Positions 1 to 64,000 of a DNA stretch of 64,000 nucleotides are shown in pieces. The translations under genes were made by a program, and so were the position numbers. This DNA comes from a virus. How positions within the stretch are numbered: position 1 is the first letter of the stretch; each line of letters opens with the position of its first letter. Location of the stretch: positions 1 through 64,000 of IMG/VR virus record IMGVR_UViG_3300044825_001064; one strand, given 5' to 3'. Below the pieces are notes generated by a model, which was not told the DNA's origin, did not search any database, and saw only the letters and a list, made by a program, of their open reading frames with translations.

Positions 1-2
1 AT

Positions 3-458
3 GCCCTTGAGGAGTTAGTCAAGCATAATCTCCGATTTGTGGTCTATACGGTGCGCAAACTAACCGCATGGAATCACAGCCGAGTGCCGCAAGAGGATTT
101 AATTGGACTGGGTAACGAGGCATTACTTAAGGCCGCTCGCCAATGGACTCCAAGCAATGGGGCAAAATTTGCCACTTACGCCAAGCGTTTTATTATCCGA
201 GGCGTTGAGCGAGGGTTAGACAATACCGAGAACCTTGTGCGTATACCCATCAAAGTACGAGAAGAAATCCGTAAAATGACCTATACGGAGCGAGCAGTAA
301 CGCAAACATTAGGTCGGGCCCCTACCATCCATGAACTGGCAACAATATTAAACAAGACCCCGAAAAGGATCAGCCAGCTCAAATTTTATTTAATCCAAGA
401 GCCAACATCGTTGGACGCATTAAACTTAGATAAATTGGAAGAGGAGCAAGATGATTAA
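3..458 (+). CDS. Phage sigma-70 family factor, regions 2-3 only (5' end outside window)
   Basis: Sigma-70-like factor that would direct RNA polymerase to phage promoters. The open frame runs in from the left edge (151 codons visible), so the true start is not seen. Region 2 is clear: NLRFVVYTVRKL, then DLIGLGNEALLKA and the FATYAKRFIIRGVERGL block that in housekeeping sigmas forms the -10 binding helix. Region 3 follows (VRIPIKVREEIRKM, then GRAPTIHELATILNKTPKRI, EPTSLDA). The protein ends in an acidic tail (EEEQDD) with no region 4, the part that reads -35 boxes and contacts activators. The stop overlaps the next gene by 8 bp. It is a plausible reader of the GCGTATTAGT promoters in this window. 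The family call is strong, the promoter link is inferred. Confidence 0.87.
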   Translation, partial: ALEELVKHNLRFVVYTVRKLTAWNHSRVPQEDLIGLGNEALLKAARQWTPSNGAKFATYAKRFIIRGVERGLDNTENLVRIPIKVREEIRKMTYTERAVTQTLGRAPTIHELATILNKTPKRISQLKFYLIQEPTSLDALNLDKLEEEQDD

Positions 459-774
459 GTTGACCGAAGAACAACAAATAGCATATAACCGGTACATTCG
501 AGCCAGAGACCGAGTAAAGATCGGCATGTACGGCAAAAAGAATAAAGGGGTGTGGATACCGCTATCGGATGTGATGTGTACGGTAGACATTACCGGATTA
601 AACCATCCGCTATTTGAGCAGAATGACGCGTGGTTAGAATACAAAGAGGCCAGCATGGCATGGTGGGCGATTGAGCCTGAGTTTCGCAAGACCGAGAAAA
701 TGAGCATGATTCGGGGCGATTACGGCAACGCGGACAACTGGCGCGAGAAAAAGCAATATTTCAAGGAGATGTAA
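451..774 (+). CDS. Hypothetical protein (107 aa)
   Basis: Unrecognised soluble protein. The ATG lies inside the end of the sigma gene (8-bp overlap), so translation is probably coupled to it. The sequence is rich in charged and aromatic residues (AYNRYIRARDRV; two Trp in MAWWAIEPEF; NADNWREKKQYF). No signal peptide, membrane segment or known motif was seen. Co-expression with the sigma factor makes a regulatory role possible, but nothing in the sequence shows one. Confidence 0.7.
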   Translation: MIKLTEEQQIAYNRYIRARDRVKIGMYGKKNKGVWIPLSDVMCTVDITGLNHPLFEQNDAWLEYKEASMAWWAIEPEFRKTEKMSMIRGDYGNADNWREKKQYFKEM

Positions 775-972
775 TTGAAAGCGATACCAACCGACATTTA
801 CAGCAAAGACGGCGATCTTATAGAGATAGAATTTCACAATATGGAAGGTGAATTCCTAGTCGTGGCGCACTGGGATCCAAATGACGCACAAACCAGTGAA
901 AACCGCGAGAAGTTCAGAAAATGGGCATATCGCATGGTGGAACAATTACAGGAGAAAAACGATGAGTTATAA
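775..972 (+). CDS. Hypothetical protein (65 aa), TTG start
   Basis: Small acidic protein of unknown function. The TTG start follows the previous stop directly (TAA-TTG), with the ribosome site AAGGAG just upstream inside the preceding gene. A TTG start is supported because it gives the full frame and good spacing. The product has a beta-type first half (DLIEIEFHNMEGEFLVVAHW) and a helical charged C-terminus. It overlaps the next gene by 11 bp. Confidence 0.62.
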   Translation: MKAIPTDIYSKDGDLIEIEFHNMEGEFLVVAHWDPNDAQTSENREKFRKWAYRMVEQLQEKNDEL

Positions 973-1114
973 ACAGGGTGACGATTACGCTGAAGACGAC
1001 CGCCAAGTATTTTTGGAGGAACAGAAACCATCCGGCAAACTGGAGAAATGGCTATTGTTATTTGTTGTCATTTACTTCGGCGGCCATTTAATTTATGCGT
1101 GGCACACTTCTTAG
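962..1114 (+). CDS. Small single-span membrane protein (50 aa)
   Basis: The ATG overlaps the end of the preceding gene by 11 bp, with GGAG 6 bases upstream. The first 30 residues are hydrophilic and acidic (DDYAEDDRQVFLEEQ). One hydrophobic segment follows (WLLLFVVIYFGGHLIYAW), ending three residues before the stop. This predicts an inner-membrane protein with a cytoplasmic N-terminus. It is the last gene of the sigma-led cluster. No family was recognised. Confidence 0.6.
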   Translation: MSYKQGDDYAEDDRQVFLEEQKPSGKLEKWLLLFVVIYFGGHLIYAWHTS

Positions 1115-1172
1115 GAATTTGTTGATAATGACTCTCATTTGCGAACCAAGAATCAATGACTTACAGAAGATT

Positions 1173-1392
1173 GGCACACTTGGCACACTTTTTTCCAGTA
1201 TTACCCTCTACCTTATAAATTTATTTTCTTTTTTAAAAAATAAAAAAAGTGAAAAGAAGTGTGCCTACTGTGCCACTGACCACTTAAGTCATTGATTTTA
1301 TTAAAGCGAGCCAAAAAGAAGTGTGCCAATTTACTGCCAATTTGCTGCCAATTTTGGGTCGAAGTGTGCCAATTTTCATAATGTGAAATATT
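1173..1392 (+). repeat. Iteron-like repeat region upstream of the primase-helicase gene
   Basis: Gene-free region 1115-1438. It holds five copies of AAGTGTGCC: two tandem inverted copies near 1173-1190, and direct copies at 1257, 1319 and 1362. CTGCCAATTT units lie in between, and an A/T-rich tract runs about 1205-1250. The block from about 1253 to 1392 recurs, diverged but colinear, at 61296-61435. Iterons plus an A/T-rich stretch next to a replicative primase-helicase fit a replication origin or a multi-site regulator region. Neither is shown directly. Confidence 0.6.
1373..1389. promoter_or_regulatory. Operator-like near-palindrome upstream of primase-helicase
   Basis: TTTTCATAATGTGAAAT is a partial dyad (TTTCA-N5-TGAAA). 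Close relatives lie at 14361, 61417, 61776 and 61802, all upstream of genes. It sits about 17 bp before the phage promoter motif, where a bound protein could control the primase-helicase gene. Confidence 0.45.
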
Positions 1393-1405
1393 TTGACAGG
1401 AAAAT

Positions 1406-1422
1406 GCGTATTAGTTAGGATA
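1406..1422 (+). promoter_or_regulatory. Phage promoter motif, primase-helicase copy
   Basis: GCGTATTAGT at 1406-1415 followed by TAGGAT and an A at 1422. This copy also carries a perfect TTGACA (1394-1399) exactly 17 bp before TAGGAT, so host sigma-70 might use it too. The gene starts at 1439 behind a GGA-type ribosome site. Confidence 0.75.
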
Positions 1423-1438
1423 AGAAAAAAGGAAACAT

Positions 1439-3751
1439 ATGCTTCAAAAACCACCCGCTTTACCCGTAGACTTTAATGAGATACCGCTAGACCTTAAGAC
1501 CATCCCTCGTTTCCTATTGTGGAAATATACCTTGGTCGGTGATGCGGAGCACCAAAAATGGTCTAAGTTACCCGTCCAGCCGACAGGCAAGGCGGCTTCA
1601 TCTACCAACCCAGCAACATGGACAGATTTTTTAACAGCACAAAAGGCGTACGAGAATGGGAATTTTGATGGAATTGGCTTTGTTTTTACAGGTGACGATG
1701 ATCTTGTTGGTGTCGACATTGATGACTGTCGCGATCCTACCACCGGTGATTTGTCTGATTTTGCTAGAAAAATTATCGACAATGTTAAAGGCTATTGTGA
1801 AGTCAGTCCGTCCGGCACAGGAGTAAAGATATTCACCAGGGCAAACCTCCAGTCCGCCCACGTTGACCATTCCGTAGGCCTGGAGATCTACCCAAAGTCC
1901 CGCTACTTCACCATCACAGGGCATAAGTTACAAGGCGATCTGCCAACTGAGAAACAAGATCTGTCCGCCCATGTGCCGGCTCGCACATTGACCCGCACAG
2001 GCGACGATGATTTTGCGAACTACACGCCACCAGTCGAGGGATGGGATTTGCCCCGCGTTGAAGCGGAATTGCTATCCGAACTCGATCCTGAGTGTGGCTA
2101 TGATGAATGGAAGAATATCGGCATGGCACTGCACCATCAGTTTGAGGGTGACGTAGAGGCGCTCGAAGCATGGGATCGTTGGAGCGCACAGTCACACAAG
2201 TACACCAGCACAGGGATGAATTCCTGCGCGAATAAATGGAAATCATTTCGAGGGCAAGGCATCACACTGCGCTCATTGATTTTTAAGGTGAACCAAAAAA
2301 AGTTACAGACTGCACTAGCAAACGGCGAAATCGTGCTCGACCACTCCAATCCACTGGATCATGCACGTAAGTTTTTGCAGTCTAATTACGCCGTTGAGGG
2401 CGGGTACAAATTAGTGCACTATGCGCAAGAGTTTTTTATCTACACAGGCACGCACTACACGTTTATCGAAGAGGCCACCATCCGCTCGCAGATGTATAAG
2501 TTTTTAGATAAATGCCAGAAGCAAGACCGTAAGGGCAACCTTGTGCCGTTCAATGCCAATCCGGCCGCAGTGAACTCGGCCATCGATGCGCTAAAGTCAA
2601 TCGTGCACCTTGCTAATGATCCAAACTCCAAACCACCAGTATGGCTTGATGGGTTTGAAATAAACAACCCACCCGCAGGGAAGTTGATCAGTATGAAAAA
2701 CGGCCTATTCCAAATGGATCAGCTCGTTTTATTCCCGCACTCACTGGGCTTCTTTACATACAACAGTTTGCCGTTCGAGTACAACCCCAGCGCAAAATGC
2801 CCACAATGGCTTAAATTCCTCGATGATGTGTGGGGCGATGATGAGGAGGCAATCAGCCTATTACAGGAGTATTTTGGTTACATTCTCAGTGGCGACACGA
2901 TGCAACAAAAGTTTTTAAACATCATAGGTCCGCGACGTAGCGGGAAGGGCACGATCAACCGCGTGCTCACCGAACTGCTGGGTCAGGCCAACGTGGTATC
3001 GCCGCAGATGGAGGAGTTGTGTGATACGTTCGGGCTGCAGCCATGGTTAGGCAAACAGCTAGCGAGTTTCACCGACGCGCGTGTGACGCCGAAGAACTCA
3101 GCCGGCGTAGTGTCGCAGCTATTGCGTATCGTAGGTGCGGATACCGTGACAGTGAACCGTAAAAACAAAGAGTCGTGGTCAGGCTATCTGCCAACCCGCA
3201 TCATTGTGTATTCTAACGAGATGCTTCAGTTGGCCGAGAACTCCAACGCACTGACCGGCCGTATGTTGGTGCTTACTATGACAAACAGCTTCTTTAATAA
3301 AGAGGACTTTTCTTTGGCAGATCGACTGACTCAAGAGTTGGCCGGCATTTTTAACTGGGCGATCGAGGGGCACATCAGGCGCACCAAGCGGACTGGGCAG
3401 CGATTCATTCAGCCAAAGTCAGCAGAGGGTACGCTCGAACTCATGACCGAGTTGTCAAACCCGCTAGCCGCATTTATGACTGAAGTTGTAGAGTTCGGCG
3501 ACGGGTACGAGGTCGGTAAAGACGATTTGTTTGCGTGCTACAAACACTGGGCGATCAAGAAGAATTACCACCCAGGCACAGAGATGTCGTTTAAACGCCG
3601 TTTCTTAGCCGCCACCCAAGAGTTGCGGGTGCAGAGTTACCGGCGCAGAGAAGGCGATGAGACTGTGTACGTGTACCTTGGCGTCAAACTTAAACCAAAG
3701 GCACAGGCGTACGCCGATGGCATATCTAACTTTGAAAAAGAGATATTTTAA
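1439..3751 (+). CDS. Primase-polymerase / SF3 replicative helicase (770 aa)
   Basis: Replication protein that probably primes and unwinds phage DNA. An archaeo-eukaryotic-type primase domain occupies about residues 1-180, with GVDIDDC (91-97) as the metal-binding acidic motif and SPSGTGVKIF (123-132). It resembles the primase-polymerase of deep-sea phage NrS-1. A PriCT-2 type linker spans about 205-283. A D5/P4-type superfamily 3 helicase follows, with Walker A GPRRSGKGT at 497-505, a Walker B-like LASFTDAR near 540 and motif C RIIVYSNEM near 585-595. It has its own promoter motif and repeat region upstream and is followed with no gap by small genes. Confidence 0.9.
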   Translation: MLQKPPALPVDFNEIPLDLKTIPRFLLWKYTLVGDAEHQKWSKLPVQPTGKAASSTNPATWTDFLTAQKAYENGNFDGIGFVFTGDDDLVGVDIDDCRDPTTGDLSDFARKIIDNVKGYCEVSPSGTGVKIFTRANLQSAHVDHSVGLEIYPKSRYFTITGHKLQGDLPTEKQDLSAHVPARTLTRTGDDDFANYTPPVEGWDLPRVEAELLSELDPECGYDEWKNIGMALHHQFEGDVEALEAWDRWSAQSHKYTSTGMNSCANKWKSFRGQGITLRSLIFKVNQKKLQTALANGEIVLDHSNPLDHARKFLQSNYAVEGGYKLVHYAQEFFIYTGTHYTFIEEATIRSQMYKFLDKCQKQDRKGNLVPFNANPAAVNSAIDALKSIVHLANDPNSKPPVWLDGFEINNPPAGKLISMKNGLFQMDQLVLFPHSLGFFTYNSLPFEYNPSAKCPQWLKFLDDVWGDDEEAISLLQEYFGYILSGDTMQQKFLNIIGPRRSGKGTINRVLTELLGQANVVSPQMEELCDTFGLQPWLGKQLASFTDARVTPKNSAGVVSQLLRIVGADTVTVNRKNKESWSGYLPTRIIVYSNEMLQLAENSNALTGRMLVLTMTNSFFNKEDFSLADRLTQELAGIFNWAIEGHIRRTKRTGQRFIQPKSAEGTLELMTELSNPLAAFMTEVVEFGDGYEVGKDDLFACYKHWAIKKNYHPGTEMSFKRRFLAATQELRVQSYRRREGDETVYVYLGVKLKPKAQAYADGISNFEKEIF

Positions 3752-3886
3752 ATGGACGAGAAAGACAAACTAATGTTTTTTGCTGGCATGGCCTTAGTTG
3801 GCTTGGTATTACGTGGCGAGTCACCAGACAATGCAGCTAAAATGGCGCGCGAGTACGCAGAAGCCATGCTCAAACAAGACCAATGA
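3752..3886 (+). CDS. Hypothetical small protein (44 aa)
   Basis: The ATG starts on the base after the primase-helicase stop codon, and the TGA overlaps the next ATG (ATGA). The product has a hydrophobic stretch (LMFFAGMALVGLVLRG) followed by an amphipathic charged helix. This perfect tiling supports a real gene. The function is unknown and a weak membrane association is possible. Confidence 0.55.
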   Translation: MDEKDKLMFFAGMALVGLVLRGESPDNAAKMAREYAEAMLKQDQ

Positions 3887-4131
3887 AAAACTATGGATTT
3901 AAGAAAACGACTCTTAGAAACGACTTCACGGCAATTTTTGGAGGAGTGGGAAAAAGGCGTGTCATTTTTGTTAACCCAAAAGGTAAAGCCAACCCGTTCA
4001 AGCGCACCAGAATGCAAATGCACCGACGTGCCGCGCAAGGATGGCGAAACAAAACCTTTGGGAGACTTACCGCTTTGAAGATGCGATTGAAATACGGGAT
4101 TAAAAGCCCAGTCAGGAGATTTAGAATATGA
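3883..4131 (+). CDS. Hypothetical basic protein (82 aa), with a competing frame
   Basis: Very basic protein (many Arg/Lys, no acidic cluster). It tiles exactly between its neighbours by ATGA overlaps at both ends, which is the main reason for choosing this frame. A second frame at 3893-4078 encodes a 61-aa protein with natural-looking composition and a Cys-x-Cys, but it has no ribosome site. Either or both may be translated. No family was recognised. The charge would suit nucleic-acid binding. Confidence 0.5.
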   Translation: MKNYGFKKTTLRNDFTAIFGGVGKRRVIFVNPKGKANPFKRTRMQMHRRAAQGWRNKTFGRLTALKMRLKYGIKSPVRRFRI

Positions 4132-4385
4132 ATCGTAATTGGCATTATGGTGACACCCAACTGCACTATCTGTATGCAGATCAACATGGCCGCATCATCG
4201 GCGAGACGGCGCTCTTAGGCCACGCACGCAAAGGCATGCACTCGTGCACCGTTTACCCAACGCCAACAGAAAGCGTTACACTTGGTGTGTATGTTACTTT
4301 TGAATCAGCAAAAAACGCGATTGAATCGTATTGGTTTAGGAAAGACAACACGTTGGACAACTTAATTGAAAGCAAGGAGAGTTGA
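4128..4385 (+). CDS. Hypothetical protein (85 aa)
   Basis: Coupled to the previous gene by an ATGA overlap. The product has beta-hairpin-like segments (LHYLYADQHGRIIGE) and a C-terminal helix, resembling small phage proteins of unknown fold. There is no membrane segment or cysteine motif. Part of the run of small genes behind the primase-helicase. Confidence 0.62.
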   Translation: MNRNWHYGDTQLHYLYADQHGRIIGETALLGHARKGMHSCTVYPTPTESVTLGVYVTFESAKNAIESYWFRKDNTLDNLIESKES

Positions 4386-4388
4386 ACT

Positions 4389-4526
4389 ATGAAATACGCA
4401 TTTATGCTTATTGAATTAGCTTGCATGATCACTGGCGCGATATCCGCGGTGTACGGTGACATCGAGGGCGCGACATTGCTGTGGGCCGTGGCGATCTACA
4501 TGACGATCCAACGCAACAACGCATAA
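4389..4526 (+). CDS. Small membrane protein (45 aa)
   Basis: Starts 3 bp after the previous stop with an AAGGAGAG ribosome site inside that gene. Two hydrophobic stretches are seen (FMLIELACMITGAISAVYG and GATLLWAVAIYMTI), separated by a short acidic loop, which predicts a hairpin in the inner membrane. Unknown function. Confidence 0.58.
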   Translation: MKYAFMLIELACMITGAISAVYGDIEGATLLWAVAIYMTIQRNNA

Positions 4527-4577
4527 CAGATAATATATGATCCATAAACACGCAAAAAGCCGTATAAAAGGCAATAT

Positions 4578-4805
4578 ATGAGCCGTAAAATGATCGACCC
4601 GCCGAACGGTTGGAAGTACGGTTTCCCAAAAGAAATACCAGAAGATGTCGACAACACCGTGCAGTGGCTCATCGAGAACGGCTATCCCGAGGCAGAGATC
4701 AAACGATTAGGCGACAGTTTTTATGTACGAGGATGGTGGGAAGAAAAACACGAGTACGAGATATGCAGTTTAGAAAAGGCCGAAGAGTTTGCAAAGAAAA
4801 GCTAA
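4578..4805 (+). CDS. Hypothetical protein (75 aa)
   Basis: Small acidic protein with PPNGWKYGFPKEIP near the start and a WWEEKHEYEICSLEKAEEFAKKS tail (given here only as a guide to composition). About 50 bp of A/T-rich non-coding DNA precede it. No family was recognised. An alternative frame (4610-4834) looks like a shadow because its composition is Arg-rich and irregular. Confidence 0.6.
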   Translation: MSRKMIDPPNGWKYGFPKEIPEDVDNTVQWLIENGYPEAEIKRLGDSFYVRGWWEEKHEYEICSLEKAEEFAKKS

Positions 4806-4808
4806 CAA

Positions 4809-5084
4809 ATGAACGCATACGAATTAGCAGATAAATTGCAAGAATTGGATGCAAAACTGCATTTAATAGTTTTGTTTAAATCAGCAGTTATGCTTCGCCA
4901 ACAAGCAAACCGCATAGCGGAGTTATCAAAAAATGTTGATGAGCTGGAAGAAGAGTTGCTAAAAGCACCACAAATAAAAGAGTTAAGTGATGAGGAAATA
5001 GAAGAAGTTATGTATAAATGCGACTGGGCATACGACCCTGTTGCATTTGCTAGAGCAATACTAAAGAAAGCGAGTGAGAAATGA
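4809..5084 (+). CDS. Tandem paralogue 1 with ELSDEEI...FARAILKKASEK tail (91 aa)
   Basis: First of four consecutive small genes that share a C-terminal module: ELSDEEI, a variable middle, then FARAILKKASEK. Such a module (often ending in RAIE) is common in phage proteins of unknown role. The N-terminus MNAYELA is shared with the next gene, and a coiled-coil segment lies at about residues 30-55. The stop overlaps the next start (ATGA). The array looks like duplication followed by N-terminal exchange. Confidence 0.65.
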   Translation: MNAYELADKLQELDAKLHLIVLFKSAVMLRQQANRIAELSKNVDELEEELLKAPQIKELSDEEIEEVMYKCDWAYDPVAFARAILKKASEK

Positions 5085-5395
5085 ACGCATACGAATTAGC
5101 AGAACAAGCAAAAGAAATAAGCACGACCATTGAAGCATTGGAGTGGGTGCAAAAGGTTAGTCCTTTGCTTATTCAGCAAGCAAAAGAAATAGAGCGATTG
5201 ATTGGTGCCGAGCCAATAACCTATGGGATGCTTACATTTTGCAAAAATTGTGGCGAACAAAATCCTTACTACACCGCACCGAAAGAGTTAAGTGATGAGG
5301 AGATAGAAAAGATAGCGGTTCGATACTACGTTGGTTCAAGAATATTACCTATTCAGTTTGCTAGAGCAATACTAAAGAAAGCGAGTGAAAAATGA
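5081..5395 (+). CDS. Tandem paralogue 2 (104 aa)
   Basis: Shares MNAYELA at the N-terminus with its upstream neighbour and ends in the same FARAILKKASEK. It differs by an insert with a possible metal-binding CKNCGEQNPYY. Its start overlaps the upstream stop by 4 bp and its own stop overlaps the next gene. The function is unknown. The shared tail suggests all members of the array bind one common partner. Confidence 0.65.
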   Translation: MNAYELAEQAKEISTTIEALEWVQKVSPLLIQQAKEIERLIGAEPITYGMLTFCKNCGEQNPYYTAPKELSDEEIEKIAVRYYVGSRILPIQFARAILKKASEK

Positions 5396-5628
5396 ATAAT
5401 GAACCAGTAGCGTGGATGATTATAGATGTGGATAACGGAAAATCACTTCAGTTTGAAGAAAACAAATTTTCAGAAATAAATATCCCACTCTACACCACAC
5501 CACAAATAAAAGAGTTAAGTAATGAGGAAATAAATGAAATTGCTTCTATGTGTTCTGTAAATGAGTCTGGTCAAATAAATACTAGGGAATTTGCTAGAGC
5601 AATACTAAAGAAAGCGAGTGAGAAATGA
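5392..5628 (+). CDS. Tandem paralogue 3 with NEPVAWM head (78 aa)
   Basis: Carries the EPVAWM...PLYTTPQ head seen in many phage hypothetical proteins, joined to the array's ELSNEEI and FARAILKKASEK tail. The head is unlike that of paralogues 1 and 2, so it looks like a modular exchange in front of a fixed tail. Coupled by ATGA overlaps on both sides. The biochemical role is unknown. Confidence 0.66.
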   Translation: MNNEPVAWMIIDVDNGKSLQFEENKFSEINIPLYTTPQIKELSNEEINEIASMCSVNESGQINTREFARAILKKASEK

Positions 5629-5828
5629 ATAAACCAAATTATGTAGCAGAGGCACCGTACCAACCCGGCTACGAGGACGCAGTTATTACGGAGTCTAAGC
5701 CAGTTTTAACCGGAATCTACAAGTCAAAACCCCTTACAGATGAAGAGATTACGGGGATTCGAATGACAACCGAGGGTGATGCAATTGCATTCGCCCGCGC
5801 GATTGAACGGAGGCATGGAATCAAATGA
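5625..5828 (+). CDS. Tandem paralogue 4 with diverged tail (67 aa)
   Basis: Last member of the array. Its tail is more diverged (PLTDEEITGI, then AFARAIERRHGIK) and is closer to the widespread phage RAIE ending than to its three neighbours. This suggests it is the older copy. Overlaps the next gene by 4 bp. Unknown function. Confidence 0.62.
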   Translation: MNKPNYVAEAPYQPGYEDAVITESKPVLTGIYKSKPLTDEEITGIRMTTEGDAIAFARAIERRHGIK

Positions 5829-6028
5829 TTTTAAATACAAATGAACTAATGGATGGTCTGGTGGCGTTGACATATTTCCTGTATTTGTTTCTTGGACTAT
5901 GGGGTCTTGCCGCTGTGTTAGATAAACTATTTGGTGGAAAAAACAATTACTTAGTTGTATGGCATTTTGTGTTAGGTAGTATGTGGGTAGCTGCACCGTA
6001 TGTAGTCTGGTTTAACGCAGGTAAATAA
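5825..6028 (+). CDS. Membrane protein (67 aa)
   Basis: Two hydrophobic segments (about residues 11-32, GLVALTYFLYLFLGLWGLAA, and 43-62, LVVWHFVLGSMWVAAPYVVW) are separated by a basic loop. It starts inside the preceding gene with an ATGA overlap. Small two-span proteins in early or middle phage regions can act on the host envelope. No family was recognised. Confidence 0.6.
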   Translation: MILNTNELMDGLVALTYFLYLFLGLWGLAAVLDKLFGGKNNYLVVWHFVLGSMWVAAPYVVWFNAGK

Positions 6029-6039
6029 AAGGAAAATTT

Positions 6040-6255
6040 ATGACCAAGAAAAAGCAGATTGACATTGAGTTTGAACCGGGCTGGGCCGACGACATGGAAC
6101 TTAGCCAAGAAGAATACGACGCCCTAATTAATGGGATACAACAATTAGTAGCCACAGGAGAGATCTTTGAAAACGCCACGCCCATTGAAGAATTGCCGGA
6201 AGAAGAGCAGCAAGCGATATTGGAATCGATCGCCCGTAAAAACAAAAGACACTAA
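6040..6255 (+). CDS. Acidic hypothetical protein (71 aa)
   Basis: Ribosome site AGGAAA before the ATG. Strongly acidic and helical (LSQEEYDALINGIQQLV; EELPEEEQQAILESI). Its 3' end lies next to a metallopeptidase-like frame that has no convincing start of its own, in the +1 frame. This gene may therefore be the 5' part of a longer protein made by +1 frameshifting, or the two may be separate genes. Confidence 0.6.
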   Translation: MTKKKQIDIEFEPGWADDMELSQEEYDALINGIQQLVATGEIFENATPIEELPEEEQQAILESIARKNKRH

Positions 6256-6838
6256 AAAGCCGTATTACATTGCGGACACCGGCCACTTTGGGATCCGCAT
6301 CAAGGTGTGTTTCAGTGACGCTGCATTCCAGCAGGCTGTCATTGATTCCAAGATTACAACCAAGCACACCGCGCTCGATGTCGGTATGGCAGAGTCGCAT
6401 TTTATTGAGCAAGAGGGCACAACTAACGCCATGCTTGCGATCGTATTTAATTACGAAGAGATGGCGAAATGCGACGCGTTAGAACGGTTGGGTGTAATCT
6501 ATCACGAGGTATCGCACACTGTCACGCACGTGTTCGAGTACATCGGTGAAGAGGAAACTAAAGTAGGCGATGAGTCACGCTCTTATCTAGGCGAGCATAT
6601 TTTTAAACAAGTATTTGGCATTTATGCTACGGAGGAAGACAAGCGTGAGCGTGCTAGAGAAAGAGATCGAGAAGCATTTAGTAAACTTGGTAAAAAAATC
6701 AGGGGGGCTAAGCTACAAGTGGATCAGCACCGTGACCGGGGTCCCGGATCGGATAGTATTCATACGCAATCAGGTGTTTTTAGTGGAACTAAAGACGGAG
6801 ACGGGGAAGCTGAGTCCGAGACAAGGACTGGTTTTTGA
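6167..6838 (+). CDS. HExxH metallopeptidase-like protein, start uncertain
   Basis: The frame contains HEVSH (nt 6503-6517) preceded by the hydrophobic turn GVIY and followed by TVTHVFEYIGEEE. This is the arrangement of zinc metallopeptidases of the HExxH class, with possible third ligands downstream. The convincing protein sequence begins near nt 6256. No ATG or GTG lies in frame there; the only upstream starts are TTG codons (6167, 6185) inside the acidic gene 6040-6255. The end overlaps the VRR-NUC gene by about 190 bp, and its Arg/Asp-rich tail looks less natural than the VRR-NUC frame. The domain is fairly sure, the gene boundaries are not. Confidence 0.5.
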   Translation: MKTPRPLKNCRKKSSKRYWNRSPVKTKDTKKPYYIADTGHFGIRIKVCFSDAAFQQAVIDSKITTKHTALDVGMAESHFIEQEGTTNAMLAIVFNYEEMAKCDALERLGVIYHEVSHTVTHVFEYIGEEETKVGDESRSYLGEHIFKQVFGIYATEEDKRERARERDREAFSKLGKKIRGAKLQVDQHRDRGPGSDSIHTQSGVFSGTKDGDGEAESETRTGF

Positions 6839-6926
6839 TCAGTTAGGCGAGGCCGGCTTTCCAGTGCATATATTACATTCCAAAGAAGACGTAGAGGACT
6901 TTATTAATGCGGCGATTAAATCCTGA
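6645..6926 (+). CDS. VRR-NUC domain nuclease (93 aa)
   Basis: PD-(D/E)xK-type nuclease of the small phage VRR-NUC family, thought to act in phage recombination or replication. The core is present: a GGLSYKW strand, GVPDRIVFI (D35 as metal ligand), FLVELKTETGKL (E48 and K50 catalytic) and SPRQ (57-60). A GTG start was chosen because GGAGGA lies 8 bp upstream and it gives the usual length of about 90-100 aa. The frame is open further upstream (ATG at 6624), so a longer form cannot be excluded. Overlaps the HNH gene by 20 bp. Confidence 0.85.
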   Translation: MSVLEKEIEKHLVNLVKKSGGLSYKWISTVTGVPDRIVFIRNQVFLVELKTETGKLSPRQGLVFDQLGEAGFPVHILHSKEDVEDFINAAIKS

Positions 6927-7359
6927 CACAGGCAAACCATTTGTTAAAGGCGAATGGCGCGATGATGGCCTTAGATTTTGGGGCTATAGTAAAAAGAAAT
7001 ATAAAAAGACAGGATACTTCATAGAGTTTTGGAGAAACACCTATCGTTTTGAAAAAGAAAATAAACGAATTCGTGATTGGCAAAAACAAAATCGTGACAA
7101 AATGAATGCCACCGCAGCAATTGTTCGAGCCAAACGAATTAAACGAAAACCAAAATGGATTAAAGATGTCTTTGTTAAAGAAATTAAAGTATGGTATCGC
7201 CGAGCCAAATTGATAAAACAATTTACAAACGAACTATGGGAGGTCGATCATATTATTCCCCTCAACGGGAAGAATGTATCAGGCCTTCATGTGCCCTGGA
7301 ATTTACAACTATTAACGAAGAAACAGAACCAAGATAAGCGTAACAAACATGTTGACTAG
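6907..7359 (+). CDS. HNH endonuclease (150 aa)
   Basis: Free-standing HNH nuclease. The C-terminal core is WEVDHIIPL (D114-H115), then LHVPWNLQLL (N132) and KKQNQDKRN. The N-terminal 110 residues are very basic and would contact DNA. It sits between VRR-NUC and the SNF2-type helicase with overlaps on both sides (20 and 11 bp). That is unusual for a mobile homing gene and suggests it has become part of the operon. It could be a homing endonuclease or a nuclease used in replication or host DNA breakdown. Confidence 0.85.
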   Translation: MRRLNPDTGKPFVKGEWRDDGLRFWGYSKKKYKKTGYFIEFWRNTYRFEKENKRIRDWQKQNRDKMNATAAIVRAKRIKRKPKWIKDVFVKEIKVWYRRAKLIKQFTNELWEVDHIIPLNGKNVSGLHVPWNLQLLTKKQNQDKRNKHVD

Positions 7360-8692
7360 GGATCAATTACACCCATATCAAAAGGAGCTGATATCAAAAG
7401 CAAAAACCATACCCAATCTGGGCCTGTTCCTACCCCCGGGACTGGGGAAGACGGCGACGACGCTCACCATCATTGCGGAGCAGATGCAAGGAAAGACGCT
7501 GATCATCGCGCCCAAACGCGTGGCGGAGACAGTGTGGGATGCGGAAGTGTCGAAGTGGCAGCATCTGTCCCACTTACGCGTATCGAAGATCATGGGGACG
7601 CCGAACCAGAGATTATCCGCCTTGACTTCTCCCGCCGACATTTATCTGATTAATTTGGAAAACGTGGCTTGGCTTTGTGACGCCCAACCTAAGTTAGTGT
7701 TCACTAACTTAGTAATTGACGAGTCCAGCCGGTTCAAGGATTCTAGCACAAAAAGGTTCAAAGCTCTTAAAAAGCATTTAAAGGGCTTTCAGAGGCGTTT
7801 AATCCTCACAGGTACGCCCACCCCTCAGGGCCTCGGAGATCTCTGGTCCCAGGTGGGTATTTTGGACTTAGGGCAGCGTTTGGAGACCAGTCTGACCAAG
7901 TTCCGCGACAAATACATGGCGCCGGACCAAATGAACCGCCATACACGTGTGGTATATAGCTGGAAGTTGCGGCCCGGCTCGGACAAATTGATTAAGGACA
8001 AGATCAGCGATATCTGCTTCTCGCTCAAGGCAGAAGACTACCTGACCTTGCCTAAGGTAACATTAACGTATCATAAAGTAGGGTTAACGGAACATTTATA
8101 TGACAAATACAGTGCGCTTAGAAAAGACATGGTCGCTACTATCGACGGCGAAGTCATCACGGCTCCTACGGCAGCAGCACTGGCGGGGAAACTCCTCCAG
8201 TTCACATCAGGCGCGCTGTATGCAGAAGACGGAGAAGCACACCGGTTACACGACGCTAAGGTGGAATTCCTTGAGTCGATCATGGAAGAGTATTCCTCCC
8301 CAACACTCGTCTTTTACCACTTCAAGCATTCTTTACAGAGGATTCAAGAGGCCTTTCCAGAGGCTGTGGTGCTGGATGATGACAACATCCAAGCGTGGCG
8401 AGATGGCAAGATTCGTATGCTCTTGGCCCACCCCCAGTCAGGGGGCATTGGGCTTAATCTACAGTGCAACGTTGGAGAAACGGCACAAATCGTGTGGTTC
8501 GATCTGCCGTGGAGCTCAGAGAACTACATCCAAGCTAACGCTCGGATCCACCGCCAAGGGCAAGAAAAGCCGGTTATTATACACCATCTGACCGTACCCA
8601 AAAGTATTGACGAGCAGGTGATTCGCGTATTGGAAGGCAAAATAAATTTGCAAGAAGCCCTTCTAAATGACCTAAATTGCGTATTAGTATAG
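7349..8692 (+). CDS. SNF2-type DNA helicase/translocase (447 aa)
   Basis: Superfamily 2 ATPase. Motif I PPGLGKT (29-35), motif II VIDESS (122-127), motif III LTGTPTP (153-159), motif V GGIGLNLQ near 363 and motif VI QANARIHRQGQ near 395-405 match the SNF2 group found in phage replication cassettes with VRR-NUC, DUF2800, DUF2815 and polymerase A. It is short for the family because it lacks extra accessory domains. The last codons (N-C-V-L-V) are written by a GCGTATTAGT promoter motif embedded in the gene's 3' end. Confidence 0.9.
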   Translation: MLTRDQLHPYQKELISKAKTIPNLGLFLPPGLGKTATTLTIIAEQMQGKTLIIAPKRVAETVWDAEVSKWQHLSHLRVSKIMGTPNQRLSALTSPADIYLINLENVAWLCDAQPKLVFTNLVIDESSRFKDSSTKRFKALKKHLKGFQRRLILTGTPTPQGLGDLWSQVGILDLGQRLETSLTKFRDKYMAPDQMNRHTRVVYSWKLRPGSDKLIKDKISDICFSLKAEDYLTLPKVTLTYHKVGLTEHLYDKYSALRKDMVATIDGEVITAPTAAALAGKLLQFTSGALYAEDGEAHRLHDAKVEFLESIMEEYSSPTLVFYHFKHSLQRIQEAFPEAVVLDDDNIQAWRDGKIRMLLAHPQSGGIGLNLQCNVGETAQIVWFDLPWSSENYIQANARIHRQGQEKPVIIHHLTVPKSIDEQVIRVLEGKINLQEALLNDLNCVLV

Positions 8693-8695
8693 TCA
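8679..8695 (+). promoter_or_regulatory. Phage promoter motif inside helicase 3' end, leaderless type
   Basis: GCGTATTAGT at 8679-8688, six bases, then the A of an ATG at 8695. The motif overlaps the last codons of the helicase gene. If transcription starts at the conserved A, the mRNA for the next gene has no leader. Confidence 0.7.
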
Positions 8696-9009
8696 TGAGA
8701 AAAATAAAAACCAACCACATTATTAAGGCCGCAACTCCCCGTCTTTCCGATGAGGAGTTGGACCCCATTGAACAAGATGATAACGAAGGCGTATCGGCCG
8801 ACATGATGGAGGCGCACTTCCCCTGGAGTCCGGAGGACATCATTGATGTCAAGCGCTTGATCCAAGAACGCATGCCCGAGAAACAGCGTTATATATTCGA
8901 GTCGTTTTTAGAGGGTTTGACCCACAATGACATACTTGTCAGCGAGAAGTATTGGCGCTATCATTTTGCTAAAGGCATCGAGTTTATTAAGAAGGAATTA
9001 AAGATATGA
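8695..9009 (+). CDS. Possible sigma region-4-like protein (104 aa)
   Basis: The ATG at 8695 is chosen over an upstream in-frame TTG because that TTG lies inside the promoter motif. Residues 1-45 are acidic and probably disordered. Residues 57-104 (RMPEKQRYIFESFLEGLT, then HNDI, LVSEKYWRYHF and GIEFIKKEL) follow the pattern of a sigma region 4 helix-turn-helix (ER-x-P-x-R-x-x-x...GLT-x-x-EI...S-x-x-x-V), but with about four residues missing in the turn. It might complement the region-4-less sigma at the window's left end, as T4 gp33 does for gp55. This is inference; an unrelated helix-turn-helix protein is the alternative. Confidence 0.5.
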   Translation: MRKIKTNHIIKAATPRLSDEELDPIEQDDNEGVSADMMEAHFPWSPEDIIDVKRLIQERMPEKQRYIFESFLEGLTHNDILVSEKYWRYHFAKGIEFIKKELKI

Positions 9010-9197
9010 ACTTTATTGTTGAGCACCGAGTCAACGGCAACTATACGATGGACACCATCTCTGGCGTTGAGGATCTTGACACCAGTCAGTTCGATAATAT
9101 TATTGGGATTTGGGTCTGCGATACAGCGGCCGAAACCAAGATCATGGAAAAAGAATTAAGAGAGATGCGTCATGCACGATCCAGTCAACCATCCTAA
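9006..9197 (+). CDS. Hypothetical protein (63 aa)
   Basis: Starts with ATGA overlap on the preceding gene, so it is likely co-translated. A beta-rich small protein (FIVEHRVNGNYTMDTISG) with a helical C-terminus. The last 26 bp overlap the DUF3310 gene. No family was recognised. Confidence 0.55.
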   Translation: MNFIVEHRVNGNYTMDTISGVEDLDTSQFDNIIGIWVCDTAAETKIMEKELREMRHARSSQPS

Positions 9198-9375
9198 ACA
9201 CTATACCGCCCATCCTAGCGGTATTGAGTGCATTCAGGTTACCGAGCACATGGGCTTTTGCTTAGGCAACGCAGTTAAATATATTTGGCGTGCAGATCTA
9301 AAACATGACGCCGTAGAGGATTTACGTAAAGCCGTGTGGTACATTGAACGAGAAATCGCAAGGAGAATAAAATGA
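9172..9375 (+). CDS. DUF3310 protein (67 aa)
   Basis: Matches the phage DUF3310 family (also annotated as nucleotide kinase-like SaV). DPVNHPKHY opens the protein, followed by GIECIQVTEHMGF, LGNAVKYIWRA and a final helix. The length is typical for the domain alone. Its role is not settled; in many phages it lies among replication and nucleotide metabolism genes, as here. Confidence 0.88.
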   Translation: MHDPVNHPKHYTAHPSGIECIQVTEHMGFCLGNAVKYIWRADLKHDAVEDLRKAVWYIEREIARRIK

Positions 9376-9536
9376 TTTTGTCTATTGGTATAGTATGTAT
9401 GATTATCAGCCTGCTATCATTTATTGTTGTTGACAACTTTGGCAACTGCGTGCCAGAGCGCAAAATAAAACTGATTATCTATATTGCAATTATTGGTATT
9501 GCCCTAACCACTGTTGGAGTGCTATTTGCCATATGA
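9372..9536 (+). CDS. Two-span membrane protein (54 aa)
   Basis: ATGA overlap with DUF3310 and an AGGAGAATAAA ribosome site. Two hydrophobic helices (SIGIVCMIISLLSFIVV and IIYIAIIGIALTTVGVLFAI) flank a short basic loop. The stop overlaps the next ATG. Unknown function; inner-membrane location predicted. Confidence 0.58.
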   Translation: MILSIGIVCMIISLLSFIVVDNFGNCVPERKIKLIIYIAIIGIALTTVGVLFAI

Positions 9537-9796
9537 AATACTGGACTGAACTGATGCAGTTTGAGAACGCTTTGATTGAATTTGAAAGCGTGTATAACTT
9601 GTTAAAAGCAGTCAATTGCGGCATACATCAACTGAGTCCAGAAGAGATGGAAATGGCGCTTTGGAATGTTGAGAAACAAATGGACAATCTTAATTCCAGA
9701 TTGAAATCAGACTTTGAGGTTTTGTTTGACGCCGTTCGAGGCGACGACGAACCGCCAAAGAAAAAGAAAGGCAAAAAGAATGAAGTTATTCTCTGA
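9533..9796 (+). CDS. Hypothetical protein with lysine-rich tail (87 aa)
   Basis: Helical protein (MQFENALIEFESVYNLLKAV) ending in PPKKKKGKKNEVIL. Coupled at both ends: ATGA start, and its last 17 bp overlap the next gene. The basic tail could bind nucleic acid or the membrane. No family was recognised. Confidence 0.58.
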   Translation: MKYWTELMQFENALIEFESVYNLLKAVNCGIHQLSPEEMEMALWNVEKQMDNLNSRLKSDFEVLFDAVRGDDEPPKKKKGKKNEVIL

Positions 9797-10070
9797 GTAC
9801 GATCGTTTTGATTTAGAGCAAGACATTTTAAAATGTTCTCAGATTGAAGAATATCTAAACGAATTTTTGCGTTTGTATCTTGATGCGCCAGAGCCTATGT
9901 CAGAAGACGAAGTGCACAATTACATCAGCGGCATATTGCATGTGGCCAAACTACATCATTCCAGATTGTGGGATGGTTTTGAAGTTATGATTAAAAATCG
10001 GCAGTTTGTGCCGTTAGAAAAGTATATGCCTGATACCGAAATAGAAACTAAGAAAGCTAAAAAGAAATGA
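9780..10070 (+). CDS. Hypothetical protein (96 aa)
   Basis: The ATG inside the 3' end of the preceding gene is preferred to the longer upstream frame, which would overlap that gene by more than 80 bp. A purine-rich AAAGGCAAAAAG sequence serves as ribosome site. The product is helical, with a lysine-rich C-terminus (ETKKAKKK) like its neighbour's, so the pair may be distant duplicates. Confidence 0.55.
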   Translation: MKLFSEYDRFDLEQDILKCSQIEEYLNEFLRLYLDAPEPMSEDEVHNYISGILHVAKLHHSRLWDGFEVMIKNRQFVPLEKYMPDTEIETKKAKKK

Positions 10071-10267
10071 GTGAAACACAACAACCACATCCACTAGACG
10101 ACAAGGTTTTAGTATTAAATCTGACCGTCAAACAAATCAACACAATCTTATACTGCCTTGGCGAAATGCCATTTGTGCAAGTAGCCGCATCAATTAATAC
10201 GATCCAGACACAGTGCAAACCTCAAGTGGACGCACTGCTGGCCAATCAGGAGAAAAAAGATGGATAA
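10067..10267 (+). CDS. Conserved phage hypothetical (66 aa)
   Basis: Contains the pattern LNLTVKQINTILYCLGEMPF, then QVAASINTIQTQ. I recognise this from short proteins in many tailed phages (usually L-x-L-x-V-x-x-x-N-x-I-L-x-x-L-x-x-x-P-Y). These are commonly found with structural or assembly genes and have no known activity. ATGA overlap upstream, 8-bp overlap downstream. Confidence 0.65.
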   Translation: MSETQQPHPLDDKVLVLNLTVKQINTILYCLGEMPFVQVAASINTIQTQCKPQVDALLANQEKKDG

Positions 10268-10496
10268 TTTTATCCGCCAATTTTTAAAGCACCGCAAGTT
10301 TGGAAACAACATCATCCAAGCCGTGGAAGAAAAAACAAAAAAGACAACCGCCGAACAGGAAATAGAACACCGCCTACGGGCCGAAGCCATGACCAAAGTT
10401 ATTGTCAACGAGATGATGCCGACCTTCCGTAAAATGATGGAAGCCGAGGAGAAAGCCAAGGAAAAGCCCATCCGTAAAATCATTGTTCCGGACTAG
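10260..10496 (+). CDS. Hypothetical helical protein (78 aa)
   Basis: Basic N-terminus (IRQFLKHRKFGNN) and a long charged helix with Glu/Lys repeats. It ends the small-gene run just before a phage promoter motif. No family recognised. Confidence 0.57.
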   Translation: MDNFIRQFLKHRKFGNNIIQAVEEKTKKTTAEQEIEHRLRAEAMTKVIVNEMMPTFRKMMEAEEKAKEKPIRKIIVPD

Positions 10497-10515
10497 GGCG
10501 GATTTGGTCACAAAA

Positions 10516-10532
10516 GCGTATTAGTTAATATA
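10516..10532 (+). promoter_or_regulatory. Phage promoter motif
   Basis: GCGTATTAGT at 10516-10525, then TAATAT and A at 10532. The predicted transcript starts AGGGTAG and can form a 5' hairpin with CCCTA near 10567. The 114-base leader to the ATG at 10646 has no other gene and ends in a TAGGAGAAA ribosome site. Confidence 0.72.
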
Positions 10533-10645
10533 GGGTAGTATGGCACGTCGGGAGACGCCCGGAGGCCCTATTCTTGCAACGCCCAAGACAGCAAGGATTT
10601 TGTACCAAATGCGGGCACTTACACACAAACACATAGGAGAAATAC

Positions 10646-10903
10646 ATGAATCCATTTGAATTACGCTACGACTTACTCAAGACTTCTAAAGAGTTTTTGA
10701 CCGAACAATACAACGCCCAACTCAAGGCTTGGGAACTACTGGACGAAGCCGGCAAAAAAGTGCTGGAAAACGCGCCCAAGTTTCCGACGATGGACGAGAT
10801 TATCAACAATGCTGTTGAGATGAACAAGTTCATTAGCAATGCAGTTGAGACTCAGCTGGTTGATGGCGTTAAACGAATTAACAGGATTACCGCTGTTTTC
10901 TAA
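10646..10903 (+). CDS. Phage hypothetical, MNPFELRYDLLK type (85 aa)
   Basis: Helical protein beginning MNPFELRYDLLKTSKEFL, a pattern I recall from short proteins of aquatic phages. It has a leader of more than 100 bases, its own promoter motif and a strong ribosome site. The expression set-up suggests an abundant protein. Function unknown. Confidence 0.65.
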   Translation: MNPFELRYDLLKTSKEFLTEQYNAQLKAWELLDEAGKKVLENAPKFPTMDEIINNAVEMNKFISNAVETQLVDGVKRINRITAVF

Positions 10904-10929
10904 ACGGGAACTTTTCTATTTATCACTCG

Positions 10930-10978
10930 CACCCATAGCTCTATTCATAACCTATAAGGTAAGTTTAGAGCTGTGGTG
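10930..10978. other. Imperfect inverted repeat between genes
   Basis: The arms CACCCATAGCTCTA and TAGAGCTGTGGTG pair with one mismatch or wobble, and a smaller ACCT/AGGT stem lies inside. No T-run follows, so it is not a classic terminator. It may stabilise the upstream mRNA end or occlude the start of the gene at 10987. Confidence 0.4.
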
Positions 10979-10986
10979 CCTAACCT

Positions 10987-11352
10987 ATGGGCTATTTTAT
11001 GGACGGATTTAAAAAATTACCAAAAATGAATACTGGCGGCACAGTTAAAAAAATGTCCGATGGTAGACTAACTGGCTCATTATCTGATAAAGATAGCGAA
11101 ATGATGAGCATTTCGTCCACTAAAGGTGCATTATCTGATAAAGATTTAAAACAAACAAGACGAAAATCAGTTGAAATGCCAACAAGTAATTATAAAGATG
11201 GCGGATCTGCACGACCCGGCCTCTATGCCAATATCGCGGCCAAGCGTCGTCGTATTGCCGAAGGATCTGGCGAGAAGATGCGCAAACCTGGTGACCCAGG
11301 CGCGCCAACTAAAGACGCGTTTATTCAATCTGCTAAGACCGCAAAGAAATAA
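10987..11352 (+). CDS. Basic phage protein with GG-V motifs (121 aa)
   Basis: Lysine-rich, low-complexity N-terminus (MNTGGTVKKM; two SDKD repeats) and a conserved C-terminal block, GLYANIAAKRRRIAEGSGEK, then MRKPGDPGAP. I associate this block with small proteins that accompany structural genes in aquatic phages. The MNTGGTVKK motif recurs in the virion-region protein at 32528-33370. The stop overlaps the next start by one base. A virion or packaging-associated protein is plausible. Confidence 0.62.
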   Translation: MGYFMDGFKKLPKMNTGGTVKKMSDGRLTGSLSDKDSEMMSISSTKGALSDKDLKQTRRKSVEMPTSNYKDGGSARPGLYANIAAKRRRIAEGSGEKMRKPGDPGAPTKDAFIQSAKTAKK

Positions 11353-11618
11353 TGGCAACTAAAAAGAAAGGCCCATCGCTGGCTGTAGGGCGCGGAGAAA
11401 AGTTACCAGTATCTCAAGGCGCTGGATTGACTGCTAAAGGTCGCGCAAAATACAATCGTGAGACGGGCTCAAATTTAAAGGCCCCTCAACCAGAGGGCGG
11501 CCCTCGTAAAAAATCATTCTGCGCCCGCATGTCAGGCATGCCTGGTCCTATGAAGGATGAGCAAGGCAGGCCAACACGCAAGGCAGCTAGTTTAAAAAGG
11601 TGGAAGTGTGGCAGCTAA
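11352..11618 (+). CDS. DUF6321-like protein (88 aa)
   Basis: Very basic. Conserved blocks GLTAKGRAKYNRETGSNLK and SFCARMSGMPGPMKDEQGRP, ending in RKAASLKRWKC, match the DUF6321-type proteins of aquatic phages as I remember them. Two cysteines (in SFCARM and RWKC) may bind metal. The TAATG overlap with the previous gene and an 11-bp overlap with the next put all three in one unit. Confidence 0.68.
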   Translation: MATKKKGPSLAVGRGEKLPVSQGAGLTAKGRAKYNRETGSNLKAPQPEGGPRKKSFCARMSGMPGPMKDEQGRPTRKAASLKRWKCGS

Positions 11619-11997
11619 GAAACCAATCAAACCAACATTTACCAAAGAGATGGCTGAGATCATCTTGAACTTAGGTAAGATGGGGGCATCCCAAAAAGCC
11701 ATGTATGCGGCCATTAACATTAGTAAGTCCACAGCTGCAAAGTGGAAACAAGACGATCCGTTCTTTGCCGAAACCATGGACTTGGCCACCACTTATGGGC
11801 AAGCCTATTGGGAAAACATGATGCTTGCTAATCTGGACAACCGCGCTTTTAACAGCCGCGTTGCTGAGATTGCTTTACGCGGCCAATATCCAGACGATTA
11901 CAAAGACCGCATGGATGTAAAATCAAACGTAAAACAAGAGGTTACAATCGACTTCCAAAAAGAAGTGTCTGACTTGATCGCCGCCCTAAAATCCTAA
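11608..11997 (+). CDS. Terminase small subunit candidate (129 aa)
   Basis: GTG start overlapping the previous gene. Residues about 10-55 form a helix-turn-helix of the kind seen in small terminases and phage DNA-packaging proteins (MAEIILNLGKMGASQKAM, then INISKSTAAKWKQDDPFF). An acidic helix and AYWENMMLAN follow, with YPDDYKDRMDVKSN near the end. Small terminases recognise the packaging site and hand DNA to TerL. Here it would lie 46 kb from TerL and on the other strand, which is unusual. A general regulator is the alternative. A terminator follows at once. Confidence 0.58.
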   Translation: MAAKKPIKPTFTKEMAEIILNLGKMGASQKAMYAAINISKSTAAKWKQDDPFFAETMDLATTYGQAYWENMMLANLDNRAFNSRVAEIALRGQYPDDYKDRMDVKSNVKQEVTIDFQKEVSDLIAALKS

Positions 11998-12021
11998 AAA
12001 TATATTTTTTCAGTTTTTGTC

Positions 12022-12050
12022 AAAAAGCCACCTAATTGGTGGCTTTTTTG
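12022..12050 (+). terminator. Rho-independent terminator
   Basis: AAAAAGCCACC / GGTGGCTTTTTT with a 6-base loop and a T-run. It ends the operon containing the TerS candidate and directly abuts the next promoter motif. Confidence 0.88.
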
Positions 12051-12066
12051 CGTATTAGTAAGAGTA
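12050..12066 (+). promoter_or_regulatory. Phage promoter motif
   Basis: GCGTATTAGT at 12050-12059, six bases ending in T, then A at 12066. It starts in the last base of the terminator T-run region. The DUF2800 gene begins at 12092. Confidence 0.75.
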
Positions 12067-12091
12067 CGATAAACCGAATTGAAAGAATAAT

Positions 12092-13219
12092 ATGACCGCG
12101 CATGCTCTACTGAGCGCTTCCGGCTCTAAGCGATGGCTAACTTGCACGCCGTCCGCTCGCCTCGAAGCTACACTTCCCGAACCAAAACGTGGCTCCAATG
12201 CTTTTGACTTTAGTCAAGAAGGCACGATGGCCCACTCTTTGGGCGAGATCAAGTTACGATATCATTATGGGCAGATTGGAATTGAGGAGTTTGAACGTGA
12301 ATACGAAATCATTAAAAACACGCCGTACTACAACGAAGAGTTTGAAGCATATGTCGACAATTACGTCCTCTATGTACGATCCCAAATCGGTGAGGGCGAT
12401 CTACCACTTTTTGAACAGCGTGTGGACTTCTCTGACTGGGTTCCTGATGGCTTTGGTACAGCCGATGTGGTTATACTTTCTAAGCACTCCGTTCGAGTCA
12501 TCGACCTCAAATTTGGGAAGGGTGTGCCAATCTATGCACTCGACAACCCACAACTACGACTATATGCTCTTGGTGCATATTCAAAATTTAAAGAAGATTT
12601 TCCGGACATCAAAGAGGTTTCCTACACGATCCTCCAGCCTCGCTTGGACAGCATATCAACTGACGGCACCACAGTCACCAAGCTACTCGATTGGGCTAAC
12701 TCCTTCGTTAAACCCAAAGCAAAAAAGGCTTGGGCTGGCGTAGGCGAGTTTTTACCTGGCGATCATTGTCAATTTTGTAAAGCAAAAGCGCAATGCCGCG
12801 CCCGCTCCGATTTCAACAACGAGCTGGCTAAATTAGAATTTAGGCCACCGCCATTACTAGACGAAAAAGAAATGCAATTAGTATTGGCAAAAGCACAAGA
12901 CTTACGTACGTGGGTCAATGATGTAGAAGAGTACGCATTAGAAAAAGCGATTAATGAAAATGTTATACCCGAAGGATACAAGCTATCCAATTCAGTAACA
13001 CACCGCAAGATTTCAGATCATGAACTCGCCGCAGTAGTGTTAAAAGAAAAGGGCATGAACGAGGAACTAATCTGGGAACCTCGCAAGCTCAAATCAATAG
13101 CCTCATTAGAAAAGATCAACAAACAAGTTGCAGCATGGTTGGGCGATTTAGTATTACGGCCAGACGGTGCGCCTAAACTTGTGAGAGCCAAGGAAACAGC
13201 TAAGGAGGACTTTAAATGA
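12092..13219 (+). CDS. DUF2800 PD-(D/E)xK exonuclease (375 aa)
   Basis: Cas4/RecB-like nuclease of the DUF2800 family found in phage replication modules, probably used for recombination or end processing. It begins HALLSASGSKRWLTCTPSA, as usual for the family. GTADVVIL (122-129) and RVIDLKFGKG (136-145) supply the catalytic Asp and D-x-K. The cysteines in GDHCQFCKAKAQCRAR (about 224-239), together with Cys17 or another early Cys, could form an iron-sulfur cluster as in Cas4 and AddB. Own promoter motif upstream; a small Cys-rich gene follows. Confidence 0.9.
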   Translation: MTAHALLSASGSKRWLTCTPSARLEATLPEPKRGSNAFDFSQEGTMAHSLGEIKLRYHYGQIGIEEFEREYEIIKNTPYYNEEFEAYVDNYVLYVRSQIGEGDLPLFEQRVDFSDWVPDGFGTADVVILSKHSVRVIDLKFGKGVPIYALDNPQLRLYALGAYSKFKEDFPDIKEVSYTILQPRLDSISTDGTTVTKLLDWANSFVKPKAKKAWAGVGEFLPGDHCQFCKAKAQCRARSDFNNELAKLEFRPPPLLDEKEMQLVLAKAQDLRTWVNDVEEYALEKAINENVIPEGYKLSNSVTHRKISDHELAAVVLKEKGMNEELIWEPRKLKSIASLEKINKQVAAWLGDLVLRPDGAPKLVRAKETAKEDFK

Positions 13220-13326
13220 TTAAAAAACTTATTCGCTTTATTTTGTCTAAGCACTGCCCATGTTACAAGATGGGGTACAATAAACACTGCGACTTCACTA
13301 ACCAAAAGATCGGTGGTAAAAAATGA
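13216..13326 (+). CDS. Small cysteine-containing basic protein (36 aa)
   Basis: Tiny gene linked by 4-bp overlaps on both sides. GGAGG-type ribosome site inside the DUF2800 gene. Basic, with HCPCYKMGYNKHCDF, a Cys/His cluster that could bind a metal ion. Too short for family assignment. Confidence 0.5.
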   Translation: MIKKLIRFILSKHCPCYKMGYNKHCDFTNQKIGGKK

Positions 13327-13943
13327 GATTGCAGAATCTTGGAGATTTTAAATTTATTGGAGACTTAAGTCTTCAGGACGCCGACGTACTGTGCTGCTAC
13401 GGCAGACAGGCTCGCAGGATATTAGAGTTTGGCGTTGGGGGCAGCACGCAGCTGTTTGCCCAGTGCAAACCAGAACTGTTATACAGCGTTGAGACCGATC
13501 CTGAGTGGGTCGGCTTGACAAGAAAACGACTAGATCTCATATCAGACAAAACCAATCCAGTTTTCTTTTTATATAACAGCGTTGACCAAATCATTAAAGA
13601 ACCCATTTATGATTTGATTTTTGTTGACGGCGTTGACAATATGCGTTTAGATTTTGCAATCAAAACTTGGAACGCGTTGAAGGTTGGCGGTGTAATGTTA
13701 TTCCATGACACACGCAGGCCACAGGACTTCAAAAACGCCGCATGGGTAGCTCAGTTATTTTTTAACGAAATCAGCCGCATGTATATCAACATGCCAGCTA
13801 GTAACGGAGTGAGCAGTAACATCACTATCTTGGTTAAGAAAAAATTCGAGCCATACATTAACTGGAACCACGCTGAAAACAAACCAATGTCAGCATACAG
13901 TGCACCAGGCACTGAGAGCATGGAACTGTGGGGTCAATCATGA
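13323..13943 (+). CDS. Class I SAM-dependent methyltransferase-like protein (206 aa)
   Basis: Rossmann-type methyltransferase fold. Motif I is ILEFGVGGST (33-42), followed by an acidic SAM-ribose strand end YSVETDPEW (E57) and DLIFVDGVD (97-105). Then comes a strand-turn GGVMLFHDT. No DPPY or NPPY is seen, so it is not a standard DNA adenine or cytosine-N4 enzyme. It resembles methyltransferases acting on sugars or small molecules. It lies between the DUF2800 exonuclease and the single-strand binding protein. The target is unknown. Confidence 0.72.
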   Translation: MRLQNLGDFKFIGDLSLQDADVLCCYGRQARRILEFGVGGSTQLFAQCKPELLYSVETDPEWVGLTRKRLDLISDKTNPVFFLYNSVDQIIKEPIYDLIFVDGVDNMRLDFAIKTWNALKVGGVMLFHDTRRPQDFKNAAWVAQLFFNEISRMYINMPASNGVSSNITILVKKKFEPYINWNHAENKPMSAYSAPGTESMELWGQS

Positions 13944-14089
13944 GTGCGTGGCTTATCGCAACAATTGGCGTAGTCTATTTTATTATTGCTATGGATCTTT
14001 TTTGGAAGGGGCAAGTTGGACTGGGCATCAGTTTCCTAGGCTATAGTTTAGGTAACGTTGGCCTGTACATGGTGGCAAAACAACTATAA
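13940..14089 (+). CDS. Two-span membrane protein (49 aa)
   Basis: ATGA overlap with the methyltransferase gene. Hydrophobic throughout (AWLIATIGVVYFIIAMDLFW; VGLGISFLGYSLGNVGLYMV) with one short polar turn. Such small proteins of a few tens of residues are frequent in this window. No function can be assigned. Confidence 0.58.
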   Translation: MSAWLIATIGVVYFIIAMDLFWKGQVGLGISFLGYSLGNVGLYMVAKQL

Positions 14090-14100
14090 TAAGGGCACCT

Positions 14101-14358
14101 ATGCTAGTCAAGTATTTTGACGCGGAATTTGATATTCCGGATATACTTATAAACAAATTTATTAAAGACTTTGACGGCCTTCCAGGCAGCGGGCAACATG
14201 AATCAATTGCCCAAATCCGAAATGCCATCTACGAAGTTCTTGATGCTGTTGCAGAAGAACCAGAAATATTGCATGAACCGGAGTATCTGTCTGATTTTAT
14301 TCGGGCCTTGGCAATACAACGGGCTTTAGAAACACACGGTATTTTGTACGATGCGTGA
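14101..14358 (+). CDS. Hypothetical acidic protein (85 aa)
   Basis: Starts 11 bp after the previous stop, with AAGGGC as a modest ribosome site. Helical and acidic (LINKFIKDFDGLPGSG; EVLDAVAEEPEIL). The last gene before the single-strand-binding-protein promoter. No family recognised. Confidence 0.58.
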   Translation: MLVKYFDAEFDIPDILINKFIKDFDGLPGSGQHESIAQIRNAIYEVLDAVAEEPEILHEPEYLSDFIRALAIQRALETHGILYDA

Positions 14359-14360
14359 TT

Positions 14361-14376
14361 TATCACATTGTGAAAA
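14361..14376. promoter_or_regulatory. Operator-like site upstream of SSB promoter
   Basis: TATCACATTGTGAAAA, the same TTTCACATTGTGAAA-type dyad as at 1373, 61417, 61776 and 61802. It sits 18 bp before the phage promoter motif, a position suited to an activator or repressor. Confidence 0.48.
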
Positions 14377-14393
14377 AAATAATGTTATGATTT

Positions 14394-14410
14394 GCGTATT
14401 AGTATAAGTA
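14394..14410 (+). promoter_or_regulatory. Phage promoter motif, SSB copy
   Basis: GCGTATTAGT at 14394-14403, ATAAGT, then A at 14410. The predicted RNA begins AAGGGTAGACG and can pair with the GGCCCCTATT sequence 15 bases later, giving a 5' hairpin. Confidence 0.75.
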
Positions 14411-14468
14411 AGGGTAGACGAGCTGGCCCCTATTGAAGTCCAGTTCTAACGTTTAAAAAGGTAATATC

Positions 14469-14987
14469 ATGACACAAGCAGCTAAAGTAAAAGTTGTAAC
14501 TGGTAAGGTTCGTTTCTCCTATGCCAACGTATTCACTCCCAAAGCCTCCGTTGAGGGCGGTGCACCTAAGTACTCCGTTTCTATCATCATTCCTAAATCG
14601 GATAAAGAAACTATCGCTAAATTGCAAAAAGCATTTGAGGACACCAAAGCCGGTGCGGCAGCCTATTTTGGCGGCACAGTACCAAAAGGTCTCAAAGGCG
14701 GTTTGCGTGATGGCGACGAAGAGAAAGACGATCCAGCATACGCTAACAGCTATTTTATCAACGCTAACTCGGCACAAAAGCCCGGCGTTGTAGATGCTGA
14801 CCTCAATCCAATCTTGGATCAGTCAGAGTTTTATAGTGGCTGCTATGGCCGCGCTTCAATCACGTTCTACCCATACAATGCCCAAGGTTCTAAAGGTATT
14901 GCATGTGGCTTGAACAATGTTCAAAAGTTAGAAGACGGCGAGAAATTAGGCGGCGCAACATCCGCCGCAGCAGACTTCGCAGTTTAA
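14469..14987 (+). CDS. DUF2815 single-stranded DNA binding protein (172 aa)
   Basis: Matches the DUF2815 family, an OB-fold single-strand DNA binding protein of phage replication modules. Features are KVRFSYANVFTPKA at residues 12-25, KYSVSIIIPKSD, KGLKGGLRDGDEEKD and the aromatic GCYGRASITFYPYNAQG strand near 125-140. The length is typical. The tail is Ala-rich (SAAADFAV) rather than the acidic tip of host SSB. Its own promoter, a leader hairpin and a terminator downstream make it a single-gene unit, as expected for an abundant protein. Confidence 0.9.
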   Translation: MTQAAKVKVVTGKVRFSYANVFTPKASVEGGAPKYSVSIIIPKSDKETIAKLQKAFEDTKAGAAAYFGGTVPKGLKGGLRDGDEEKDDPAYANSYFINANSAQKPGVVDADLNPILDQSEFYSGCYGRASITFYPYNAQGSKGIACGLNNVQKLEDGEKLGGATSAAADFAV

Positions 14988-15001
14988 GTAGTCAGTAGCA
15001 C

Positions 15002-15036
15002 AGGGAGTGCCCGTAGAAACTGCGGCCTCCCTTTTT
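15002..15036 (+). terminator. Terminator after SSB gene
   Basis: AGGGAGTGCC pairs with GGCCTCCCT (one bulged T), followed by TTTTT. Separates the SSB unit from the ribonucleotide reductase gene. Confidence 0.78.
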
Positions 15037-15066
15037 CATCAACCCATATAACATAGAGAATAATAC

Positions 15067-16941
15067 ATGGATCAGTATCAAGAATACATCGCCGCCAGTC
15101 GCTACGCACGTTTTATCGATGATAAGCAACGTAGAGAGACATGGGCCGAAACAGTAAATCGTTACGTAGAATATATTTTTAGTCGTACCCCTGCAATACA
15201 AGAAAACACAGAATTAAAGAATGAAATTTTTGATGCAATCCATAACTTAGATTTGATGCCGTCCATGCGAGCCATGATGACGGCAGGAAAGAGTGCTGAT
15301 CGTGACAATACTTGCGTCTATAATTGCTCGTATCTCCCAGTGGATGACCCCAAGTCCTTTGACGAAGCCATGTTCATCCTGCTCTGCGGTACTGGCGTTG
15401 GATTCTCAGTTGAATCCAAGTACATTAACAACTTGCCCGAAGTGCCAGAAACTCTGTTTGATTCAGAGCATACGATTGTCGTCCACGATAGTAAGGAAGG
15501 ATGGGCAAAGTCATTACGTTTACTCATTGCACACCTCTACGCCGGAGAAATCCCAAAATGGGACGTCAGCAGCATTAGACCAGCGGGAGCGCGACTCAAA
15601 ACATTTGGTGGACGAGCTTCAGGGCCGGAACCATTAGTTGACTTGTTTAAGTTTGCGGTCAATACATTCAAGCATGCGGCTGGCCGTAAGTTGCATTCAT
15701 TAGAATGTCATGATCTAATGTGTAAGATTGGTGAGGTAGTTGTCGTGGGTGGCGTGCGCCGCTCGGCCATGATCTCGCTATCTGATCTTGATGATGAAAG
15801 GATTCGTCATGCCAAAGCTGGACCATGGTGGGAAACAGCTCCTCATAGAGCACTTGCAAACAATTCAGCCGTCTATAATGAAACTCCGACAGTGGGGAAG
15901 TTTATGGAGGAATGGCTTTCTTTATATAATTCTCACAGTGGCGAACGTGGTATATTTAACCGGGAAGCTGCAAAGAAAACTGTGGCAAAGTATGGTCACC
16001 GTGATCCAAACTTTGAGTTCGGCACAAACCCGTGCTCGGAAATTATTCTTCGGCCTTATCAGTTTTGTAACCTCACGGAAGCGGTAGTACGCCATGATGA
16101 CACTGAAGAAACGCTTCTTAGAAAAGTACGAATTGCTTCGATTCTTGGCACAATACAGGCCACCTTTACAAAGTTTCCGTATCTGCGCAAAGTGTGGCAG
16201 CGTAACACCGAGGAAGAAAGATTGTTGGGAGTGTCGCTTACAGGAATTTACGACAACCCATTGCTCACAACACAAGGAGATAAACTAAATGACTTACTAT
16301 CGCGACTTCGAGAGGAAGCTCGAAGAACCAATGAGGAATACGCAGCTTTGCTCGGAATACCTAAGAGTGCTGCGATCACTTGCGTTAAACCATCCGGAAC
16401 CGTCAGCCAGCTTGTTGATAGCGCATCTGGAATACACCCAAGACATAGTAAGTACTATATCCGCCGAGTTAGAGGCGATAAAAAAGACCCTCTTACACAG
16501 TTCTTAATCCAACAAGGAATCCCAAATGAGGCTTGCGTTTATAAACCGGATCAGACAGTTGTGTTTAGCTTTCCTCAAAAAGCACCCGCCGGAATCACCC
16601 GAGCAGATGTCAGTCCTATTGACCATCTTGAGTTATGGCTCACTTATCAAAGGCACTGGTGCGAGCACAAACCCTCTGTCACCATCTCAGTATCAGAAAA
16701 TGACTGGCCAAGGGTCGGCGCCTGGACGTGGGAACAATTCGGGGAAATTAGTGGTGTCAGCTACCTCCCTTATGATGGCGGAACATATCGCCAAGCCCCG
16801 TACGAAGAGTGCACCGAAGAAGAATACAACGAGCTCAAAGCCAAAGTCCCTACGATCAACTGGAACGAGTTCAAAGAAGTAACTGATAACGTCGAGGGTG
16901 CGCAGCAGTTAGCCTGTAGCGCAGGTTCTTGTGAGATCTGA
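15067..16941 (+). CDS. nrdJ: Class II (adenosylcobalamin-dependent) ribonucleotide reductase (624 aa)
   Basis: Makes deoxyribonucleotides for phage DNA synthesis. It is related to the monomeric triphosphate reductase of class II. NTCVYNCSY (81-89) supplies one redox cysteine. NPCSEI (about 321-326) is the radical-site motif, with catalytic Cys and Glu. GGVRRSAMISLSD lies near 230 and CVKPSGTVSQL near 439. The C-terminal CSAGSCEI holds the shuttle cysteine pair. No NrdB-like small subunit is encoded here, consistent with a cobalamin enzyme. The host must supply vitamin B12. No promoter motif lies in its short upstream gap; a partial read-through of the SSB terminator may feed it. Confidence 0.9.
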   Translation: MDQYQEYIAASRYARFIDDKQRRETWAETVNRYVEYIFSRTPAIQENTELKNEIFDAIHNLDLMPSMRAMMTAGKSADRDNTCVYNCSYLPVDDPKSFDEAMFILLCGTGVGFSVESKYINNLPEVPETLFDSEHTIVVHDSKEGWAKSLRLLIAHLYAGEIPKWDVSSIRPAGARLKTFGGRASGPEPLVDLFKFAVNTFKHAAGRKLHSLECHDLMCKIGEVVVVGGVRRSAMISLSDLDDERIRHAKAGPWWETAPHRALANNSAVYNETPTVGKFMEEWLSLYNSHSGERGIFNREAAKKTVAKYGHRDPNFEFGTNPCSEIILRPYQFCNLTEAVVRHDDTEETLLRKVRIASILGTIQATFTKFPYLRKVWQRNTEEERLLGVSLTGIYDNPLLTTQGDKLNDLLSRLREEARRTNEEYAALLGIPKSAAITCVKPSGTVSQLVDSASGIHPRHSKYYIRRVRGDKKDPLTQFLIQQGIPNEACVYKPDQTVVFSFPQKAPAGITRADVSPIDHLELWLTYQRHWCEHKPSVTISVSENDWPRVGAWTWEQFGEISGVSYLPYDGGTYRQAPYEECTEEEYNELKAKVPTINWNEFKEVTDNVEGAQQLACSAGSCEI

Positions 16942-17160
16942 AGTTTGGAAGTGCCCGCCACTCAACCTCTTTAACTGGAGCATTGCGTGGCGGTGGAAAG
17001 AGTCAACTAGGCGCGGAGAGTATCAAGGACATGGGGATTTTCCTAGTTTCTAACCATGGTATCAACGAATAGGCAGGCGTAGCTTGTAACCTCTCCACAG
17101 TTTTTCTGGTAGGGTGATGTTTGGGGGCGCAGTACGGCCCCCTTTTTTAAAGGAAATAAA
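16942..17160 (+). other. Non-coding stretch with inverted repeats (possible structured RNA)
   Basis: Gene-free region of 219 bp after the reductase gene. It contains CCGCCAC / GTGGCGG arms (about 16954-17000), smaller repeats further on and a terminator at 17123-17148. No tRNA T-loop and no convincing cobalamin-riboswitch core were seen. It could be a small RNA ending at the terminator, or an untranslated mRNA end. Confidence 0.35.
17123..17148 (+). terminator. Terminator between reductase and polymerase units
   Basis: GGGGGC / GCCCCC stem with an 8-base loop and T6. It is followed 12 bp later by the ATG at 17161, with a ribosome site AAAGGAAATAAA that begins right after the T-run. Confidence 0.75.
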
Positions 17161-17373
17161 ATGAGCAATTTTATAGTTCTTGATTTACAGTCTGGCGCAA
17201 TGGATGGATTTTACAGCCATAAAGAAATGGCGGACAAAATGCTGCCATTTTTTAATGAACGACATCCTAATCATATGTGGGTTGTAGTAGAAGTTGTGAC
17301 GCCATTAAAAGGAATGCACATACCAGATAGTGCATGGCACACAGATAGATTAGGTTACGGAACACACGCATAA
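17161..17373 (+). CDS. Hypothetical protein (70 aa)
   Basis: Good ribosome site (AAAGGAAA) and a compact alpha/beta sequence: FIVLDLQSGAMDGFYSHKEM, then HMWVVVEVVTP. No signal peptide or cysteine. It lies 40 bp ahead of the polymerase gene and may be co-transcribed with it. Unknown function. Confidence 0.6.
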   Translation: MSNFIVLDLQSGAMDGFYSHKEMADKMLPFFNERHPNHMWVVVEVVTPLKGMHIPDSAWHTDRLGYGTHA

Positions 17374-17413
17374 GACAAAAACCGCAGATACGTCTGCTTG
17401 CCTAAGGAGCACT

Positions 17414-19339
17414 ATGATTTATTCGATTGACTTTGAGACCCGCAGTAAAGTAGATATAACAGAAGTGGGCCTTGACATTTACGCCAACGACCCAAGCACG
17501 GAGGTGCTGTGTATTGCGTATGGTATCTACCCACAATCTGTTGGTGTATTCTCACCACAAACTATTAATTCTTTTGCACCAAACGAGCTAATTGAACACG
17601 TCCGCAATGGCGGCAAGATAGCTGCTTGGAACGCCATGTTCGAGTACGCAATCTGGAACTGCGTCTGCGTGCCAAAGTACGGCTGGCCAGAGCTAAAGCT
17701 AGAGCAGTGCATTGACACCATGGCCGTAGCCGCGGCCAACAACGTGCCTCAGAGCCTTGATGATGCAGGTACATTTATGGATTCCCAGCATAAAAAAGAT
17801 AAAAGAGGCGATTATCTAGTAAAAAGAAGCGGCCTCTGCAAACCTAATATTAAAGGAATCTTTAATACCGATCCATCATTGTTAAATGAACTTTATCAGT
17901 ACTGTGCCCAGGACGTGCGTACAGAGATGGCCATTGCCGCCCTTCTAAGGCCCCTAGACGCCTCTGAGCAGGACATTTGGACCCTGACCCAGCGGATCAA
18001 CACAAGGGGCGTTCCAGTGGACCCTATGGAGCTCCAGAATGCCGTTATCGCTGTGAATAAGGCGCAGGCAGCTATTGACGAGGAATGTATTGCCCTGACG
18101 GGCCACAAGCCCAGTGAGCGGGAAAAGCTGCTTAATTGGCTCAATGAACAAGGCGCCGGCATGGACGATTTGACCGAAAAGACCGTCTCAAAAATGCTGC
18201 AGTGCAGCATTCACGCGCGTGTAAAAAAAGCGCTGCAGTTACGCCAAGAAGGCAGCCAAACTAGCGTGGCTAAGTACGCTAAGATGTTGGGGGTGCAACG
18301 AAATGGCAGGATCCGAAATACGCTTGTCTACCATGGGGCTAGTACTGGTCGCTGGGCTAGTCGTGGCGGACTTAATCTACAGAATATTGCCCGTCCCACA
18401 ATCAGTGACGAACAGATTGAGAGAGCGATTGTTCATGTCTTTGATGGTCAGACTGGTAGTATGGGAGAACTATCCTCTTTGGTTCGAAGTGCAATCAAGG
18501 CGCCAGATGGAAAGACCTTTGTGGATGTGGATTTCAGCTCGATTGAAAACCGAGTTGGGGTCTGGCTAGCAGGGCAAAAAGATAAGATTGAGATGTTTAG
18601 AAAGGGATTAGATGAATACAAAACGTTCGCCAGTACTTCGCTTTATCGGGTTCCATACGATAGCGTTACTAAGGACCAGCGCCAAGTTGCTAAGTCCGCT
18701 GTGTTGGGCGCAATGTTTGGCCAAGGTGCGAAAGGCCTTGTCAAATATGCCGAGGGGATGGGGGTCAAGTTAACTGAGCCGCAAGCCAAGAATGCGGTAG
18801 ATAATTACCGCATGTCGTATGCGCTAGTCAAGGAGTTGTGGGCCGCGTGTGAGAATGCGGCCACAGAAGCAATCAATACGCCCAACACGCCGTTTGCGGC
18901 TGGCAAGCATATTGTGATGAAGGTTGCGAAGGATGTTCTTTGGATGCGCCTACCGAGTGGCAGACTGATCTGTTGGCAGCGGCCAAAGCTCGAGTTGGTC
19001 ACCACTCCGTGGGGTGCGGAGAAGTTTGGCGTCACCGTCCACGGGCAAAATACCTACAGCCGGCAATGGACTCGGAACCAACTCATCGGTAGCAGTATCT
19101 TCCAAAGTGCTGTTCAAGCGACTGCTAGGGATTTCCTCGCCCACGCCATGATAGGCTTGGACGCGGCCGGTTATGAGATCATAAACTCCGTACACGATGA
19201 AGTACTCCTCTTAGTGGAAGAACAAAACGGGGAGTCCGCAATGAATGATGTGATCCGTATTATGACCACGCCACCACCATGGGCTCCCGATTTTCCTCTT
19301 GCAGCTGAGGGTTGGTACGGTAAACGCTACAGGAAATAA
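17414..19339 (+). CDS. Family A DNA polymerase (641 aa)
   Basis: Replicative polymerase. A 3'-5' proofreading domain opens the protein: DFET at 6-9 is exo motif I, and YCAQDVRTEM near 160 is the region of exo III. The polymerase domain has motif A DVDFSSIENRVG (about 371-382), motif B RQVAKSAVLGAMFGQG (about 421-436) and motif C VHDEV (593-597). The length fits phage PolA of the DUF2815/DUF2800/VRR-NUC replication module. The 5'-nuclease domain of bacterial Pol I is absent. Ribosome site TAAGGAGC. The stop meets the stop of the minus-strand virion cluster at 19339/19340, so the two halves of the genome converge here without a gap. Confidence 0.95.
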   Translation: MIYSIDFETRSKVDITEVGLDIYANDPSTEVLCIAYGIYPQSVGVFSPQTINSFAPNELIEHVRNGGKIAAWNAMFEYAIWNCVCVPKYGWPELKLEQCIDTMAVAAANNVPQSLDDAGTFMDSQHKKDKRGDYLVKRSGLCKPNIKGIFNTDPSLLNELYQYCAQDVRTEMAIAALLRPLDASEQDIWTLTQRINTRGVPVDPMELQNAVIAVNKAQAAIDEECIALTGHKPSEREKLLNWLNEQGAGMDDLTEKTVSKMLQCSIHARVKKALQLRQEGSQTSVAKYAKMLGVQRNGRIRNTLVYHGASTGRWASRGGLNLQNIARPTISDEQIERAIVHVFDGQTGSMGELSSLVRSAIKAPDGKTFVDVDFSSIENRVGVWLAGQKDKIEMFRKGLDEYKTFASTSLYRVPYDSVTKDQRQVAKSAVLGAMFGQGAKGLVKYAEGMGVKLTEPQAKNAVDNYRMSYALVKELWAACENAATEAINTPNTPFAAGKHIVMKVAKDVLWMRLPSGRLICWQRPKLELVTTPWGAEKFGVTVHGQNTYSRQWTRNQLIGSSIFQSAVQATARDFLAHAMIGLDAAGYEIINSVHDEVLLLVEEQNGESAMNDVIRIMTTPPPWAPDFPLAAEGWYGKRYRK

Positions 19340-20824
19340 TTACTTCTTAACAGGGCCGCCTTCGGCCATACGGGCAATTGGTACACCACGCCTTGGCACC
19401 ACTCTACGTTGTGGCATCATTTGATTGGCGTTAGGGAATGCGGTGTATGGACCCATGCGTTGACGTTGTGCCTCATACGCAGCGTTGTTTTGCATGTACG
19501 TTGGCATACCGCCACCTGTTGGGCGACGAGGCGTTACAGATTGTTGTACTTGAGGCACAAACTGTTTAAGTCGAGGCATTGGTTGATTGCCTACAGTAGG
19601 ATTCATATTGTTTTGAGTAAACAAATTATTATCTTGCTGAGGCATACCACCAAACATTTGAACCACACTTCCGCCAGTATTTGTTGCTAACTCTGGTCCT
19701 TGACCATATAGTCTGGGGGTAGGATTAAATGGTGCTGGAGGTGTTGTGCCTTGTGGCGTACCACCAAACATTTGAACTGCTGTGCCGGTTTCTTCTTGTA
19801 CACCAGGAACACTACGCTCATCAAATTGCGTTCCGACAAAAGGCGTTGGTTGTGTCGGAGCAATTGGAGTTGTGGTTTGCGGCATTGGTTGCGGAGCAGA
19901 TTGTTCCATATTTTGCACAGCGTTACTAATAGCGCCGATAGACGGAGCTATCGAACCCACCGTACCACCTAAGAAGAAATGTTGAACCGGACCGCCATCT
20001 GCCATCTCAGGTTTTTGCATCTCACGGTACTTATCTAATGCCGTAGTACCTAACCCACCAAGAAGCCCAAGACCTGTACCAACCACGCGAGTTGCGGGTG
20101 TGGGAATTAAAGTCATACCGGAACCTATGGCACCAAGACCACCTAATGCGGCACCCGCAATGTCTCCGCGTTTGAGCCGATTGTATGCATCAACACCTTG
20201 ATATGCTGCAGATCCACCAGCAACAGTACGACCCAAAGTTTCTACGCCAAGACGACCAATTTTACCCGGAAGACTTTGGGCTTGCGGGGTCATAACTTTA
20301 TTGGCCGCTAAAATCTTATCTTTTACTGGCGTGGCAGCTTTACGAATCTCTTCTTCAGATTTAAATAAATTCTCTAACTTCTGTAACTTCTCAGCTTTTT
20401 TGCGTGCTTCTTCAGCAGCCATCATTCTTTTATATGCGTCTTTATAATGCTCTGCTTCGGCCGCTGGACTATAATCGGCAACGTTAACCATTTGTTTAGT
20501 CCAATTCATAATAGGACTAGACGTCGTGGCACGATAAATGGACGGTTTTGCACCCTCTGGCATAGGGCCCGAAATAACATTTGCCGCGGTATTAATAGCC
20601 TTACTTGTTAATGGATTGACAACCTTACTTGCAGCACCAGCAGCAGCACCTGTGAGCATATCTGCTGCAGGATTTCTTTCAGGAGGTTGAGTTTCATACA
20701 TCCAACCCTCACCGCGTGTTTCTTCAACAGGTTTTTCAGAACTGATTACAATAGTTTGACCTTCTTTAACCCATCCCTCAGGCGGTTTCAGTGTGTCTTT
20801 ATCGTTCATTAGTTGGTCGTCCAT
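19340..20824 (-). CDS. Virion/ejection-type protein, Pro/Gln-rich C-terminus (494 aa)
   Basis: Last gene of the virion cluster. The middle part has a charged coiled coil (about 130-170) and a glycine-rich hydrophobic zone (GDIAGAALGGLGAIGSGMTL; about 220-260) that could enter membranes. The second half is low-complexity Pro/Gln/Thr with two QMFGG repeats. It ends RMAEGGPVKK and has EMADGGPVQHFF near 275, a motif shared with other proteins here. A start 15 bp later (20809) would use a TAATG stop-start junction with the previous gene. Probably an internal protein ejected with DNA, though no family was recognised. Confidence 0.6.
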   Translation of the reverse strand: MDDQLMNDKDTLKPPEGWVKEGQTIVISSEKPVEETRGEGWMYETQPPERNPAADMLTGAAAGAASKVVNPLTSKAINTAANVISGPMPEGAKPSIYRATTSSPIMNWTKQMVNVADYSPAAEAEHYKDAYKRMMAAEEARKKAEKLQKLENLFKSEEEIRKAATPVKDKILAANKVMTPQAQSLPGKIGRLGVETLGRTVAGGSAAYQGVDAYNRLKRGDIAGAALGGLGAIGSGMTLIPTPATRVVGTGLGLLGGLGTTALDKYREMQKPEMADGGPVQHFFLGGTVGSIAPSIGAISNAVQNMEQSAPQPMPQTTTPIAPTQPTPFVGTQFDERSVPGVQEETGTAVQMFGGTPQGTTPPAPFNPTPRLYGQGPELATNTGGSVVQMFGGMPQQDNNLFTQNNMNPTVGNQPMPRLKQFVPQVQQSVTPRRPTGGGMPTYMQNNAAYEAQRQRMGPYTAFPNANQMMPQRRVVPRRGVPIARMAEGGPVKK

Positions 20825-22587
20825 TTTTTATTTTTATCATACCAACCCCACTTTTTAAGAGTGGGGTTATACATAGCACCTTCAGGAACATTGTTTGGTC
20901 GCGGAGGTGTAGTTTGCGGTACATAGCGTGTACGGTTTATTTCAGATAAAGTTCTTCCAAATTCTTCGTACAATTTTTTACGCTCAGGATTTACAATATG
21001 CTTGTTGTAGTCAAACGTTTGGCCGTTATAAGTGCCATTAAACAATTCACGTTCTTTTTTATCTGTCTTAAGCGTTTCTTCATCATAACGCTGAATTTTA
21101 TACAAAGCATCCCAACCGTTGTCAGCGGTACCAGCAATTTGTTTAAATGCCACCCAATCTCTATCAGACGTGCTACCTTTAGTTTGTTGAACCACATCTA
21201 GAATACGCTGTCCAAGAATACGAGCAATTTCTTTAGATGCCTCAATGTCTTCCTCTTTTGCATCTGGTCTTGCTCGTTGTAAAATTTCAACAATATCTGG
21301 AAGAGCAAGTGTGCCGCCAGGTGCCTGAATTCCTTTTTGCAACGCAGTAGCAATTGCGTTACCCCAAGTAGGAGAATTTAACACACCTGCAACGTTTTTA
21401 TTACCACCAAATTGTTGAATAATTTGTTTCAAATAATCATTGTCACCCTGACGTTTTGCAAGCATTCTTTCATCTGTACGAGCAAGAAACTTATCAGCTT
21501 CTTGTTGAATAGAAGCAATACCCGATTTGCTCAACTCTTGTTTAGTTGCGTTGTACACGTCATAATCTTTTTGCCATTTTTCTTTAGCGGCATTAAACTC
21601 AGATTGACGGCCAATGTAATTAGATGCAATTGGCGGCTCAGGGGGGCCGACGGTAACTTGAGAAGGCTTAACAGTAGCTGGCGCTGCAGGTGCCTTTTCT
21701 GCAGGTGCAGCAGCTGGAGCGGGCTTCGTTGTAGCCGTTGTTGTAGGTGCGGTAGCCGGAGCCGGAGCTCCGGGTACAGGCGCAGGCATTGGTTTTGTTG
21801 CCTGTGTAGGCGCCGCAGCTGGCGGAGTAGCTTTTTGTGCATCGGATATAACTTTACCCAACGGCACTTTTTCACCATTTACAAGGGCTTGTAAATTAGG
21901 TTGTTTTTGTAAATATTTTTCAGCCATGTGCAAAGGCATTTGCCCTACACCAAAGACATCAACTATCGTAGCCATTGAAGGCGACATTTCTTTTTTAACA
22001 CTTTCGGTTGTGCGCGTTTCTAACCACTTATCGAGAACGGGTTTGTCATGTGCAAAATTGCCTTTTAATCGAGCTTTGACTGTATCCGGAACAGGAATTC
22101 CATCGTAGGTCATGACACCTTCTGCCGTTACGTCCGCGCCCGCTCCAGGTGTTGGGGCAGGAGCAGCGCCACCGGCAGCTGGCATTGCTGGCCCAGCGCC
22201 CGGTTTTAATCGACTGGCATACAGCGCAGCGTCTTTTTCAGCTTGGGATTGAGCAGCACGGTACGCAGCCATTTGGGTGCGATAGTCTAAAATTTGTCTG
22301 TCTTCAATGTCTTGTTGTTTTTGGTAGTCTAATGCTGCACCAGGACCATAGGTTGTTGCATATGCTTTATTAATGCCGCCCATTAAAAGGGCTAAGGGAC
22401 TTTGACGTTGGTCAATAAACTCTTGCATGCGAGCAAGAATTTCTTTAGTTTCATTAGAGTCAAGCGCAATTTTATCAGTAATACCGGTTGCTTTAGGCGC
22501 GTTTGCGTAATAGGTGCCGCCAGTAGGTTGAGTACTGGTTTCGCTTACTGTGTCAGTATTGACGGTATCTAAAGGGGACGATGCCAT
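20809..22587 (-). CDS. Large virion protein with Ala/Pro linker (592 aa)
   Basis: Residues 1-130 are helical and rich in Gln/Ala. Two flexible stretches of Ala, Pro and Thr follow (about 120-140 and 235-300), and the C-terminal half is charged and helical, ending KKWGWYDKNKKWTTN. Position next to other large internal proteins fits an ejection or internal core protein. No enzymatic motif was seen. It overlaps the next gene's start. Confidence 0.6.
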   Translation of the reverse strand: MASSPLDTVNTDTVSETSTQPTGGTYYANAPKATGITDKIALDSNETKEILARMQEFIDQRQSPLALLMGGINKAYATTYGPGAALDYQKQQDIEDRQILDYRTQMAAYRAAQSQAEKDAALYASRLKPGAGPAMPAAGGAAPAPTPGAGADVTAEGVMTYDGIPVPDTVKARLKGNFAHDKPVLDKWLETRTTESVKKEMSPSMATIVDVFGVGQMPLHMAEKYLQKQPNLQALVNGEKVPLGKVISDAQKATPPAAAPTQATKPMPAPVPGAPAPATAPTTTATTKPAPAAAPAEKAPAAPATVKPSQVTVGPPEPPIASNYIGRQSEFNAAKEKWQKDYDVYNATKQELSKSGIASIQQEADKFLARTDERMLAKRQGDNDYLKQIIQQFGGNKNVAGVLNSPTWGNAIATALQKGIQAPGGTLALPDIVEILQRARPDAKEEDIEASKEIARILGQRILDVVQQTKGSTSDRDWVAFKQIAGTADNGWDALYKIQRYDEETLKTDKKERELFNGTYNGQTFDYNKHIVNPERKKLYEEFGRTLSEINRTRYVPQTTPPRPNNVPEGAMYNPTLKKWGWYDKNKKWTTN

Positions 22588-22599
22588 TACTATTCCTTG

Positions 22600-23736
22600 T
22601 TAATATAAATCACTGTAACCGGCGTCAGAACCAGCGTCATAATAGTCACCACCACCGCCAGCACCAATATCGGCATCCCAATTAATATCGCCATAATCAC
22701 CGCCGCCAGTATCACCACCGCCACCACCGCCATTTTCTAAATCTTGGGCGGCCCATTGGTCTTGTAGTGTTTGAGCATCTGTTTGATTTAACACATTACC
22801 ACTACTGTCAACAACTGTAATATTTCCATCAGCGTCGGTAATTTGACGATATCCATCTGAAGTAATCATCATTGTACCACCGCCAGCCAATTGGTATGTT
22901 CCAGGATTAAGTGCTGCGGTTAATCCTGAACCACCATATCCGCCACTGCCCATAACTGCACTTAAACCAGGTAATTGTTTCAAAATACTTTGCCCCATTG
23001 CTGTTTTTCCAAATGCTTCTAAACCTCGCGCACCACCTAATACAGCGTTTCCAAGAGCGGCAATCTGACCTAATGGAGATAGTTGCTTTTGACTTGATAC
23101 AGTTGTAGGTGCGTTAATGGTGCTTAACAAGCTAGCTAAATTACCGATGTTGGTAAACGGAGCATTCTGTTGAGCTTGACCAACGTTCATTGCGGCGTTA
23201 ATGCCTTGCTGAGTTACGTTACCCAATTGAGCAGCGCCCTGTACACCGGTCTGCTGGTTTTGTAATGCGGCTTGCATTTGTTTTGTATTTAGCTCAGCCA
23301 TGGCATCGCCCATAGCTTTATTGTAAGCTGTCTGACCACGCAAACTACCAAAGTTGCCGGTTGCAATATTGGCACCTTGAACAGGGGCGGTGTAGTTAGG
23401 CATCATTTGTTGAAGCTGCTGATTTTGTGCAGCAAACAAACCGCCAAGAGGAGTAGTAACGTTTGGAGCTACCTCACCAGACTCACTTACAAGCCAAGGG
23501 TTAGCGGCACCAGATGCAATTTGTTGTAATGAACTCTGAGCTTGAGTGAAAGGATTAGCTTGACCAGGCTGTAATTGATTAATTGCGCCCTGCGCAACTG
23601 TCTGCCCCATTTGTGGTGCTTGATTGTATGCTTGAACACCTTGCCCAACAACTTGCTGCTGCGCCGCATCATACCATGATGGCAGCGTAGTTGTTGTTTG
23701 CATTGTATCCGATAATAGATTATTTAAGCCTGCCAT
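22600..23736 (-). CDS. Gln/Ala-rich virion protein with glycine-rich tail (378 aa)
   Basis: The N-terminal two thirds consist of Gln/Asn/Ala-rich helices (PSWYDAAQQQVVGQGVQAY; GNFGSLRGQTAYNKAM), a composition typical of podovirus internal or ejection proteins. The last 50 residues are Gly/Asp/Tyr-rich low complexity. It sits 2 bp after the 909-aa gene. No catalytic motif is seen. Function is inferred from position and composition only. Confidence 0.58.
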   Translation of the reverse strand: MAGLNNLLSDTMQTTTTLPSWYDAAQQQVVGQGVQAYNQAPQMGQTVAQGAINQLQPGQANPFTQAQSSLQQIASGAANPWLVSESGEVAPNVTTPLGGLFAAQNQQLQQMMPNYTAPVQGANIATGNFGSLRGQTAYNKAMGDAMAELNTKQMQAALQNQQTGVQGAAQLGNVTQQGINAAMNVGQAQQNAPFTNIGNLASLLSTINAPTTVSSQKQLSPLGQIAALGNAVLGGARGLEAFGKTAMGQSILKQLPGLSAVMGSGGYGGSGLTAALNPGTYQLAGGGTMMITSDGYRQITDADGNITVVDSSGNVLNQTDAQTLQDQWAAQDLENGGGGGGDTGGGDYGDINWDADIGAGGGGDYYDAGSDAGYSDLY

Positions 23737-23738
23737 GG

Positions 23739-26468
23739 TTATGTCACCTTACGTTTTGCATCTAATAAATATGCGAGAGCGCCCTTGCTCTTGGGCGGTA
23801 ATTTTTTAGGGTCGTGGTTTTGTGCATGTTCCCTAATTAACTGCATCATCTGACTAAGGGCACTTGCCCCTGCATCATTACTACCATTTCCTAGCTTTGA
23901 TACTACATCGGCTGGAATAACAAACTCACCGTCTGCCAACATAGCCGGTACTGAATCGCTTGTGCCATCACCAGGCCCTTTGACGTATGTATTCTCTAAC
24001 GAATTTAACCCACCCTCACTGTAAAACTGTGGGTTGTGGCCTTCTACATTACCGCCAGCCGCATATTCTTTTTGCTCATACTGACCAAACTGCACTGGCC
24101 TAAAACGACGCATACGTTCTAATGGGCTGCCGCGTGTAAGTGTTGGCCGTAATGTTGGACTAGGTGAAGACGGCATTTGCACTTGCTCGCCGTCTGCATA
24201 CTTTTGGATTGGCGTTGCAAGATGATTTAACGCAGACATAAAATGCGACGTAGAACCACCATTTGCAGCATTAAAAGTAATGGGCGCAGGCTGCTGATAG
24301 CCATATTGCGGATTTGGCTGCACTGGATTATAGGTCATTTCAAATTCTGGTTCATCAGCAAATTGGAAAGCTGATCCTTTAATTAAATTTGGTGTTAAAT
24401 GTTGAATGTCCGGAGCTTCAATTGGGCGCTGCACTTGTGGCTGTGGTTGAGGTGTAGTTCCGGTATCCGTGCCAGTGCCACCACCACCAGTACTGGTATC
24501 CATGAATGATGATCCAGCGCCTAACAGTGCCGATCCCAACAGTCCTAAATTAAGCCCTGTTCCGCCAGTGCTTCCGGTGCCGGTTCCAGTGCCTGTGCCA
24601 GTGCCGCCTGTTCCAGTGCCAGTACTAGGTGGCCGTGGTCTGGGGGTGCGTACGGTTTTATTTGCGACATTAAACATCCCCAAATTAATCCCTTTAAAGG
24701 GACTAGTAGTACCTTCTGCACTAGTCTGTCTAACTAAATCGCCGTCAGCATTGTAAATATCTTTACTACCGTCAGGATTTGTAACGGTAATTTCGCCGGT
24801 ATTTGGATCAGTCGTATAATTTAAGTTATACTTTGTTGGTGCGGCTTCTGCAATGTACGCGTCTGGGTCATTTGGGTTTGTTGACAGATTATAATAACCT
24901 GCCGAGGCACCTTCCTCTAATGGTGCACCAGCACCTTGCGCTATCGGCACTAACGTTATTTCGTTGCCTTCGGGGTCTTTACCAACCACACTCCACATTC
25001 CAGTGTTTGGATTCTGTTTATAAACACCCTCTACTTTTGCAACAACGTCTTTTTCACTTTGAGACTCGTCTTGCGCGCCAAAACTTCCAGCAACGTTTCT
25101 TGTCATTAAGTCTTGAACGTTACGTGCTGCTTCTCCAGGATCTACACCTTGAAGCAACTGTGACTGGAATGCAGCTTTGTACTCAGGCGGTAAATCAGAA
25201 ATTTGCGCTTCAGCTTCTGCTTTGTTAACTTCGTACAACTCTTTTACTTCGGCAATTGCTGCCATGCCGTCTTCACCTTTTGCAACGGCTTGGTCGTAAA
25301 TTTCTTTGTAGTATGTTGGTAAACGATTTGCTGACTCATTAATAGCAGCTTGACGCTCAGTTAATTCTGTTGCCGTTTCGCTAAAATTACCATACGCAGC
25401 TTCCAACGCATCGCCAGCATCAACAAGTTCAGCTTGTTGCTGAACAAGTATTTCATTTAATGGTTCAATCTGACCTTTTAATTCCGTCAATTTAGCATTG
25501 GTCTGATTGAAGTCTGCTAAGTTTGCTTCACGCTGTGCGTTTAGCTCATTAAATTTTTCCGCTGCTGCTTGCATGCCTGACACGTCTTTCGCATCTTTAG
25601 CGGCATAGTATTGAGCTTTATATTCTTCCAACTGCGGATCTATTTCCGCATTTTTTTCTTCAGCAGCTAATCGTTGCTCTTCAGCTGTTTTGTACAACTC
25701 GTTTGCTTCTTCAATCAACGGATTAATTTTATCTGCGTTTGATTGGTAATTAAATTTTATATCTTGGAATTTGTTTAATGCTTCACTTAATGCGGAGTTT
25801 ACAATTCCATAAGCTGCAGTATTGGCAATTGCTTTTTCAATGTCTTTACCAGTTACGCCAGCAACCGCTGCAGCTGCACCAACGTTACCAATAATGTTAC
25901 CGGCTGTTTTGCTTAGTTCTGCAATTTGGCCGTTTGTAAATGCGGTGCTTAACGCGCCACTAACTGCACCACTTAATGCGCCAGTAAACGGATCGCGACC
26001 TTGCAATACTGCACTAACTGCATTACCAACACTGCGGCCAGCAGCATTCTGAATAATCTGTACGGTTGAAGGATCTAATCCTTCAGTTACGTTTCTAACA
26101 ACGTCTGCAACAGGAATACCCGCAGTAATACCTGCGCTTAAACCACCGATAATGCCAGCGGTTGCAATCTTACTAATGTCACCACCGTTGACCGCAGCAA
26201 TGGCCGCATTGGCAATAGCGGCATTAGTTGCTGCTGAAATAATAGAACCCATACTACCAGCAACAGCAATCTCAGCAGCAGTAAATCCAGCTAATTGCGC
26301 TGCGGCTACACCAGCACCAAGACCACTTGTTGCAACGGTGATACCAATAGCCATAATGGCCGGAATGGGGTTGCGGCCAATGTTTTCAACAGTTGACCCT
26401 ACCCCTTTAGCAACGCCTTCGACGGCTTTAGCAAGCGGGCTTATTACTGGAATTCCGCCGCCGCTCAT
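23739..26468 (-). CDS. Large ejection-type protein with glycine-zipper membrane region (909 aa)
   Basis: Residues about 30-240 are Ala/Gly-rich with repeated small-residue spacing (PAIMAIGITVATSGLGAGVA), like membrane-active ejection proteins. Residues 245-400 form a long coiled coil (Glu/Ala/Lys/Gln). A Gly-Thr repeat linker lies near 610-650. The C-terminus holds YVKGPGDGTSDSVPAMLADG, then EFVIPADVVSKLGNG, a block found at the end of many phage virion proteins. YAAGGNVEG and FYSEGGLNSL precede it. It overlaps the upstream gene by 4 bp. It probably helps form the genome-delivery channel across the host envelope. Confidence 0.7.
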   Translation of the reverse strand: MSGGGIPVISPLAKAVEGVAKGVGSTVENIGRNPIPAIMAIGITVATSGLGAGVAAAQLAGFTAAEIAVAGSMGSIISAATNAAIANAAIAAVNGGDISKIATAGIIGGLSAGITAGIPVADVVRNVTEGLDPSTVQIIQNAAGRSVGNAVSAVLQGRDPFTGALSGAVSGALSTAFTNGQIAELSKTAGNIIGNVGAAAAVAGVTGKDIEKAIANTAAYGIVNSALSEALNKFQDIKFNYQSNADKINPLIEEANELYKTAEEQRLAAEEKNAEIDPQLEEYKAQYYAAKDAKDVSGMQAAAEKFNELNAQREANLADFNQTNAKLTELKGQIEPLNEILVQQQAELVDAGDALEAAYGNFSETATELTERQAAINESANRLPTYYKEIYDQAVAKGEDGMAAIAEVKELYEVNKAEAEAQISDLPPEYKAAFQSQLLQGVDPGEAARNVQDLMTRNVAGSFGAQDESQSEKDVVAKVEGVYKQNPNTGMWSVVGKDPEGNEITLVPIAQGAGAPLEEGASAGYYNLSTNPNDPDAYIAEAAPTKYNLNYTTDPNTGEITVTNPDGSKDIYNADGDLVRQTSAEGTTSPFKGINLGMFNVANKTVRTPRPRPPSTGTGTGGTGTGTGTGTGSTGGTGLNLGLLGSALLGAGSSFMDTSTGGGGTGTDTGTTPQPQPQVQRPIEAPDIQHLTPNLIKGSAFQFADEPEFEMTYNPVQPNPQYGYQQPAPITFNAANGGSTSHFMSALNHLATPIQKYADGEQVQMPSSPSPTLRPTLTRGSPLERMRRFRPVQFGQYEQKEYAAGGNVEGHNPQFYSEGGLNSLENTYVKGPGDGTSDSVPAMLADGEFVIPADVVSKLGNGSNDAGASALSQMMQLIREHAQNHDPKKLPPKSKGALAYLLDAKRKVT

Positions 26469-26947
26469 TTTGCGTTCACCGTAATAATTTGACCTTTACC
26501 TGTTTCTAAGTCCACCGACTTGGCGGTGTAGTTAATTTTTGCTCGTTTTAGTAATGGCTCAATTGCAATTCCGCTTGACGGAAAAGTCATAGTCTGAATG
26601 CCGGCAACAACCAGCGCTTTTTCCAACTGCATTAAAGTCTTGACAAAAGTCTGCGGGCCGTCGGCCGTAAAGATAAGACCATCGGCGGTTCCGTTTCCTT
26701 TATTGTCCATAAACAAAACGGTATTGTTTGCTCGAATTAAACGGTACTGTGGCTGTTTGACCATATGGGCGATTGCCGAATAGGTCGTTTCTGGATCCAT
26801 ATTCAAGTTGAATTTTTTGATATCATGTTCAATGATGTCGTAAATCTCCATCTCTTTGACGTTGGCCTTGTTCAAACCACCTTCTTTAGAGACGTGTTCA
26901 AGCCCACCTTGGGAGCCGTCATTTTGTGGTGATTTGTTATCGGTCAT
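26465..26947 (-). CDS. Hypothetical protein (160 aa) opening the ejection operon
   Basis: First gene after a phage promoter motif. The N-terminal 25 residues are Gly/Ser/Asn-rich and flexible. The rest is alpha/beta with NNTVLFMDNKGNGTADGLIF and a C-terminal LLKRAKINYTAKSV. This somewhat resembles an acyltransferase-like fold but lacks a clear acetyl-CoA motif. Overlaps the 909-aa gene. Probably a virion-associated or assembly protein. Confidence 0.62.
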   Translation of the reverse strand: MTDNKSPQNDGSQGGLEHVSKEGGLNKANVKEMEIYDIIEHDIKKFNLNMDPETTYSAIAHMVKQPQYRLIRANNTVLFMDNKGNGTADGLIFTADGPQTFVKTLMQLEKALVVAGIQTMTFPSSGIAIEPLLKRAKINYTAKSVDLETGKGQIITVNAK

Positions 26948-26972
26948 TTGTGGATAAATCCTTGAATTGTCC

Positions 26973-26989
26973 TATATACACTAATACGC
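26973..26989 (-). promoter_or_regulatory. Phage promoter motif, ejection operon
   Basis: Minus-strand GCGTATTAGT (26989-26980), GTATAT, then A at 26973. The next gene starts at 26947. It would drive the run of genes down to 19340. Confidence 0.75.
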
Positions 26990-27012
26990 AATAAACGGCA
27001 TTTTTGCCCTAA

Positions 27013-27264
27013 TTACTGGGTCACGCCGTTAATAATGATGGAGCATTGGTGCGCCCAGTCTTGCCAGTTTTCGTATAGATCTGGGTCCGGAACAGGCGCC
27101 GTTAAAAACGTAGGCAACTGCACTAGATTCTTAGCCGTAAATCTCCAGTTCTCTTCCGTGGAATACGGAATGATCTCTTCGGAAAAGTACATAATTAAAT
27201 TGCCATTCCAGTCTTCCCAAGTAGAATAGTCCGGAACAAACGGAAAGAACCCTTGTACAGACAT
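27013..27264 (-). CDS. Small tail/neck-associated protein (83 aa)
   Basis: Tryptophan-rich and acidic (DYSTWEDWNGNLIMYF; ENWQDWAHQC). Its start overlaps the stop of the gp10-like gene by one base (ATGA-type junction), suggesting a stoichiometric partner. Last gene of its transcription unit before the next promoter motif. No family name. Confidence 0.6.
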   Translation of the reverse strand: MSVQGFFPFVPDYSTWEDWNGNLIMYFSEEIIPYSTEENWRFTAKNLVQLPTFLTAPVPDPDLYENWQDWAHQCSIIINGVTQ

Positions 27265-29393
27265 TACGGCCTTTCGTCACCGTACTCCGCGGTGATCAAA
27301 ATACGGCCCATTTCATAGTTGCCATTAATTGCGTTTGAGGTAAATTGTAGGCGCATTTCACGATGCTCTATACGCAAGTCAATCTTTTCCGTATCCGGGC
27401 CAAAAGAATATGGGCCGTTAACTTGTGTGCCGCCCCTAGCAAACTTTTCACCTAAGATATTTAAAGTCATTTCGCCGCCTTGTACAAAGTCTGGCTCAAT
27501 ACGACGAAGGTGCATGCGTCGATTAATAGCCTGATTGGTATCTTGTGACGGATCCCCGCCAACCCAACTGATGTCGCAAGTTGTAATGCTAGATGTAATA
27601 GCCGTTTCAGCCGTAAATCCAACCCGGTTTAAACCAAACTCATGCTGCCAAATTCCGTATCCACCACTAACTACGTACACGGGCGCGCCCACTGGTACTG
27701 GCGGAATAAACGGAGTTTCTACTGTAACTAAAGTAACACCAGGGGGCGGAACGTTTAGATTGTAAATAAGCTGACTGGTTAAAACGCGATGAAATGTATC
27801 TGCTCCGGTTTTAGAAGTTGTAACATATTCCCCAGGGGTAATAATTGATGTTGCATCGCCTTCTAAATAAAACTGATACGCTGTAGGCGCGGTTAATGTG
27901 GGCGGAGTTGCAACCGTTACATATGGAATACTATAGCGTACGTCATAGTTCCAATCAGCCCAAATCGGCGTTGGGAAAATTTCTGTAGTGTAGCCACAGG
28001 AACGTTGTGCACCGGTTGCACTGCCAGCGTCGTACCAGATCTTATCTTTTACGTTATAGATAATAGCATCGGTACATTCTGTTGCAGTGCCGCGAGGATA
28101 AAAGAACCAAATCTCGTTGTACCTTGGGACCTTAGTAGCCCATACTTTTTGGCGTTGTTGGTAGTTAAGGTTATCAAATAGCCAGTTTACGTTCTTATCA
28201 TTTGGCAAAACACTAACTTGTCCGTTATACAAATAGAAACGGTCAACGCCCATCCAGTAGTACAATCCGTCCATCTCAACAACTGCCGAAGAAGACATGA
28301 TAGAGATTTGGCTGGAAATAATATCATAACGCCAATACAGCGGAGCAGTTCCGGTAAACGAAACGCGAATCAAACTGTCAGTTGCCCAGAACAAACCGGA
28401 CGGTGAATTGGTACCACCGCGAACTGGCAGACCCTTAACAATTTTAGACGACGCCATGTTGACCTGGTTGGCTGTTGGGCCGTTCCAATCAGACAAATTT
28501 TGTGCGTTGTACGTTGTGTAACTTGCGTTTGTGTCTACGTGATTGTTGGCGATAAAGCCGTTTGAACCGTAAACAAATAAGAACGGATACAAAACGCAAA
28601 CACCGCCGTCAGCTTCAATCGGACGATACGTTGGATTTTGACCACCGCTATCTGCTAAAACTGAAAACGTCCACTGTTGCAATGAGTCAGGTTGTATGTT
28701 ACCCACATAAATAGGGGTCTCAATACCATTATCAATATTAAAGAGGTTTAGTCCTGGATGGGCAATTAACTGTAGATCACCACCCGACGGGACGTACTGC
28801 AAATCAAATTGCCATAGCAAACGGCTGTCCGGCAAAATAGGGGGTTGGTATGTCCATACATCTGTGACTGTTACCCCCACACCAAGCGCTGGAGAAAAGT
28901 TAACCGTAGTAGTTGCAGAAGCAAATGATGAACTTGTAACAGTATAAACAACCGGATTGCTTTGATCAAAAATAATTTCTAAGCCTGCCGGAAACGCTGC
29001 AGTTACATCCGTGTTGGGCGTTGTAATATCAAACGAAGTTGTTGTGTTTGCGGAAATTGCAAACTCGTTGTATCCTGGTTGAAATATACCAAAAAACGGA
29101 CCACTACCAACGCCTAATGTTGTTCCAGTTGTAAAAACATCAAGGGTGTTTTCTGTACCTACAAAAACATAGTTAACGCCGTTGTAAGCGTTGGAAATCA
29201 TTCCGCGGCCAATGCCGCTAAGTGTGGCAAACAATTGACGATAGCCGCCCATTTTCTTAGGCGTGCCGCGTTGAAAACGACACCATACACCGTCAGTAAA
29301 TTCGCGCGATTCAAATACAGTACCGTCCCGTTTAATACCAGGAACAATACCAAGCGTATAAATTAAATTATACTGCTGATTTGCATCCGCCAT
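27264..29393 (-). CDS. P22 gp10-like packaged-DNA stabilisation / tail hub protein (709 aa)
   Basis: The N-terminus (LIYTLGIVPGIKRDGTVF; GVWCRFQRGTPKKMGGYRQL; GIGRGMISNAYNGVNYVFVG) follows the pattern of P22 gp10-type proteins. These close the portal channel after packaging and carry the tailspikes. The remainder is beta-rich, with repeated Y/W strands in keeping with a propeller fold. At 709 aa it is longer than P22 gp10 (472 aa); extra segments of about 100 residues lie near 130-190 and 480-560. Neighbours are neck and fibre genes, as expected. Confidence 0.72.
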   Translation of the reverse strand: MADANQQYNLIYTLGIVPGIKRDGTVFESREFTDGVWCRFQRGTPKKMGGYRQLFATLSGIGRGMISNAYNGVNYVFVGTENTLDVFTTGTTLGVGSGPFFGIFQPGYNEFAISANTTTSFDITTPNTDVTAAFPAGLEIIFDQSNPVVYTVTSSSFASATTTVNFSPALGVGVTVTDVWTYQPPILPDSRLLWQFDLQYVPSGGDLQLIAHPGLNLFNIDNGIETPIYVGNIQPDSLQQWTFSVLADSGGQNPTYRPIEADGGVCVLYPFLFVYGSNGFIANNHVDTNASYTTYNAQNLSDWNGPTANQVNMASSKIVKGLPVRGGTNSPSGLFWATDSLIRVSFTGTAPLYWRYDIISSQISIMSSSAVVEMDGLYYWMGVDRFYLYNGQVSVLPNDKNVNWLFDNLNYQQRQKVWATKVPRYNEIWFFYPRGTATECTDAIIYNVKDKIWYDAGSATGAQRSCGYTTEIFPTPIWADWNYDVRYSIPYVTVATPPTLTAPTAYQFYLEGDATSIITPGEYVTTSKTGADTFHRVLTSQLIYNLNVPPPGVTLVTVETPFIPPVPVGAPVYVVSGGYGIWQHEFGLNRVGFTAETAITSSITTCDISWVGGDPSQDTNQAINRRMHLRRIEPDFVQGGEMTLNILGEKFARGGTQVNGPYSFGPDTEKIDLRIEHREMRLQFTSNAINGNYEMGRILITAEYGDERP

Positions 29394-30659
29394 TTAGAAC
29401 TGTCCGCCAGTAATAAGAGATGCCGTAAATTGGGCAGGGGTTCTAATTTGAGGGCTGAGAGTATTAGAGTTATTAATCTCCAACATTTGTGTTGAGTTTG
29501 CGGTTAGACCCAAAACACTAGTGCCGACCAAATACATACCGGTGTGGTTATCGTTATTAAACGTATAAGACGGCGCAGAAGCTGAACCGTTTACTGCAAA
29601 AAACACGCCAGTAGTTGTTTGGTTCAATACATACAATACGTTACCATCGCTAAGAAATGTCACAACCTGACCAGCAGACACAATAATTGGAGACTGTGCA
29701 CTTCCGGATAATTGGAATGTCAGGTTATATGTGCCGTTTTGCGTGTCGTTGACCACAAAATAAATCTGAGTAATGGCCGGTAGTGTAATTGCCAGGGTTT
29801 GTGTTCTGGAGCCAGATAGCGCAACATACGTTTGAATGATTGGTGCATTGGCAACCAAACTAAACGTATTGCCTACGATCGAATCTACGTCATACACAGC
29901 CGATGTAAAGGTACTGTTTGCAGGAACTGTGTATCCGATCGTTGTGTAGTTTCCGGTGGCCGAATCAAACATGATGAAACCAGAATCGCCGGGAGTAGTT
30001 TCAATGCTAGGTAATCCGTTAATTGTAGAAGTAGATTGGCCTTGAATAGTTAGCGTTCCAGTTCCGGAATTTCTAAAACCAATATACCAACCGTCATTAA
30101 TGTCTCCCACAGCTGGCAATGTGATTGTGCCATTACCGCTTGTCCAAACATATGTCGCGGCGCGACTTGTTGCATTTAATGTTGGTGTAGCAGTTATTTC
30201 TATAATGTTTTGCGTAGTGTTAAGTACGCCATTAAGAGCCACTAAACCGTAGCCAGCCAAACTAGCTGCATCGGCTGCCGAAGTGCCAGTTCCAAATGTA
30301 ATGTTAGCCCACGTACCTGCCTCAGTACTGTTGTCCTCTAACCAAAAATATTTAGATACGCCAGGGTTTACTAAAACAGACTGAGAACCATCAAAATCCG
30401 CTACAAAAAATGCTTGTGCTCCGCTGTTAATAATTAAAATATCAGAACCGACAGAACCTTGATCAGCTTGCGGTAAAAAAATGTTTCTATTGGCGTTTGA
30501 TGCGGAGGCATCAATAATACGAGCAGCAGGAACTTGGGTTGGATTAACAACCGCAGGCCAATACAGTTGTACGTTTTCGCTAAACTGTAAGTTGTAATAT
30601 GATACGTCTGTTGGCTGAATGACGTTGCCGGTAAACGGCGAGGTAAATGTTTGTGGCAT
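29394..30659 (-). CDS. Tail fibre / needle-like protein (421 aa)
   Basis: Beta-rich Ser/Thr/Asn-rich protein with repeated segments of the type GTITLPAVGDINDGWYIGF, as in trimeric phage fibres. The C-terminus (SYTFNNDNHTGMYLVGTSVL, then GLTANSTQMLEINNS) is the phage fibre head-domain pattern G-M-Y-x-x-G-x-x-x-L-G-x-x-x-N. One base separates it from the gp10-like gene. Likely a short tail fibre or plug of the neck. Confidence 0.7.
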   Translation of the reverse strand: MPQTFTSPFTGNVIQPTDVSYYNLQFSENVQLYWPAVVNPTQVPAARIIDASASNANRNIFLPQADQGSVGSDILIINSGAQAFFVADFDGSQSVLVNPGVSKYFWLEDNSTEAGTWANITFGTGTSAADAASLAGYGLVALNGVLNTTQNIIEITATPTLNATSRAATYVWTSGNGTITLPAVGDINDGWYIGFRNSGTGTLTIQGQSTSTINGLPSIETTPGDSGFIMFDSATGNYTTIGYTVPANSTFTSAVYDVDSIVGNTFSLVANAPIIQTYVALSGSRTQTLAITLPAITQIYFVVNDTQNGTYNLTFQLSGSAQSPIIVSAGQVVTFLSDGNVLYVLNQTTTGVFFAVNGSASAPSYTFNNDNHTGMYLVGTSVLGLTANSTQMLEINNSNTLSPQIRTPAQFTASLITGGQF

Positions 30660-30661
30660 TC

Positions 30662-31282
30662 TTAGGGTTCCTGAATCGATGTGTTTCTATCAAAGCGACG
30701 CGAGTTATCCTCTTTCTTCAAAGCAGCCAATGCGTCGGTGTAATAGCTTTTCCAAACCGGCAGCTTGTCCAATGCCTTCAAATAGCCTTGAGCTTGCAAC
30801 AACGTGCCAAACAACATGGCCTGCGGACATTCGCGTGTGAATAAATTCTCTTGATTAGTTGAGTCTAATGGCTGAATTAAGCTGTAATAAATCAGCTCAA
30901 CCGGAGTATCTTCTGATGGGGCCGGCGCAAATGTCCAGTTATTGTAATCATAGTCAGCGTAGTACAGTGGCACGCCTGCATCGGATTCTGATTGGTACTG
31001 CGCAATATAGTCTTGTGAACGAAGCAAAAGAGGCTTACCGTTTGTTTTTACTGATACGGTTTTTCTCCAACGTGCTGGCTTAACCATTACTGTTTGGTTT
31101 GCTAATAACGTTGTTTCTACAACGTTTAATTGCAATAGGCTTTTTAACTCAGCGGCAATTGCAGCTTCAGCCAATCCAATTAAACTAGGAATTTGTTCAA
31201 CAAAGCCTAAGTCGTTACGTTCCATATACCGCTGAACGTCCAACACTAGGTTGTCGTAAGTCATTACATATGCGCCGCTCAT
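30662..31282 (-). CDS. Head-tail adaptor-like protein (206 aa)
   Basis: Helical start (YDNLVLDVQRYMERND; IPSLIGLAEAAIAAELKSLL), then a beta domain (PARWRKTVSVKTNGKPLLLR; VPLYYADYDYNNWTFAP) and a final helical hairpin. I recall this arrangement from phage adaptor proteins that sit between portal and tail. The ATGA overlap with the upstream 359-aa gene supports a common structural complex. Confidence 0.65.
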   Translation of the reverse strand: MSGAYVMTYDNLVLDVQRYMERNDLGFVEQIPSLIGLAEAAIAAELKSLLQLNVVETTLLANQTVMVKPARWRKTVSVKTNGKPLLLRSQDYIAQYQSESDAGVPLYYADYDYNNWTFAPAPSEDTPVELIYYSLIQPLDSTNQENLFTRECPQAMLFGTLLQAQGYLKALDKLPVWKSYYTDALAALKKEDNSRRFDRNTSIQEP

Positions 31283-32358
31283 CGTGTATAGTATGAAATA
31301 TTAGGTTGGAAATAAATCGGGCTCTTATCCCGCTCTTCGTTACTTGCATCCATTTCAAGTTGAGCTGCGATTGTCTGCAAGTAGGTAATCCGGTTTGAGT
31401 CAACTTGTGGTAGTTGCATAGCCAGTCTGTGTGACAAACTAGCCTGAATTGAACTAATCCAACGGTTCGGTAGATAAAGCTCGTTGGTCAATGATCCAAC
31501 GTCTGGCATTTGGTTTTCAACAAGCAACTGAAATACTTGATAGTTGTTGTTTGGTACCGGCCACAAATACATCTTAGGTTCAATCTGACGATCGTACCAG
31601 TATTGCAGTGAGCGAACGGATGGGAACTGTTTGTTTGGTAAATTCCAATAATCGTCACGGTTCAAACGTGCCAAGGGAATTACTTGCTGGGATTGCGCAA
31701 ACTGAATGGCGCGTAACGAAAATGTATTCGCGGCGTCACGGTTTTTTAAACGGAAATAATAAAATGGCTGCGTGGCGTTAATTGTGAAGTACGCCCACTC
31801 GCGGTCATTTAAAGTTGTATCGGGAAATGACTCCCAAACATCCCAAGTTGTTCCGTCGTTGCTAACCTCTAAATTAAGTTTGTAAGTTGCGGTGCCGGCG
31901 GGGGCATACGCATTAAAACCAGCATAAAAGATACGAGTTTGGTTGCTATAGCCCGCACCAAACCAATTGTTATTTAACGTGGTAGTTGCGTTGAGGTTTA
32001 AGTCAGCGTTATCGGTTTGATCAAACAGATTAGATACGTTTGGGTTGCTTGTCGGTAACGCAGACGTAATGGATGGATTAACAATGTACACCCAGTTGGC
32101 TTCACGAATGTCAATTGTGCTAGCTGGCAGTGTCAACCACTGCTGGTTAGTTTGCGCACCAATTACTTTATTTTCCAACAACCAAAGATTAACGCCGCGA
32201 TTTGATAAGTTTTGCAGAATATAATACAACGCCTGTTTGCCAGCTTCGACATACTCGGGCGTCATCTCTTCTGCCGCTTTACCAGCATCGCGATACGCGT
32301 ATGAGATCAGTTGATCTACATTGATCTTAGTTTGGTTTTCTGTACCTGAATAGGCCAA
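31279..32358 (-). CDS. P22 gp4-like tail accessory factor (359 aa)
   Basis: The N-terminus INVDQLISYAYRDAGKAAEE, then EYVEAGKQALYYILQNLSNR and GVNLWLLENKV, matches the helical start of head-completion proteins of the P22 gp4 kind. It is followed by a beta-rich extension with an F5/8-type discoidin-like segment (WESFPDTTLNDREWAYFTIN) in the middle. The C-terminus is helical. It is followed by the adaptor-like gene with a 4-bp overlap. The gp4 assignment is by pattern recall. Confidence 0.65.
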   Translation of the reverse strand: MAYSGTENQTKINVDQLISYAYRDAGKAAEEMTPEYVEAGKQALYYILQNLSNRGVNLWLLENKVIGAQTNQQWLTLPASTIDIREANWVYIVNPSITSALPTSNPNVSNLFDQTDNADLNLNATTTLNNNWFGAGYSNQTRIFYAGFNAYAPAGTATYKLNLEVSNDGTTWDVWESFPDTTLNDREWAYFTINATQPFYYFRLKNRDAANTFSLRAIQFAQSQQVIPLARLNRDDYWNLPNKQFPSVRSLQYWYDRQIEPKMYLWPVPNNNYQVFQLLVENQMPDVGSLTNELYLPNRWISSIQASLSHRLAMQLPQVDSNRITYLQTIAAQLEMDASNEERDKSPIYFQPNISYYTR

Positions 32359-32360
32359 GA

Positions 32361-32528
32361 TTATCTCCCGCGGCCAGAAGCTCGCTTAGTTACTTTTTTA
32401 GGTAGATTGGCTTGTGCTTTACCAGCTTTTACAAACTCTTTACCAACCTTCTTGGGAATACCAAGAGTCGATTTGCCAGCAGCTGCAGCGTACATGGCTT
32501 TCATTTGCTGCTCAGATTTCATTGGCAT
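32361..32528 (-). CDS. Small DUF3008-like basic protein (55 aa)
   Basis: Starts [20 protein letters not shown] and ends in a Lys/Arg-rich tail ([13 protein letters not shown]). Its start overlaps the stop of the 280-aa gene by 1 bp. It lies in the gap between two larger structural genes. Similar short MPxKSxxQxxxM proteins (DUF3008) are common in phages. Function unknown; the charge suits DNA or capsid-interior binding. Confidence 0.65.
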
Positions 32529-33370
32529 TATTTTGCTCCAAATGCTTTACCAATTGATGCACGACGCTCTTCTGGCGTCATTTTGCCAGGGGTTGCTTGT
32601 GCTGGGCGCTTACCCTCAATGATATCTTGAGCAACTTGGGAAGTAACACCGCCCGTATTCATTTTCTTTACTTTGCCGCCTTTTTTAGCGTAGCCCATTT
32701 TGTTACGTACGTCGGTTGGCAGTTTAGCTAAGCCGGGGTTCTTTTCAGCGTCGACTGATTTAAGAACTGAACCGCCGTCAGCATACTTTTTTACCTTGCC
32801 GCCTTTTTTCTGTCCAGTTACCGGCGTAGCCATACCACCTTGTGTAACTTCTTGCATTGCGTTTGCAAGACCTGGAGGCGTTTGACCCTGAGCTGCTGCA
32901 GCTGCGGCTGCTTTGCGACGCTCCATGGCTAGCCGTTGCTCTCTAGCAATACGGTTTTGCTCGGGCGTTCCCATGACGTTGTTTCTTAAACGTGTGGCGC
33001 CTCTTTCTAGCAATCCACCAACCACAGGCACTTTACCAATCTTACGCAGTAAGCTACCGCCAATATCATCTGGATTATCGGCTACAACTTCTTGACCGTC
33101 GGCATACTTTTTGATTGATTTTCCGCCGCAGTATTTTTTAACAGTGCCAACTTTTTTCTTGGCGCGGCCACCTTTGTTTAATTTAGAAAGATTGGTTTTC
33201 TCACCTTCATGGCTTTGCGTATCGTGCATCTTAAATGCTTTTTTGACGATAGCTTTATCTTGGGCGATGTCTTCACGCATTTCACTCTTTTCAGAATGAC
33301 GGGATTTATACTTTACTGCTTTGCCTTCTTTGAAGCATTGCATTTTGGTTGATTGTTTAAAGCCTTCCAT
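32528..33370 (-). CDS. Lysine-rich internal virion-type protein with GG-V repeats (280 aa)
   Basis: Very basic. The N-terminal [19 protein letters not shown], then [20 protein letters not shown], forms a block I recognise from aquatic podoviruses. It carries repeated short units: [23 protein letters not shown] and [14 protein letters not shown]. These KKxGGxVKK/ADGGxV units recur in other proteins of this phage. It is the first gene after a promoter motif. A DNA-binding internal head protein is plausible. Confidence 0.62.
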
Positions 33371-33416
33371 GTTGATTCCTCGAGGTTAAATGGTGAAAAA
33401 AGGGTGATCAATCCCT

Positions 33417-33433
33417 TATATTTACTAATACGC
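33417..33433 (-). promoter_or_regulatory. Phage promoter motif followed by terminator-like hairpin
   Basis: Minus-strand GCGTATTAGT (33433-33424), AAATAT, then A at 33417. TTGACC lies 16 bp before AAATAT. The predicted RNA begins AAGGG-N8-CCCTT followed directly by TTTT, which is a short terminator-like or stabilising hairpin at the very 5' end. Confidence 0.72.
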
Positions 33434-33452
33434 TGAAAAGGTCAAAAACGCC

Positions 33453-33971
33453 CTAGGTGCCAGCTAAAAACAAGGCCCGCTCAATGGTCCGTCTTTTGCG
33501 CAAGACGTCTGGATTGGACCAGTTTAAAAATGCGTCTCCTGCTTTGTCCATCTGCCCCTGTTTGAGGTACTTCACCACGTCGGAGCGCAGGAAGTTATCT
33601 GGGCCAATGTTATGGCATAGGCTGTGCAAGGCGTCAATTTGTTGCCTTTTTAAACCCATCATAAACACGCTTTCTAGGGCTTTAGAGCAGAGTTCAAGGT
33701 CCCTATGTAGGAGACCCCTTACCTCATCTTCTGTAAGCTCTACACGCAGCAAATGATGGTCTTTGCGCTTAATTAAATGCCCTACCCCAATCGTCCAGTG
33801 TCCCTGGCTGTCACGGTAGGCTTTATGGCGCTTACCTTCAAAATACTCAATAAGCTCAATGGTTGAGCTAGTTACCCAAGGTTCTACGGGCTCTGGTTTA
33901 ATGCTAGTTTTCCAAGCAGCATGTGCCAAAAACACACAGGCGCACGCGAACGCAATCCAGGTCTTCACCAT
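33453..33971 (-). CDS. GH24 lysozyme, probable signal-anchored endolysin (172 aa)
   Basis: Muramidase that breaks the host cell wall at lysis. The catalytic triad pattern E45-x8-D54-x5-T60 is intact (YFEGKRHKAYRDSQGHWTIG). Residues 5-20 (WIAFACACVFLAHAAW) form a hydrophobic, Ala/Cys-rich N-terminal segment. This fits a signal-anchor-release endolysin, which reaches the periplasm through the Sec system without the holin. GGAGGT ribosome site. Next to the M15 peptidase and holin genes. Confidence 0.9.
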   Translation of the reverse strand: MVKTWIAFACACVFLAHAAWKTSIKPEPVEPWVTSSTIELIEYFEGKRHKAYRDSQGHWTIGVGHLIKRKDHHLLRVELTEDEVRGLLHRDLELCSKALESVFMMGLKRQQIDALHSLCHNIGPDNFLRSDVVKYLKQGQMDKAGDAFLNWSNPDVLRKRRTIERALFLAGT

Positions 33972-33991
33972 GGCTACCTCCTTAATTTGGA

Positions 33992-34426
33992 CTAATTGTA
34001 CGGTCTGGTACCGTTCCTGTCAATAATTAAGGCTTGGCGCCTAGGTTGTTGTTCTTTGGTATTGGGGACGCTAATGTGCGTCCACGAACCAAACTCTTCA
34101 ATAATCTGATCAAAGGGTATTCCTCCATCAATGCACGCCCGGACCACCTCTTTGGGTGTCATGCCAGGCACGCGAATGTCCGCAGCACAGCCGATTCGAT
34201 GTTGGCTGGTGTCTTTGGATCCTACCGCATCGTTAACCGATTTAGACCGGAATGCGGAGTTGACTAAAATTGGCTTACCAAGTAATGCTCTGACTTTTTC
34301 TAAAAGTTCTGCAGTACGTACTAGGTTAGCCACCTCAGTAGCGTTGGGGGTATTGTCTAACCCTTTTCGCTGGGCTACTTCGCTTGCTATTAATTCTTCT
34401 AATGTAAAATTAGGACTTAGATTCAT
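33992..34426 (-). CDS. M15-family peptidase endolysin (144 aa)
   Basis: D-alanyl-D-alanine-type peptidase (Peptidase_M15_3) that cuts peptidoglycan cross-links. Zinc ligands fit H76 and D83 in SQHRIGCAADIRV and H117 in WTHISV. The N-terminal FTLEELIASEVAQRKGLDN is typical of the family. No signal peptide, so release would need the holin. It overlaps the holin gene by 4 bp. Having this and a muramidase gives the phage two different wall-cutting activities. Confidence 0.88.
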   Translation of the reverse strand: MNLSPNFTLEELIASEVAQRKGLDNTPNATEVANLVRTAELLEKVRALLGKPILVNSAFRSKSVNDAVGSKDTSQHRIGCAADIRVPGMTPKEVVRACIDGGIPFDQIIEEFGSWTHISVPNTKEQQPRRQALIIDRNGTRPYN

Positions 34427-34791
34427 CGTTTAAGATTGGCCATAATGCGGCTACCAAATAAGAAACCGAACGCAATGTTGGCGGCCTCGATACCGATGCG
34501 TTGGATTTCCGCCGGCACATTAAAAAACAGTGTACCAATACCAACACCAATTACAAACAAGGCACCGATGTATCGTGCAGAAGCTCGCAGATCGATGACC
34601 CACTGACTGGGTGTGCCAGCTGGTGCGTCTAGCTTGGCAATCGCCTCAATCCGACTAATGTCCATTTTTTCAAGTTCAATCTGCTCGGCCACAGTGGTTG
34701 GTTTGACTCCGCCAGTAAAGCGGTTGATGAGTTGTTTGATACCCTCAACACCAACCGGCACCAATGCACCGATGATGGATTCGATAATCAT
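34423..34791 (-). CDS. Holin-like membrane protein (122 aa)
   Basis: Two strong hydrophobic helices (about 72-92, ASARYIGALFVIGVGIGTLF, and 100-117, ANIAFGFLFGSRIM) and a weaker amphipathic one at the N-terminus (GALVPVGVEGIKQLI). This is the 3-TM holin pattern also known from gene transfer agent release proteins. Overlaps on both sides with the endopeptidase and a coiled-coil membrane gene define a lysis cassette. It would form the lesion through which the M15 enzyme exits. Confidence 0.75.
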   Translation of the reverse strand: MIIESIIGALVPVGVEGIKQLINRFTGGVKPTTVAEQIELEKMDISRIEAIAKLDAPAGTPSQWVIDLRASARYIGALFVIGVGIGTLFFNVPAEIQRIGIEAANIAFGFLFGSRIMANLKR

Positions 34792-35021
34792 TTGTCTACC
34801 TTTTGGTCTAGTTTGTCTTCAATACGGTGCAAGGCTTTGAGGACCTCGTACCAGCGATCGTTAAAGTCGTCCTTGCTGACGTAGTGCGTGGGTAGTTCTG
34901 CTCTGAGTTTTGCTAGGTCTTCTTTGAGTTCCTGTACAGCAGTCCAGAGCTCACGGCAGAACCATCCAAGAATGCCACATACGGTGGGCAGGATGAAGTT
35001 GATAAATGTTTGTAAGTCCAT
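34788..35021 (-). CDS. Membrane-anchored coiled-coil lysis-cassette protein (77 aa)
   Basis: N-terminal membrane segment (FINFILPTVCGILGWFCREL) and a heptad-rich coiled coil (VQELKEDLAKLRAELP; ALHRIEDKLDQKVDK). ATGA overlap with the holin gene. This topology fits an inner-membrane spanin-like or holin-accessory protein. No outer-membrane lipoprotein partner was found nearby. Confidence 0.65.
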   Translation of the reverse strand: MDLQTFINFILPTVCGILGWFCRELWTAVQELKEDLAKLRAELPTHYVSKDDFNDRWYEVLKALHRIEDKLDQKVDK

Positions 35022-35039
35022 AAATGTTTATCTTAAAAG

Positions 35040-36017
35040 TTAACTAATTGGTCCGTAAATTTGTCCGGAAACTAAATAGGTTATAGAATTTCCGTTTACA
35101 ATAATTGCATTTCCGGCTGCACCACCTGCGCCTCCGCTAGAAGGAAACGCTGTGTATCCTGGAGGGGGAGAACTTCCTGCTGTTCCCGGTTGTCCCAAAT
35201 CACCACCTTTACCACCCGCTCCACCTATAGCAAAAAATCCACTGTAAACCCCAAATGGGCCTCCAGCTCCTCCGGTGGTGGCTGTTCCGGGGCTTCCGTT
35301 ATATCCATTTCTTACAGCAGAGCCCCCTGGCATAATAGTTATACCTCCAGCTCCGCCCGGACCAAAATCGGCTCCGCCCCCACCTCCGCTACCGCCAACA
35401 CCTTGCCAAAATCCTAAACCGCCGCCGTAATCTGCTCCACCACCCCCACCGCCGCCGCCACCGCCGCCGGCAATAATGCCGTTATTAGTAAGGGTCAAAG
35501 CTAAACCTAATGATATTGCGGGCCCTCCATTTTGTCCTGGGGTTCCGTTTCTAATTGGGTTAGCTGTATTTATCGCAACTCCGCCAGCACCAGCTAATCC
35601 TCTTAAACCTAAAACGTTTCCGTTGTTTATAAGTGCAAGCACTGAGCCCGGGGGGAAAGGTCCACTAGCATCTAATGCAGCGGTGCTTGTTGAAGAGGAT
35701 CTTAATGTGGCCCCGCCATCAATTGTTATAGTGGCATTTAAAACAGAAGATTGATCCCACCCAGCAGCAACTGCTGCATTGTACAAATTAAAATCAGTTG
35801 TGGGCACTGTCACAGTTGGCGTAAATATAAATGCTGATGGTTTACCCCAAAAATTATCGGGCATTATTATTGTGCCCGTTGGCACTTCAGCCAAAGCTCT
35901 TACCACTGCATCATTTAAACTAATTGGGCCGGTTGGGGCCAATCCTAGTTGAAGCGCTACAGATTCACCTAATGTATTGCCGCCTAAACTAATTGGGCCT
36001 GTTGGATTTAATGGCAT
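35040..36017 (-). CDS. Glycine-rich fibre protein (325 aa)
   Basis: Opens with two repeats of the phage structural motif P-T-G-P-I-S-L. A beta strand region leads to a Gly-rich low-complexity domain (about 150-310) with runs of up to nine Gly and segments like GGAGGPFGVYSGFFAIGGAG. Such Gly-rich sandwiches form the tips of phage adhesins, as in T-even gp38. A receptor-binding role is likely. It shares the GPISL opening with the neighbouring 372-aa protein. Confidence 0.7.
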   Translation of the reverse strand: MPLNPTGPISLGGNTLGESVALQLGLAPTGPISLNDAVVRALAEVPTGTIIMPDNFWGKPSAFIFTPTVTVPTTDFNLYNAAVAAGWDQSSVLNATITIDGGATLRSSSTSTAALDASGPFPPGSVLALINNGNVLGLRGLAGAGGVAINTANPIRNGTPGQNGGPAISLGLALTLTNNGIIAGGGGGGGGGGGADYGGGLGFWQGVGGSGGGGGADFGPGGAGGITIMPGGSAVRNGYNGSPGTATTGGAGGPFGVYSGFFAIGGAGGKGGDLGQPGTAGSSPPPGYTAFPSSGGAGGAAGNAIIVNGNSITYLVSGQIYGPIS

Positions 36018-36023
36018 ACTAAA

Positions 36024-36101
36024 TTACGAGTTTGTTGGTGCAGGCTGTGGTTGTGGTACAGGTGCCGTTGTTGCTGGTATAGTTATTGGTTGCGTTGCCA
36101 T
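36024..36101 (-). CDS. Possible 25-aa proline-rich micropeptide
   Basis: Short frame between two fibre genes with an AAGGAAAATT ribosome site before its ATG. The product is Pro/Thr/Gln-rich (ITIPATTAPVPQPQPAP). The good ribosome site could alternatively be a remnant of a lost gene start. Confidence 0.4.
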   Translation of the reverse strand: MATQPITIPATTAPVPQPQPAPTNS

Positions 36102-36109
36102 AATTTTCC

Positions 36110-37228
36110 TTATTTAGCTGCGATGCCGTTCCAATTACCGGCTATTGGTAAAGTTGTTGCGGACCACGTAACTCCACCGTTACTTGAGTATGCTCCCAAA
36201 GTAGTGCCTAATCCAATCGAAACTACATTACTAAATGGTTTTGCGTATGATGTTCCGACCCACTGACTAGAAGCCGGCATTGACGATGCAATCCATGTTA
36301 AGCCGCCATCATTAGAGTATGCGGCTTCGCTAGAATCTCCACCAAATGCGTTTTGTCGTAACTTAACAGATACAAATCTGGTTTGAGTGTATGCTATTGA
36401 GTACCAGTTACCATTTGACGGATACGCACCGCCAACTGTCCAAGACGCACCATTATCGGTCGATCTTGCATTTAATGTAGTGCCGTTACCGTATTGGTCA
36501 TAGAACGAAGTAAGTACCCACACACCATTACCGTATGCTGCATTACCCCAGAACATTGGGATAGTTGATACCGTGGGTGTAGACCAAGAAATACCGCCAT
36601 CAATTGATCGCCCAACTACGTTACCTGAGTTGACCCCGGTTGATACAATGTACGCGCCATTTGCACCGGATGTTCTTGACCAATACGAGAATGGTAGTGA
36701 CGTTGAGATCCAGTTAATTCCATCATCAGAATAAACCGCTTGGGTTCCACCCGTGTTGCCTACGAAAGCAACTGCAACGAATCGACCGTTTGTATATCCA
36801 ACGGTAGACCAAGATGCTGAAAATGGTAACGGGGTGCTGGTCCAGTTTATTCCGTCGGCACTATACAATGCGGTGCCACCCGTGTCAGGGAAAACTACCC
36901 ACTTAGTATCGCCTCTTGCTACCCACAACCATATTGTTGCGTCTGGCCAGTTACGCGCCGTCCATGTAATACCATCGGCTGAGGTAATGTACTGACCTGA
37001 AGTATATTGTGTGGCAATATAGTTTACTGTGGTAGTAAGCCTTGATGTGCCATAAAAATCTTTTAAACTAATTGGCCCTGACGAAGGCACTGGTCCATAA
37101 GTTCCGGTAGTGCCGGCTCCTACGTACAGTCCTCCAGCGTAATAATCGCCTAGGTTAATCGGGTTTTGGCCGCCAAATTCTGTTTGAACATCTATTAGAC
37201 TAATCGGCCCAGATGCCGGTATAGTCAT
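36110..37228 (-). CDS. Asp-box (BNR) beta-propeller fibre protein (372 aa)
   Basis: After a GPISL/INLGDYY opening (residues 1-60), seven Asp-box-type repeats of the form S-x-D-G-x-x-W occur. Examples are YSADGINWTSTPL, YSDDGINWISTSL, RSIDGGISWSTP and YSNDGGLTWIASS. This is the sialidase-like propeller signature. No catalytic sialidase arginine triad was identified, so sugar binding rather than cleavage is suggested. One-base overlap with the upstream fibre gene. Confidence 0.75.
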   Translation of the reverse strand: MTIPASGPISLIDVQTEFGGQNPINLGDYYAGGLYVGAGTTGTYGPVPSSGPISLKDFYGTSRLTTTVNYIATQYTSGQYITSADGITWTARNWPDATIWLWVARGDTKWVVFPDTGGTALYSADGINWTSTPLPFSASWSTVGYTNGRFVAVAFVGNTGGTQAVYSDDGINWISTSLPFSYWSRTSGANGAYIVSTGVNSGNVVGRSIDGGISWSTPTVSTIPMFWGNAAYGNGVWVLTSFYDQYGNGTTLNARSTDNGASWTVGGAYPSNGNWYSIAYTQTRFVSVKLRQNAFGGDSSEAAYSNDGGLTWIASSMPASSQWVGTSYAKPFSNVVSIGLGTTLGAYSSNGGVTWSATTLPIAGNWNGIAAK

Positions 37229-38130
37229 TAGGTAATCGTTCCGTAAGCAGTTACGTTGCCGACAACCACAAAGTTGCCGCTAGAATCTAAGCTGGCTTTA
37301 TTGACGCCGCCGTATGCAAAATATAACTTACCGGCGGTTTCACTAACCGTCCAGTTTGTAGTGGTTAGACTTGGTGAACTAACAACACTTAATGTGCCTG
37401 CAGAGAACGATAGCGTTGCACCAACAGTAACGTTACTAAATCCGCCAGATCCGTTTCCGTACAAAATAGACGTGCCGGATGTTGAGGGAGCTCCCGTGCT
37501 GCTTAATGTGCCACCCGCAAACGACAAACCAGTTCCTACCGTAACGTTACTAATGCCACCAGAACCGTCACCGTAAAGAATGCTGGATCCGGCTGTTACC
37601 GCACCAAGACTCAAAGTACCGGCGCTAAATATAAGCGGTGCTGATACAGTTACTGCGCTAAATCCGCCGGTGCCGTTACCGTAAAGAATATCAGAACCAG
37701 TAGTTGCCGGTGCATAGTCTGTGCCGGATATTGCGGCCGCAAAGCCGCCAGTGTTGTTACCTTTAAGAATAGAAGTGCCGGTAGTCGCTGGTGCATAGTC
37801 CACACTAGACACGGCAGCGGACATGGCTGTTCCGTTGCCTTTAATAATGCCGGTTACTGTTGTCGACAAAGTAATACTTGGCGTAGTTGTTGCGTTAGCC
37901 ACCGAACCATTAAAGCCGTTAGCTGTGGCTACTGACACACTTTGTACTGTGCCGGATGCGCCAGCGGTGCTAGCTAAAATTGAAACGACGTTACTACTGT
38001 TTTTAAAATACAGTATGCCGTCAACGATATTAAGCGCTAATTCACCGTAAGCCAGATTGGCACCGCTCGGCGTTGCAGCCGGAGTGCTACTGTGATACAG
38101 CTGAATGGTTGTATTATTTGCCTGTGCCAT
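37228..38130 (-). CDS. Repeat-containing tail fibre (300 aa)
   Basis: The N-terminus (LYHSSTPAATPSGANLAYGE, then LALNIVDGILYFKNSSNVV) is the attachment-type domain common in phage fibres. Then repeats of the type TTGTSILYGNGSGGF-x-x-V-T-V-x-x-x-L-x-F-x-A-G-T-L-S form a trimeric beta shaft. The C-terminus (KLYFAYGGVNKASLDSSGNF) is a head domain. Likely part of the host-recognition apparatus. Confidence 0.75.
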   Translation of the reverse strand: MAQANNTTIQLYHSSTPAATPSGANLAYGELALNIVDGILYFKNSSNVVSILASTAGASGTVQSVSVATANGFNGSVANATTTPSITLSTTVTGIIKGNGTAMSAAVSSVDYAPATTGTSILKGNNTGGFAAAISGTDYAPATTGSDILYGNGTGGFSAVTVSAPLIFSAGTLSLGAVTAGSSILYGDGSGGISNVTVGTGLSFAGGTLSSTGAPSTSGTSILYGNGSGGFSNVTVGATLSFSAGTLSVVSSPSLTTTNWTVSETAGKLYFAYGGVNKASLDSSGNFVVVGNVTAYGTIT

Positions 38131-38131
38131 G

Positions 38132-39175
38132 TTATCCTTTGTAATACTCCAGGTTTTTTATTAATCGTTCATTGTTAGGCTCGAATTGAACGGCAATCTC
38201 ACCATGCTTAATTGCTTCTTCTTTCATTCCTAACTTGTGTGCGGCAATTGAAAGTAAGTCATGTGGTAACGCGCCCCAAACAGTTGGGTCCATGGTATAC
38301 ACAGCTTCTTTGTTTGTAATCTTAAGTGCGTTACTTGCCGCAGCAAAGCACTCTTCCCACAATCCTTTACGATAGCATGCCATCGCTAAATCACACCAGG
38401 GTTCACGTGTATTAGGTGCTTCCGCGCATGCGCGACGGTGCCATACCAATCCATCCCATCCCAACTCATCATACGACTTGCCAAGTAGACGCATTGCATA
38501 GCAACGCTCGTTGGGCCATGTCGCTTCTGGCATGGCTAAATATTTGTTTAGCGCATCAATTGCTTCTTGCCATTTACGATAGAACGTTAGCTCTCTTGCG
38601 TAATAAAATGCGTTACGTGGGCAACGTGGGTCTTCCGTAACTGCCAAATGCAACAAATCTAAATACTGGCCGCGTGACTTGGTTGGATCTGGTTTATGAA
38701 TGACCAACAACATATCAGTCTGCGCCCAAACTTCTTTGGTACGTACATCGGGTACTGGATATTCATGGCATGGATGATGCCAATGATACCCTTTGCGATG
38801 ATGGATCTTTTCATAATAGAAAGCAATCCCGCATCCCCAGTCAAACTTATAACGCAACCGTGTAGTGTCTTCTTTCCACACACGCTCAATTTCTTCACGC
38901 CAGCCGGGTTGCAACTCTTCATCTAAATCCAGCGAAACACAGACATCAATGTCAGAAGGAATCAAAGCAAGGGCTGTGTCTCGGGCCTTATCAAAGCGCC
39001 ACGGGTTAATACAAATGTTGTATACCTGTGCGCCACATTCTTTTGCTACCTGAACGGTGTTGTCCGTAGATCCAGTGTCGGCTATCAATATAACATCGGC
39101 CTCTTTAGCTGAATTGCAAAACCGTTTTACAAACTGCTCTTCATTCTTACTAATTGCATATACCGCAATTTTCAT
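38132..39175 (-). CDS. GT2-type glycosyltransferase with TPR-like C-terminus (347 aa)
   Basis: Residues 1-200 form a GT-A glycosyltransferase: KIAVYAISKNEEQFVKRF, then ADTGSTDNTV, and the metal-binding D-x-D in SLDLDEEL (81-88). Residues 200-345 are helical repeats (ECFAAASNALKITNKEAV; EEAIKHGEIAVQFEPNNERL) resembling tetratricopeptide repeats. Such enzymes can decorate virion proteins or host surface sugars. Placed inside the fibre cluster, it may glycosylate a fibre, but the substrate is unknown. Confidence 0.82.
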   Translation of the reverse strand: MKIAVYAISKNEEQFVKRFCNSAKEADVILIADTGSTDNTVQVAKECGAQVYNICINPWRFDKARDTALALIPSDIDVCVSLDLDEELQPGWREEIERVWKEDTTRLRYKFDWGCGIAFYYEKIHHRKGYHWHHPCHEYPVPDVRTKEVWAQTDMLLVIHKPDPTKSRGQYLDLLHLAVTEDPRCPRNAFYYARELTFYRKWQEAIDALNKYLAMPEATWPNERCYAMRLLGKSYDELGWDGLVWHRRACAEAPNTREPWCDLAMACYRKGLWEECFAAASNALKITNKEAVYTMDPTVWGALPHDLLSIAAHKLGMKEEAIKHGEIAVQFEPNNERLIKNLEYYKG

Positions 39176-39185
39176 GATTTACCTC

Positions 39186-39554
39186 TTAGAGTTTTGGATA
39201 CTTGTCTTTCACTGATTTAACTTTAGCTTTCCAGCCATCAATGCCTTCGTGATATAACGTGTCTAACTGCTCGGCAATACCGCCGTATGCTTTGGCACGA
39301 ATATCAGCCCATACGCGTTGGATTACTTCCTCGTTGATTGTCAGACCCCAGGCTTGGCAATATGTGAAGTCAAATCCTTCCGGAATATCGGTCGTTGCTG
39401 TTAAGCCAGGATAGGCTTCAAAGCTCAAAACCAAAAACTGCGAGCAGTCTGGTCGTTGACCAATGACAAAAAGGTTAGGTCGTTCGATGGGTTCTTCCGG
39501 TGTGCCAAACGTAATTTGATAGTTTTGTGCATCAAGCACATACAATTTATTCAT
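39186..39554 (-). CDS. Hypothetical protein (122 aa)
   Basis: Mixed alpha/beta protein (LFVIGQRPDCSQFLVLSF; GWKAKVKSVKDKYPKL). Overlaps the upstream coiled-coil gene by 8 bp and lies next to the glycosyltransferase. No family recognised. Confidence 0.62.
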   Translation of the reverse strand: MNKLYVLDAQNYQITFGTPEEPIERPNLFVIGQRPDCSQFLVLSFEAYPGLTATTDIPEGFDFTYCQAWGLTINEEVIQRVWADIRAKAYGGIAEQLDTLYHEGIDGWKAKVKSVKDKYPKL

Positions 39555-40200
39555 TTGTTACTGGCTCTTTCTGTTGTAATTCTAACGGTTTGGTTTGCAC
39601 CAATGTTTCGGTGCTTTCAACTGGCAACAGCTCAACCTTCAATGGGTTGTTGCTGGGACCAATTAATACGGTTTCTTGTGGAATCAAACCGATTTGTTTT
39701 AATGCGTTAAAGGTATGCGGATTGCTCATTGCGTTTCCAAGTTTTGCTGGGCTTGGACGGCCGTTTGCAATAATCTCAGCTTGGATCTCACGCGCAATCA
39801 TCGCGGTAAATTCGTTTGCAGCGTTCGCTTCAAACATTTGTTCGTCGGTGTATCCAGGGATACGGGTTGGTTCTGCAATCTCATAGGCCTCTTTTAACAG
39901 GCGCTCTAACATTGCAATCTCTTCACGGTTCAATTCAAAACCATGCTTTAAAGCTGGTTGGTGGGATTCCAACTCAATCAATTCACCCTTGGCTTTGAGG
40001 TATTCGTGCTTTTTGCCGTGCTCTTTTAGATATTCCACCTCAGCGATCTTGGCTTCAAGCTGGAGGGCAGATACCTCTTCCAACGCTGCTGCACGGATAC
40101 GACCTTCCAAAAAGCCTTGTAGGGTCTTGATTTTTTCCCAAATGGTGTGACCAATTACCTGGTAACGATAGTTAAATTCCGAATTAAGTTTACTTGCCAT
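39547..40200 (-). CDS. Coiled-coil hypothetical protein (217 aa)
   Basis: Long helical N-terminal half (FLEGRIRAAALEEVSALQLE; HEYLKAKGELIELESHQP), then a compact helical domain and a Pro/Thr-rich tail. AAGGAG ribosome site 6 bp before ATG. It follows a 48-bp non-coding gap with an A/T-rich -10-like sequence. Function unknown; possibly a fibre chaperone or structural linker. Confidence 0.62.
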   Translation of the reverse strand: MASKLNSEFNYRYQVIGHTIWEKIKTLQGFLEGRIRAAALEEVSALQLEAKIAEVEYLKEHGKKHEYLKAKGELIELESHQPALKHGFELNREEIAMLERLLKEAYEIAEPTRIPGYTDEQMFEANAANEFTAMIAREIQAEIIANGRPSPAKLGNAMSNPHTFNALKQIGLIPQETVLIGPSNNPLKVELLPVESTETLVQTKPLELQQKEPVTNE

Positions 40201-40234
40201 TTTGCTTCTCCTTTAACATTCATACGAATATTAT

Positions 40235-40240
40235 ATTATA
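40235..40240 (-). promoter_or_regulatory. Possible host-type -10 box
   Basis: Minus-strand TATAAT inside GTAGTATAATATAATATTC, 35 bp before the ATG at 40200. No good -35. It could be a weak sigma-70 promoter or a decayed copy of the phage motif (CGTA precedes it). Confidence 0.33.
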
Positions 40241-40248
40241 CTACGTTT

Positions 40249-40596
40249 TTAAATAATCTCTGGGGCTAATTTCCAGCTTAAACTTTCTTCATCCCAATAA
40301 TAAGATTGGCCATCATCGGGCTTGGGTGTTGGGGCTTCCCAACACCAGGTCGAATGATTTAATACCCAAGATGGAAAGGGTTGTTTTTCATAAAACACAT
40401 CGTATTCTTTGTCGTATATATACCCTATACCGGCGTAATTTCCACGTAAAGGGCGTCCTTCCGGATGCTGATTACCTTTGGTATTATACGATGTTTGAAT
40501 CCACTCAGCGGGATTTAAATTAGCTTTAATGAAATCCTCCTCAGCAACAATAACTTGCTGAACAATTCCATCGATTACTTGTGCAAAATGACTCAT
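40249..40596 (-). CDS. MSHFAQV-type phage protein (115 aa)
   Basis: Matches a short protein I know from T4-like cyanophages and other aquatic phages: MSHFAQVIDGIVQQVIVAEE, WIQTSYNT, RPLRGNYAGIGYIYD, WVLNHSTWCWEAPTPKPDDG. It is Trp/Tyr-rich and small, and is usually found beside fibre genes. A tail-fibre assembly or structural role is often assumed but not proven. 4-bp overlap with the fibre gene upstream. Confidence 0.72.
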   Translation of the reverse strand: MSHFAQVIDGIVQQVIVAEEDFIKANLNPAEWIQTSYNTKGNQHPEGRPLRGNYAGIGYIYDKEYDVFYEKQPFPSWVLNHSTWCWEAPTPKPDDGQSYYWDEESLSWKLAPEII

Positions 40597-41546
40597 GCTG
40601 TAAATGTCCCAGAAGTAGTAAATGTGTGAATTGTGTTTCCGCCGACACTAGTTACTGTTCCGCCCGTAGCAACTTGCGGGCCGGGGTAGGAAATAATAAC
40701 AATTCCTGAACCGCCATTACCAGCAGCCGGAGCGTCGTCACCACGCATAGAGCCGCCACCACCACCAGTGTTTGCAGTTCCAGAAGTTGGTGTTCCTCCT
40801 TGTGCTGCTCCGTTACCACCGCCGCCTGTTCCGCCAGTACCCGCACCACCTTGTGAAGTATCGCCTCCGCCTCCGCCACCACCGCCATAAGTTACAGAAC
40901 TTCCTGAAGTGGAGTTTGCTAGTCCGTTACCGCCGTTTTTGCTGGTTGCTGCTGCCCCTGCGCCACCGCCACCGCCTGACGGATTAATACCTGGACCAAA
41001 ACCAGCATTAGATTGCGGAGTTCCTGAAGAACCGCCATAACCACTAGCTGCAGTTGCGTTACCTTTTAATCCTTTACCAGCAGTTACAGAAAGGGCGGAT
41101 GAGTCATTACCATCAACGCTTGTTCCAACAGTTGCTGAACCCGTACCACCAGCACCAACTGTAATTGTATAGGCTTGCCCAGAATTTACAAGGGTTGTGC
41201 CTGTTTGTAATCCACCACCACCGCCACCAGCACCGTAACAAACACCCGGTGTTCCTTTTGCACCTGATGCTCCACCAGCTACAATTAAATAGGTAACTGT
41301 GTAATTAGTATTTATTTTTTCCCAGTACGAACCATTAAACATAAACATTGCACCAACGGTGCTATCGTACACCGTCATACCTGCAGTGCCGGTGAGGGCG
41401 TTACGTTGGGTGGTAGTTACGCTTTTTACATACATACCGGCGGAGTTGACAGAGAAGCCTGTGACCCCACCACCTTGGACATCCAAGGTGCCTGAATTGT
41501 CATTAGTGAATGTTAAGCCGGTTCCGGCGTTAATTGTACTAGGCAT
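40593..41546 (-). CDS. Fibre with shared N-terminal domain and glycine-rich tip (317 aa)
   Basis: Residues 1-80 are the same attachment-type domain found in the five genes just upstream (INAGTGLTFTNDNSGTLDVQ; VKSVTTTQRNALTGTAGM). The rest, from about 90, is a glycine-rich adhesin domain with GGGG blocks, ending IVIISYPGPQVATGGTVTSV. This pairs one conserved base with a quite different tip. Probably an alternative receptor-binding protein. Confidence 0.74.
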   Translation of the reverse strand: MPSTINAGTGLTFTNDNSGTLDVQGGGVTGFSVNSAGMYVKSVTTTQRNALTGTAGMTVYDSTVGAMFMFNGSYWEKINTNYTVTYLIVAGGASGAKGTPGVCYGAGGGGGGLQTGTTLVNSGQAYTITVGAGGTGSATVGTSVDGNDSSALSVTAGKGLKGNATAASGYGGSSGTPQSNAGFGPGINPSGGGGGAGAAATSKNGGNGLANSTSGSSVTYGGGGGGGGDTSQGGAGTGGTGGGGNGAAQGGTPTSGTANTGGGGGSMRGDDAPAAGNGGSGIVIISYPGPQVATGGTVTSVGGNTIHTFTTSGTFTA

Positions 41547-41555
41547 TCCTTATTC

Positions 41556-41804
41556 CTATGGTAAAAATGATAGTGTTTCCCAATAGCCGTTTACGTAGCC
41601 CACAAACTGGTTTAGTGTGGTGTCAAATACAATCATGCCGGCGGTGCCGGTGAGGGCGTTACGCTGTGTAGTTGTGACGCTTTTCACAAACATGCCGTTG
41701 ACGTTGACTGATACGCCAGTCACGCCGCCGCCCTGCAACGCCAACACGCCTGTGTCGTCGTTTGAGTATTGTATTCCGGTACCAGCGTTAATGATGCTTG
41801 GCAT
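41556..41804 (-). CDS. Stub protein: shared fibre N-terminal domain alone (82 aa)
   Basis: Complete gene consisting only of the conserved N-terminal domain of its neighbours (INAGTGIQYSNDDTGVLALQ; VKSVTTTQRNALTGTAGMIV; GYVNGYWETLSFLP). It lies 9 bp and 2 bp from its neighbours, so it is not a degraded longer gene of recent date. It could be a spacer or capping subunit, or an empty socket left by recombination. Confidence 0.65.
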   Translation of the reverse strand: MPSIINAGTGIQYSNDDTGVLALQGGGVTGVSVNVNGMFVKSVTTTQRNALTGTAGMIVFDTTLNQFVGYVNGYWETLSFLP

Positions 41805-41806
41805 TG

Positions 41807-42943
41807 TTAGCTTCCAAATCCTGCTGCAGCTGGATATCCTCTAGCAGTACCTACCCCTGTGGTGTCGGTGGCTACTACTCCGGTGTTACTGACCAAATTA
41901 CTAATGTTGGTCGACACGTCTGAATCCGTATTGTCGCCGTAAGCAAATATAGCCTTGTCTGTGTCATAACCAGCAGCTGCTAAACCAGTTCTGGCGGTGC
42001 CAACACCTGCGGTGTCGGTAGCTACTACACCGGTGTTGCTTACTAAATTAGTTAAAGATAGCTGTCCGCCAAAATCATAGCCATAGCCAAATATGGCCTT
42101 ATCCGATCCGTATTTAGCCGCGGCTAAAGCAGTTCTGGCGGTGCCAACACCTGTGGTATTGGCGGCTACTACACCGGTGTTACTGACCAAGTTAGTAGTG
42201 CTAAAAAGTGAAGTGGTGTTGCCGTACCCAAATATGGCTTTGTCTGTGCCATAAGTGGCAGCAGCTAGTTGTTGCCTAGCGCTGCCAACTCCCGCGGTGT
42301 CGGTGGCTACAACACCGGCGTTGCTGACCAAGTTAGTAATCGCGGTATTTGAAGTACTAACGCCAAACCCAAATATTGCTTTATCCGTGCCGTAGCCTGC
42401 CGCAGCTAAAGCTCTTCTAGTTGTGCCAACTCCAGTGGTATCAGTTGCCACAACACCGGCATTTGAAACCAAATTGGTTATTGCCGTGTTTGATGCGCTA
42501 CTACCTGATGCGGTATTGCCATACCCAAATATAGCCTTGTCTGTGCCATAACTGGCAGCTGCTAAACCATATCTAGCAGTTCCAACACCTGTTGTATCGG
42601 TAGCTACAACACCGGAATTTGATACTAAATTTGTTATAGAAATATTGCTACCACCTGTTAAAATTTTTCCATATCCAAAAATAGCACGTTGGTTTGGTAC
42701 CGCACTGGTGCTCACCGGCGCCCAGTTTGAATTGACGTAAACATACAGCTGGTTGGCGGTGGTGTCGTACACCATCATGCCGTTGATAGCAGTTAGGGCG
42801 GTACGTTGTGTGGTGGTAACGCTTTTGACATACATGCCGCTTGAATTAATGGCGGCACCAGTGACACCTTGGCCTTGCAACTCAAGCAAACCAGAATTAT
42901 CAGCTGATTGTATGATGCCTTTTGCGGCGTTAATGATTGCCAT
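41807..42943 (-). CDS. Six-repeat propeller fibre paralogue 1 (378 aa)
   Basis: N-terminal shared domain (about 1-80, VKSVTTTQRTALTAINGMMV), then six repeats of about 45 residues. Each carries IF[GA][YF]G, a variable loop, TNLVSNTGVVATDTTGVGTA and LAAAxYGxDKA. Six equal repeats suggest a six-bladed beta-propeller. The variable loop after the FGYG strand is where the copies differ most, so it is the candidate ligand surface. Likely a receptor-binding fibre. Confidence 0.72.
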   Translation of the reverse strand: MAIINAAKGIIQSADNSGLLELQGQGVTGAAINSSGMYVKSVTTTQRTALTAINGMMVYDTTANQLYVYVNSNWAPVSTSAVPNQRAIFGYGKILTGGSNISITNLVSNSGVVATDTTGVGTARYGLAAASYGTDKAIFGYGNTASGSSASNTAITNLVSNAGVVATDTTGVGTTRRALAAAGYGTDKAIFGFGVSTSNTAITNLVSNAGVVATDTAGVGSARQQLAAATYGTDKAIFGYGNTTSLFSTTNLVSNTGVVAANTTGVGTARTALAAAKYGSDKAIFGYGYDFGGQLSLTNLVSNTGVVATDTAGVGTARTGLAAAGYDTDKAIFAYGDNTDSDVSTNISNLVSNTGVVATDTTGVGTARGYPAAAGFGS

Positions 42944-42966
42944 TACTTAATTCCTTAATATTGACT

Positions 42967-44085
42967 TTACGCAAATGATGTTGCGGCTAATTCTTGTCGG
43001 CCTTGCCCCACACCCGTTACATCAGTACCTACAACTCCTGTGTTTGACACTAAGTTTGTTATGGATAAATTAGAACCGCCGTATCCAAAAATACCTTTAT
43101 CGGATCCATATGTGCAAGCCGCTAAATACTGTCTTGCTGTTCCAACACCCGTTGTATCGGTTGCCACTACGCCTGTATTAGATACTAAATTGGTTAGACT
43201 TGATGCTGAAGCGGCAAAACCATACCCAAATATTCCTTTATCGTTTCCGTATCCGCAAGCAGCTAATCTTCTTCTTGCAGTGCCAACACCAGTAGTATCG
43301 GTCGCAACCACGCCAGTATTAGAGACTAAATTAGTCATTGATACTTGAGTGGTCGTGTATCCATATCCAAAAAGTGCTTTGTCGCCGCCATAACTTGTGG
43401 CAGCTAATTCGTATCGTGCTGTCCCTACTCCGGTTGTATCGGAAGCCATGACACCGGCGTTTGAAAATAAGTTACTAATACTGACTCGAGTGGAATTTGA
43501 GTCTGTTGTAGAACCATATCCAAAAATTGCTTTGTCACCGCCATATCCAGCGCCAGCTAATTTTAATCTAACTGTGGCTGTAGTTGACGAATCGGTGGAT
43601 ACAACTCCGGTGTTTGATACTAAATTGATAATCGAATAAATTGTGGAACCAACTTGACCAAATGCAAAAACCCCTTTATCTCCGCCGTATGTTGAAGCAG
43701 CTAACGAATTTCGTGCGGTACCAACACCAGTGGTGTCGGTTGCTACAACGCCTGTGGTCGATACTAAATTTGTTACTGAGTATCGAATAGATGTTCCGTT
43801 AAATCCGTAACCAAAAATACCGCGCGTATTAAACGCGCCAGATGTTGCTGTGTCAAATTGTTTCCACTCACTATTGTTGTAACCAAACAAACCAGGTACG
43901 GTGGTGTCATACACTACCATTCCGGTGGTGGGGGTTAATGCCAATCTCTGCGTGGTGGTGACACTTTTAACATACATACCATTCGGATTAACCGCCACGC
44001 CAGTGACGCCCGCACCTTGCAACTCCAGCGTACCAGAGTTGTCCGATATTTGTAGCAGTCCGTCGGTTGCGTTAATTGATGCCAT
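42967..44085 (-). CDS. Six-repeat propeller fibre paralogue 2 (372 aa)
   Basis: Same design as paralogue 1: shared base (VKSVTTTQRLALTPTTGMVV), then six FGYG/FAFG repeats with DKAIFGYG and VVATDTTGVGTAR strands. Differences concentrate in the loops (for example GSTTDSNSTRVSIS). One repeat has the altered VVSTDSSTTATVRLKLAGAG, showing more divergence than the others. Confidence 0.72.
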   Translation of the reverse strand: MASINATDGLLQISDNSGTLELQGAGVTGVAVNPNGMYVKSVTTTQRLALTPTTGMVVYDTTVPGLFGYNNSEWKQFDTATSGAFNTRGIFGYGFNGTSIRYSVTNLVSTTGVVATDTTGVGTARNSLAASTYGGDKGVFAFGQVGSTIYSIINLVSNTGVVSTDSSTTATVRLKLAGAGYGGDKAIFGYGSTTDSNSTRVSISNLFSNAGVMASDTTGVGTARYELAATSYGGDKALFGYGYTTTQVSMTNLVSNTGVVATDTTGVGTARRRLAACGYGNDKGIFGYGFAASASSLTNLVSNTGVVATDTTGVGTARQYLAACTYGSDKGIFGYGGSNLSITNLVSNTGVVGTDVTGVGQGRQELAATSFA

Positions 44086-44087
44086 TG

Positions 44088-45206
44088 TTAGGATCCATAT
44101 GTGGATGCTGCTAATTCAATTCTAGCTGTTCCAACTCCGGTTGTGTCTGTTGCAACAACACCGGTATTTGATACTAAGTTTGAAAGAGAGCTATTTGCGC
44201 CTGTTGTTCCATATCCAAAAATGGCCCTATCAACATTATAAGATGTTGCCGCTAAAGAGTTCCTAGCAGACCCAACTCCCGCCGTATCTGTTGCCACTAC
44301 TCCGGTATTTGATACTAAATTGGTAATTGCTGTTCTAGCTGCTCCGGTCCACCCAAATCCAAAAATTGCTTTATCACCACCGTAACTTGCAGCGGCAAGC
44401 GATCTTCTTGCCGTGCCAACGCCTGTGGTGTCCGTTGCAACCACCCCAGCATTAGATACTAAATTAGTTATTGAAACAACAGCTGATGCGTTGTCTAATC
44501 CATAACCAAAAATAGCTTTGTCGCTGCCGTAACTTGCTGCTGCTAATAATTGTCTTGTTGTTCCGACACCCGCTGTATCAGTTGCGACAACACCGGTATT
44601 TGATACTAAATTAGTCACTGCAGTATTTGTACCTGTTGTGCCGTACCCAAAAATAGCTTTATCATTGCCATAACTTGCAGATGCTAAACCGTATCTTGCG
44701 GTTCCTACCCCGGTGGTATTTGCAGCTACAGTGCCTGTATTTGATACTAAGTTGGTTAGGGAAAAAATATTTCCCGCATCCACGCCATACCCAAAAATGC
44801 CTTTATCTGTACTATAACCGGCCGCTGCTAATAGCGATCTAGCTGTTCCAACACCTGCTGTGTCGGTAGCTACAACTCCTGTTGTTGATACTAAATTTGT
44901 AACATTTTGATAAGTCCCACCAACAGCTCCGTATCCAAAAATTCCACGTTTTACAGGACGCGTGTCAACCGACGTAATTTGTCGCCAGGCGTTATTTATA
45001 TAAGTTACAAACTTACCTAACGTGGTGTTGTAAATAATCATGCCAACGGTTGGGGTAAGGGCTGCTATCTGTGCAGAGGTTAAGCTCTTCACGTACATGC
45101 CGTTTACGTTGACCGAAAAACCAGTTACGCCTTCACCCTGCACATCCAATGTGCCGGAGTTATCTCCAGTATTAATAATACCGATGTTGGCGTTAATGGA
45201 TGCCAT
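44088..45206 (-). CDS. Six-repeat propeller fibre paralogue 3 (372 aa)
   Basis: Same length as paralogue 2. The base domain carries the variant VKSLTSAQIAALTPTVGMII, followed by six repeats (FGYGAVGG, FGYGVDAG, FGYGTTGT, FGYGLDNA, FGFGWTGA, FGYGTTGA). Separated by 2 bp from its downstream neighbour. Expected to share the receptor-binding role of the array. Confidence 0.72.
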   Translation of the reverse strand: MASINANIGIINTGDNSGTLDVQGEGVTGFSVNVNGMYVKSLTSAQIAALTPTVGMIIYNTTLGKFVTYINNAWRQITSVDTRPVKRGIFGYGAVGGTYQNVTNLVSTTGVVATDTAGVGTARSLLAAAGYSTDKGIFGYGVDAGNIFSLTNLVSNTGTVAANTTGVGTARYGLASASYGNDKAIFGYGTTGTNTAVTNLVSNTGVVATDTAGVGTTRQLLAAASYGSDKAIFGYGLDNASAVVSITNLVSNAGVVATDTTGVGTARRSLAAASYGGDKAIFGFGWTGAARTAITNLVSNTGVVATDTAGVGSARNSLAATSYNVDRAIFGYGTTGANSSLSNLVSNTGVVATDTTGVGTARIELAASTYGS

Positions 45207-45209
45207 TGA

Positions 45210-46337
45210 TTATATTCCGAAATTTCCTGCAGCTAAATAGTATCTTGCTGTTCCTACGCCAGTTGTATCATTAGCTACCACACCAGTATTTGACACTAAA
45301 TTGGTTGTAGATACTCTACCGCCGGCAGTGGTGTCAATTGAGCCGTATCCAAAAATTGCTTTATCACTTCCATAAGTTGAAGCGGCTATGCCATTTCGAG
45401 CTGACCCTACACCCGTTGTATCGGTTGCAACAACTCCTGCGTTTGATACTAAATTAGTTGTTGCTGTAACGGAACCTGTATTTCCATATCCAAATATAGC
45501 TTTGTCCGTGCCATAACCTGCGGCACCAAGTGCATTTCTGGCGGTTCCTACAGCTGCAGTGTCAGTTGCAATTACTCCGGTGTTTGACACTAAATTAGTA
45601 ACCCCAGTTCGCGTTCCCCCGTTATTACCAAATCCAAATAGTGCTTTGTCATTTCCGTAAGGGGCAGCGGCAAGATTTGCTCTTGTTGTACCAACGCCGG
45701 TTGTATCTGTGGAAACAACGCCCGTATTGGATACTAGATTTGATATTGCAGTAGCAGTTCCAGCAATATTACCGTATCCAAAAATAGCTTTGTCTGTACT
45801 GTATCTAGTTGCCGCTAAATTACTTCTGGCAGTTCCCACTCCTGTTGTATCAGTTGCCACAACACCTGTGTTGGATACTAAATTAGTAATTGCCGTATCA
45901 GAGCCTGAATTTCCGTATCCAAAAATTGCTTTATCTGTTCCGTAAGAAGCGCAAGCTAAATATGCTCTGGCAGTTCCGACACCAGTTGTATCTGTTGCAA
46001 CAACGCCGGTACTTGATACCAAATTAGTTAACGATACATAAGTTGTTCCGCTTGTAGTAGCGCCATAACCAAATATAGCACGTTGGTTTCTTGCGTCAGT
46101 CGACGTCATTTGTACCCATGCGCCGTTAGCATATACGCACATTTTAGACAATGTGGTATTAAACACAATCATGCCGTTCACGCCAGTTAGCGCGAACATT
46201 TCAGCGGATGTGACACTCTTAAAATACAAACCATTAACGTTGACAGAGCCTGCAGTAACACCGCCGCCTTGTAGGTTGACGGTGCCTGAATTATCTCCTG
46301 TGTTTACTAATCCGGTACCTGCGTTAATTGATGCCAT
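45210..46337 (-). CDS. Six-repeat propeller fibre paralogue 4 (375 aa)
   Basis: First propeller gene of the array after the collagen-like fibre. The base domain (INAGTGLVNTGDNSGTVNLQ; FKSVTSAEMFALTGVNGMIV) is closest to paralogue 3. Six repeats follow, ending AARYYLAAGNFGI-like in common with the others. A TG-T-TATAAT extended -10 box lies 25 bp upstream, so the array may have its own host-type promoter. Confidence 0.72.
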   Translation of the reverse strand: MASINAGTGLVNTGDNSGTVNLQGGGVTAGSVNVNGLYFKSVTSAEMFALTGVNGMIVFNTTLSKMCVYANGAWVQMTSTDARNQRAIFGYGATTSGTTYVSLTNLVSSTGVVATDTTGVGTARAYLACASYGTDKAIFGYGNSGSDTAITNLVSNTGVVATDTTGVGTARSNLAATRYSTDKAIFGYGNIAGTATAISNLVSNTGVVSTDTTGVGTTRANLAAAPYGNDKALFGFGNNGGTRTGVTNLVSNTGVIATDTAAVGTARNALGAAGYGTDKAIFGYGNTGSVTATTNLVSNAGVVATDTTGVGSARNGIAASTYGSDKAIFGYGSIDTTAGGRVSTTNLVSNTGVVANDTTGVGTARYYLAAGNFGI

Positions 46338-46362
46338 TATAGTTTCCTAAGATACCTGTTTA

Positions 46363-50007
<3,645 letters not shown>

Positions 50008-50022
50008 TATTGTCTCTTTAAA

Positions 50023-50370
50023 TTATTGTTTAATGTCGCCAGATTCGCCATGAACAGGTGGTTGTCCATCAATAAATAAACTATCGTATTGTGTTTGTTC
50101 GTTCGGATTACCTTCGGTAACAACTTGTTGTCCACCAATAGGTCCGATTGCGATATTTTGGTCTGGGCGAGGAAATCGAAGTGCAATATTTTCTGTTTGA
50201 CGCGCAGGCAAACGCCATGGGTCAAAATTATCTAAGTCTGCCTTGCATACTCTCATGCCAGGGAAGTTTGGATCTGGCATGAGTTCGGTGTACGCAAATT
50301 TCCTGTTGCAGCGATCACAAATCGCTACAGACAGGACGCTATTACCTCTTGTATCGAGGTAAACGGGCAT
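50023..50370 (-). CDS. Small structural protein with cysteine motif (115 aa)
   Basis: AICDRCNRKF with a later MRVCKADLDNFDP gives three Cys and acidic residues, a possible zinc-binding site. The second half is Pro/Asn-rich and flexible (GPIGGQQVVTEGNPNEQ). I recall similar proteins between head genes and fibres in other phages. Shares one base with the upstream gene. Confidence 0.65.
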   Translation of the reverse strand: MPVYLDTRGNSVLSVAICDRCNRKFAYTELMPDPNFPGMRVCKADLDNFDPWRLPARQTENIALRFPRPDQNIAIGPIGGQQVVTEGNPNEQTQYDSLFIDGQPPVHGESGDIKQ

Positions 50371-50672
50371 TACTTAACTCCGGATTGAATTACAGTAAGT
50401 GTGTCGCCTTCTGCTGCGCCAGACAAACGAATAGCACGATAGGGTTGTGCTAAAAATGTTGCAGTGTTTGGTGCAGTATTAGGTGCTGTAATCCAAGTAT
50501 AGGTTGCCTCTACATAGTTACCGTTTGAAATAGGGTATGGGTCTGTTGCTGTTACTTGTACAGTACCAGAACCAGTTTTTGAATAGGTAACTTGGAAAGG
50601 GGTTAGATATTGGTCTAACACAACCGGAGTAGTTACTCCAGAGCTGTTAGCCGTTACTGTTACTTGTCTCAT
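50370..50672 (-). CDS. Beta-rich virion accessory protein (100 aa)
   Basis: All-beta composition (MRQVTVTANSSGVTTPVVLD; YRAIRLSGAAEGDTLTVIQS) with Thr/Val strands. This resembles small capsid decoration or head-tail joining proteins. It sits between the decoration-type protein and the cysteine-motif protein. No specific family. Confidence 0.62.
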   Translation of the reverse strand: MRQVTVTANSSGVTTPVVLDQYLTPFQVTYSKTGSGTVQVTATDPYPISNGNYVEATYTWITAPNTAPNTATFLAQPYRAIRLSGAAEGDTLTVIQSGVK

Positions 50673-50722
50673 TTATTAATCTCCAAATAGTTAAACTGGG
50701 GGCCGAAGCCCCGAGAGATTAA

Positions 50723-51160
50723 TTAAGCAGCGGCGTTGAGAGTTGCCTCGGCAGCAGCCCAAGCGGCAGCAGGATTGCCATTGCCGGCCCACTGTGTTAA
50801 AGTACCAGCAGCAAGGTCAACACCAGTAGCAGATTGGTTAACTGGTTGGTATACACCAGTGCTAACTTCGTAACCAGCTAAAGTGTGAACAACAGCGCCG
50901 TAGTTCAATACAGCACCGCGCACGCCTGCGTAACGAGTATCGGCATTTAAAATGTTAAACGCTTGACCATCAGTAGTTTGTACTTGTGGGAGGGTTAAAA
51001 CTACTGGAGCAGCGGGACCGCCGTCAGCAGCAGAGAGGATAATTACAGTTGCGCCAGCGTCGATAGCGATTGGTGATGTGTCAGCAGCGGTAATATATAC
51101 CAATGGGGTTGCAAAACCGTTAAGCGATCTGACTGGGCCGGTAAAAGTAGTAAAAGACAT
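50723..51160 (-). CDS. Putative capsid decoration protein (145 aa)
   Basis: Beta-rich Ala/Gly/Thr protein (TPLVYITAADTSPIAIDAGA; VVLTLPQVQTTDGQAFNILN) ending in an Ala-rich helix. It has its own promoter motif with a 90-base hairpin-containing leader and an AAGGAAC ribosome site, directly behind the capsid gene's terminator. Strong private expression next to the capsid gene suggests a protein made in high copy, such as a decoration protein. This is inferred from context. Confidence 0.6.
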   Translation of the reverse strand: MSFTTFTGPVRSLNGFATPLVYITAADTSPIAIDAGATVIILSAADGGPAAPVVLTLPQVQTTDGQAFNILNADTRYAGVRGAVLNYGAVVHTLAGYEVSTGVYQPVNQSATGVDLAAGTLTQWAGNGNPAAAWAAAEATLNAAA

Positions 51161-51249
51161 GTTTTGTTCCTTATCTCAGTGGATATCCCAAGCCGTCTCT
51201 GAGTCGTCTACCGGGAAGTGGCGGTAGTCTGAATGGGATGATTCTTCCT

Positions 51250-51266
51250 TATTTTAACTAATACGC
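51250..51266 (-). promoter_or_regulatory. Phage promoter motif after capsid terminator
   Basis: Minus-strand GCGTATTAGT (51266-51257), TAAAAT, then A at 51250. The predicted leader contains a CTACCG-N8-CGGTAG hairpin and other pairings before the ATG at 51160. Confidence 0.75.
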
Positions 51267-51291
51267 AAAAACCATAAAATACGCCCCATAA

Positions 51292-51322
51292 AGTAAAAAA
51301 GCCACCCTTGTGGGGTGGCTTT
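51292..51322 (-). terminator. Rho-independent terminator after major capsid gene
   Basis: Minus-strand AAAGCCACCC / GGGTGGCTTT with a 5-base loop and a T-run. It ends the head operon 18 bp after the capsid stop codon and 26 bp before the next promoter motif. Confidence 0.88.
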
Positions 51323-51339
51323 GTGCTACTTTGGGCTTA

Positions 51340-52257
51340 TTAAACGCCTGCGGTACCGTAAATGTTACGCGCATCGTGCCAGCCGGTCGCATAACGCTCG
51401 GTGGCCTTGTAACGCATAGAATCGGTCTCGAAATCGCCTTCCATGGATTTCTCCATTGGACGACGCATAACAAGCATTAGACCATTCTCAGCATCGGTCT
51501 GTACCCACCATGCCTTGGTAGAGCTCAAACGGGTTACAACGTGTGCACCCTTTGGCAACATACCAGTGGACTTGATTGGGTTCAAATCGTTGTCGGCAGT
51601 TCCGGAACGGAGAACCGACTTGAGAATAACTTCAGCTTGGAACTCGAGTGCAGGAGGAACAATAAGTTGCTCAGCCTTCAAGCGAATACGCTTACCGTTG
51701 TTGTCGATTGCAGAACGAATCTGAATCAAAATCTGCTCAACAGAAGTCTGTGAGAGAGCGGCAGGAGTAGTCAAAACGTTGCTGTAGGTTAGACCGTTTG
51801 CAACAGGGTGAGCACTGTTACTTAACGTTACGCCGTCACCACCAACATAGCCGGGGGTAAATGCGAAGTTGAGTAAGTTTGCGCACAATGTTTCTTTGGT
51901 TTCAATCATGGATTGAGCCAAATGTTTTGCAAAGGTGCTACCGATACGGATGTGATCACCGTCTTCCATCAACACTTTGGTTAAAGCATATGCTAAACCA
52001 TAGATTTGATAGATGAAACGGGTGATGTACAGAGTACCGCCCTGATCATAGCTGACAGGAGTTCCGTCAGGCATGGCAGGAGCTGCATTCATACCGTACA
52101 GCATTACTTCTTCATGATAGTTGCGTGGAATACCTTGGATCTGCTCTACAAATCCTTTCCACTCGTCGGCGCGTTGCTCATAAACGCCATCAAAGACTTC
52201 GTTGATAATCGGTTCGACTACCGCACGAAAGTCTGTACTACGCATTGGGGTTGCCAT
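51340..52257 (-). CDS. Major capsid protein, HK97-fold type (305 aa)
   Basis: Forms the head shell. Features are an N-terminal helical arm (TDFRAVVEPIINEVFDGVYE), YHEEVMLYGMN, a central LTKVLMEDGDHIRIGSTFAK helix and the loop NSAHPVANGLTYSNVLTTPA. The P-domain helix VEQILIQIRSAIDNNGKRIR leads to VPPALEFQAEVILKSV, and TRLSSTKAWWVQTDAENGLM comes near the end. The length and lack of a large prodomain fit capsid proteins that use a separate scaffold, and the scaffold gene is present. A strong terminator follows. Confidence 0.85.
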   Translation of the reverse strand: MATPMRSTDFRAVVEPIINEVFDGVYEQRADEWKGFVEQIQGIPRNYHEEVMLYGMNAAPAMPDGTPVSYDQGGTLYITRFIYQIYGLAYALTKVLMEDGDHIRIGSTFAKHLAQSMIETKETLCANLLNFAFTPGYVGGDGVTLSNSAHPVANGLTYSNVLTTPAALSQTSVEQILIQIRSAIDNNGKRIRLKAEQLIVPPALEFQAEVILKSVLRSGTADNDLNPIKSTGMLPKGAHVVTRLSSTKAWWVQTDAENGLMLVMRRPMEKSMEGDFETDSMRYKATERYATGWHDARNIYGTAGV

Positions 52258-52280
52258 TGCTTATTCCTTTCTTTCGTTAA

Positions 52281-52937
52281 TTAGATCGAGACCTTAGGCG
52301 CAACAAAGCTATTGTTGGCGATCTTGACTTGAACAATCGTGTAAGCATCGCCCCAGGCGTTCGTCTCGCCAGGAGGATATGCAGCTTCACGGCCTAAACC
52401 GACTACACGTACTTGACCTTGTGAACCGTTAGCAACGGCAGTAGAGGCTAAAGCACATGTTGAGAAACCAGCACCGCCAACACCGATGGAATAACCATCA
52501 GCAGTGGTGTAACCAGTTGCGCCGGAGAAATTGTACTGTTGGCCGATAGAACCGGTACCAGCAGAACCATTTACTTGAGCTTCGTATACCAACTCAGGAT
52601 CAGAGAAGATCCAGAAAATGATATCGGTGGATGCGTCTAAAGTGGTTTTAGCAGCATACTTAGCTACAGAACGGCGACCTTGTGAGTCGGTGAACTCTAC
52701 GCCATCAAATACACCAAACACGGGAGTCGTGTCTGCTGCAGCGATGGTTAATTGGTTAGAAGCAGTTAGTGCTACGGGCTGATACTGGTAAAAAGACTGA
52801 CCAGAGCTCAACGAGTACGGAGCGCTATATGCACCACCGGTGACAAAGCTGTTCGTGCCCACGAATGGGGTAGCACGATCCAAGCCACTTGGATGGTATG
52901 CAGGCTTCAAACCAAAGGGTTTAAATGTTGCGGACAT
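52281..52937 (-). CDS. Head protein, probable capsid decoration/associated (218 aa)
   Basis: Starts FKPFGLKPAYHPSGLDRATP, a pattern I recall from proteins next to capsid genes in aquatic podoviruses. Beta-rich and Gly/Ala/Thr-rich (SIGQQYNFSGATGYTTADGY). Placed between scaffold-side genes and the capsid gene with a 23-bp gap. Likely a minor head or decoration protein. Confidence 0.66.
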   Translation of the reverse strand: MSATFKPFGLKPAYHPSGLDRATPFVGTNSFVTGGAYSAPYSLSSGQSFYQYQPVALTASNQLTIAAADTTPVFGVFDGVEFTDSQGRRSVAKYAAKTTLDASTDIIFWIFSDPELVYEAQVNGSAGTGSIGQQYNFSGATGYTTADGYSIGVGGAGFSTCALASTAVANGSQGQVRVVGLGREAAYPPGETNAWGDAYTIVQVKIANNSFVAPKVSI

Positions 52938-52970
52938 TTATGTTTTCCTTTGTTGTTATTTTGAAGAATG

Positions 52971-53528
52971 TTAACTAAAGCGCACGTTTGGATTGTTTGC
53001 TTTAGCGGCCTCTTTTTCCATTTCCAAAACTCCACCTTCCAGGATTGATCTACCACCTTTGCCATCCTGAGCAGTGCTCCGAACTTGCGCGGTAATATTT
53101 CGTTGATGATCTAGCGGATCCTCTAAGTGCATCATACGCATCACTTCCTGATAGATTTCTTCTGGTAACTTGAAGAGAACCATTTCGTTACAGCTAACAC
53201 AGCCTTCAAACTTGCCCGAGCTCATTTTACCTAGCGATTCAAAGCCTTTTCCTAATTCTGCGGCTTTCACTGGTTCATAACCCAACGCCATGCGTTTGTC
53301 GATACTGTCATAATTATTTGTGGTGGATAACCAACACAAATGAAACCCCGGGATTGTGCCCTGAGGTATGTCAGGTAAGGCACTATTCTGCCACCTGTCA
53401 CGGAACGCCTCTGCACGTTCCCGGCGTGATTTTGCTTCCGGATCCATCTCTGCCATCCGGTCTTTAACTTCTTCGACTCGATCTAATAAACGATCATCTA
53501 AGTCGCGTTTGATTCTTGTATTTGCCAT
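52971..53528 (-). CDS. Conserved head-operon protein (185 aa)
   Basis: Charged helical N-terminus (RIKRDLDDRLLDRVEEVKDR), a Trp/His segment PGFHLCWLSTTNNYDSIDKR, then FEGCVSCNEMVLFKLPEEIY with a Cys-x-x-Cys. No known domain. Constant placement between scaffold and capsid in the operon points to an assembly function. Confidence 0.66.
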   Translation of the reverse strand: MANTRIKRDLDDRLLDRVEEVKDRMAEMDPEAKSRRERAEAFRDRWQNSALPDIPQGTIPGFHLCWLSTTNNYDSIDKRMALGYEPVKAAELGKGFESLGKMSSGKFEGCVSCNEMVLFKLPEEIYQEVMRMMHLEDPLDHQRNITAQVRSTAQDGKGGRSILEGGVLEMEKEAAKANNPNVRFS

Positions 53529-53533
53529 GATAA

Positions 53534-54532
53534 TTAACCTTTATTTTGACGATCGTATTGCGCGTACGCTTTGATCATTTTGTTTCGTCTTTCAACATCA
53601 TCCCATGCTCCAGCATCTTTAATTGCCTGTACTCGATCACGACTTAGCATGATTGTTCCAGGTTTTGTGCCGGCAGTGTTTGCCACTCGACTCGAGGCTG
53701 TTGGACCAGAACGTTTAATTGATTTGTTCTTGTCTTTAGCCACATAACGGTGTGGTAAACGAGACTGTAGTCGACTGTCTAACTCTTCCCAATACTCAGG
53801 ATCTGCTGGATCCCAACCATCGGCTGCAAGTTCTTGGTCAATTACTTTGGCGATTCTACTATCCGTATCTCGAGCTTGCGGATCGAACCAAGAATTACGT
53901 CTTGCCCATTCTGTAGCGTTTCGTTGCACTTCATTTGCTACCGGATTTGGAACGTTTTGTTTTGGTGCTTTCGCTTCTTCGAGTTGTTGTTTTTTATAAT
54001 ACTGAGCTTGCTTCAAACGCTCTTTTGCGTCTGTCAACTGCTCTAAGTATTCTACTTGACCCGTAACGTCACCAGCTTGGGCTGCTTGCATCATCTTCAT
54101 CTTTGCATATTCAACCCGACTTGCTTCGTCTTCGATGGACTTATCAAGTTGTGCAAACTGATACGATGCTGCTGCGTTTTCCACTTTGGCTAACCGCTCA
54201 GCCAGTTCGGCGTTGCGGCGCTCAAGTGCGCTAATCTTGTTACGAGCTGTGATATCTCGTTGTTTGGCTAGTTCTTTCTTTAGCCTACGCTCTTCCCGTC
54301 GGGCTTGGCGTATTTTTTCACGATCGTCGTCTGTTTCCTCTGGCTCTTCTTCCTCGTCGTCAGCATTCTCTTCTTGCTCTGCTTCCGTCTCGTCAGATTC
54401 TTCTTCAGACTCTTCGTTTTTTGTTTCTACTTCTTCTTTTTCGTCTTCAATTTCTTCAGGAAAATCGACCCTAGCTAAAATTGAACCGTCTTCTTGTTCC
54501 TTAATCGGAACGTCTTTGTCATTGTCTGCCAT
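53534..54532 (-). CDS. Scaffolding protein (332 aa)
   Basis: Residues 20-75 are almost all Glu/Asp. A long Arg/Glu coiled coil follows (REERRLKKELAKQRDITARN; residues 75-170). The C-terminal third has WARRNSWFDPQARDTDSRIA and a basic end with AKDKNKSIKRSG. This resembles P22-type scaffolds, whose basic C-terminus binds the capsid interior. It is encoded just before the capsid genes, as usual. No protease domain is seen, so the scaffold may exit intact. Confidence 0.75.
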   Translation of the reverse strand: MADNDKDVPIKEQEDGSILARVDFPEEIEDEKEEVETKNEESEEESDETEAEQEENADDEEEEPEETDDDREKIRQARREERRLKKELAKQRDITARNKISALERRNAELAERLAKVENAAASYQFAQLDKSIEDEASRVEYAKMKMMQAAQAGDVTGQVEYLEQLTDAKERLKQAQYYKKQQLEEAKAPKQNVPNPVANEVQRNATEWARRNSWFDPQARDTDSRIAKVIDQELAADGWDPADPEYWEELDSRLQSRLPHRYVAKDKNKSIKRSGPTASSRVANTAGTKPGTIMLSRDRVQAIKDAGAWDDVERRNKMIKAYAQYDRQNKG

Positions 54533-54548
54533 ACTTTTCTCTCAAAAG

Positions 54549-54989
54549 TTAATCTACAAACGCTTTCATTTTTTGTGCTGCTTCAAATGATTTAATCTTG
54601 GAGATTACTTCGCGAGCTTGCAGTGTAATAAACACCACGGGCGCGCCATCATCATCTGGCTGCACAACGTAACGATCGCCACCGTATTTGATTGTGCGAA
54701 CTAAGTCGCCTTCTTTGCACCAAGGGCCTTCTGGCCAGGGCTCCAAAGTATCTGGGTTTTTATACGCCAGATTACCAATTCCACGTACTTTGGCTACTGT
54801 TTCGTTAAAACGCAACGTCTGTCTGGTTTCATCCACTAACAGGATTCCACCTTTACTTGTTACTTTTTCCCGGCGTAACTGCACCAGTACTCGGTCACCA
54901 AGAATTTCAACACCCGGATCCACATCTGGAAAGCATTCCTGCTCCGAACGTAAATCTGGCTCATCGTTTTTATTAAAATCAATTGGCAT
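54549..54989 (-). CDS. GroES-like co-chaperonin (146 aa)
   Basis: Cpn10 pattern: ILGDRVLVQLRREKVTSKGG at 29-48, then ILLVDE (mobile loop region), VAKVRGIG, and EGDLVRTIKYGGDRYVVQ at 93-110. The central loop has an insert (NLAYKNPDTLEPWPEG). It could replace host GroES on GroEL to fold the capsid protein, as T4 gp31 does. Position in the head operon between portal and scaffold supports that. No GroEL homologue was seen in the window. Confidence 0.8.
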   Translation of the reverse strand: MPIDFNKNDEPDLRSEQECFPDVDPGVEILGDRVLVQLRREKVTSKGGILLVDETRQTLRFNETVAKVRGIGNLAYKNPDTLEPWPEGPWCKEGDLVRTIKYGGDRYVVQPDDDGAPVVFITLQAREVISKIKSFEAAQKMKAFVD

Positions 54990-55015
54990 ACGCCAATCCC
55001 TTCCGGCACTACGGC

Positions 55016-55207
55016 CTAGTTTTCTTCGTCGTCTTCCGTTAAAATTTCGTTTACAATGTCAAGGGCGGTTTGCAAGCCCTCTATTTTGCCAACGTATTGC
55101 TTATAATCATCAAAAGTATTGATGTTGGTCCCCGCAGTAACGGTTTCTGCTTGGGCCTTAATCTCAGCGCTTACGCGACCGATAATTTCAGAAATAATGT
55201 CCTTCAT
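55016..55207 (-). CDS. Hypothetical helical protein (63 aa), leaderless candidate
   Basis: Acidic helical protein (IISEIIGRVSAEIKAQAETV; ALDIVNEILTEDDEEN). Its ATG is exactly at the conserved A of a promoter motif, so it may be translated from an mRNA with no leader. A shared transcript from the portal side is the alternative. No family was recognised. Confidence 0.6.
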   Translation of the reverse strand: MKDIISEIIGRVSAEIKAQAETVTAGTNINTFDDYKQYVGKIEGLQTALDIVNEILTEDDEEN

Positions 55208-55223
55208 ATTCTAACTAATACGT
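55207..55223 (-). promoter_or_regulatory. Phage promoter motif (one mismatch), leaderless type
   Basis: Minus-strand ACGTATTAGT (55223-55214), TAGAAT, then A of ATG at 55207. First base is A instead of G. Would drive the GroES-like, scaffold and capsid genes. Confidence 0.65.
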
Positions 55224-55249
55224 CGAACAGAATAAATCCGCCCTAAATA

Positions 55250-55468
55250 TTAATATTTTGGACCGAATTGATCTTTTACGTTGCTGTAAGGGCCAACTTT
55301 ACCGGCATTTTTCATTTTGCCTTGTGCTGCGCCTTTTTTCCAGTTGTTGTCGCGATGGCTGCCAGATGGGCCATTGTCGATGTTTTTGTCGCCAGGGCCG
55401 CCGCCGCTGGATAATTTACCTGTTTCTTGGTAAGTCTGTCTAAAGCCTTTTAAATTTTCATCGGCCAT
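55250..55468 (-). CDS. Small Gly/Asn/Lys-rich protein (72 aa)
   Basis: Low-complexity hydrophilic protein (GKLSSGGGPGDKNIDNGPSG; KKGAAQGKMKNAGKVGPYSN). Its start overlaps the portal stop by one base, so it is coupled to portal translation. Probably disordered. No family recognised. Confidence 0.6.
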   Translation of the reverse strand: MADENLKGFRQTYQETGKLSSGGGPGDKNIDNGPSGSHRDNNWKKGAAQGKMKNAGKVGPYSNVKDQFGPKY

Positions 55469-58320
55469 TATTGTGCTCCTGTTGGGGGTGTTGTGGGTTG
55501 TTGTGGGGGTGCTGCTTCTTCAGCTGCTGGCGGCATTGCTTCTTGTGCTGCCGGCGGTGCTGCCTGTTGTGCTGCCAATTCTGCGTCTAATTGTGCTTGA
55601 ATCTGCTGTTGCAATTCTGCTGCTTTGGCGTCAAACACTTTTTGTTGCAAAGCTAGACCATGTTGACGGATATCTGCATCTGCCGCCATAATGGCGTTGA
55701 TTGCGGATGAGTTTTGCTCGTGCTCGAGTTGCGCTTGTTGCTGATCGATCTGAGCATTTGCGTTGATCATTGCCACACGCTCTTTTGCTGCGTTGTTGAT
55801 ATTTGCCATAGCAATATCGGTGGCGTTGCGCTGATTGTCGATATCGGTCTGAGTGCTGTACTTGGTCTGAAGCTCGGCAACTTTCTGTTGCAACTCGGCC
55901 ACACGGATTTCGTAATCCTGTTTGGCTTTTGCCATTTCGTTCTGCATGCGCATTTGAGCTTCTTGTGTTTTGCGCTCTGTCTCGGCCATTTGGGTTTTGA
56001 CAATGGCCGCTGCAGTTGGGTCGTTCATTGCAGCATTCTGTGCCTTTTGTTGGTTGGCTTGCTGAACTTTCTGAGCTAGTGCTTGAATTTGTTGTACGTA
56101 TTGTGCCAACTCTTGCTGCGAGTCTTGATTGACCATTTGTGATGCCAACGCCAACGCTTGTTGTGCGGCTTTGTCCAACGGTTTCTCTTCGTGCAGTTTT
56201 AGAACATCGCTTCCGCCCGAAGCCTGCGCTACCATGCCGCGCATCGACTGCAAGTAATGTAACGTTAAATGCTGTTTGATGTGCTCCAATGCGTGTGGCG
56301 CAAATACGGGTCCAATTACAGGACTTCCGCCATATGCTGGATTGTTTGCATACTCCAAGTGGATGCGAATATGCGCAATATGATCTTGGTCGGGGTACGC
56401 AGCGGCCGGACGACCCATGGTCATCGATACGTTTTCCAGCGCCGGGTTGGATTCGTTTGCGCCTAGTGGGTTTGGTAAAATCTCTTCCGCATCGGGCACT
56501 TTAAGTTGCTTGAGAATGCGCTTGTAAACAGAACGAATGTCAAACATGCCAGGTTGCATTTGGTTGGCCTGTGTGGCCATTTGCAACAGAGCTTGGTTCT
56601 GCGCTAAACGCTGTGTCTCAGAGAAAATGTTGGGATCTGAAACTGGGCGCACGTCATTGTTGTACGCAAAGTCGCGGATCTGAATTTCTTCGCCAGACAA
56701 GTTGTCCATCTCGGACAAATACCAGTGGTTGAGTCTGGATAAAATCTTAAGCGACATTGCTTGACTGCGGTGCAGACGAGCATGAATGCTAGAGAATATT
56801 TTTGCGCCTTGCTCAATGAGTGCTTGCGCTGTGCCAACTGGCATGTTGTTGGTTGCTTCGCCGATCTTTTCTTCGGATGTGGTAACCACACCTTTAGCTG
56901 CATTTGTTAACCAACCAAGCAAATCAAACAGCGTTGATGACGGTGGGTTAAACGGCATCGGCATAGCGATCTGACGAATGTCAGTTACGCCAGGGCCAGC
57001 TTCTACTTCGACGACTTGCGTAGGCTCAATCCGATCGCTCTGACCACTAACTCGTCCAGTCTTGAGCTTAAGCATTGTCTGGCTGTTGTTAATGTGAGCT
57101 GCGTCCAAAAGAGCACGTAGAGCACCAGTAAGGGCAGCAGACAAACCGCCAATAAGATGGGGGAGGCCAATAGCATAAGCACCACGCCAAGGGATGAACT
57201 TGAACTCAACGTACCAATCCAGTTTCTCGAGCTTCTCATCGTTAGCTTCCCAGTTACGACGCAGGGCCAACACTTTGCTGCTGGACTCGTCAATTGTTAA
57301 AATGTACGGAGCGCGACGGCCTTCGGTTAACGGGTCGTCTTCCAATCGCATAAAACATGTGATCTCGTAAACGCGACGCAGTCCGTCAATGTTCTTCGAT
57401 GGCTCTTCACGGCCTTCGATTTTGTTGTTTGCTTTTTCAGATTGTGTTTGATCAGTAAGCGGTGTGTCTGAGGAATAGGAAGCGTCTATGTCACGATAGA
57501 TACCTTGCTCAATACGCTGCTGGTAAATATCTTCGGTGATATCTTGTTGCTCAGTTACACGTTGCGATGTGTAGAAGTTGGTTGATGCGTAAGGTAGAAT
57601 GATATTATCAATCGGCACCCATTCGCACGTTGGGCGCGCCTGTTCGTCATCCCAACGCCATTTAAGAAACTGTGAACCACCAAGTGGTAACTGAGTGAGC
57701 AACTGCTCCATCTCGTCGCGGTATTCGCATACTTGCTCGGTCAACTGCCAGTTCAGGAAGTTAACTTTGCGATCGGCAGTTTCTACTTGCGGTTTCTTTG
57801 CTTCGCTCTTAATATTTGATTTAACAATTCCGTCAGACGGCAAAAGTTCTTTTGATGCAGACGCTGCAAAGTCAACACAAGCCTCTGCCATGACTGGGTG
57901 CACAACTTTAGAGGCCCCGTCAAACGTCGCCCCTCCAGGTGCATCTTTTCCAAGCCCAGTTCGACGCAGTCCTTCTTCGTATTGTTTGTCACGTTGTTTT
58001 CTCGCTTCTTTGTCGACGTCGATGTAGTCAAGGTATTCAGTTGCTAATTGATCAAGTACTCCTTCGTCCATCTCCTCTGCCATGTTGGCATAAAACTCAG
58101 GATCTTTGAGTGGACTTGCTTTTTCTTGGTAGTTGACAATTACAGAACCGTCTTCTAGTTCAATTACCTCTTGCTCTACTTCATCTGAATCTAAACCAAG
58201 TTCGTCCTCGTATGCCTCCATATCGGCATCTTGCTGCATCGCCTCTTGTAGATCTTGTTCTTCCACATCGAGACCTGGCAGATTGGCGCCGGCTTGGATT
58301 GGTAATATTGGATTTGCCAT
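55468..58320 (-). CDS. Portal protein (950 aa)
   Basis: Dodecameric DNA entry ring of the head. Features are an acidic N-terminus and KASPLKDPEFYANMAEEMDE. The wing region contains DGASKVVHPVMAEACVDFAA, and the stem/clip region ADRKVNFLNWQLTEQVCEYR and FVEFKFIPWRGAYAIGLPHL. WLTNAAKGVVTTSEEKIGEA follows near 450. Residues about 710-950 form a Gln/Ala-rich helical barrel extension (QYVQQIQALAQKVQQANQQ), as in P22 gp1, but longer. Residue composition and gene order (TerL-portal) support the call. No clear ribosome site precedes the ATG; the leader has a TTGCTGG/CCAGCAA hairpin. Confidence 0.85.
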   Translation of the reverse strand: MANPILPIQAGANLPGLDVEEQDLQEAMQQDADMEAYEDELGLDSDEVEQEVIELEDGSVIVNYQEKASPLKDPEFYANMAEEMDEGVLDQLATEYLDYIDVDKEARKQRDKQYEEGLRRTGLGKDAPGGATFDGASKVVHPVMAEACVDFAASASKELLPSDGIVKSNIKSEAKKPQVETADRKVNFLNWQLTEQVCEYRDEMEQLLTQLPLGGSQFLKWRWDDEQARPTCEWVPIDNIILPYASTNFYTSQRVTEQQDITEDIYQQRIEQGIYRDIDASYSSDTPLTDQTQSEKANNKIEGREEPSKNIDGLRRVYEITCFMRLEDDPLTEGRRAPYILTIDESSSKVLALRRNWEANDEKLEKLDWYVEFKFIPWRGAYAIGLPHLIGGLSAALTGALRALLDAAHINNSQTMLKLKTGRVSGQSDRIEPTQVVEVEAGPGVTDIRQIAMPMPFNPPSSTLFDLLGWLTNAAKGVVTTSEEKIGEATNNMPVGTAQALIEQGAKIFSSIHARLHRSQAMSLKILSRLNHWYLSEMDNLSGEEIQIRDFAYNNDVRPVSDPNIFSETQRLAQNQALLQMATQANQMQPGMFDIRSVYKRILKQLKVPDAEEILPNPLGANESNPALENVSMTMGRPAAAYPDQDHIAHIRIHLEYANNPAYGGSPVIGPVFAPHALEHIKQHLTLHYLQSMRGMVAQASGGSDVLKLHEEKPLDKAAQQALALASQMVNQDSQQELAQYVQQIQALAQKVQQANQQKAQNAAMNDPTAAAIVKTQMAETERKTQEAQMRMQNEMAKAKQDYEIRVAELQQKVAELQTKYSTQTDIDNQRNATDIAMANINNAAKERVAMINANAQIDQQQAQLEHEQNSSAINAIMAADADIRQHGLALQQKVFDAKAAELQQQIQAQLDAELAAQQAAPPAAQEAMPPAAEEAAPPQQPTTPPTGAQ

Positions 58321-58383
58321 AGATTATTTTGTGTTTGTTGCTGGACCACCAGCAAAATAGAATTGGGTGGACATGGATGCCCT

Positions 58384-58400
58384 TATTTTAACTAATACGC
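58384..58400 (-). promoter_or_regulatory. Phage promoter motif, portal copy
   Basis: Minus-strand GCGTATTAGT (58400-58391), TAAAAT, A at 58384. The predicted RNA begins AAGGGCATCC. The 64-base leader to the portal ATG contains a 7-bp hairpin at 58338-58355. Confidence 0.75.
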
Positions 58401-58419
58401 TATTTAGGCCCATTCCGCC

Positions 58420-59865
58420 CTACTGCGCATACGGATTGGCAAATTTCTTGCGGGAGTTGTCGTCGGCATAGTCGTAGTCCCGTGCTGGTAGGGGGTCAAG
58501 CTGCAGCCAGCCAAGATCGCGCAGATACCGCAGCCCCTGGGACAATGCGTCCACATAGTCGTCGTGGCCGCCGGCCTCTGGAAAGGAACACACCTGCCGC
58601 AGGAACCGTTTGGTCCACGATGCAAACTCGCCTTTTTGGTTCGGGTCTTCTGGAATCCAGACTTTACCTTTGGCAATGAGCGGAGCCACGATGTTTAAAC
58701 GCTGGATTTTATCCGCACGGCCTGGGTTGTATCCCTGCACCGGCACACCGGAACCTTGAAGTTCCTGAATCAAGCTGATACCAGCGGATTTGTCTTCCAT
58801 CAAAATCAAATCGGCTTTGCGACCCTTTGCAAAGTCATTATCCGCGCCATACACGACTTCTTTAAAATCATTGACTACTTTGCGTCGCAACTCTGGGTAC
58901 GACAAATGTTCATCCCAGCAGTCAAGCAAAATGGCCGACATGCCGCCGTCGGTTTGCTCAAAAATTCCCCACACTTCGCACGCGGTGGGGTCGTTTACTG
59001 TTTTTTGTGAGGTTGCTGGGTCGTAGGAAGCAAGCACATACTCCAGCGTTGGTGTCGGTTTGTTGGCCGGCCACATGCGAAACTGTTTGCGCTTGATGAT
59101 ACCAGATTGCTCTGGATCAAGAATCTCACCGTAGATCTCCTGACGGCCAGTGTCGGTGCCTTCGTAGGTCTCAAGCTGTTTGAAAAATGTTTCGGATAAG
59201 TTTTGTCGGTTGTCGTACGATGATGCGTTGACTACGTAGACGTCGCCGCCGATTTTCCCTTCGTTAAGATCGACGATGAGTTCTTTTGGCTTGGGAGTGG
59301 TGGTAATAATCTGCTGCACTCGAGCGATGCGTGGGTCCCTAAGACGGAGGGTAAACTGTACTCCGTCGTAGGCTTCATCGATGTAATCAAACGCACACAA
59401 CTCGTCGAACCAGGCGCCGTGATATTGTTTACCTCGATAACGCTCGGGCTCCGAGGCGGGAATCCCCTGTATAAGAGATCCATTTGTAAGGGTGATTTCA
59501 AAGAGGGACTTGTTGTAATCGCGAATGAGTGACGCGGGAATGATATTGAGAAGTCCGGAGTCCCCCTCGAAACAAGTTGCACGTATATCGTTTGAGGTGG
59601 GAGCGGTGACGAGCCAGCGTGTATTGTCATAAACCCAAGCACGAATGCCAATCCAATGGCTAGCCGTATGCGTCTTCCCCGATCCTCGACCAGCCAGCAT
59701 AAGAAACGTATCATATTCTCCATCTTCAGGTTCTCTTTGATGCGGTAGCGCCTGCAGCGCCCATTTGACCTGCCACATCGTGGCGTCAAGTTGTGGTTTA
59801 GGCCAGTGCTTACGCTCCGCCGCAAATTTTTTCAGTTGTTCTTCTTGTTTTGCTGTTAATGGCAT
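58420..59865 (-). CDS. terL: Terminase large subunit (481 aa)
   Basis: Packaging motor and nuclease. ATPase: Walker A AGRGSGKT (58-65), Walker B AWFDEL (151-156, D154/E155) and coupling motif ITTTPKP (187-193). Nuclease: VLASYDPA (D282), LILMEDKSAG (E357/D358) and GGHDDYVDA near 445 supply the metal-binding acids. All key residues are present, so both activities are predicted intact. The N-terminus (MPLTAKQEEQL) overlaps the Hint-protein stop by 10 bp, and the Hint gene ends right where TerL begins. Confidence 0.95.
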   Translation of the reverse strand: MPLTAKQEEQLKKFAAERKHWPKPQLDATMWQVKWALQALPHQREPEDGEYDTFLMLAGRGSGKTHTASHWIGIRAWVYDNTRWLVTAPTSNDIRATCFEGDSGLLNIIPASLIRDYNKSLFEITLTNGSLIQGIPASEPERYRGKQYHGAWFDELCAFDYIDEAYDGVQFTLRLRDPRIARVQQIITTTPKPKELIVDLNEGKIGGDVYVVNASSYDNRQNLSETFFKQLETYEGTDTGRQEIYGEILDPEQSGIIKRKQFRMWPANKPTPTLEYVLASYDPATSQKTVNDPTACEVWGIFEQTDGGMSAILLDCWDEHLSYPELRRKVVNDFKEVVYGADNDFAKGRKADLILMEDKSAGISLIQELQGSGVPVQGYNPGRADKIQRLNIVAPLIAKGKVWIPEDPNQKGEFASWTKRFLRQVCSFPEAGGHDDYVDALSQGLRYLRDLGWLQLDPLPARDYDYADDNSRKKFANPYAQ

Positions 59866-60848
59866 GCTATAAATCCTTCTCCTACGAGAAAGCTACCCTC
59901 AGGCCCATCCGTTTGGATGTGCACGCAGGCTTGTGGTTTAATTTCTGCAACCGCGCTGATTAATCGCCAGTTTTGTCTTACTTTAATCGGGCGCGGCACC
60001 TGATCCTCGGTTAATTTTAACCTAGTTTTAATCCACAGCACAAATTTCTTCTCAATCGGCTCAAAACTTAGGTTCGTTTTACAACCGAGCGACTCAGCTA
60101 GCATCTGAACCTGACGCGCGAGAACCTCATGCTTCGATGTGAACTGAAACCGATCGCGTTTTGCGTTGTATCTGTTCTTTCTCGCGTGCAAAATCCCCTG
60201 CAGTAGCTCGGTGCGCTGCTCCGGGGACGCGAGCAGGTAGTTGTTCGGTATCTTTGTCGGTATAAACGGCGCCAAATGCTGAGCGACAGACGGTTGAGTT
60301 CTAAATCGTGGCTGAGCCGCGGACCTGGGTCGGCTTTTTAGTGGGAGGTAGCCTGCCTCTTTAAATTTTTCGTCCACAAATTCGGCATGTTGGCGCGGAG
60401 CCTGCATGCTTTGGTCTTTTCTGTGGTTAAAAAACCAAAATCCAAACACAAACGGCGGTACTGGGAGGGGTTGGGTTGGCAGTTTGAGTGGGAATGCAGC
60501 TGGAACCGAGTACAGTTTGCGGTTTTCTCTGCCGGTGAGGGGGCTAGAACGCAAATCCTCCGCTGTGAGGAGCTTGAGTGGGCGCCGAAACCGACGTTTT
60601 CCTTGGTACTGACGCACCCGGCTGCGGTATTTCTCGGTTTCAATGGGCAAAATTAGCTTGTCGTCGCCCCTGACGGACAGCCCATCGTTAAACATCACCT
60701 CATAACAGGTTTGGGCGCGGTACTCTTGTACCAGAGTTACGGTAACTAAATCGCCAAATCGGTTAAACAGGATGTCGCCGACGCGTATATCACACGCCAT
60801 CTTCCAATAGTCAAGGGTTAACACCCTTTCGGTCGCTAGTATCGCCAT
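59856..60848 (-). CDS. Free-standing Hint (intein-like) protein upstream of TerL (330 aa)
   Basis: Looks like an intein without exteins. Residues 8-40 follow the N-terminal splicing block (RVLTLDYWKMACDIRVGDIL, then FGDLVTV), and 49-70 the second block (CYEVMFNDGLSV, GDDKLILPIE), with Lys where the usual His stands. RTELLQGILHARKN near 212 resembles a LAGLIDADG endonuclease helix lacking its acidic residues. The end SFLVGEGFIACH stops after His, so the splicing Asn is missing. Splicing should be impossible. ATG 60848 is preferred to the upstream TTG. I recall similar proteins beside TerL in uncultured aquatic phages. Confidence 0.78.
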   Translation of the reverse strand: MAILATERVLTLDYWKMACDIRVGDILFNRFGDLVTVTLVQEYRAQTCYEVMFNDGLSVRGDDKLILPIETEKYRSRVRQYQGKRRFRRPLKLLTAEDLRSSPLTGRENRKLYSVPAAFPLKLPTQPLPVPPFVFGFWFFNHRKDQSMQAPRQHAEFVDEKFKEAGYLPLKSRPRSAAQPRFRTQPSVAQHLAPFIPTKIPNNYLLASPEQRTELLQGILHARKNRYNAKRDRFQFTSKHEVLARQVQMLAESLGCKTNLSFEPIEKKFVLWIKTRLKLTEDQVPRPIKVRQNWRLISAVAEIKPQACVHIQTDGPEGSFLVGEGFIACH

Positions 60849-61119
60849 AATAATTTTCAAGGACCCAACGGTCCAGCCAACGCCCTAACGGCGCTCGAAT
60901 GTTGTTTTGGACTTTGACTGGCAAATTCTGGATGTTTAGCGCACCATCAGTCAAGCCAAAGCGAAATTCTAAATACCTTCTTGTTTCCCGATCCAAAATG
61001 GCGGCGGGGACGTCTACTGAATCAAAGTTATTCACATCACACACAAGGATGCGCAATCCGACGAACTGTCCAATCGAATTTTCTAATGCACCTTGGATTT
61101 GATAAGCGTACTTGTTCAT
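60811..61119 (-). CDS. Hypothetical protein opening the packaging operon (102 aa)
   Basis: The ATG at 61119 coincides with the conserved A of a promoter motif (leaderless candidate); an in-frame TTG upstream lies inside the motif and is rejected. The product has alpha/beta composition (QFVGLRILVCDVNNFDSVDV) and a basic helix (LGRWLDRWVLENYY). The 3' end overlaps the Hint gene by 38 bp. Position before TerL could suit a packaging accessory role. No family was recognised. Confidence 0.6.
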   Translation of the reverse strand: MNKYAYQIQGALENSIGQFVGLRILVCDVNNFDSVDVPAAILDRETRRYLEFRFGLTDGALNIQNLPVKVQNNIRAPLGRWLDRWVLENYYGDTSDRKGVNP

Positions 61120-61135
61120 ACTCTCACTAATACGC
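61119..61135 (-). promoter_or_regulatory. Phage promoter motif, packaging operon, leaderless type
   Basis: Minus-strand GCGTATTAGT (61135-61126), GAGAGT, then A of ATG at 61119. It marks the left boundary of the non-coding control region. Confidence 0.72.
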
Positions 61136-61295
61136 AAACTAGTGCGTTTTGGCCTATATAACTAAAAATCATATAAACGACAAATTGCATAACCAGAAGT
61201 TTGGATTGACAGGGTAGGCGGGGTAGGCAGCTGTTTTCCAAGTCGCTGCCCCACTTGTAAATTTACTTTTTTTTAAAAAAAAAATAAAAAAATAA

Positions 61296-61435
61296 AAAGA
61301 AGTGTGCCTACTGTGCCAATTTGTAGTTAAGTTGTTGATTTATATAGAAGGGACCCCCAGAGAAGTGTGCCAATTTGCTGCCAATTTGCTGCCAATCTTG
61401 ACCCGAAGTGTGCCAATTTTCATAATGTGAAATGC
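61296..61435 (+). repeat. Second copy of iteron-like region
   Basis: Direct, diverged copy of the block at 1253-1392. AAGTGTGCC occurs at 61300, 61363 and 61406, with CTGCCAATTTGCTGCCAAT between, and the block ends in the same CATAATGTGAAAT site. An A-rich tract (61274-61299) precedes it. The two inverted copies present at 1173-1190 are missing here, but GGGTAGGC is repeated at about 61211 and 61220. Origin or regulator-binding array. Confidence 0.6.
61417..61433. promoter_or_regulatory. Operator-like site
   Basis: TTTTCATAATGTGAAAT, identical to 1373-1389. Confidence 0.48.
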
Positions 61436-61532
61436 TTTATGACTTTTTGTTATAAAAAATTATAGAAACTTGACGGTTTGCACGGGGCCGCCGCGCCGGG
61501 GAGGGGGGTCTGCAAATCGGGGTATCGCTTTG

Positions 61533-61646
61533 TTAGTGAGCACCCACTTCACTATCGAGGCCATTGTGCACCAAATTGGTGCACAGGCAGTCCGCCAATG
61601 CACCAATGTGGTGCATGGCCAGCGCGCGTTAGTGGGCGCTCACTAA
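61533..61646. repeat. TTAGTG-N6-CACT dyads
   Basis: TTAGTGGGCGCTCACTAA at 61629-61646 is a dyad with a 6-base centre. TTAGTGAGCACCCACTT at 61533-61549 is a partial copy. They flank two of the GCACCA palindromes and may bind a second regulator. Confidence 0.45.
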
Positions 61647-61705
61647 CAATCAGGCCGCGCACCAATGTGGTGCAGTGGTGGAGCGGGCGCGCACCAATGT
61701 GGTGC
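61566..61705. repeat. Four copies of palindrome GCACCA-AT/ATG-TGGTGC
   Basis: Sites at 61566-61584 (GTGCACCAAATTGGTGCAC, perfect), 61598-61616 (ATGCACCAATGTGGTGCAT), 61659-61673 and 61691-61705 (both GCACCAATGTGGTGC). Start-to-start distances are about 32, 61 and 32 bp, that is, near whole turns of the helix (3, 6, 3). This is the form expected of dimeric regulator or initiator binding sites ahead of the early genes. Confidence 0.7.
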
Positions 61706-61775
61706 ACGCGGGCGCGAAGGCTGAGCGCTGGGGTGGAGCAGATATTGCAGAGAGCAGAGGCCGAGCGCGCCCCAA

Positions 61776-61816
61776 TATTTCACATTGTGACATTGTCCAA
61801 GTATTTCACATTGTGC
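61776..61816. promoter_or_regulatory. Two operator-like sites before the early genes
   Basis: TATTTCACATTGTGA (61776-61790) and TATTTCACATTGTGC (61802-61816), spaced 26 bp start to start. Same family as the sites before primase-helicase and SSB. No promoter could be placed with confidence between here and the ATG at 61891. Confidence 0.5.
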
Positions 61817-61890
61817 AACCACATTGGCGGCGGCCGCGCTAATATGTACTCATACGCGTAATTGATCGCGGATATTTGGAGGGTTTAATT

Positions 61891-62037
61891 ATGACAATAT
61901 GGTTTGTAGTAAAAAGCGGCGGAAATGTTTTCAAATTTAAAACCTTAAAAGCAGCGCGGCAGCGCGCTCAATTATTAAATGCAGCTAGCAGCAGCGCCGG
62001 CGCATTTACAATTATATCTCGCGAAGTAACCAAATAA
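61891..62037 (+). CDS. Small early-region protein (48 aa)
   Basis: First gene of the right-end plus-strand cluster, with TTGGAGGG 7 bases before ATG. The product begins MTIWFVVKSGGNVFKFKTLK and ends GAFTIISREVTK, with a basic helix between. It is a compact beta-alpha-beta-like small protein. Small first early genes of phages often act on the host. No family recognised. Confidence 0.6.
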   Translation: MTIWFVVKSGGNVFKFKTLKAARQRAQLLNAASSSAGAFTIISREVTK

Positions 62038-62054
62038 TAAGGAGGGCTCAAACC

Positions 62055-62792
62055 ATGCAAACCAATAAAAAACCATCTGGATTCATTATCTACCGCGGCG
62101 CGAGTATGTTAAACGGCGCGCCGATTGTCGCCGTTGCGATTACCAAATCAACCAATGCGAAAACCGGCAATATGGTGCAAACCTATATTTTAGTAGATAA
62201 CGGCCGCTCGCCAGTGGATAACGCTCGCGAGTTAATGGACGCGGCAATATGCGGCGATTGTAAACACCGGCGCGGGACTGGCGGCGCTTGCTATGTAAAC
62301 CTAGGCCAAGGCCCGCGCGCCGTTGCCGCCGGTATTGAGCGCGGCATTTATCCCGCCGGATTACAAGAGGCCGCCGCATTATCGGCCGGCCGCATGGTTC
62401 GCTTAGGTACATACGGCGATCCCGCCGCCGTACCGGCTTATATTTGGCAAACCTTAGTAAGTAAGGCCGCCGGATATACAGGCTATTCTCATCAATGGCA
62501 GACCGGCAAGGCCGGCGCGGATATTATGGCCTTATGTATGGCCAGCGCTGATAGTGAAATTGAGCGCGCCGCCGCGGCCGCCATGGGTTACCGTACATTT
62601 CGCGTACGTACCGCCGCGGAGGCATTGGCCGCCGGCGAGTTTATTTGCCCTGCCAGTGAAGAGGCCGGCAAACGTAAAACGTGCGCCGAGTGCGGCGCGT
62701 GCAATGGCGGGATCAATACGCGCAAGGCCTCGCCGGCCATTATCGCGCATGGATCATTAAAAAGTCGCTTTATTCCCATTCAATCAATCTAA
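62055..62792 (+). CDS. Cysteine-motif protein of unknown function (245 aa)
   Basis: AAGGAGGG ribosome site. Two Cys clusters are seen: CGDCKHRRGTGGACYVNLGQ (C66, C69, C79) and CAECGAC (C210, C213, C216), which could bind zinc or an iron-sulfur cluster together. The middle is Ala/Gly-rich (GRMVRLGTYGDPAAVPAYIW; WQTGKAGADIMALCMASAD). I have the impression of a family spread among phages and plasmids but cannot name it. Ala codons are nearly all GCC following G, making GGCC very frequent, unlike the virion genes. Confidence 0.7.
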   Translation: MQTNKKPSGFIIYRGASMLNGAPIVAVAITKSTNAKTGNMVQTYILVDNGRSPVDNARELMDAAICGDCKHRRGTGGACYVNLGQGPRAVAAGIERGIYPAGLQEAAALSAGRMVRLGTYGDPAAVPAYIWQTLVSKAAGYTGYSHQWQTGKAGADIMALCMASADSEIERAAAAAMGYRTFRVRTAAEALAAGEFICPASEEAGKRKTCAECGACNGGINTRKASPAIIAHGSLKSRFIPIQSI

Positions 62793-62806
62793 ACGGAGGG
62801 TTTACC

Positions 62807-63325
62807 ATGGCATATATGAATCAGGATAAAAAGGCCGTAATTAAGGCCGCATTGGATCCAATAGCTAAACGGTACGGCATTAAGTACAGTTTGCGGGTAC
62901 GTGATCACATGGCCATAACGTGCACAATTACGGCCGCGCCGGTGGATTTTATCGGCAATTTTACGGCCAATACCGGCGATAAATTCAAGATCAACGGCGC
63001 GCCGCTCGATCATATTTCAGTCAACCCGTACTGGTATCAAGAGCATTTCACCGGCAAACCGCGCGAGATTATCGGCCAAATTGTGGAGGCCATGAAGGCC
63101 GCCGGATATTATGACAATAGCAATGCCCAAATCGATTATTTCGATACCGCGTATTATTTTGACGTCAATATCGGCCGGTATGATAAACCCTTCAAATTGA
63201 CTAAACCGACTACGCGCCAGGCCGGCGCGCTGATATTTGAAGACGCGCTTAGGGCCAAATTATTAGCGCAAGGGGTAACGGCCGATTTTATCGACAATAA
63301 AATGATCATTCAGGCTATAGGGTAA
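62807..63325 (+). CDS. LPD29-like phage protein (172 aa)
   Basis: The ATG at 62807 with ACGGAGGG upstream is chosen over the longer frame. The start MAYMNQDKKAVIKAALDPIA, then KRYGIKYSLRVRDHMAITCT and APVDFI, resembles the LPD29 domain seen in phage proteins and in large polyvalent proteins. An alternating beta-alpha pattern follows, with YYFDVNIGRYDKPFKLTKP near 130. Biochemical function unknown; such domains are thought to be delivered or act early in infection. GGCC-rich codon use as in its neighbour. Confidence 0.65.
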   Translation: MAYMNQDKKAVIKAALDPIAKRYGIKYSLRVRDHMAITCTITAAPVDFIGNFTANTGDKFKINGAPLDHISVNPYWYQEHFTGKPREIIGQIVEAMKAAGYYDNSNAQIDYFDTAYYFDVNIGRYDKPFKLTKPTTRQAGALIFEDALRAKLLAQGVTADFIDNKMIIQAIG

Positions 63326-63383
63326 ACCCCTATTTTCGACATTAACGGATTGACCGACAATTAAACCATTAAACGGAGGATAT

Positions 63384-63581
63384 ATGAGTTACAACGAAGA
63401 CTGCGCAAAAATTTGGAATCAACCACGCGCCGACAAGCCAACGTATCGGATTACGCGCATTGGTTACCGCCTCGACAAATTTTTAGTAATGGAGGACCAT
63501 GGCGGATGGGCCAGTAGTGTTGGCAGTAGTTTTGACACTGAGGCAGAGGCAAACCAATTTATTAAGGAGCTAACACAATGA
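63384..63581 (+). CDS. Hypothetical early-region protein (65 aa)
   Basis: ACGGAGGATAT precedes the ATG. Beta-rich with aromatic residues (YRITRIGYRLDKFLVMEDHG) and a C-terminal helix (DTEAEANQFIKELTQ), the composition of many small phage early proteins. Overlaps the next gene by 4 bp (ATGA). The GGCC excess of the two upstream genes is not obvious here. Confidence 0.62.
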   Translation: MSYNEDCAKIWNQPRADKPTYRITRIGYRLDKFLVMEDHGGWASSVGSSFDTEAEANQFIKELTQ

Positions 63582-63748
63582 CATACCAACAATTACTTAA
63601 CGAACTATCAACCCTCAACGCGGAGCAATTAGCGCAAGACGTGACAATCTACGTTGAAAATAATGATGAATTCTACCCAGTGCAACACTTAGGCGTCAAC
63701 GCGTACAGTGACGTGCTAGACATCAATCACCCTTTTTTGGAGGTTTAA
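63578..63748 (+). CDS. Hypothetical acidic small protein (56 aa)
   Basis: ATGA overlap with the gene before, AAGGAGC ribosome site inside it. N-terminal helix (TYQQLLNELSTLNAEQLAQD) then a beta segment (VTIYVENNDEFYPVQHLGVN). No family recognised. Confidence 0.58.
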   Translation: MTYQQLLNELSTLNAEQLAQDVTIYVENNDEFYPVQHLGVNAYSDVLDINHPFLEV

Positions 63749-63750
63749 CC

Positions 63751-64000
63751 ATGCTATCACTTAATGACATCGACACAATCGAGTCGGACGATGACGTATC
63801 CGAGCTCGAGTATTACCAGGCATTGCAACGCGCTATCAATGCGGGCATGTGGGGTTTACAGGGCTCATATGGGCGCGCTATGATGGACGCTATTACGTCG
63901 GGGCATTGCTTACTAGGATTGAAGGGCGCGCATGACGCATATGCCAATTACATACCCTCACGCTTACAAGTGAAGGACGGCACAAAGGGATCATGGGAAT
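63751..64000 (+). CDS. Hypothetical protein, cut by right window edge (83 aa visible)
   Basis: Starts 2 bp after the previous stop with TTGGAGG upstream. Acidic start (LNDIDTIESDDDVSELEYYQ), then AINAGMWGLQGSYGRAMMDA, a helical sequence with Gly turns. The frame is open to the window end, so length and identity are not known. Confidence 0.55.
   Translation, partial: MLSLNDIDTIESDDDVSELEYYQALQRAINAGMWGLQGSYGRAMMDAITSGHCLLGLKGAHDAYANYIPSRLQVKDGTKGSWE

Follow-up and report, generated by a model that had tools for sequence, protein, structure and literature searches.

The sigma gene and its surroundings

At the left edge of the analysed DNA (hereafter the window, a 64,000-nt part of a 65,804-bp record from a freshwater phage) lies the 3′ part of a sigma factor gene, and the promoters and genes considered together with it are collected in Table 1. 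Because the record carries a 127-bp direct terminal repeat, the genome was treated as a circle of 65,677 bp, on which the complete sigma gene runs from a GTG at 65566 across the circle junction to window position 458 and encodes 189 aa. The initial annotation had read this left-edge gene as carrying sigma-70 regions 2 and 3 and ending in an acidic stretch with no region 4, and this was confirmed: the window fragment matched Pfam Sigma70_r2 (3.4e-8) and Sigma70_r3 (2.2e-7), both above the curated cut-off, and Pfam detected no region 4 in the ORF. Recovery of the full gene and a structure prediction, both of which had been proposed there, agreed with that reading. For L004, a relative with an uninterrupted sigma gene, Pfam matches to regions 1.2, 2 and 3 scored 27.3, 31.3 and 26.2 bits, respectively, all above the cut-off, and the predicted structure resembled SigA/SigS chains, with low confidence for the last 20 residues. 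The sigma showed ~30% identity to the SigA/SigS structures along most of its length, and its fold matches were the sigma chains of initiation complexes; the W433 position was lost, together with some core-contact residues. Judged by its sequence, the phage protein is a group-1/2-like sigma factor that keeps regions 1.2, 2 and 3 and is cut off in region 3.2.

Both clades described below have the small gene that follows sigma, one in 31 of 32 loci and the other in 45 of 49, and a Pfam scan of its product returned no match. One related contig (L102), which encodes a 52% identical sigma, was binned in a betaproteobacterial MAG, a possible hint at the host or a binned phage.

Table 1. Position and strand of the genes, promoters and other elements of the window considered in the text.
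Feature	Position	Strand	Remarks
Region-4-less sigma gene, 3′ part (residues 39-189)	3..458	+	151-aa ORF, open at window edge
107-aa gene, start overlaps sigma stop codon	451..774	+	adjacent to sigma in almost every relative; other candidate for its partner
Palindrome TTTCATAATGTGAAA, centred ~-41 of primase promoter	1374..1388	+	fixed spacing in relatives
Motif promoter, no -35 box, primase gene 1439-3751	1406..1422	+	
Motif promoter, no -35 box, ORF 8695	8679..8695	+	likely +1 on ATG of the ORF
Candidate free-standing sigma-region-4-like protein, 104 aa, leaderless	8695..9009	+	own motif promoter; after helicase gene
Two-box promoter	10496..10532	+	GGGCGG 10496-10501, motif 10516-10532
Motif promoter, no -35 box, exonuclease gene 12092-13219	12050..12066	+	
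Motif promoter, no -35 box, upstream of ORF 14469-14987	14394..14410	+	
Two-box promoter, upstream of ORF 26465-26947	26973..27009	-	GGGC 27009-27006, motif 26989-26973
Two-box promoter, upstream of ORF 32528-33370	33417..33453	-	GGGCG 33453-33449
Two-box promoter, upstream of ORF 50723-51160	51250..51286	-	GGGCG 51286-51282; gap after capsid gene 51340-52257
Two-box promoter, ORF 55016-55207	55207..55243	-	GGGCGG 55243-55238; likely +1 = first base of the ORF (leaderless)
Two-box promoter, portal gene 55468-58320	58384..58420	-	GGGCGG 58420-58415
Motif promoter, no -35 box, gene 60811-61119	61119..61135	-	likely +1 = A of ATG, leaderless
Possible host-type promoter TTGACC-17-CATAAT, upstream of early operon carrying sigma	61398..61426	+	not above chance in scan; palindrome copy overlaps -10

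The sigma chain ends before region 4 throughout its relatives

Two scans of IMG/VR yielded 80 related loci, with sigmas of 51-86% identity. Wherever the gene end was present, the sigma was 186-191 aa long and stopped at a common point; the exceptions were L032, in which the gene is cut by the contig end, and L070, in which it is open at the last residues. This shared end point indicates that region 4 is absent by design and not through a local accident. A full-length sigma in related genomes, the case that the initial annotation had named as speaking against its reading, was sought and none was found. With a cut-off of E ≤ 10, Pfam Sigma70_r4 (PF04545) matched nowhere in the genome but was positive in 14 of 14 control genomes. 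The ten phage sigmas that were the nearest matches in an annotated collection all run past this end point into region 4 or an equivalent. In Caulobacter phage RW and Manatee Spring phage, both terminase-related, an annotated sigma was absent from the stretches examined. Conservation extends to the acidic tail, which can be aligned with no long gaps to the start of the housekeeping region 3.2 (QEPTSLDALNLDKLEEEQDD vs KEPISMETPIGDDEDSHLGDF); this argues for a truncated sigma finger and against an unrelated tail. In the polymerase, the chain would accordingly stop at the acidic tip of region 3.2, known as the 'sigma finger'.

A promoter motif with a predicted start site

The repeated sequence GCGTATTAGT was seen in intergenic sequences of the window, and the pattern CGTATTAGT-N5-YA occurred at 11 exact sites against 0.06 expected, so the promoter family described in the initial annotation is real; all 11 sites point in the direction of the gene that follows. 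A wider collection, taken from the window and its relatives, comprised 90 distinct stretches containing CGTATTAG, a few of which lie inside genes and are probably due to chance. At the terminase small-subunit gene (60811-61119, named from its location next to the terminase), the start codon falls exactly on the A of YA at 19 of 19 distinct sites of the window's clade and 18 of 18 of the sister clade, and in the window an ATG coincides with this position at three genes (8695-9009, 55016-55207 and 60811-61119). Given these start codons, the A of YA, five variable bases after GCG-TATTAG-T, is the likely +1 and the messages would be leaderless. This +1 would make TATTAG, a hexamer without the usual T at -7, the -10 element and GCG its extension.

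Two other assignments were tried. In one, the -10 element was the TA-rich block at positions 11-16 (e.g., TAAAAT), the second such block of the motif, with GCGTATTAGT as its extension; this was rejected because the +1 would then fall inside the genes that have their ATG at position 17, and because motif position 16 is occupied by T or C, as expected for -1. A TTGACA upstream of the primase site at 1406 was rejected as a true -35 element, being absent in the relatives inspected.

The motif might instead be an operator or a processing site and no promoter; we regard this as highly improbable in view of the start codon on the likely +1 at 37 of 37 terminase small-subunit sites, the orientation that always follows the gene in the window, and the rigid box at the -35 position described below.

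Sigma and motif change together in a sister clade

In a sister clade whose sigmas are ~51-59% identical, the orthologous promoters carry TTTGCATTAGT in place of GCGTATTAGT. At the position of E. coli H455, the residue with which sigma reads the extended -10 element, all 24 distinct sigmas with the GCGT motif have K and all 36 with the TGC motif have N. The positions of E. coli 437 and 440 also separate the motif classes nearly, though incompletely, and Q437/T440 were rejected as the sole determinants of the change at -12, since in L074 the R/E pair occurs together with the TGC motif. L074 has N455, and its sigma branches outside both large clades in the tree; the GCGT form is therefore probably derived and arose in one step. 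As the motif switch is then a single evolutionary event, every difference between the clades co-varies with it, and not that in sigma alone. The co-variation supports the sigma as the reader of the motif, short of proof, and we consider it likely that the phage sigma reads it. The proposal of the initial annotation that the sigma reads this motif was thus strengthened by a diverged sister sigma with a coherently changed motif and a complete K/N split; its description of what is read as free of a -35 element was not supported.

A GGGC(G) box occupies the -35 position of one promoter class

The absence of a -35 element, which the initial annotation had ascribed to the whole family, is true of one promoter class only. 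At 6 of the 11 window sites, mostly those of late genes, GGGC(G) lies at exactly -36..-32, 17 bp from TATTAG (6 two-box sites vs 0.02 expected). In the whole set, 30 of 88 plus 31 of 54 distinct sites had GGGC at the -35 position, always with the same spacing, and the GGGCG upstream of the sites shared one offset in 28 of 29 occurrences of the GCGT class and 24 of 25 of the TTGC class. Nine larger relatives carried 4-8 two-box sites per genome, and the reversed pattern occurred in none of them. The box follows the gene: it was found at 20 of 20 portal and 10 of 10 sites of the 10646 operon, and at none of the primase (0/30), gene 8695 (0/16) or exonuclease (0/3) sites. At the terminase small subunit it was absent from the window's clade (0/19) and present in the sister clade (14/18). 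In the window, the box is missing at the terminase small-subunit gene and at the replication genes.

A spacing of 17 bp between -35 and -10 is of the sigma-70 type, as it would be if the host sigma-70 read the motif promoters and the phage gene were decaying or encoded an anti-sigma-like decoy. GGGCGG and GCGTATTAG are nevertheless unlike TTGACA/TATAAT, the motif changes coherently between the phage clades, and 80 related loci preserve an intact sigma gene, so that we hold this explanation to be very unlikely. Still less credible is a single-subunit phage RNA polymerase as the reader of the motif: the 10-bp invariant core and the conserved start resemble the promoters of such enzymes, but no RNA polymerase was matched when the ORFs were scanned with Pfam and PHROGs, PF00940 was negative in the genome (a search run without a positive control), and a -35 box at a fixed 17-bp spacing suits a sigma-type reader.

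Gene 8695-9009 encodes a candidate reader of the box

Among the conserved small proteins found here, a sigma-region-4 signal of any strength was seen solely in the product of gene 8695-9009. All nine larger related genomes that were searched contain its family, as do 12 of the 14 records overall; the two records lacking a homologue are shorter fragments, and for one of them (L036) the near-identical relative (the L035 contig) has the gene. At least 420 relatives were found in IMG/VR. Pfam Sigma70_r4_2 was the commonest family match, obtained for 11 of 28 members with a best value of 4.7e-5, and the member in the window gave a sigma-region-4 match at E = 0.13. NCBIfam matches of the family were weak and mostly to sigma-70 families, one of them spanning residues 55-102. 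Sigma region 4 domains were the best fold matches in the PDB, all with E near 1, and the first helix of the HTH seems shortened. An hhalign comparison of the family profile with region 4 of ten phage sigmas was not significant. Given these weak Pfam, NCBIfam and fold signals and the failed profile-profile comparison, the protein was labelled region-4-like and not region 4. Besides this gene, the relative L010 encodes near sigma a second, diverged early-region protein (8979-9275) with a weak Sigma70_r4_2 match (0.0038).

The promoter of the gene lacked the GGGCG box in all 16 cases and again in all 36 of a further, partly overlapping set, as would be expected if the gene encodes the reader of the box; within the further set, 24 of 60 upstream regions had another gene directly before and no site was seen in them. 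In the main rival explanation, the sigma would read the extended -10 element everywhere while another phage or host protein, either an activator such as the 451-774 product or a coactivator like T4 gp33, reads GGGCG and the 8695 product has a different role. The weak sequence link between the 8695 product and region 4 is in keeping with such an arrangement, as is the 451-774 gene kept beside sigma; the 451-774 product is nonetheless without a Pfam match, no other conserved small protein found here shows a region-4 signal like that of 8695, and the consistently box-free promoter of 8695 fits a gene for the box reader, for which reasons another reader seems to us less likely. That the 8695 product reads the -35 box is what we infer tentatively.

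Palindromes and other features of the genome

In most relatives that have the TTTCATAATGTGAAA palindrome, 32 or 33 nt separate it from the primase motif downstream, and it is likely the site of an activator or a repressor. The stretch 61300-61440, upstream of the early operon, is imperfectly repeated at 1240-1400, upstream of the primase, with AGAAGTGTGCC..., TTTGCTGCCAATT and the palindrome in both. Several copies of the palindrome GCACCAATNTGGTGC lie in the GC-rich stretch 61560-61710 and are possible iterons or operators. The late region (19340-61119) encodes a GroES-like (Cpn10) protein, which is also annotated in the terminase-related phages named above, and a collagen-repeat protein, probably the product of the 1214-aa ORF at 46363-50007 (minus strand).

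Proposed mechanism and comparison with known systems

In the explanation that we favour, on balance, as the probable one, the early genes including sigma would be transcribed from a host promoter. The sigma, consisting of regions 1.2, 2 and 3 and the first half of the 3.2 finger, would bind the host core RNA polymerase, read the extended -10 element GCG-TATTAG-T and by itself fire the box-free 'middle' promoters of the primase, the exonuclease, gene 8695-9009 and, in the window's clade, the terminase small subunit. The 8695 product would then fill the vacant flap/-35 site, read GGGCG at -36..-32 and activate the portal and other late operons, and because this second part would be made by the first, a middle-to-late switch would be built in. 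The first part of the model, in which the sigma would open the middle promoters, is well supported. A need for both parts at two-box promoters is predicted from the way the box is distributed over the genes. The stronger statement, that a phage sigma is split over two genes, of which the first part works alone and switches on a leaderless, region-4-like second part for late -35 reading, we consider possible and somewhat short of probable. A literature search, with subscription papers largely outside it, returned no split sigma in phages.

T4 late promoters are not known to carry a -35 box. The parallel to T4 gp55 drawn in the initial annotation stands at the level of function, in that a phage sigma without region 4 would act with the host polymerase on a -10-type element, and does not extend to sequence: hhalign comparisons (A1 and A5 vs T4 gp55) were not significant, and gp55 gave a marginal region 2 match and none to regions 1.2 or 3, which this phage sigma has. 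About half of the promoters here, moreover, carry a box at the -35 position. T4 gp55 has a region 2 homology domain and a helix-loop-helix motif, and T4 gp33 is structurally unrelated to region 4 and alone does not bind DNA (PMC7892883); in the gp55/gp33 pair, as in the arrangement proposed here, a second small protein stands in place of region 4. The T4 late system also uses the clamp gp45, whereas no clamp was among the families found in this phage. In SigO-RsoA of Bacillus subtilis, the functions of regions 2 and 4 reside on separate proteins (PMC8103513), a split over two proteins like the one proposed. This system is bacterial, however, and RsoA has region 2 only, against regions 1.2, 2, 3 and part of 3.2 here, and the proposed second part in the phage is a separate gene controlled by the first. 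SPO1 gp34 and gp33 (197 and 101 aa) act at two-box late promoters (PMC3601020) and are likewise two small phage proteins, similar in size to the present ones. Unlike them, gp34 combines region 2 with its own marginal region 4 match, and gp33 belongs to Pfam Phage_Gene33 (PF25742), to which the 8695 family has no match; that SPO1 gp33/gp34 is the same system was rejected on domain content. Housekeeping SigA/RpoD factors, including phage-borne ones, align over regions 1.2, 2 and 3 at ~30% identity, but the ten nearest phage-borne sigmas continue into region 4 or an equivalent, whereas the present sigma stops in the finger. On these comparisons, T4 gp55/gp33 would be the nearest functional parallel and SigO-RsoA the nearest split sigma.

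If the proposed mechanism is true, this phage would run a sigma cascade through the addition of a domain and not through the swap of a factor, and a -35 reader encoded apart from it would illustrate the timing of gene expression by an added domain. A sigma that ends at the finger tip would offer a natural test of whether extended -10 promoters can do without region 4. Sigma specificity can be tested directly with the two clades, whose extended -10 elements differ and whose sigmas show a matching K/N difference at one residue, and the start sites predicted for the leaderless messages are exact.
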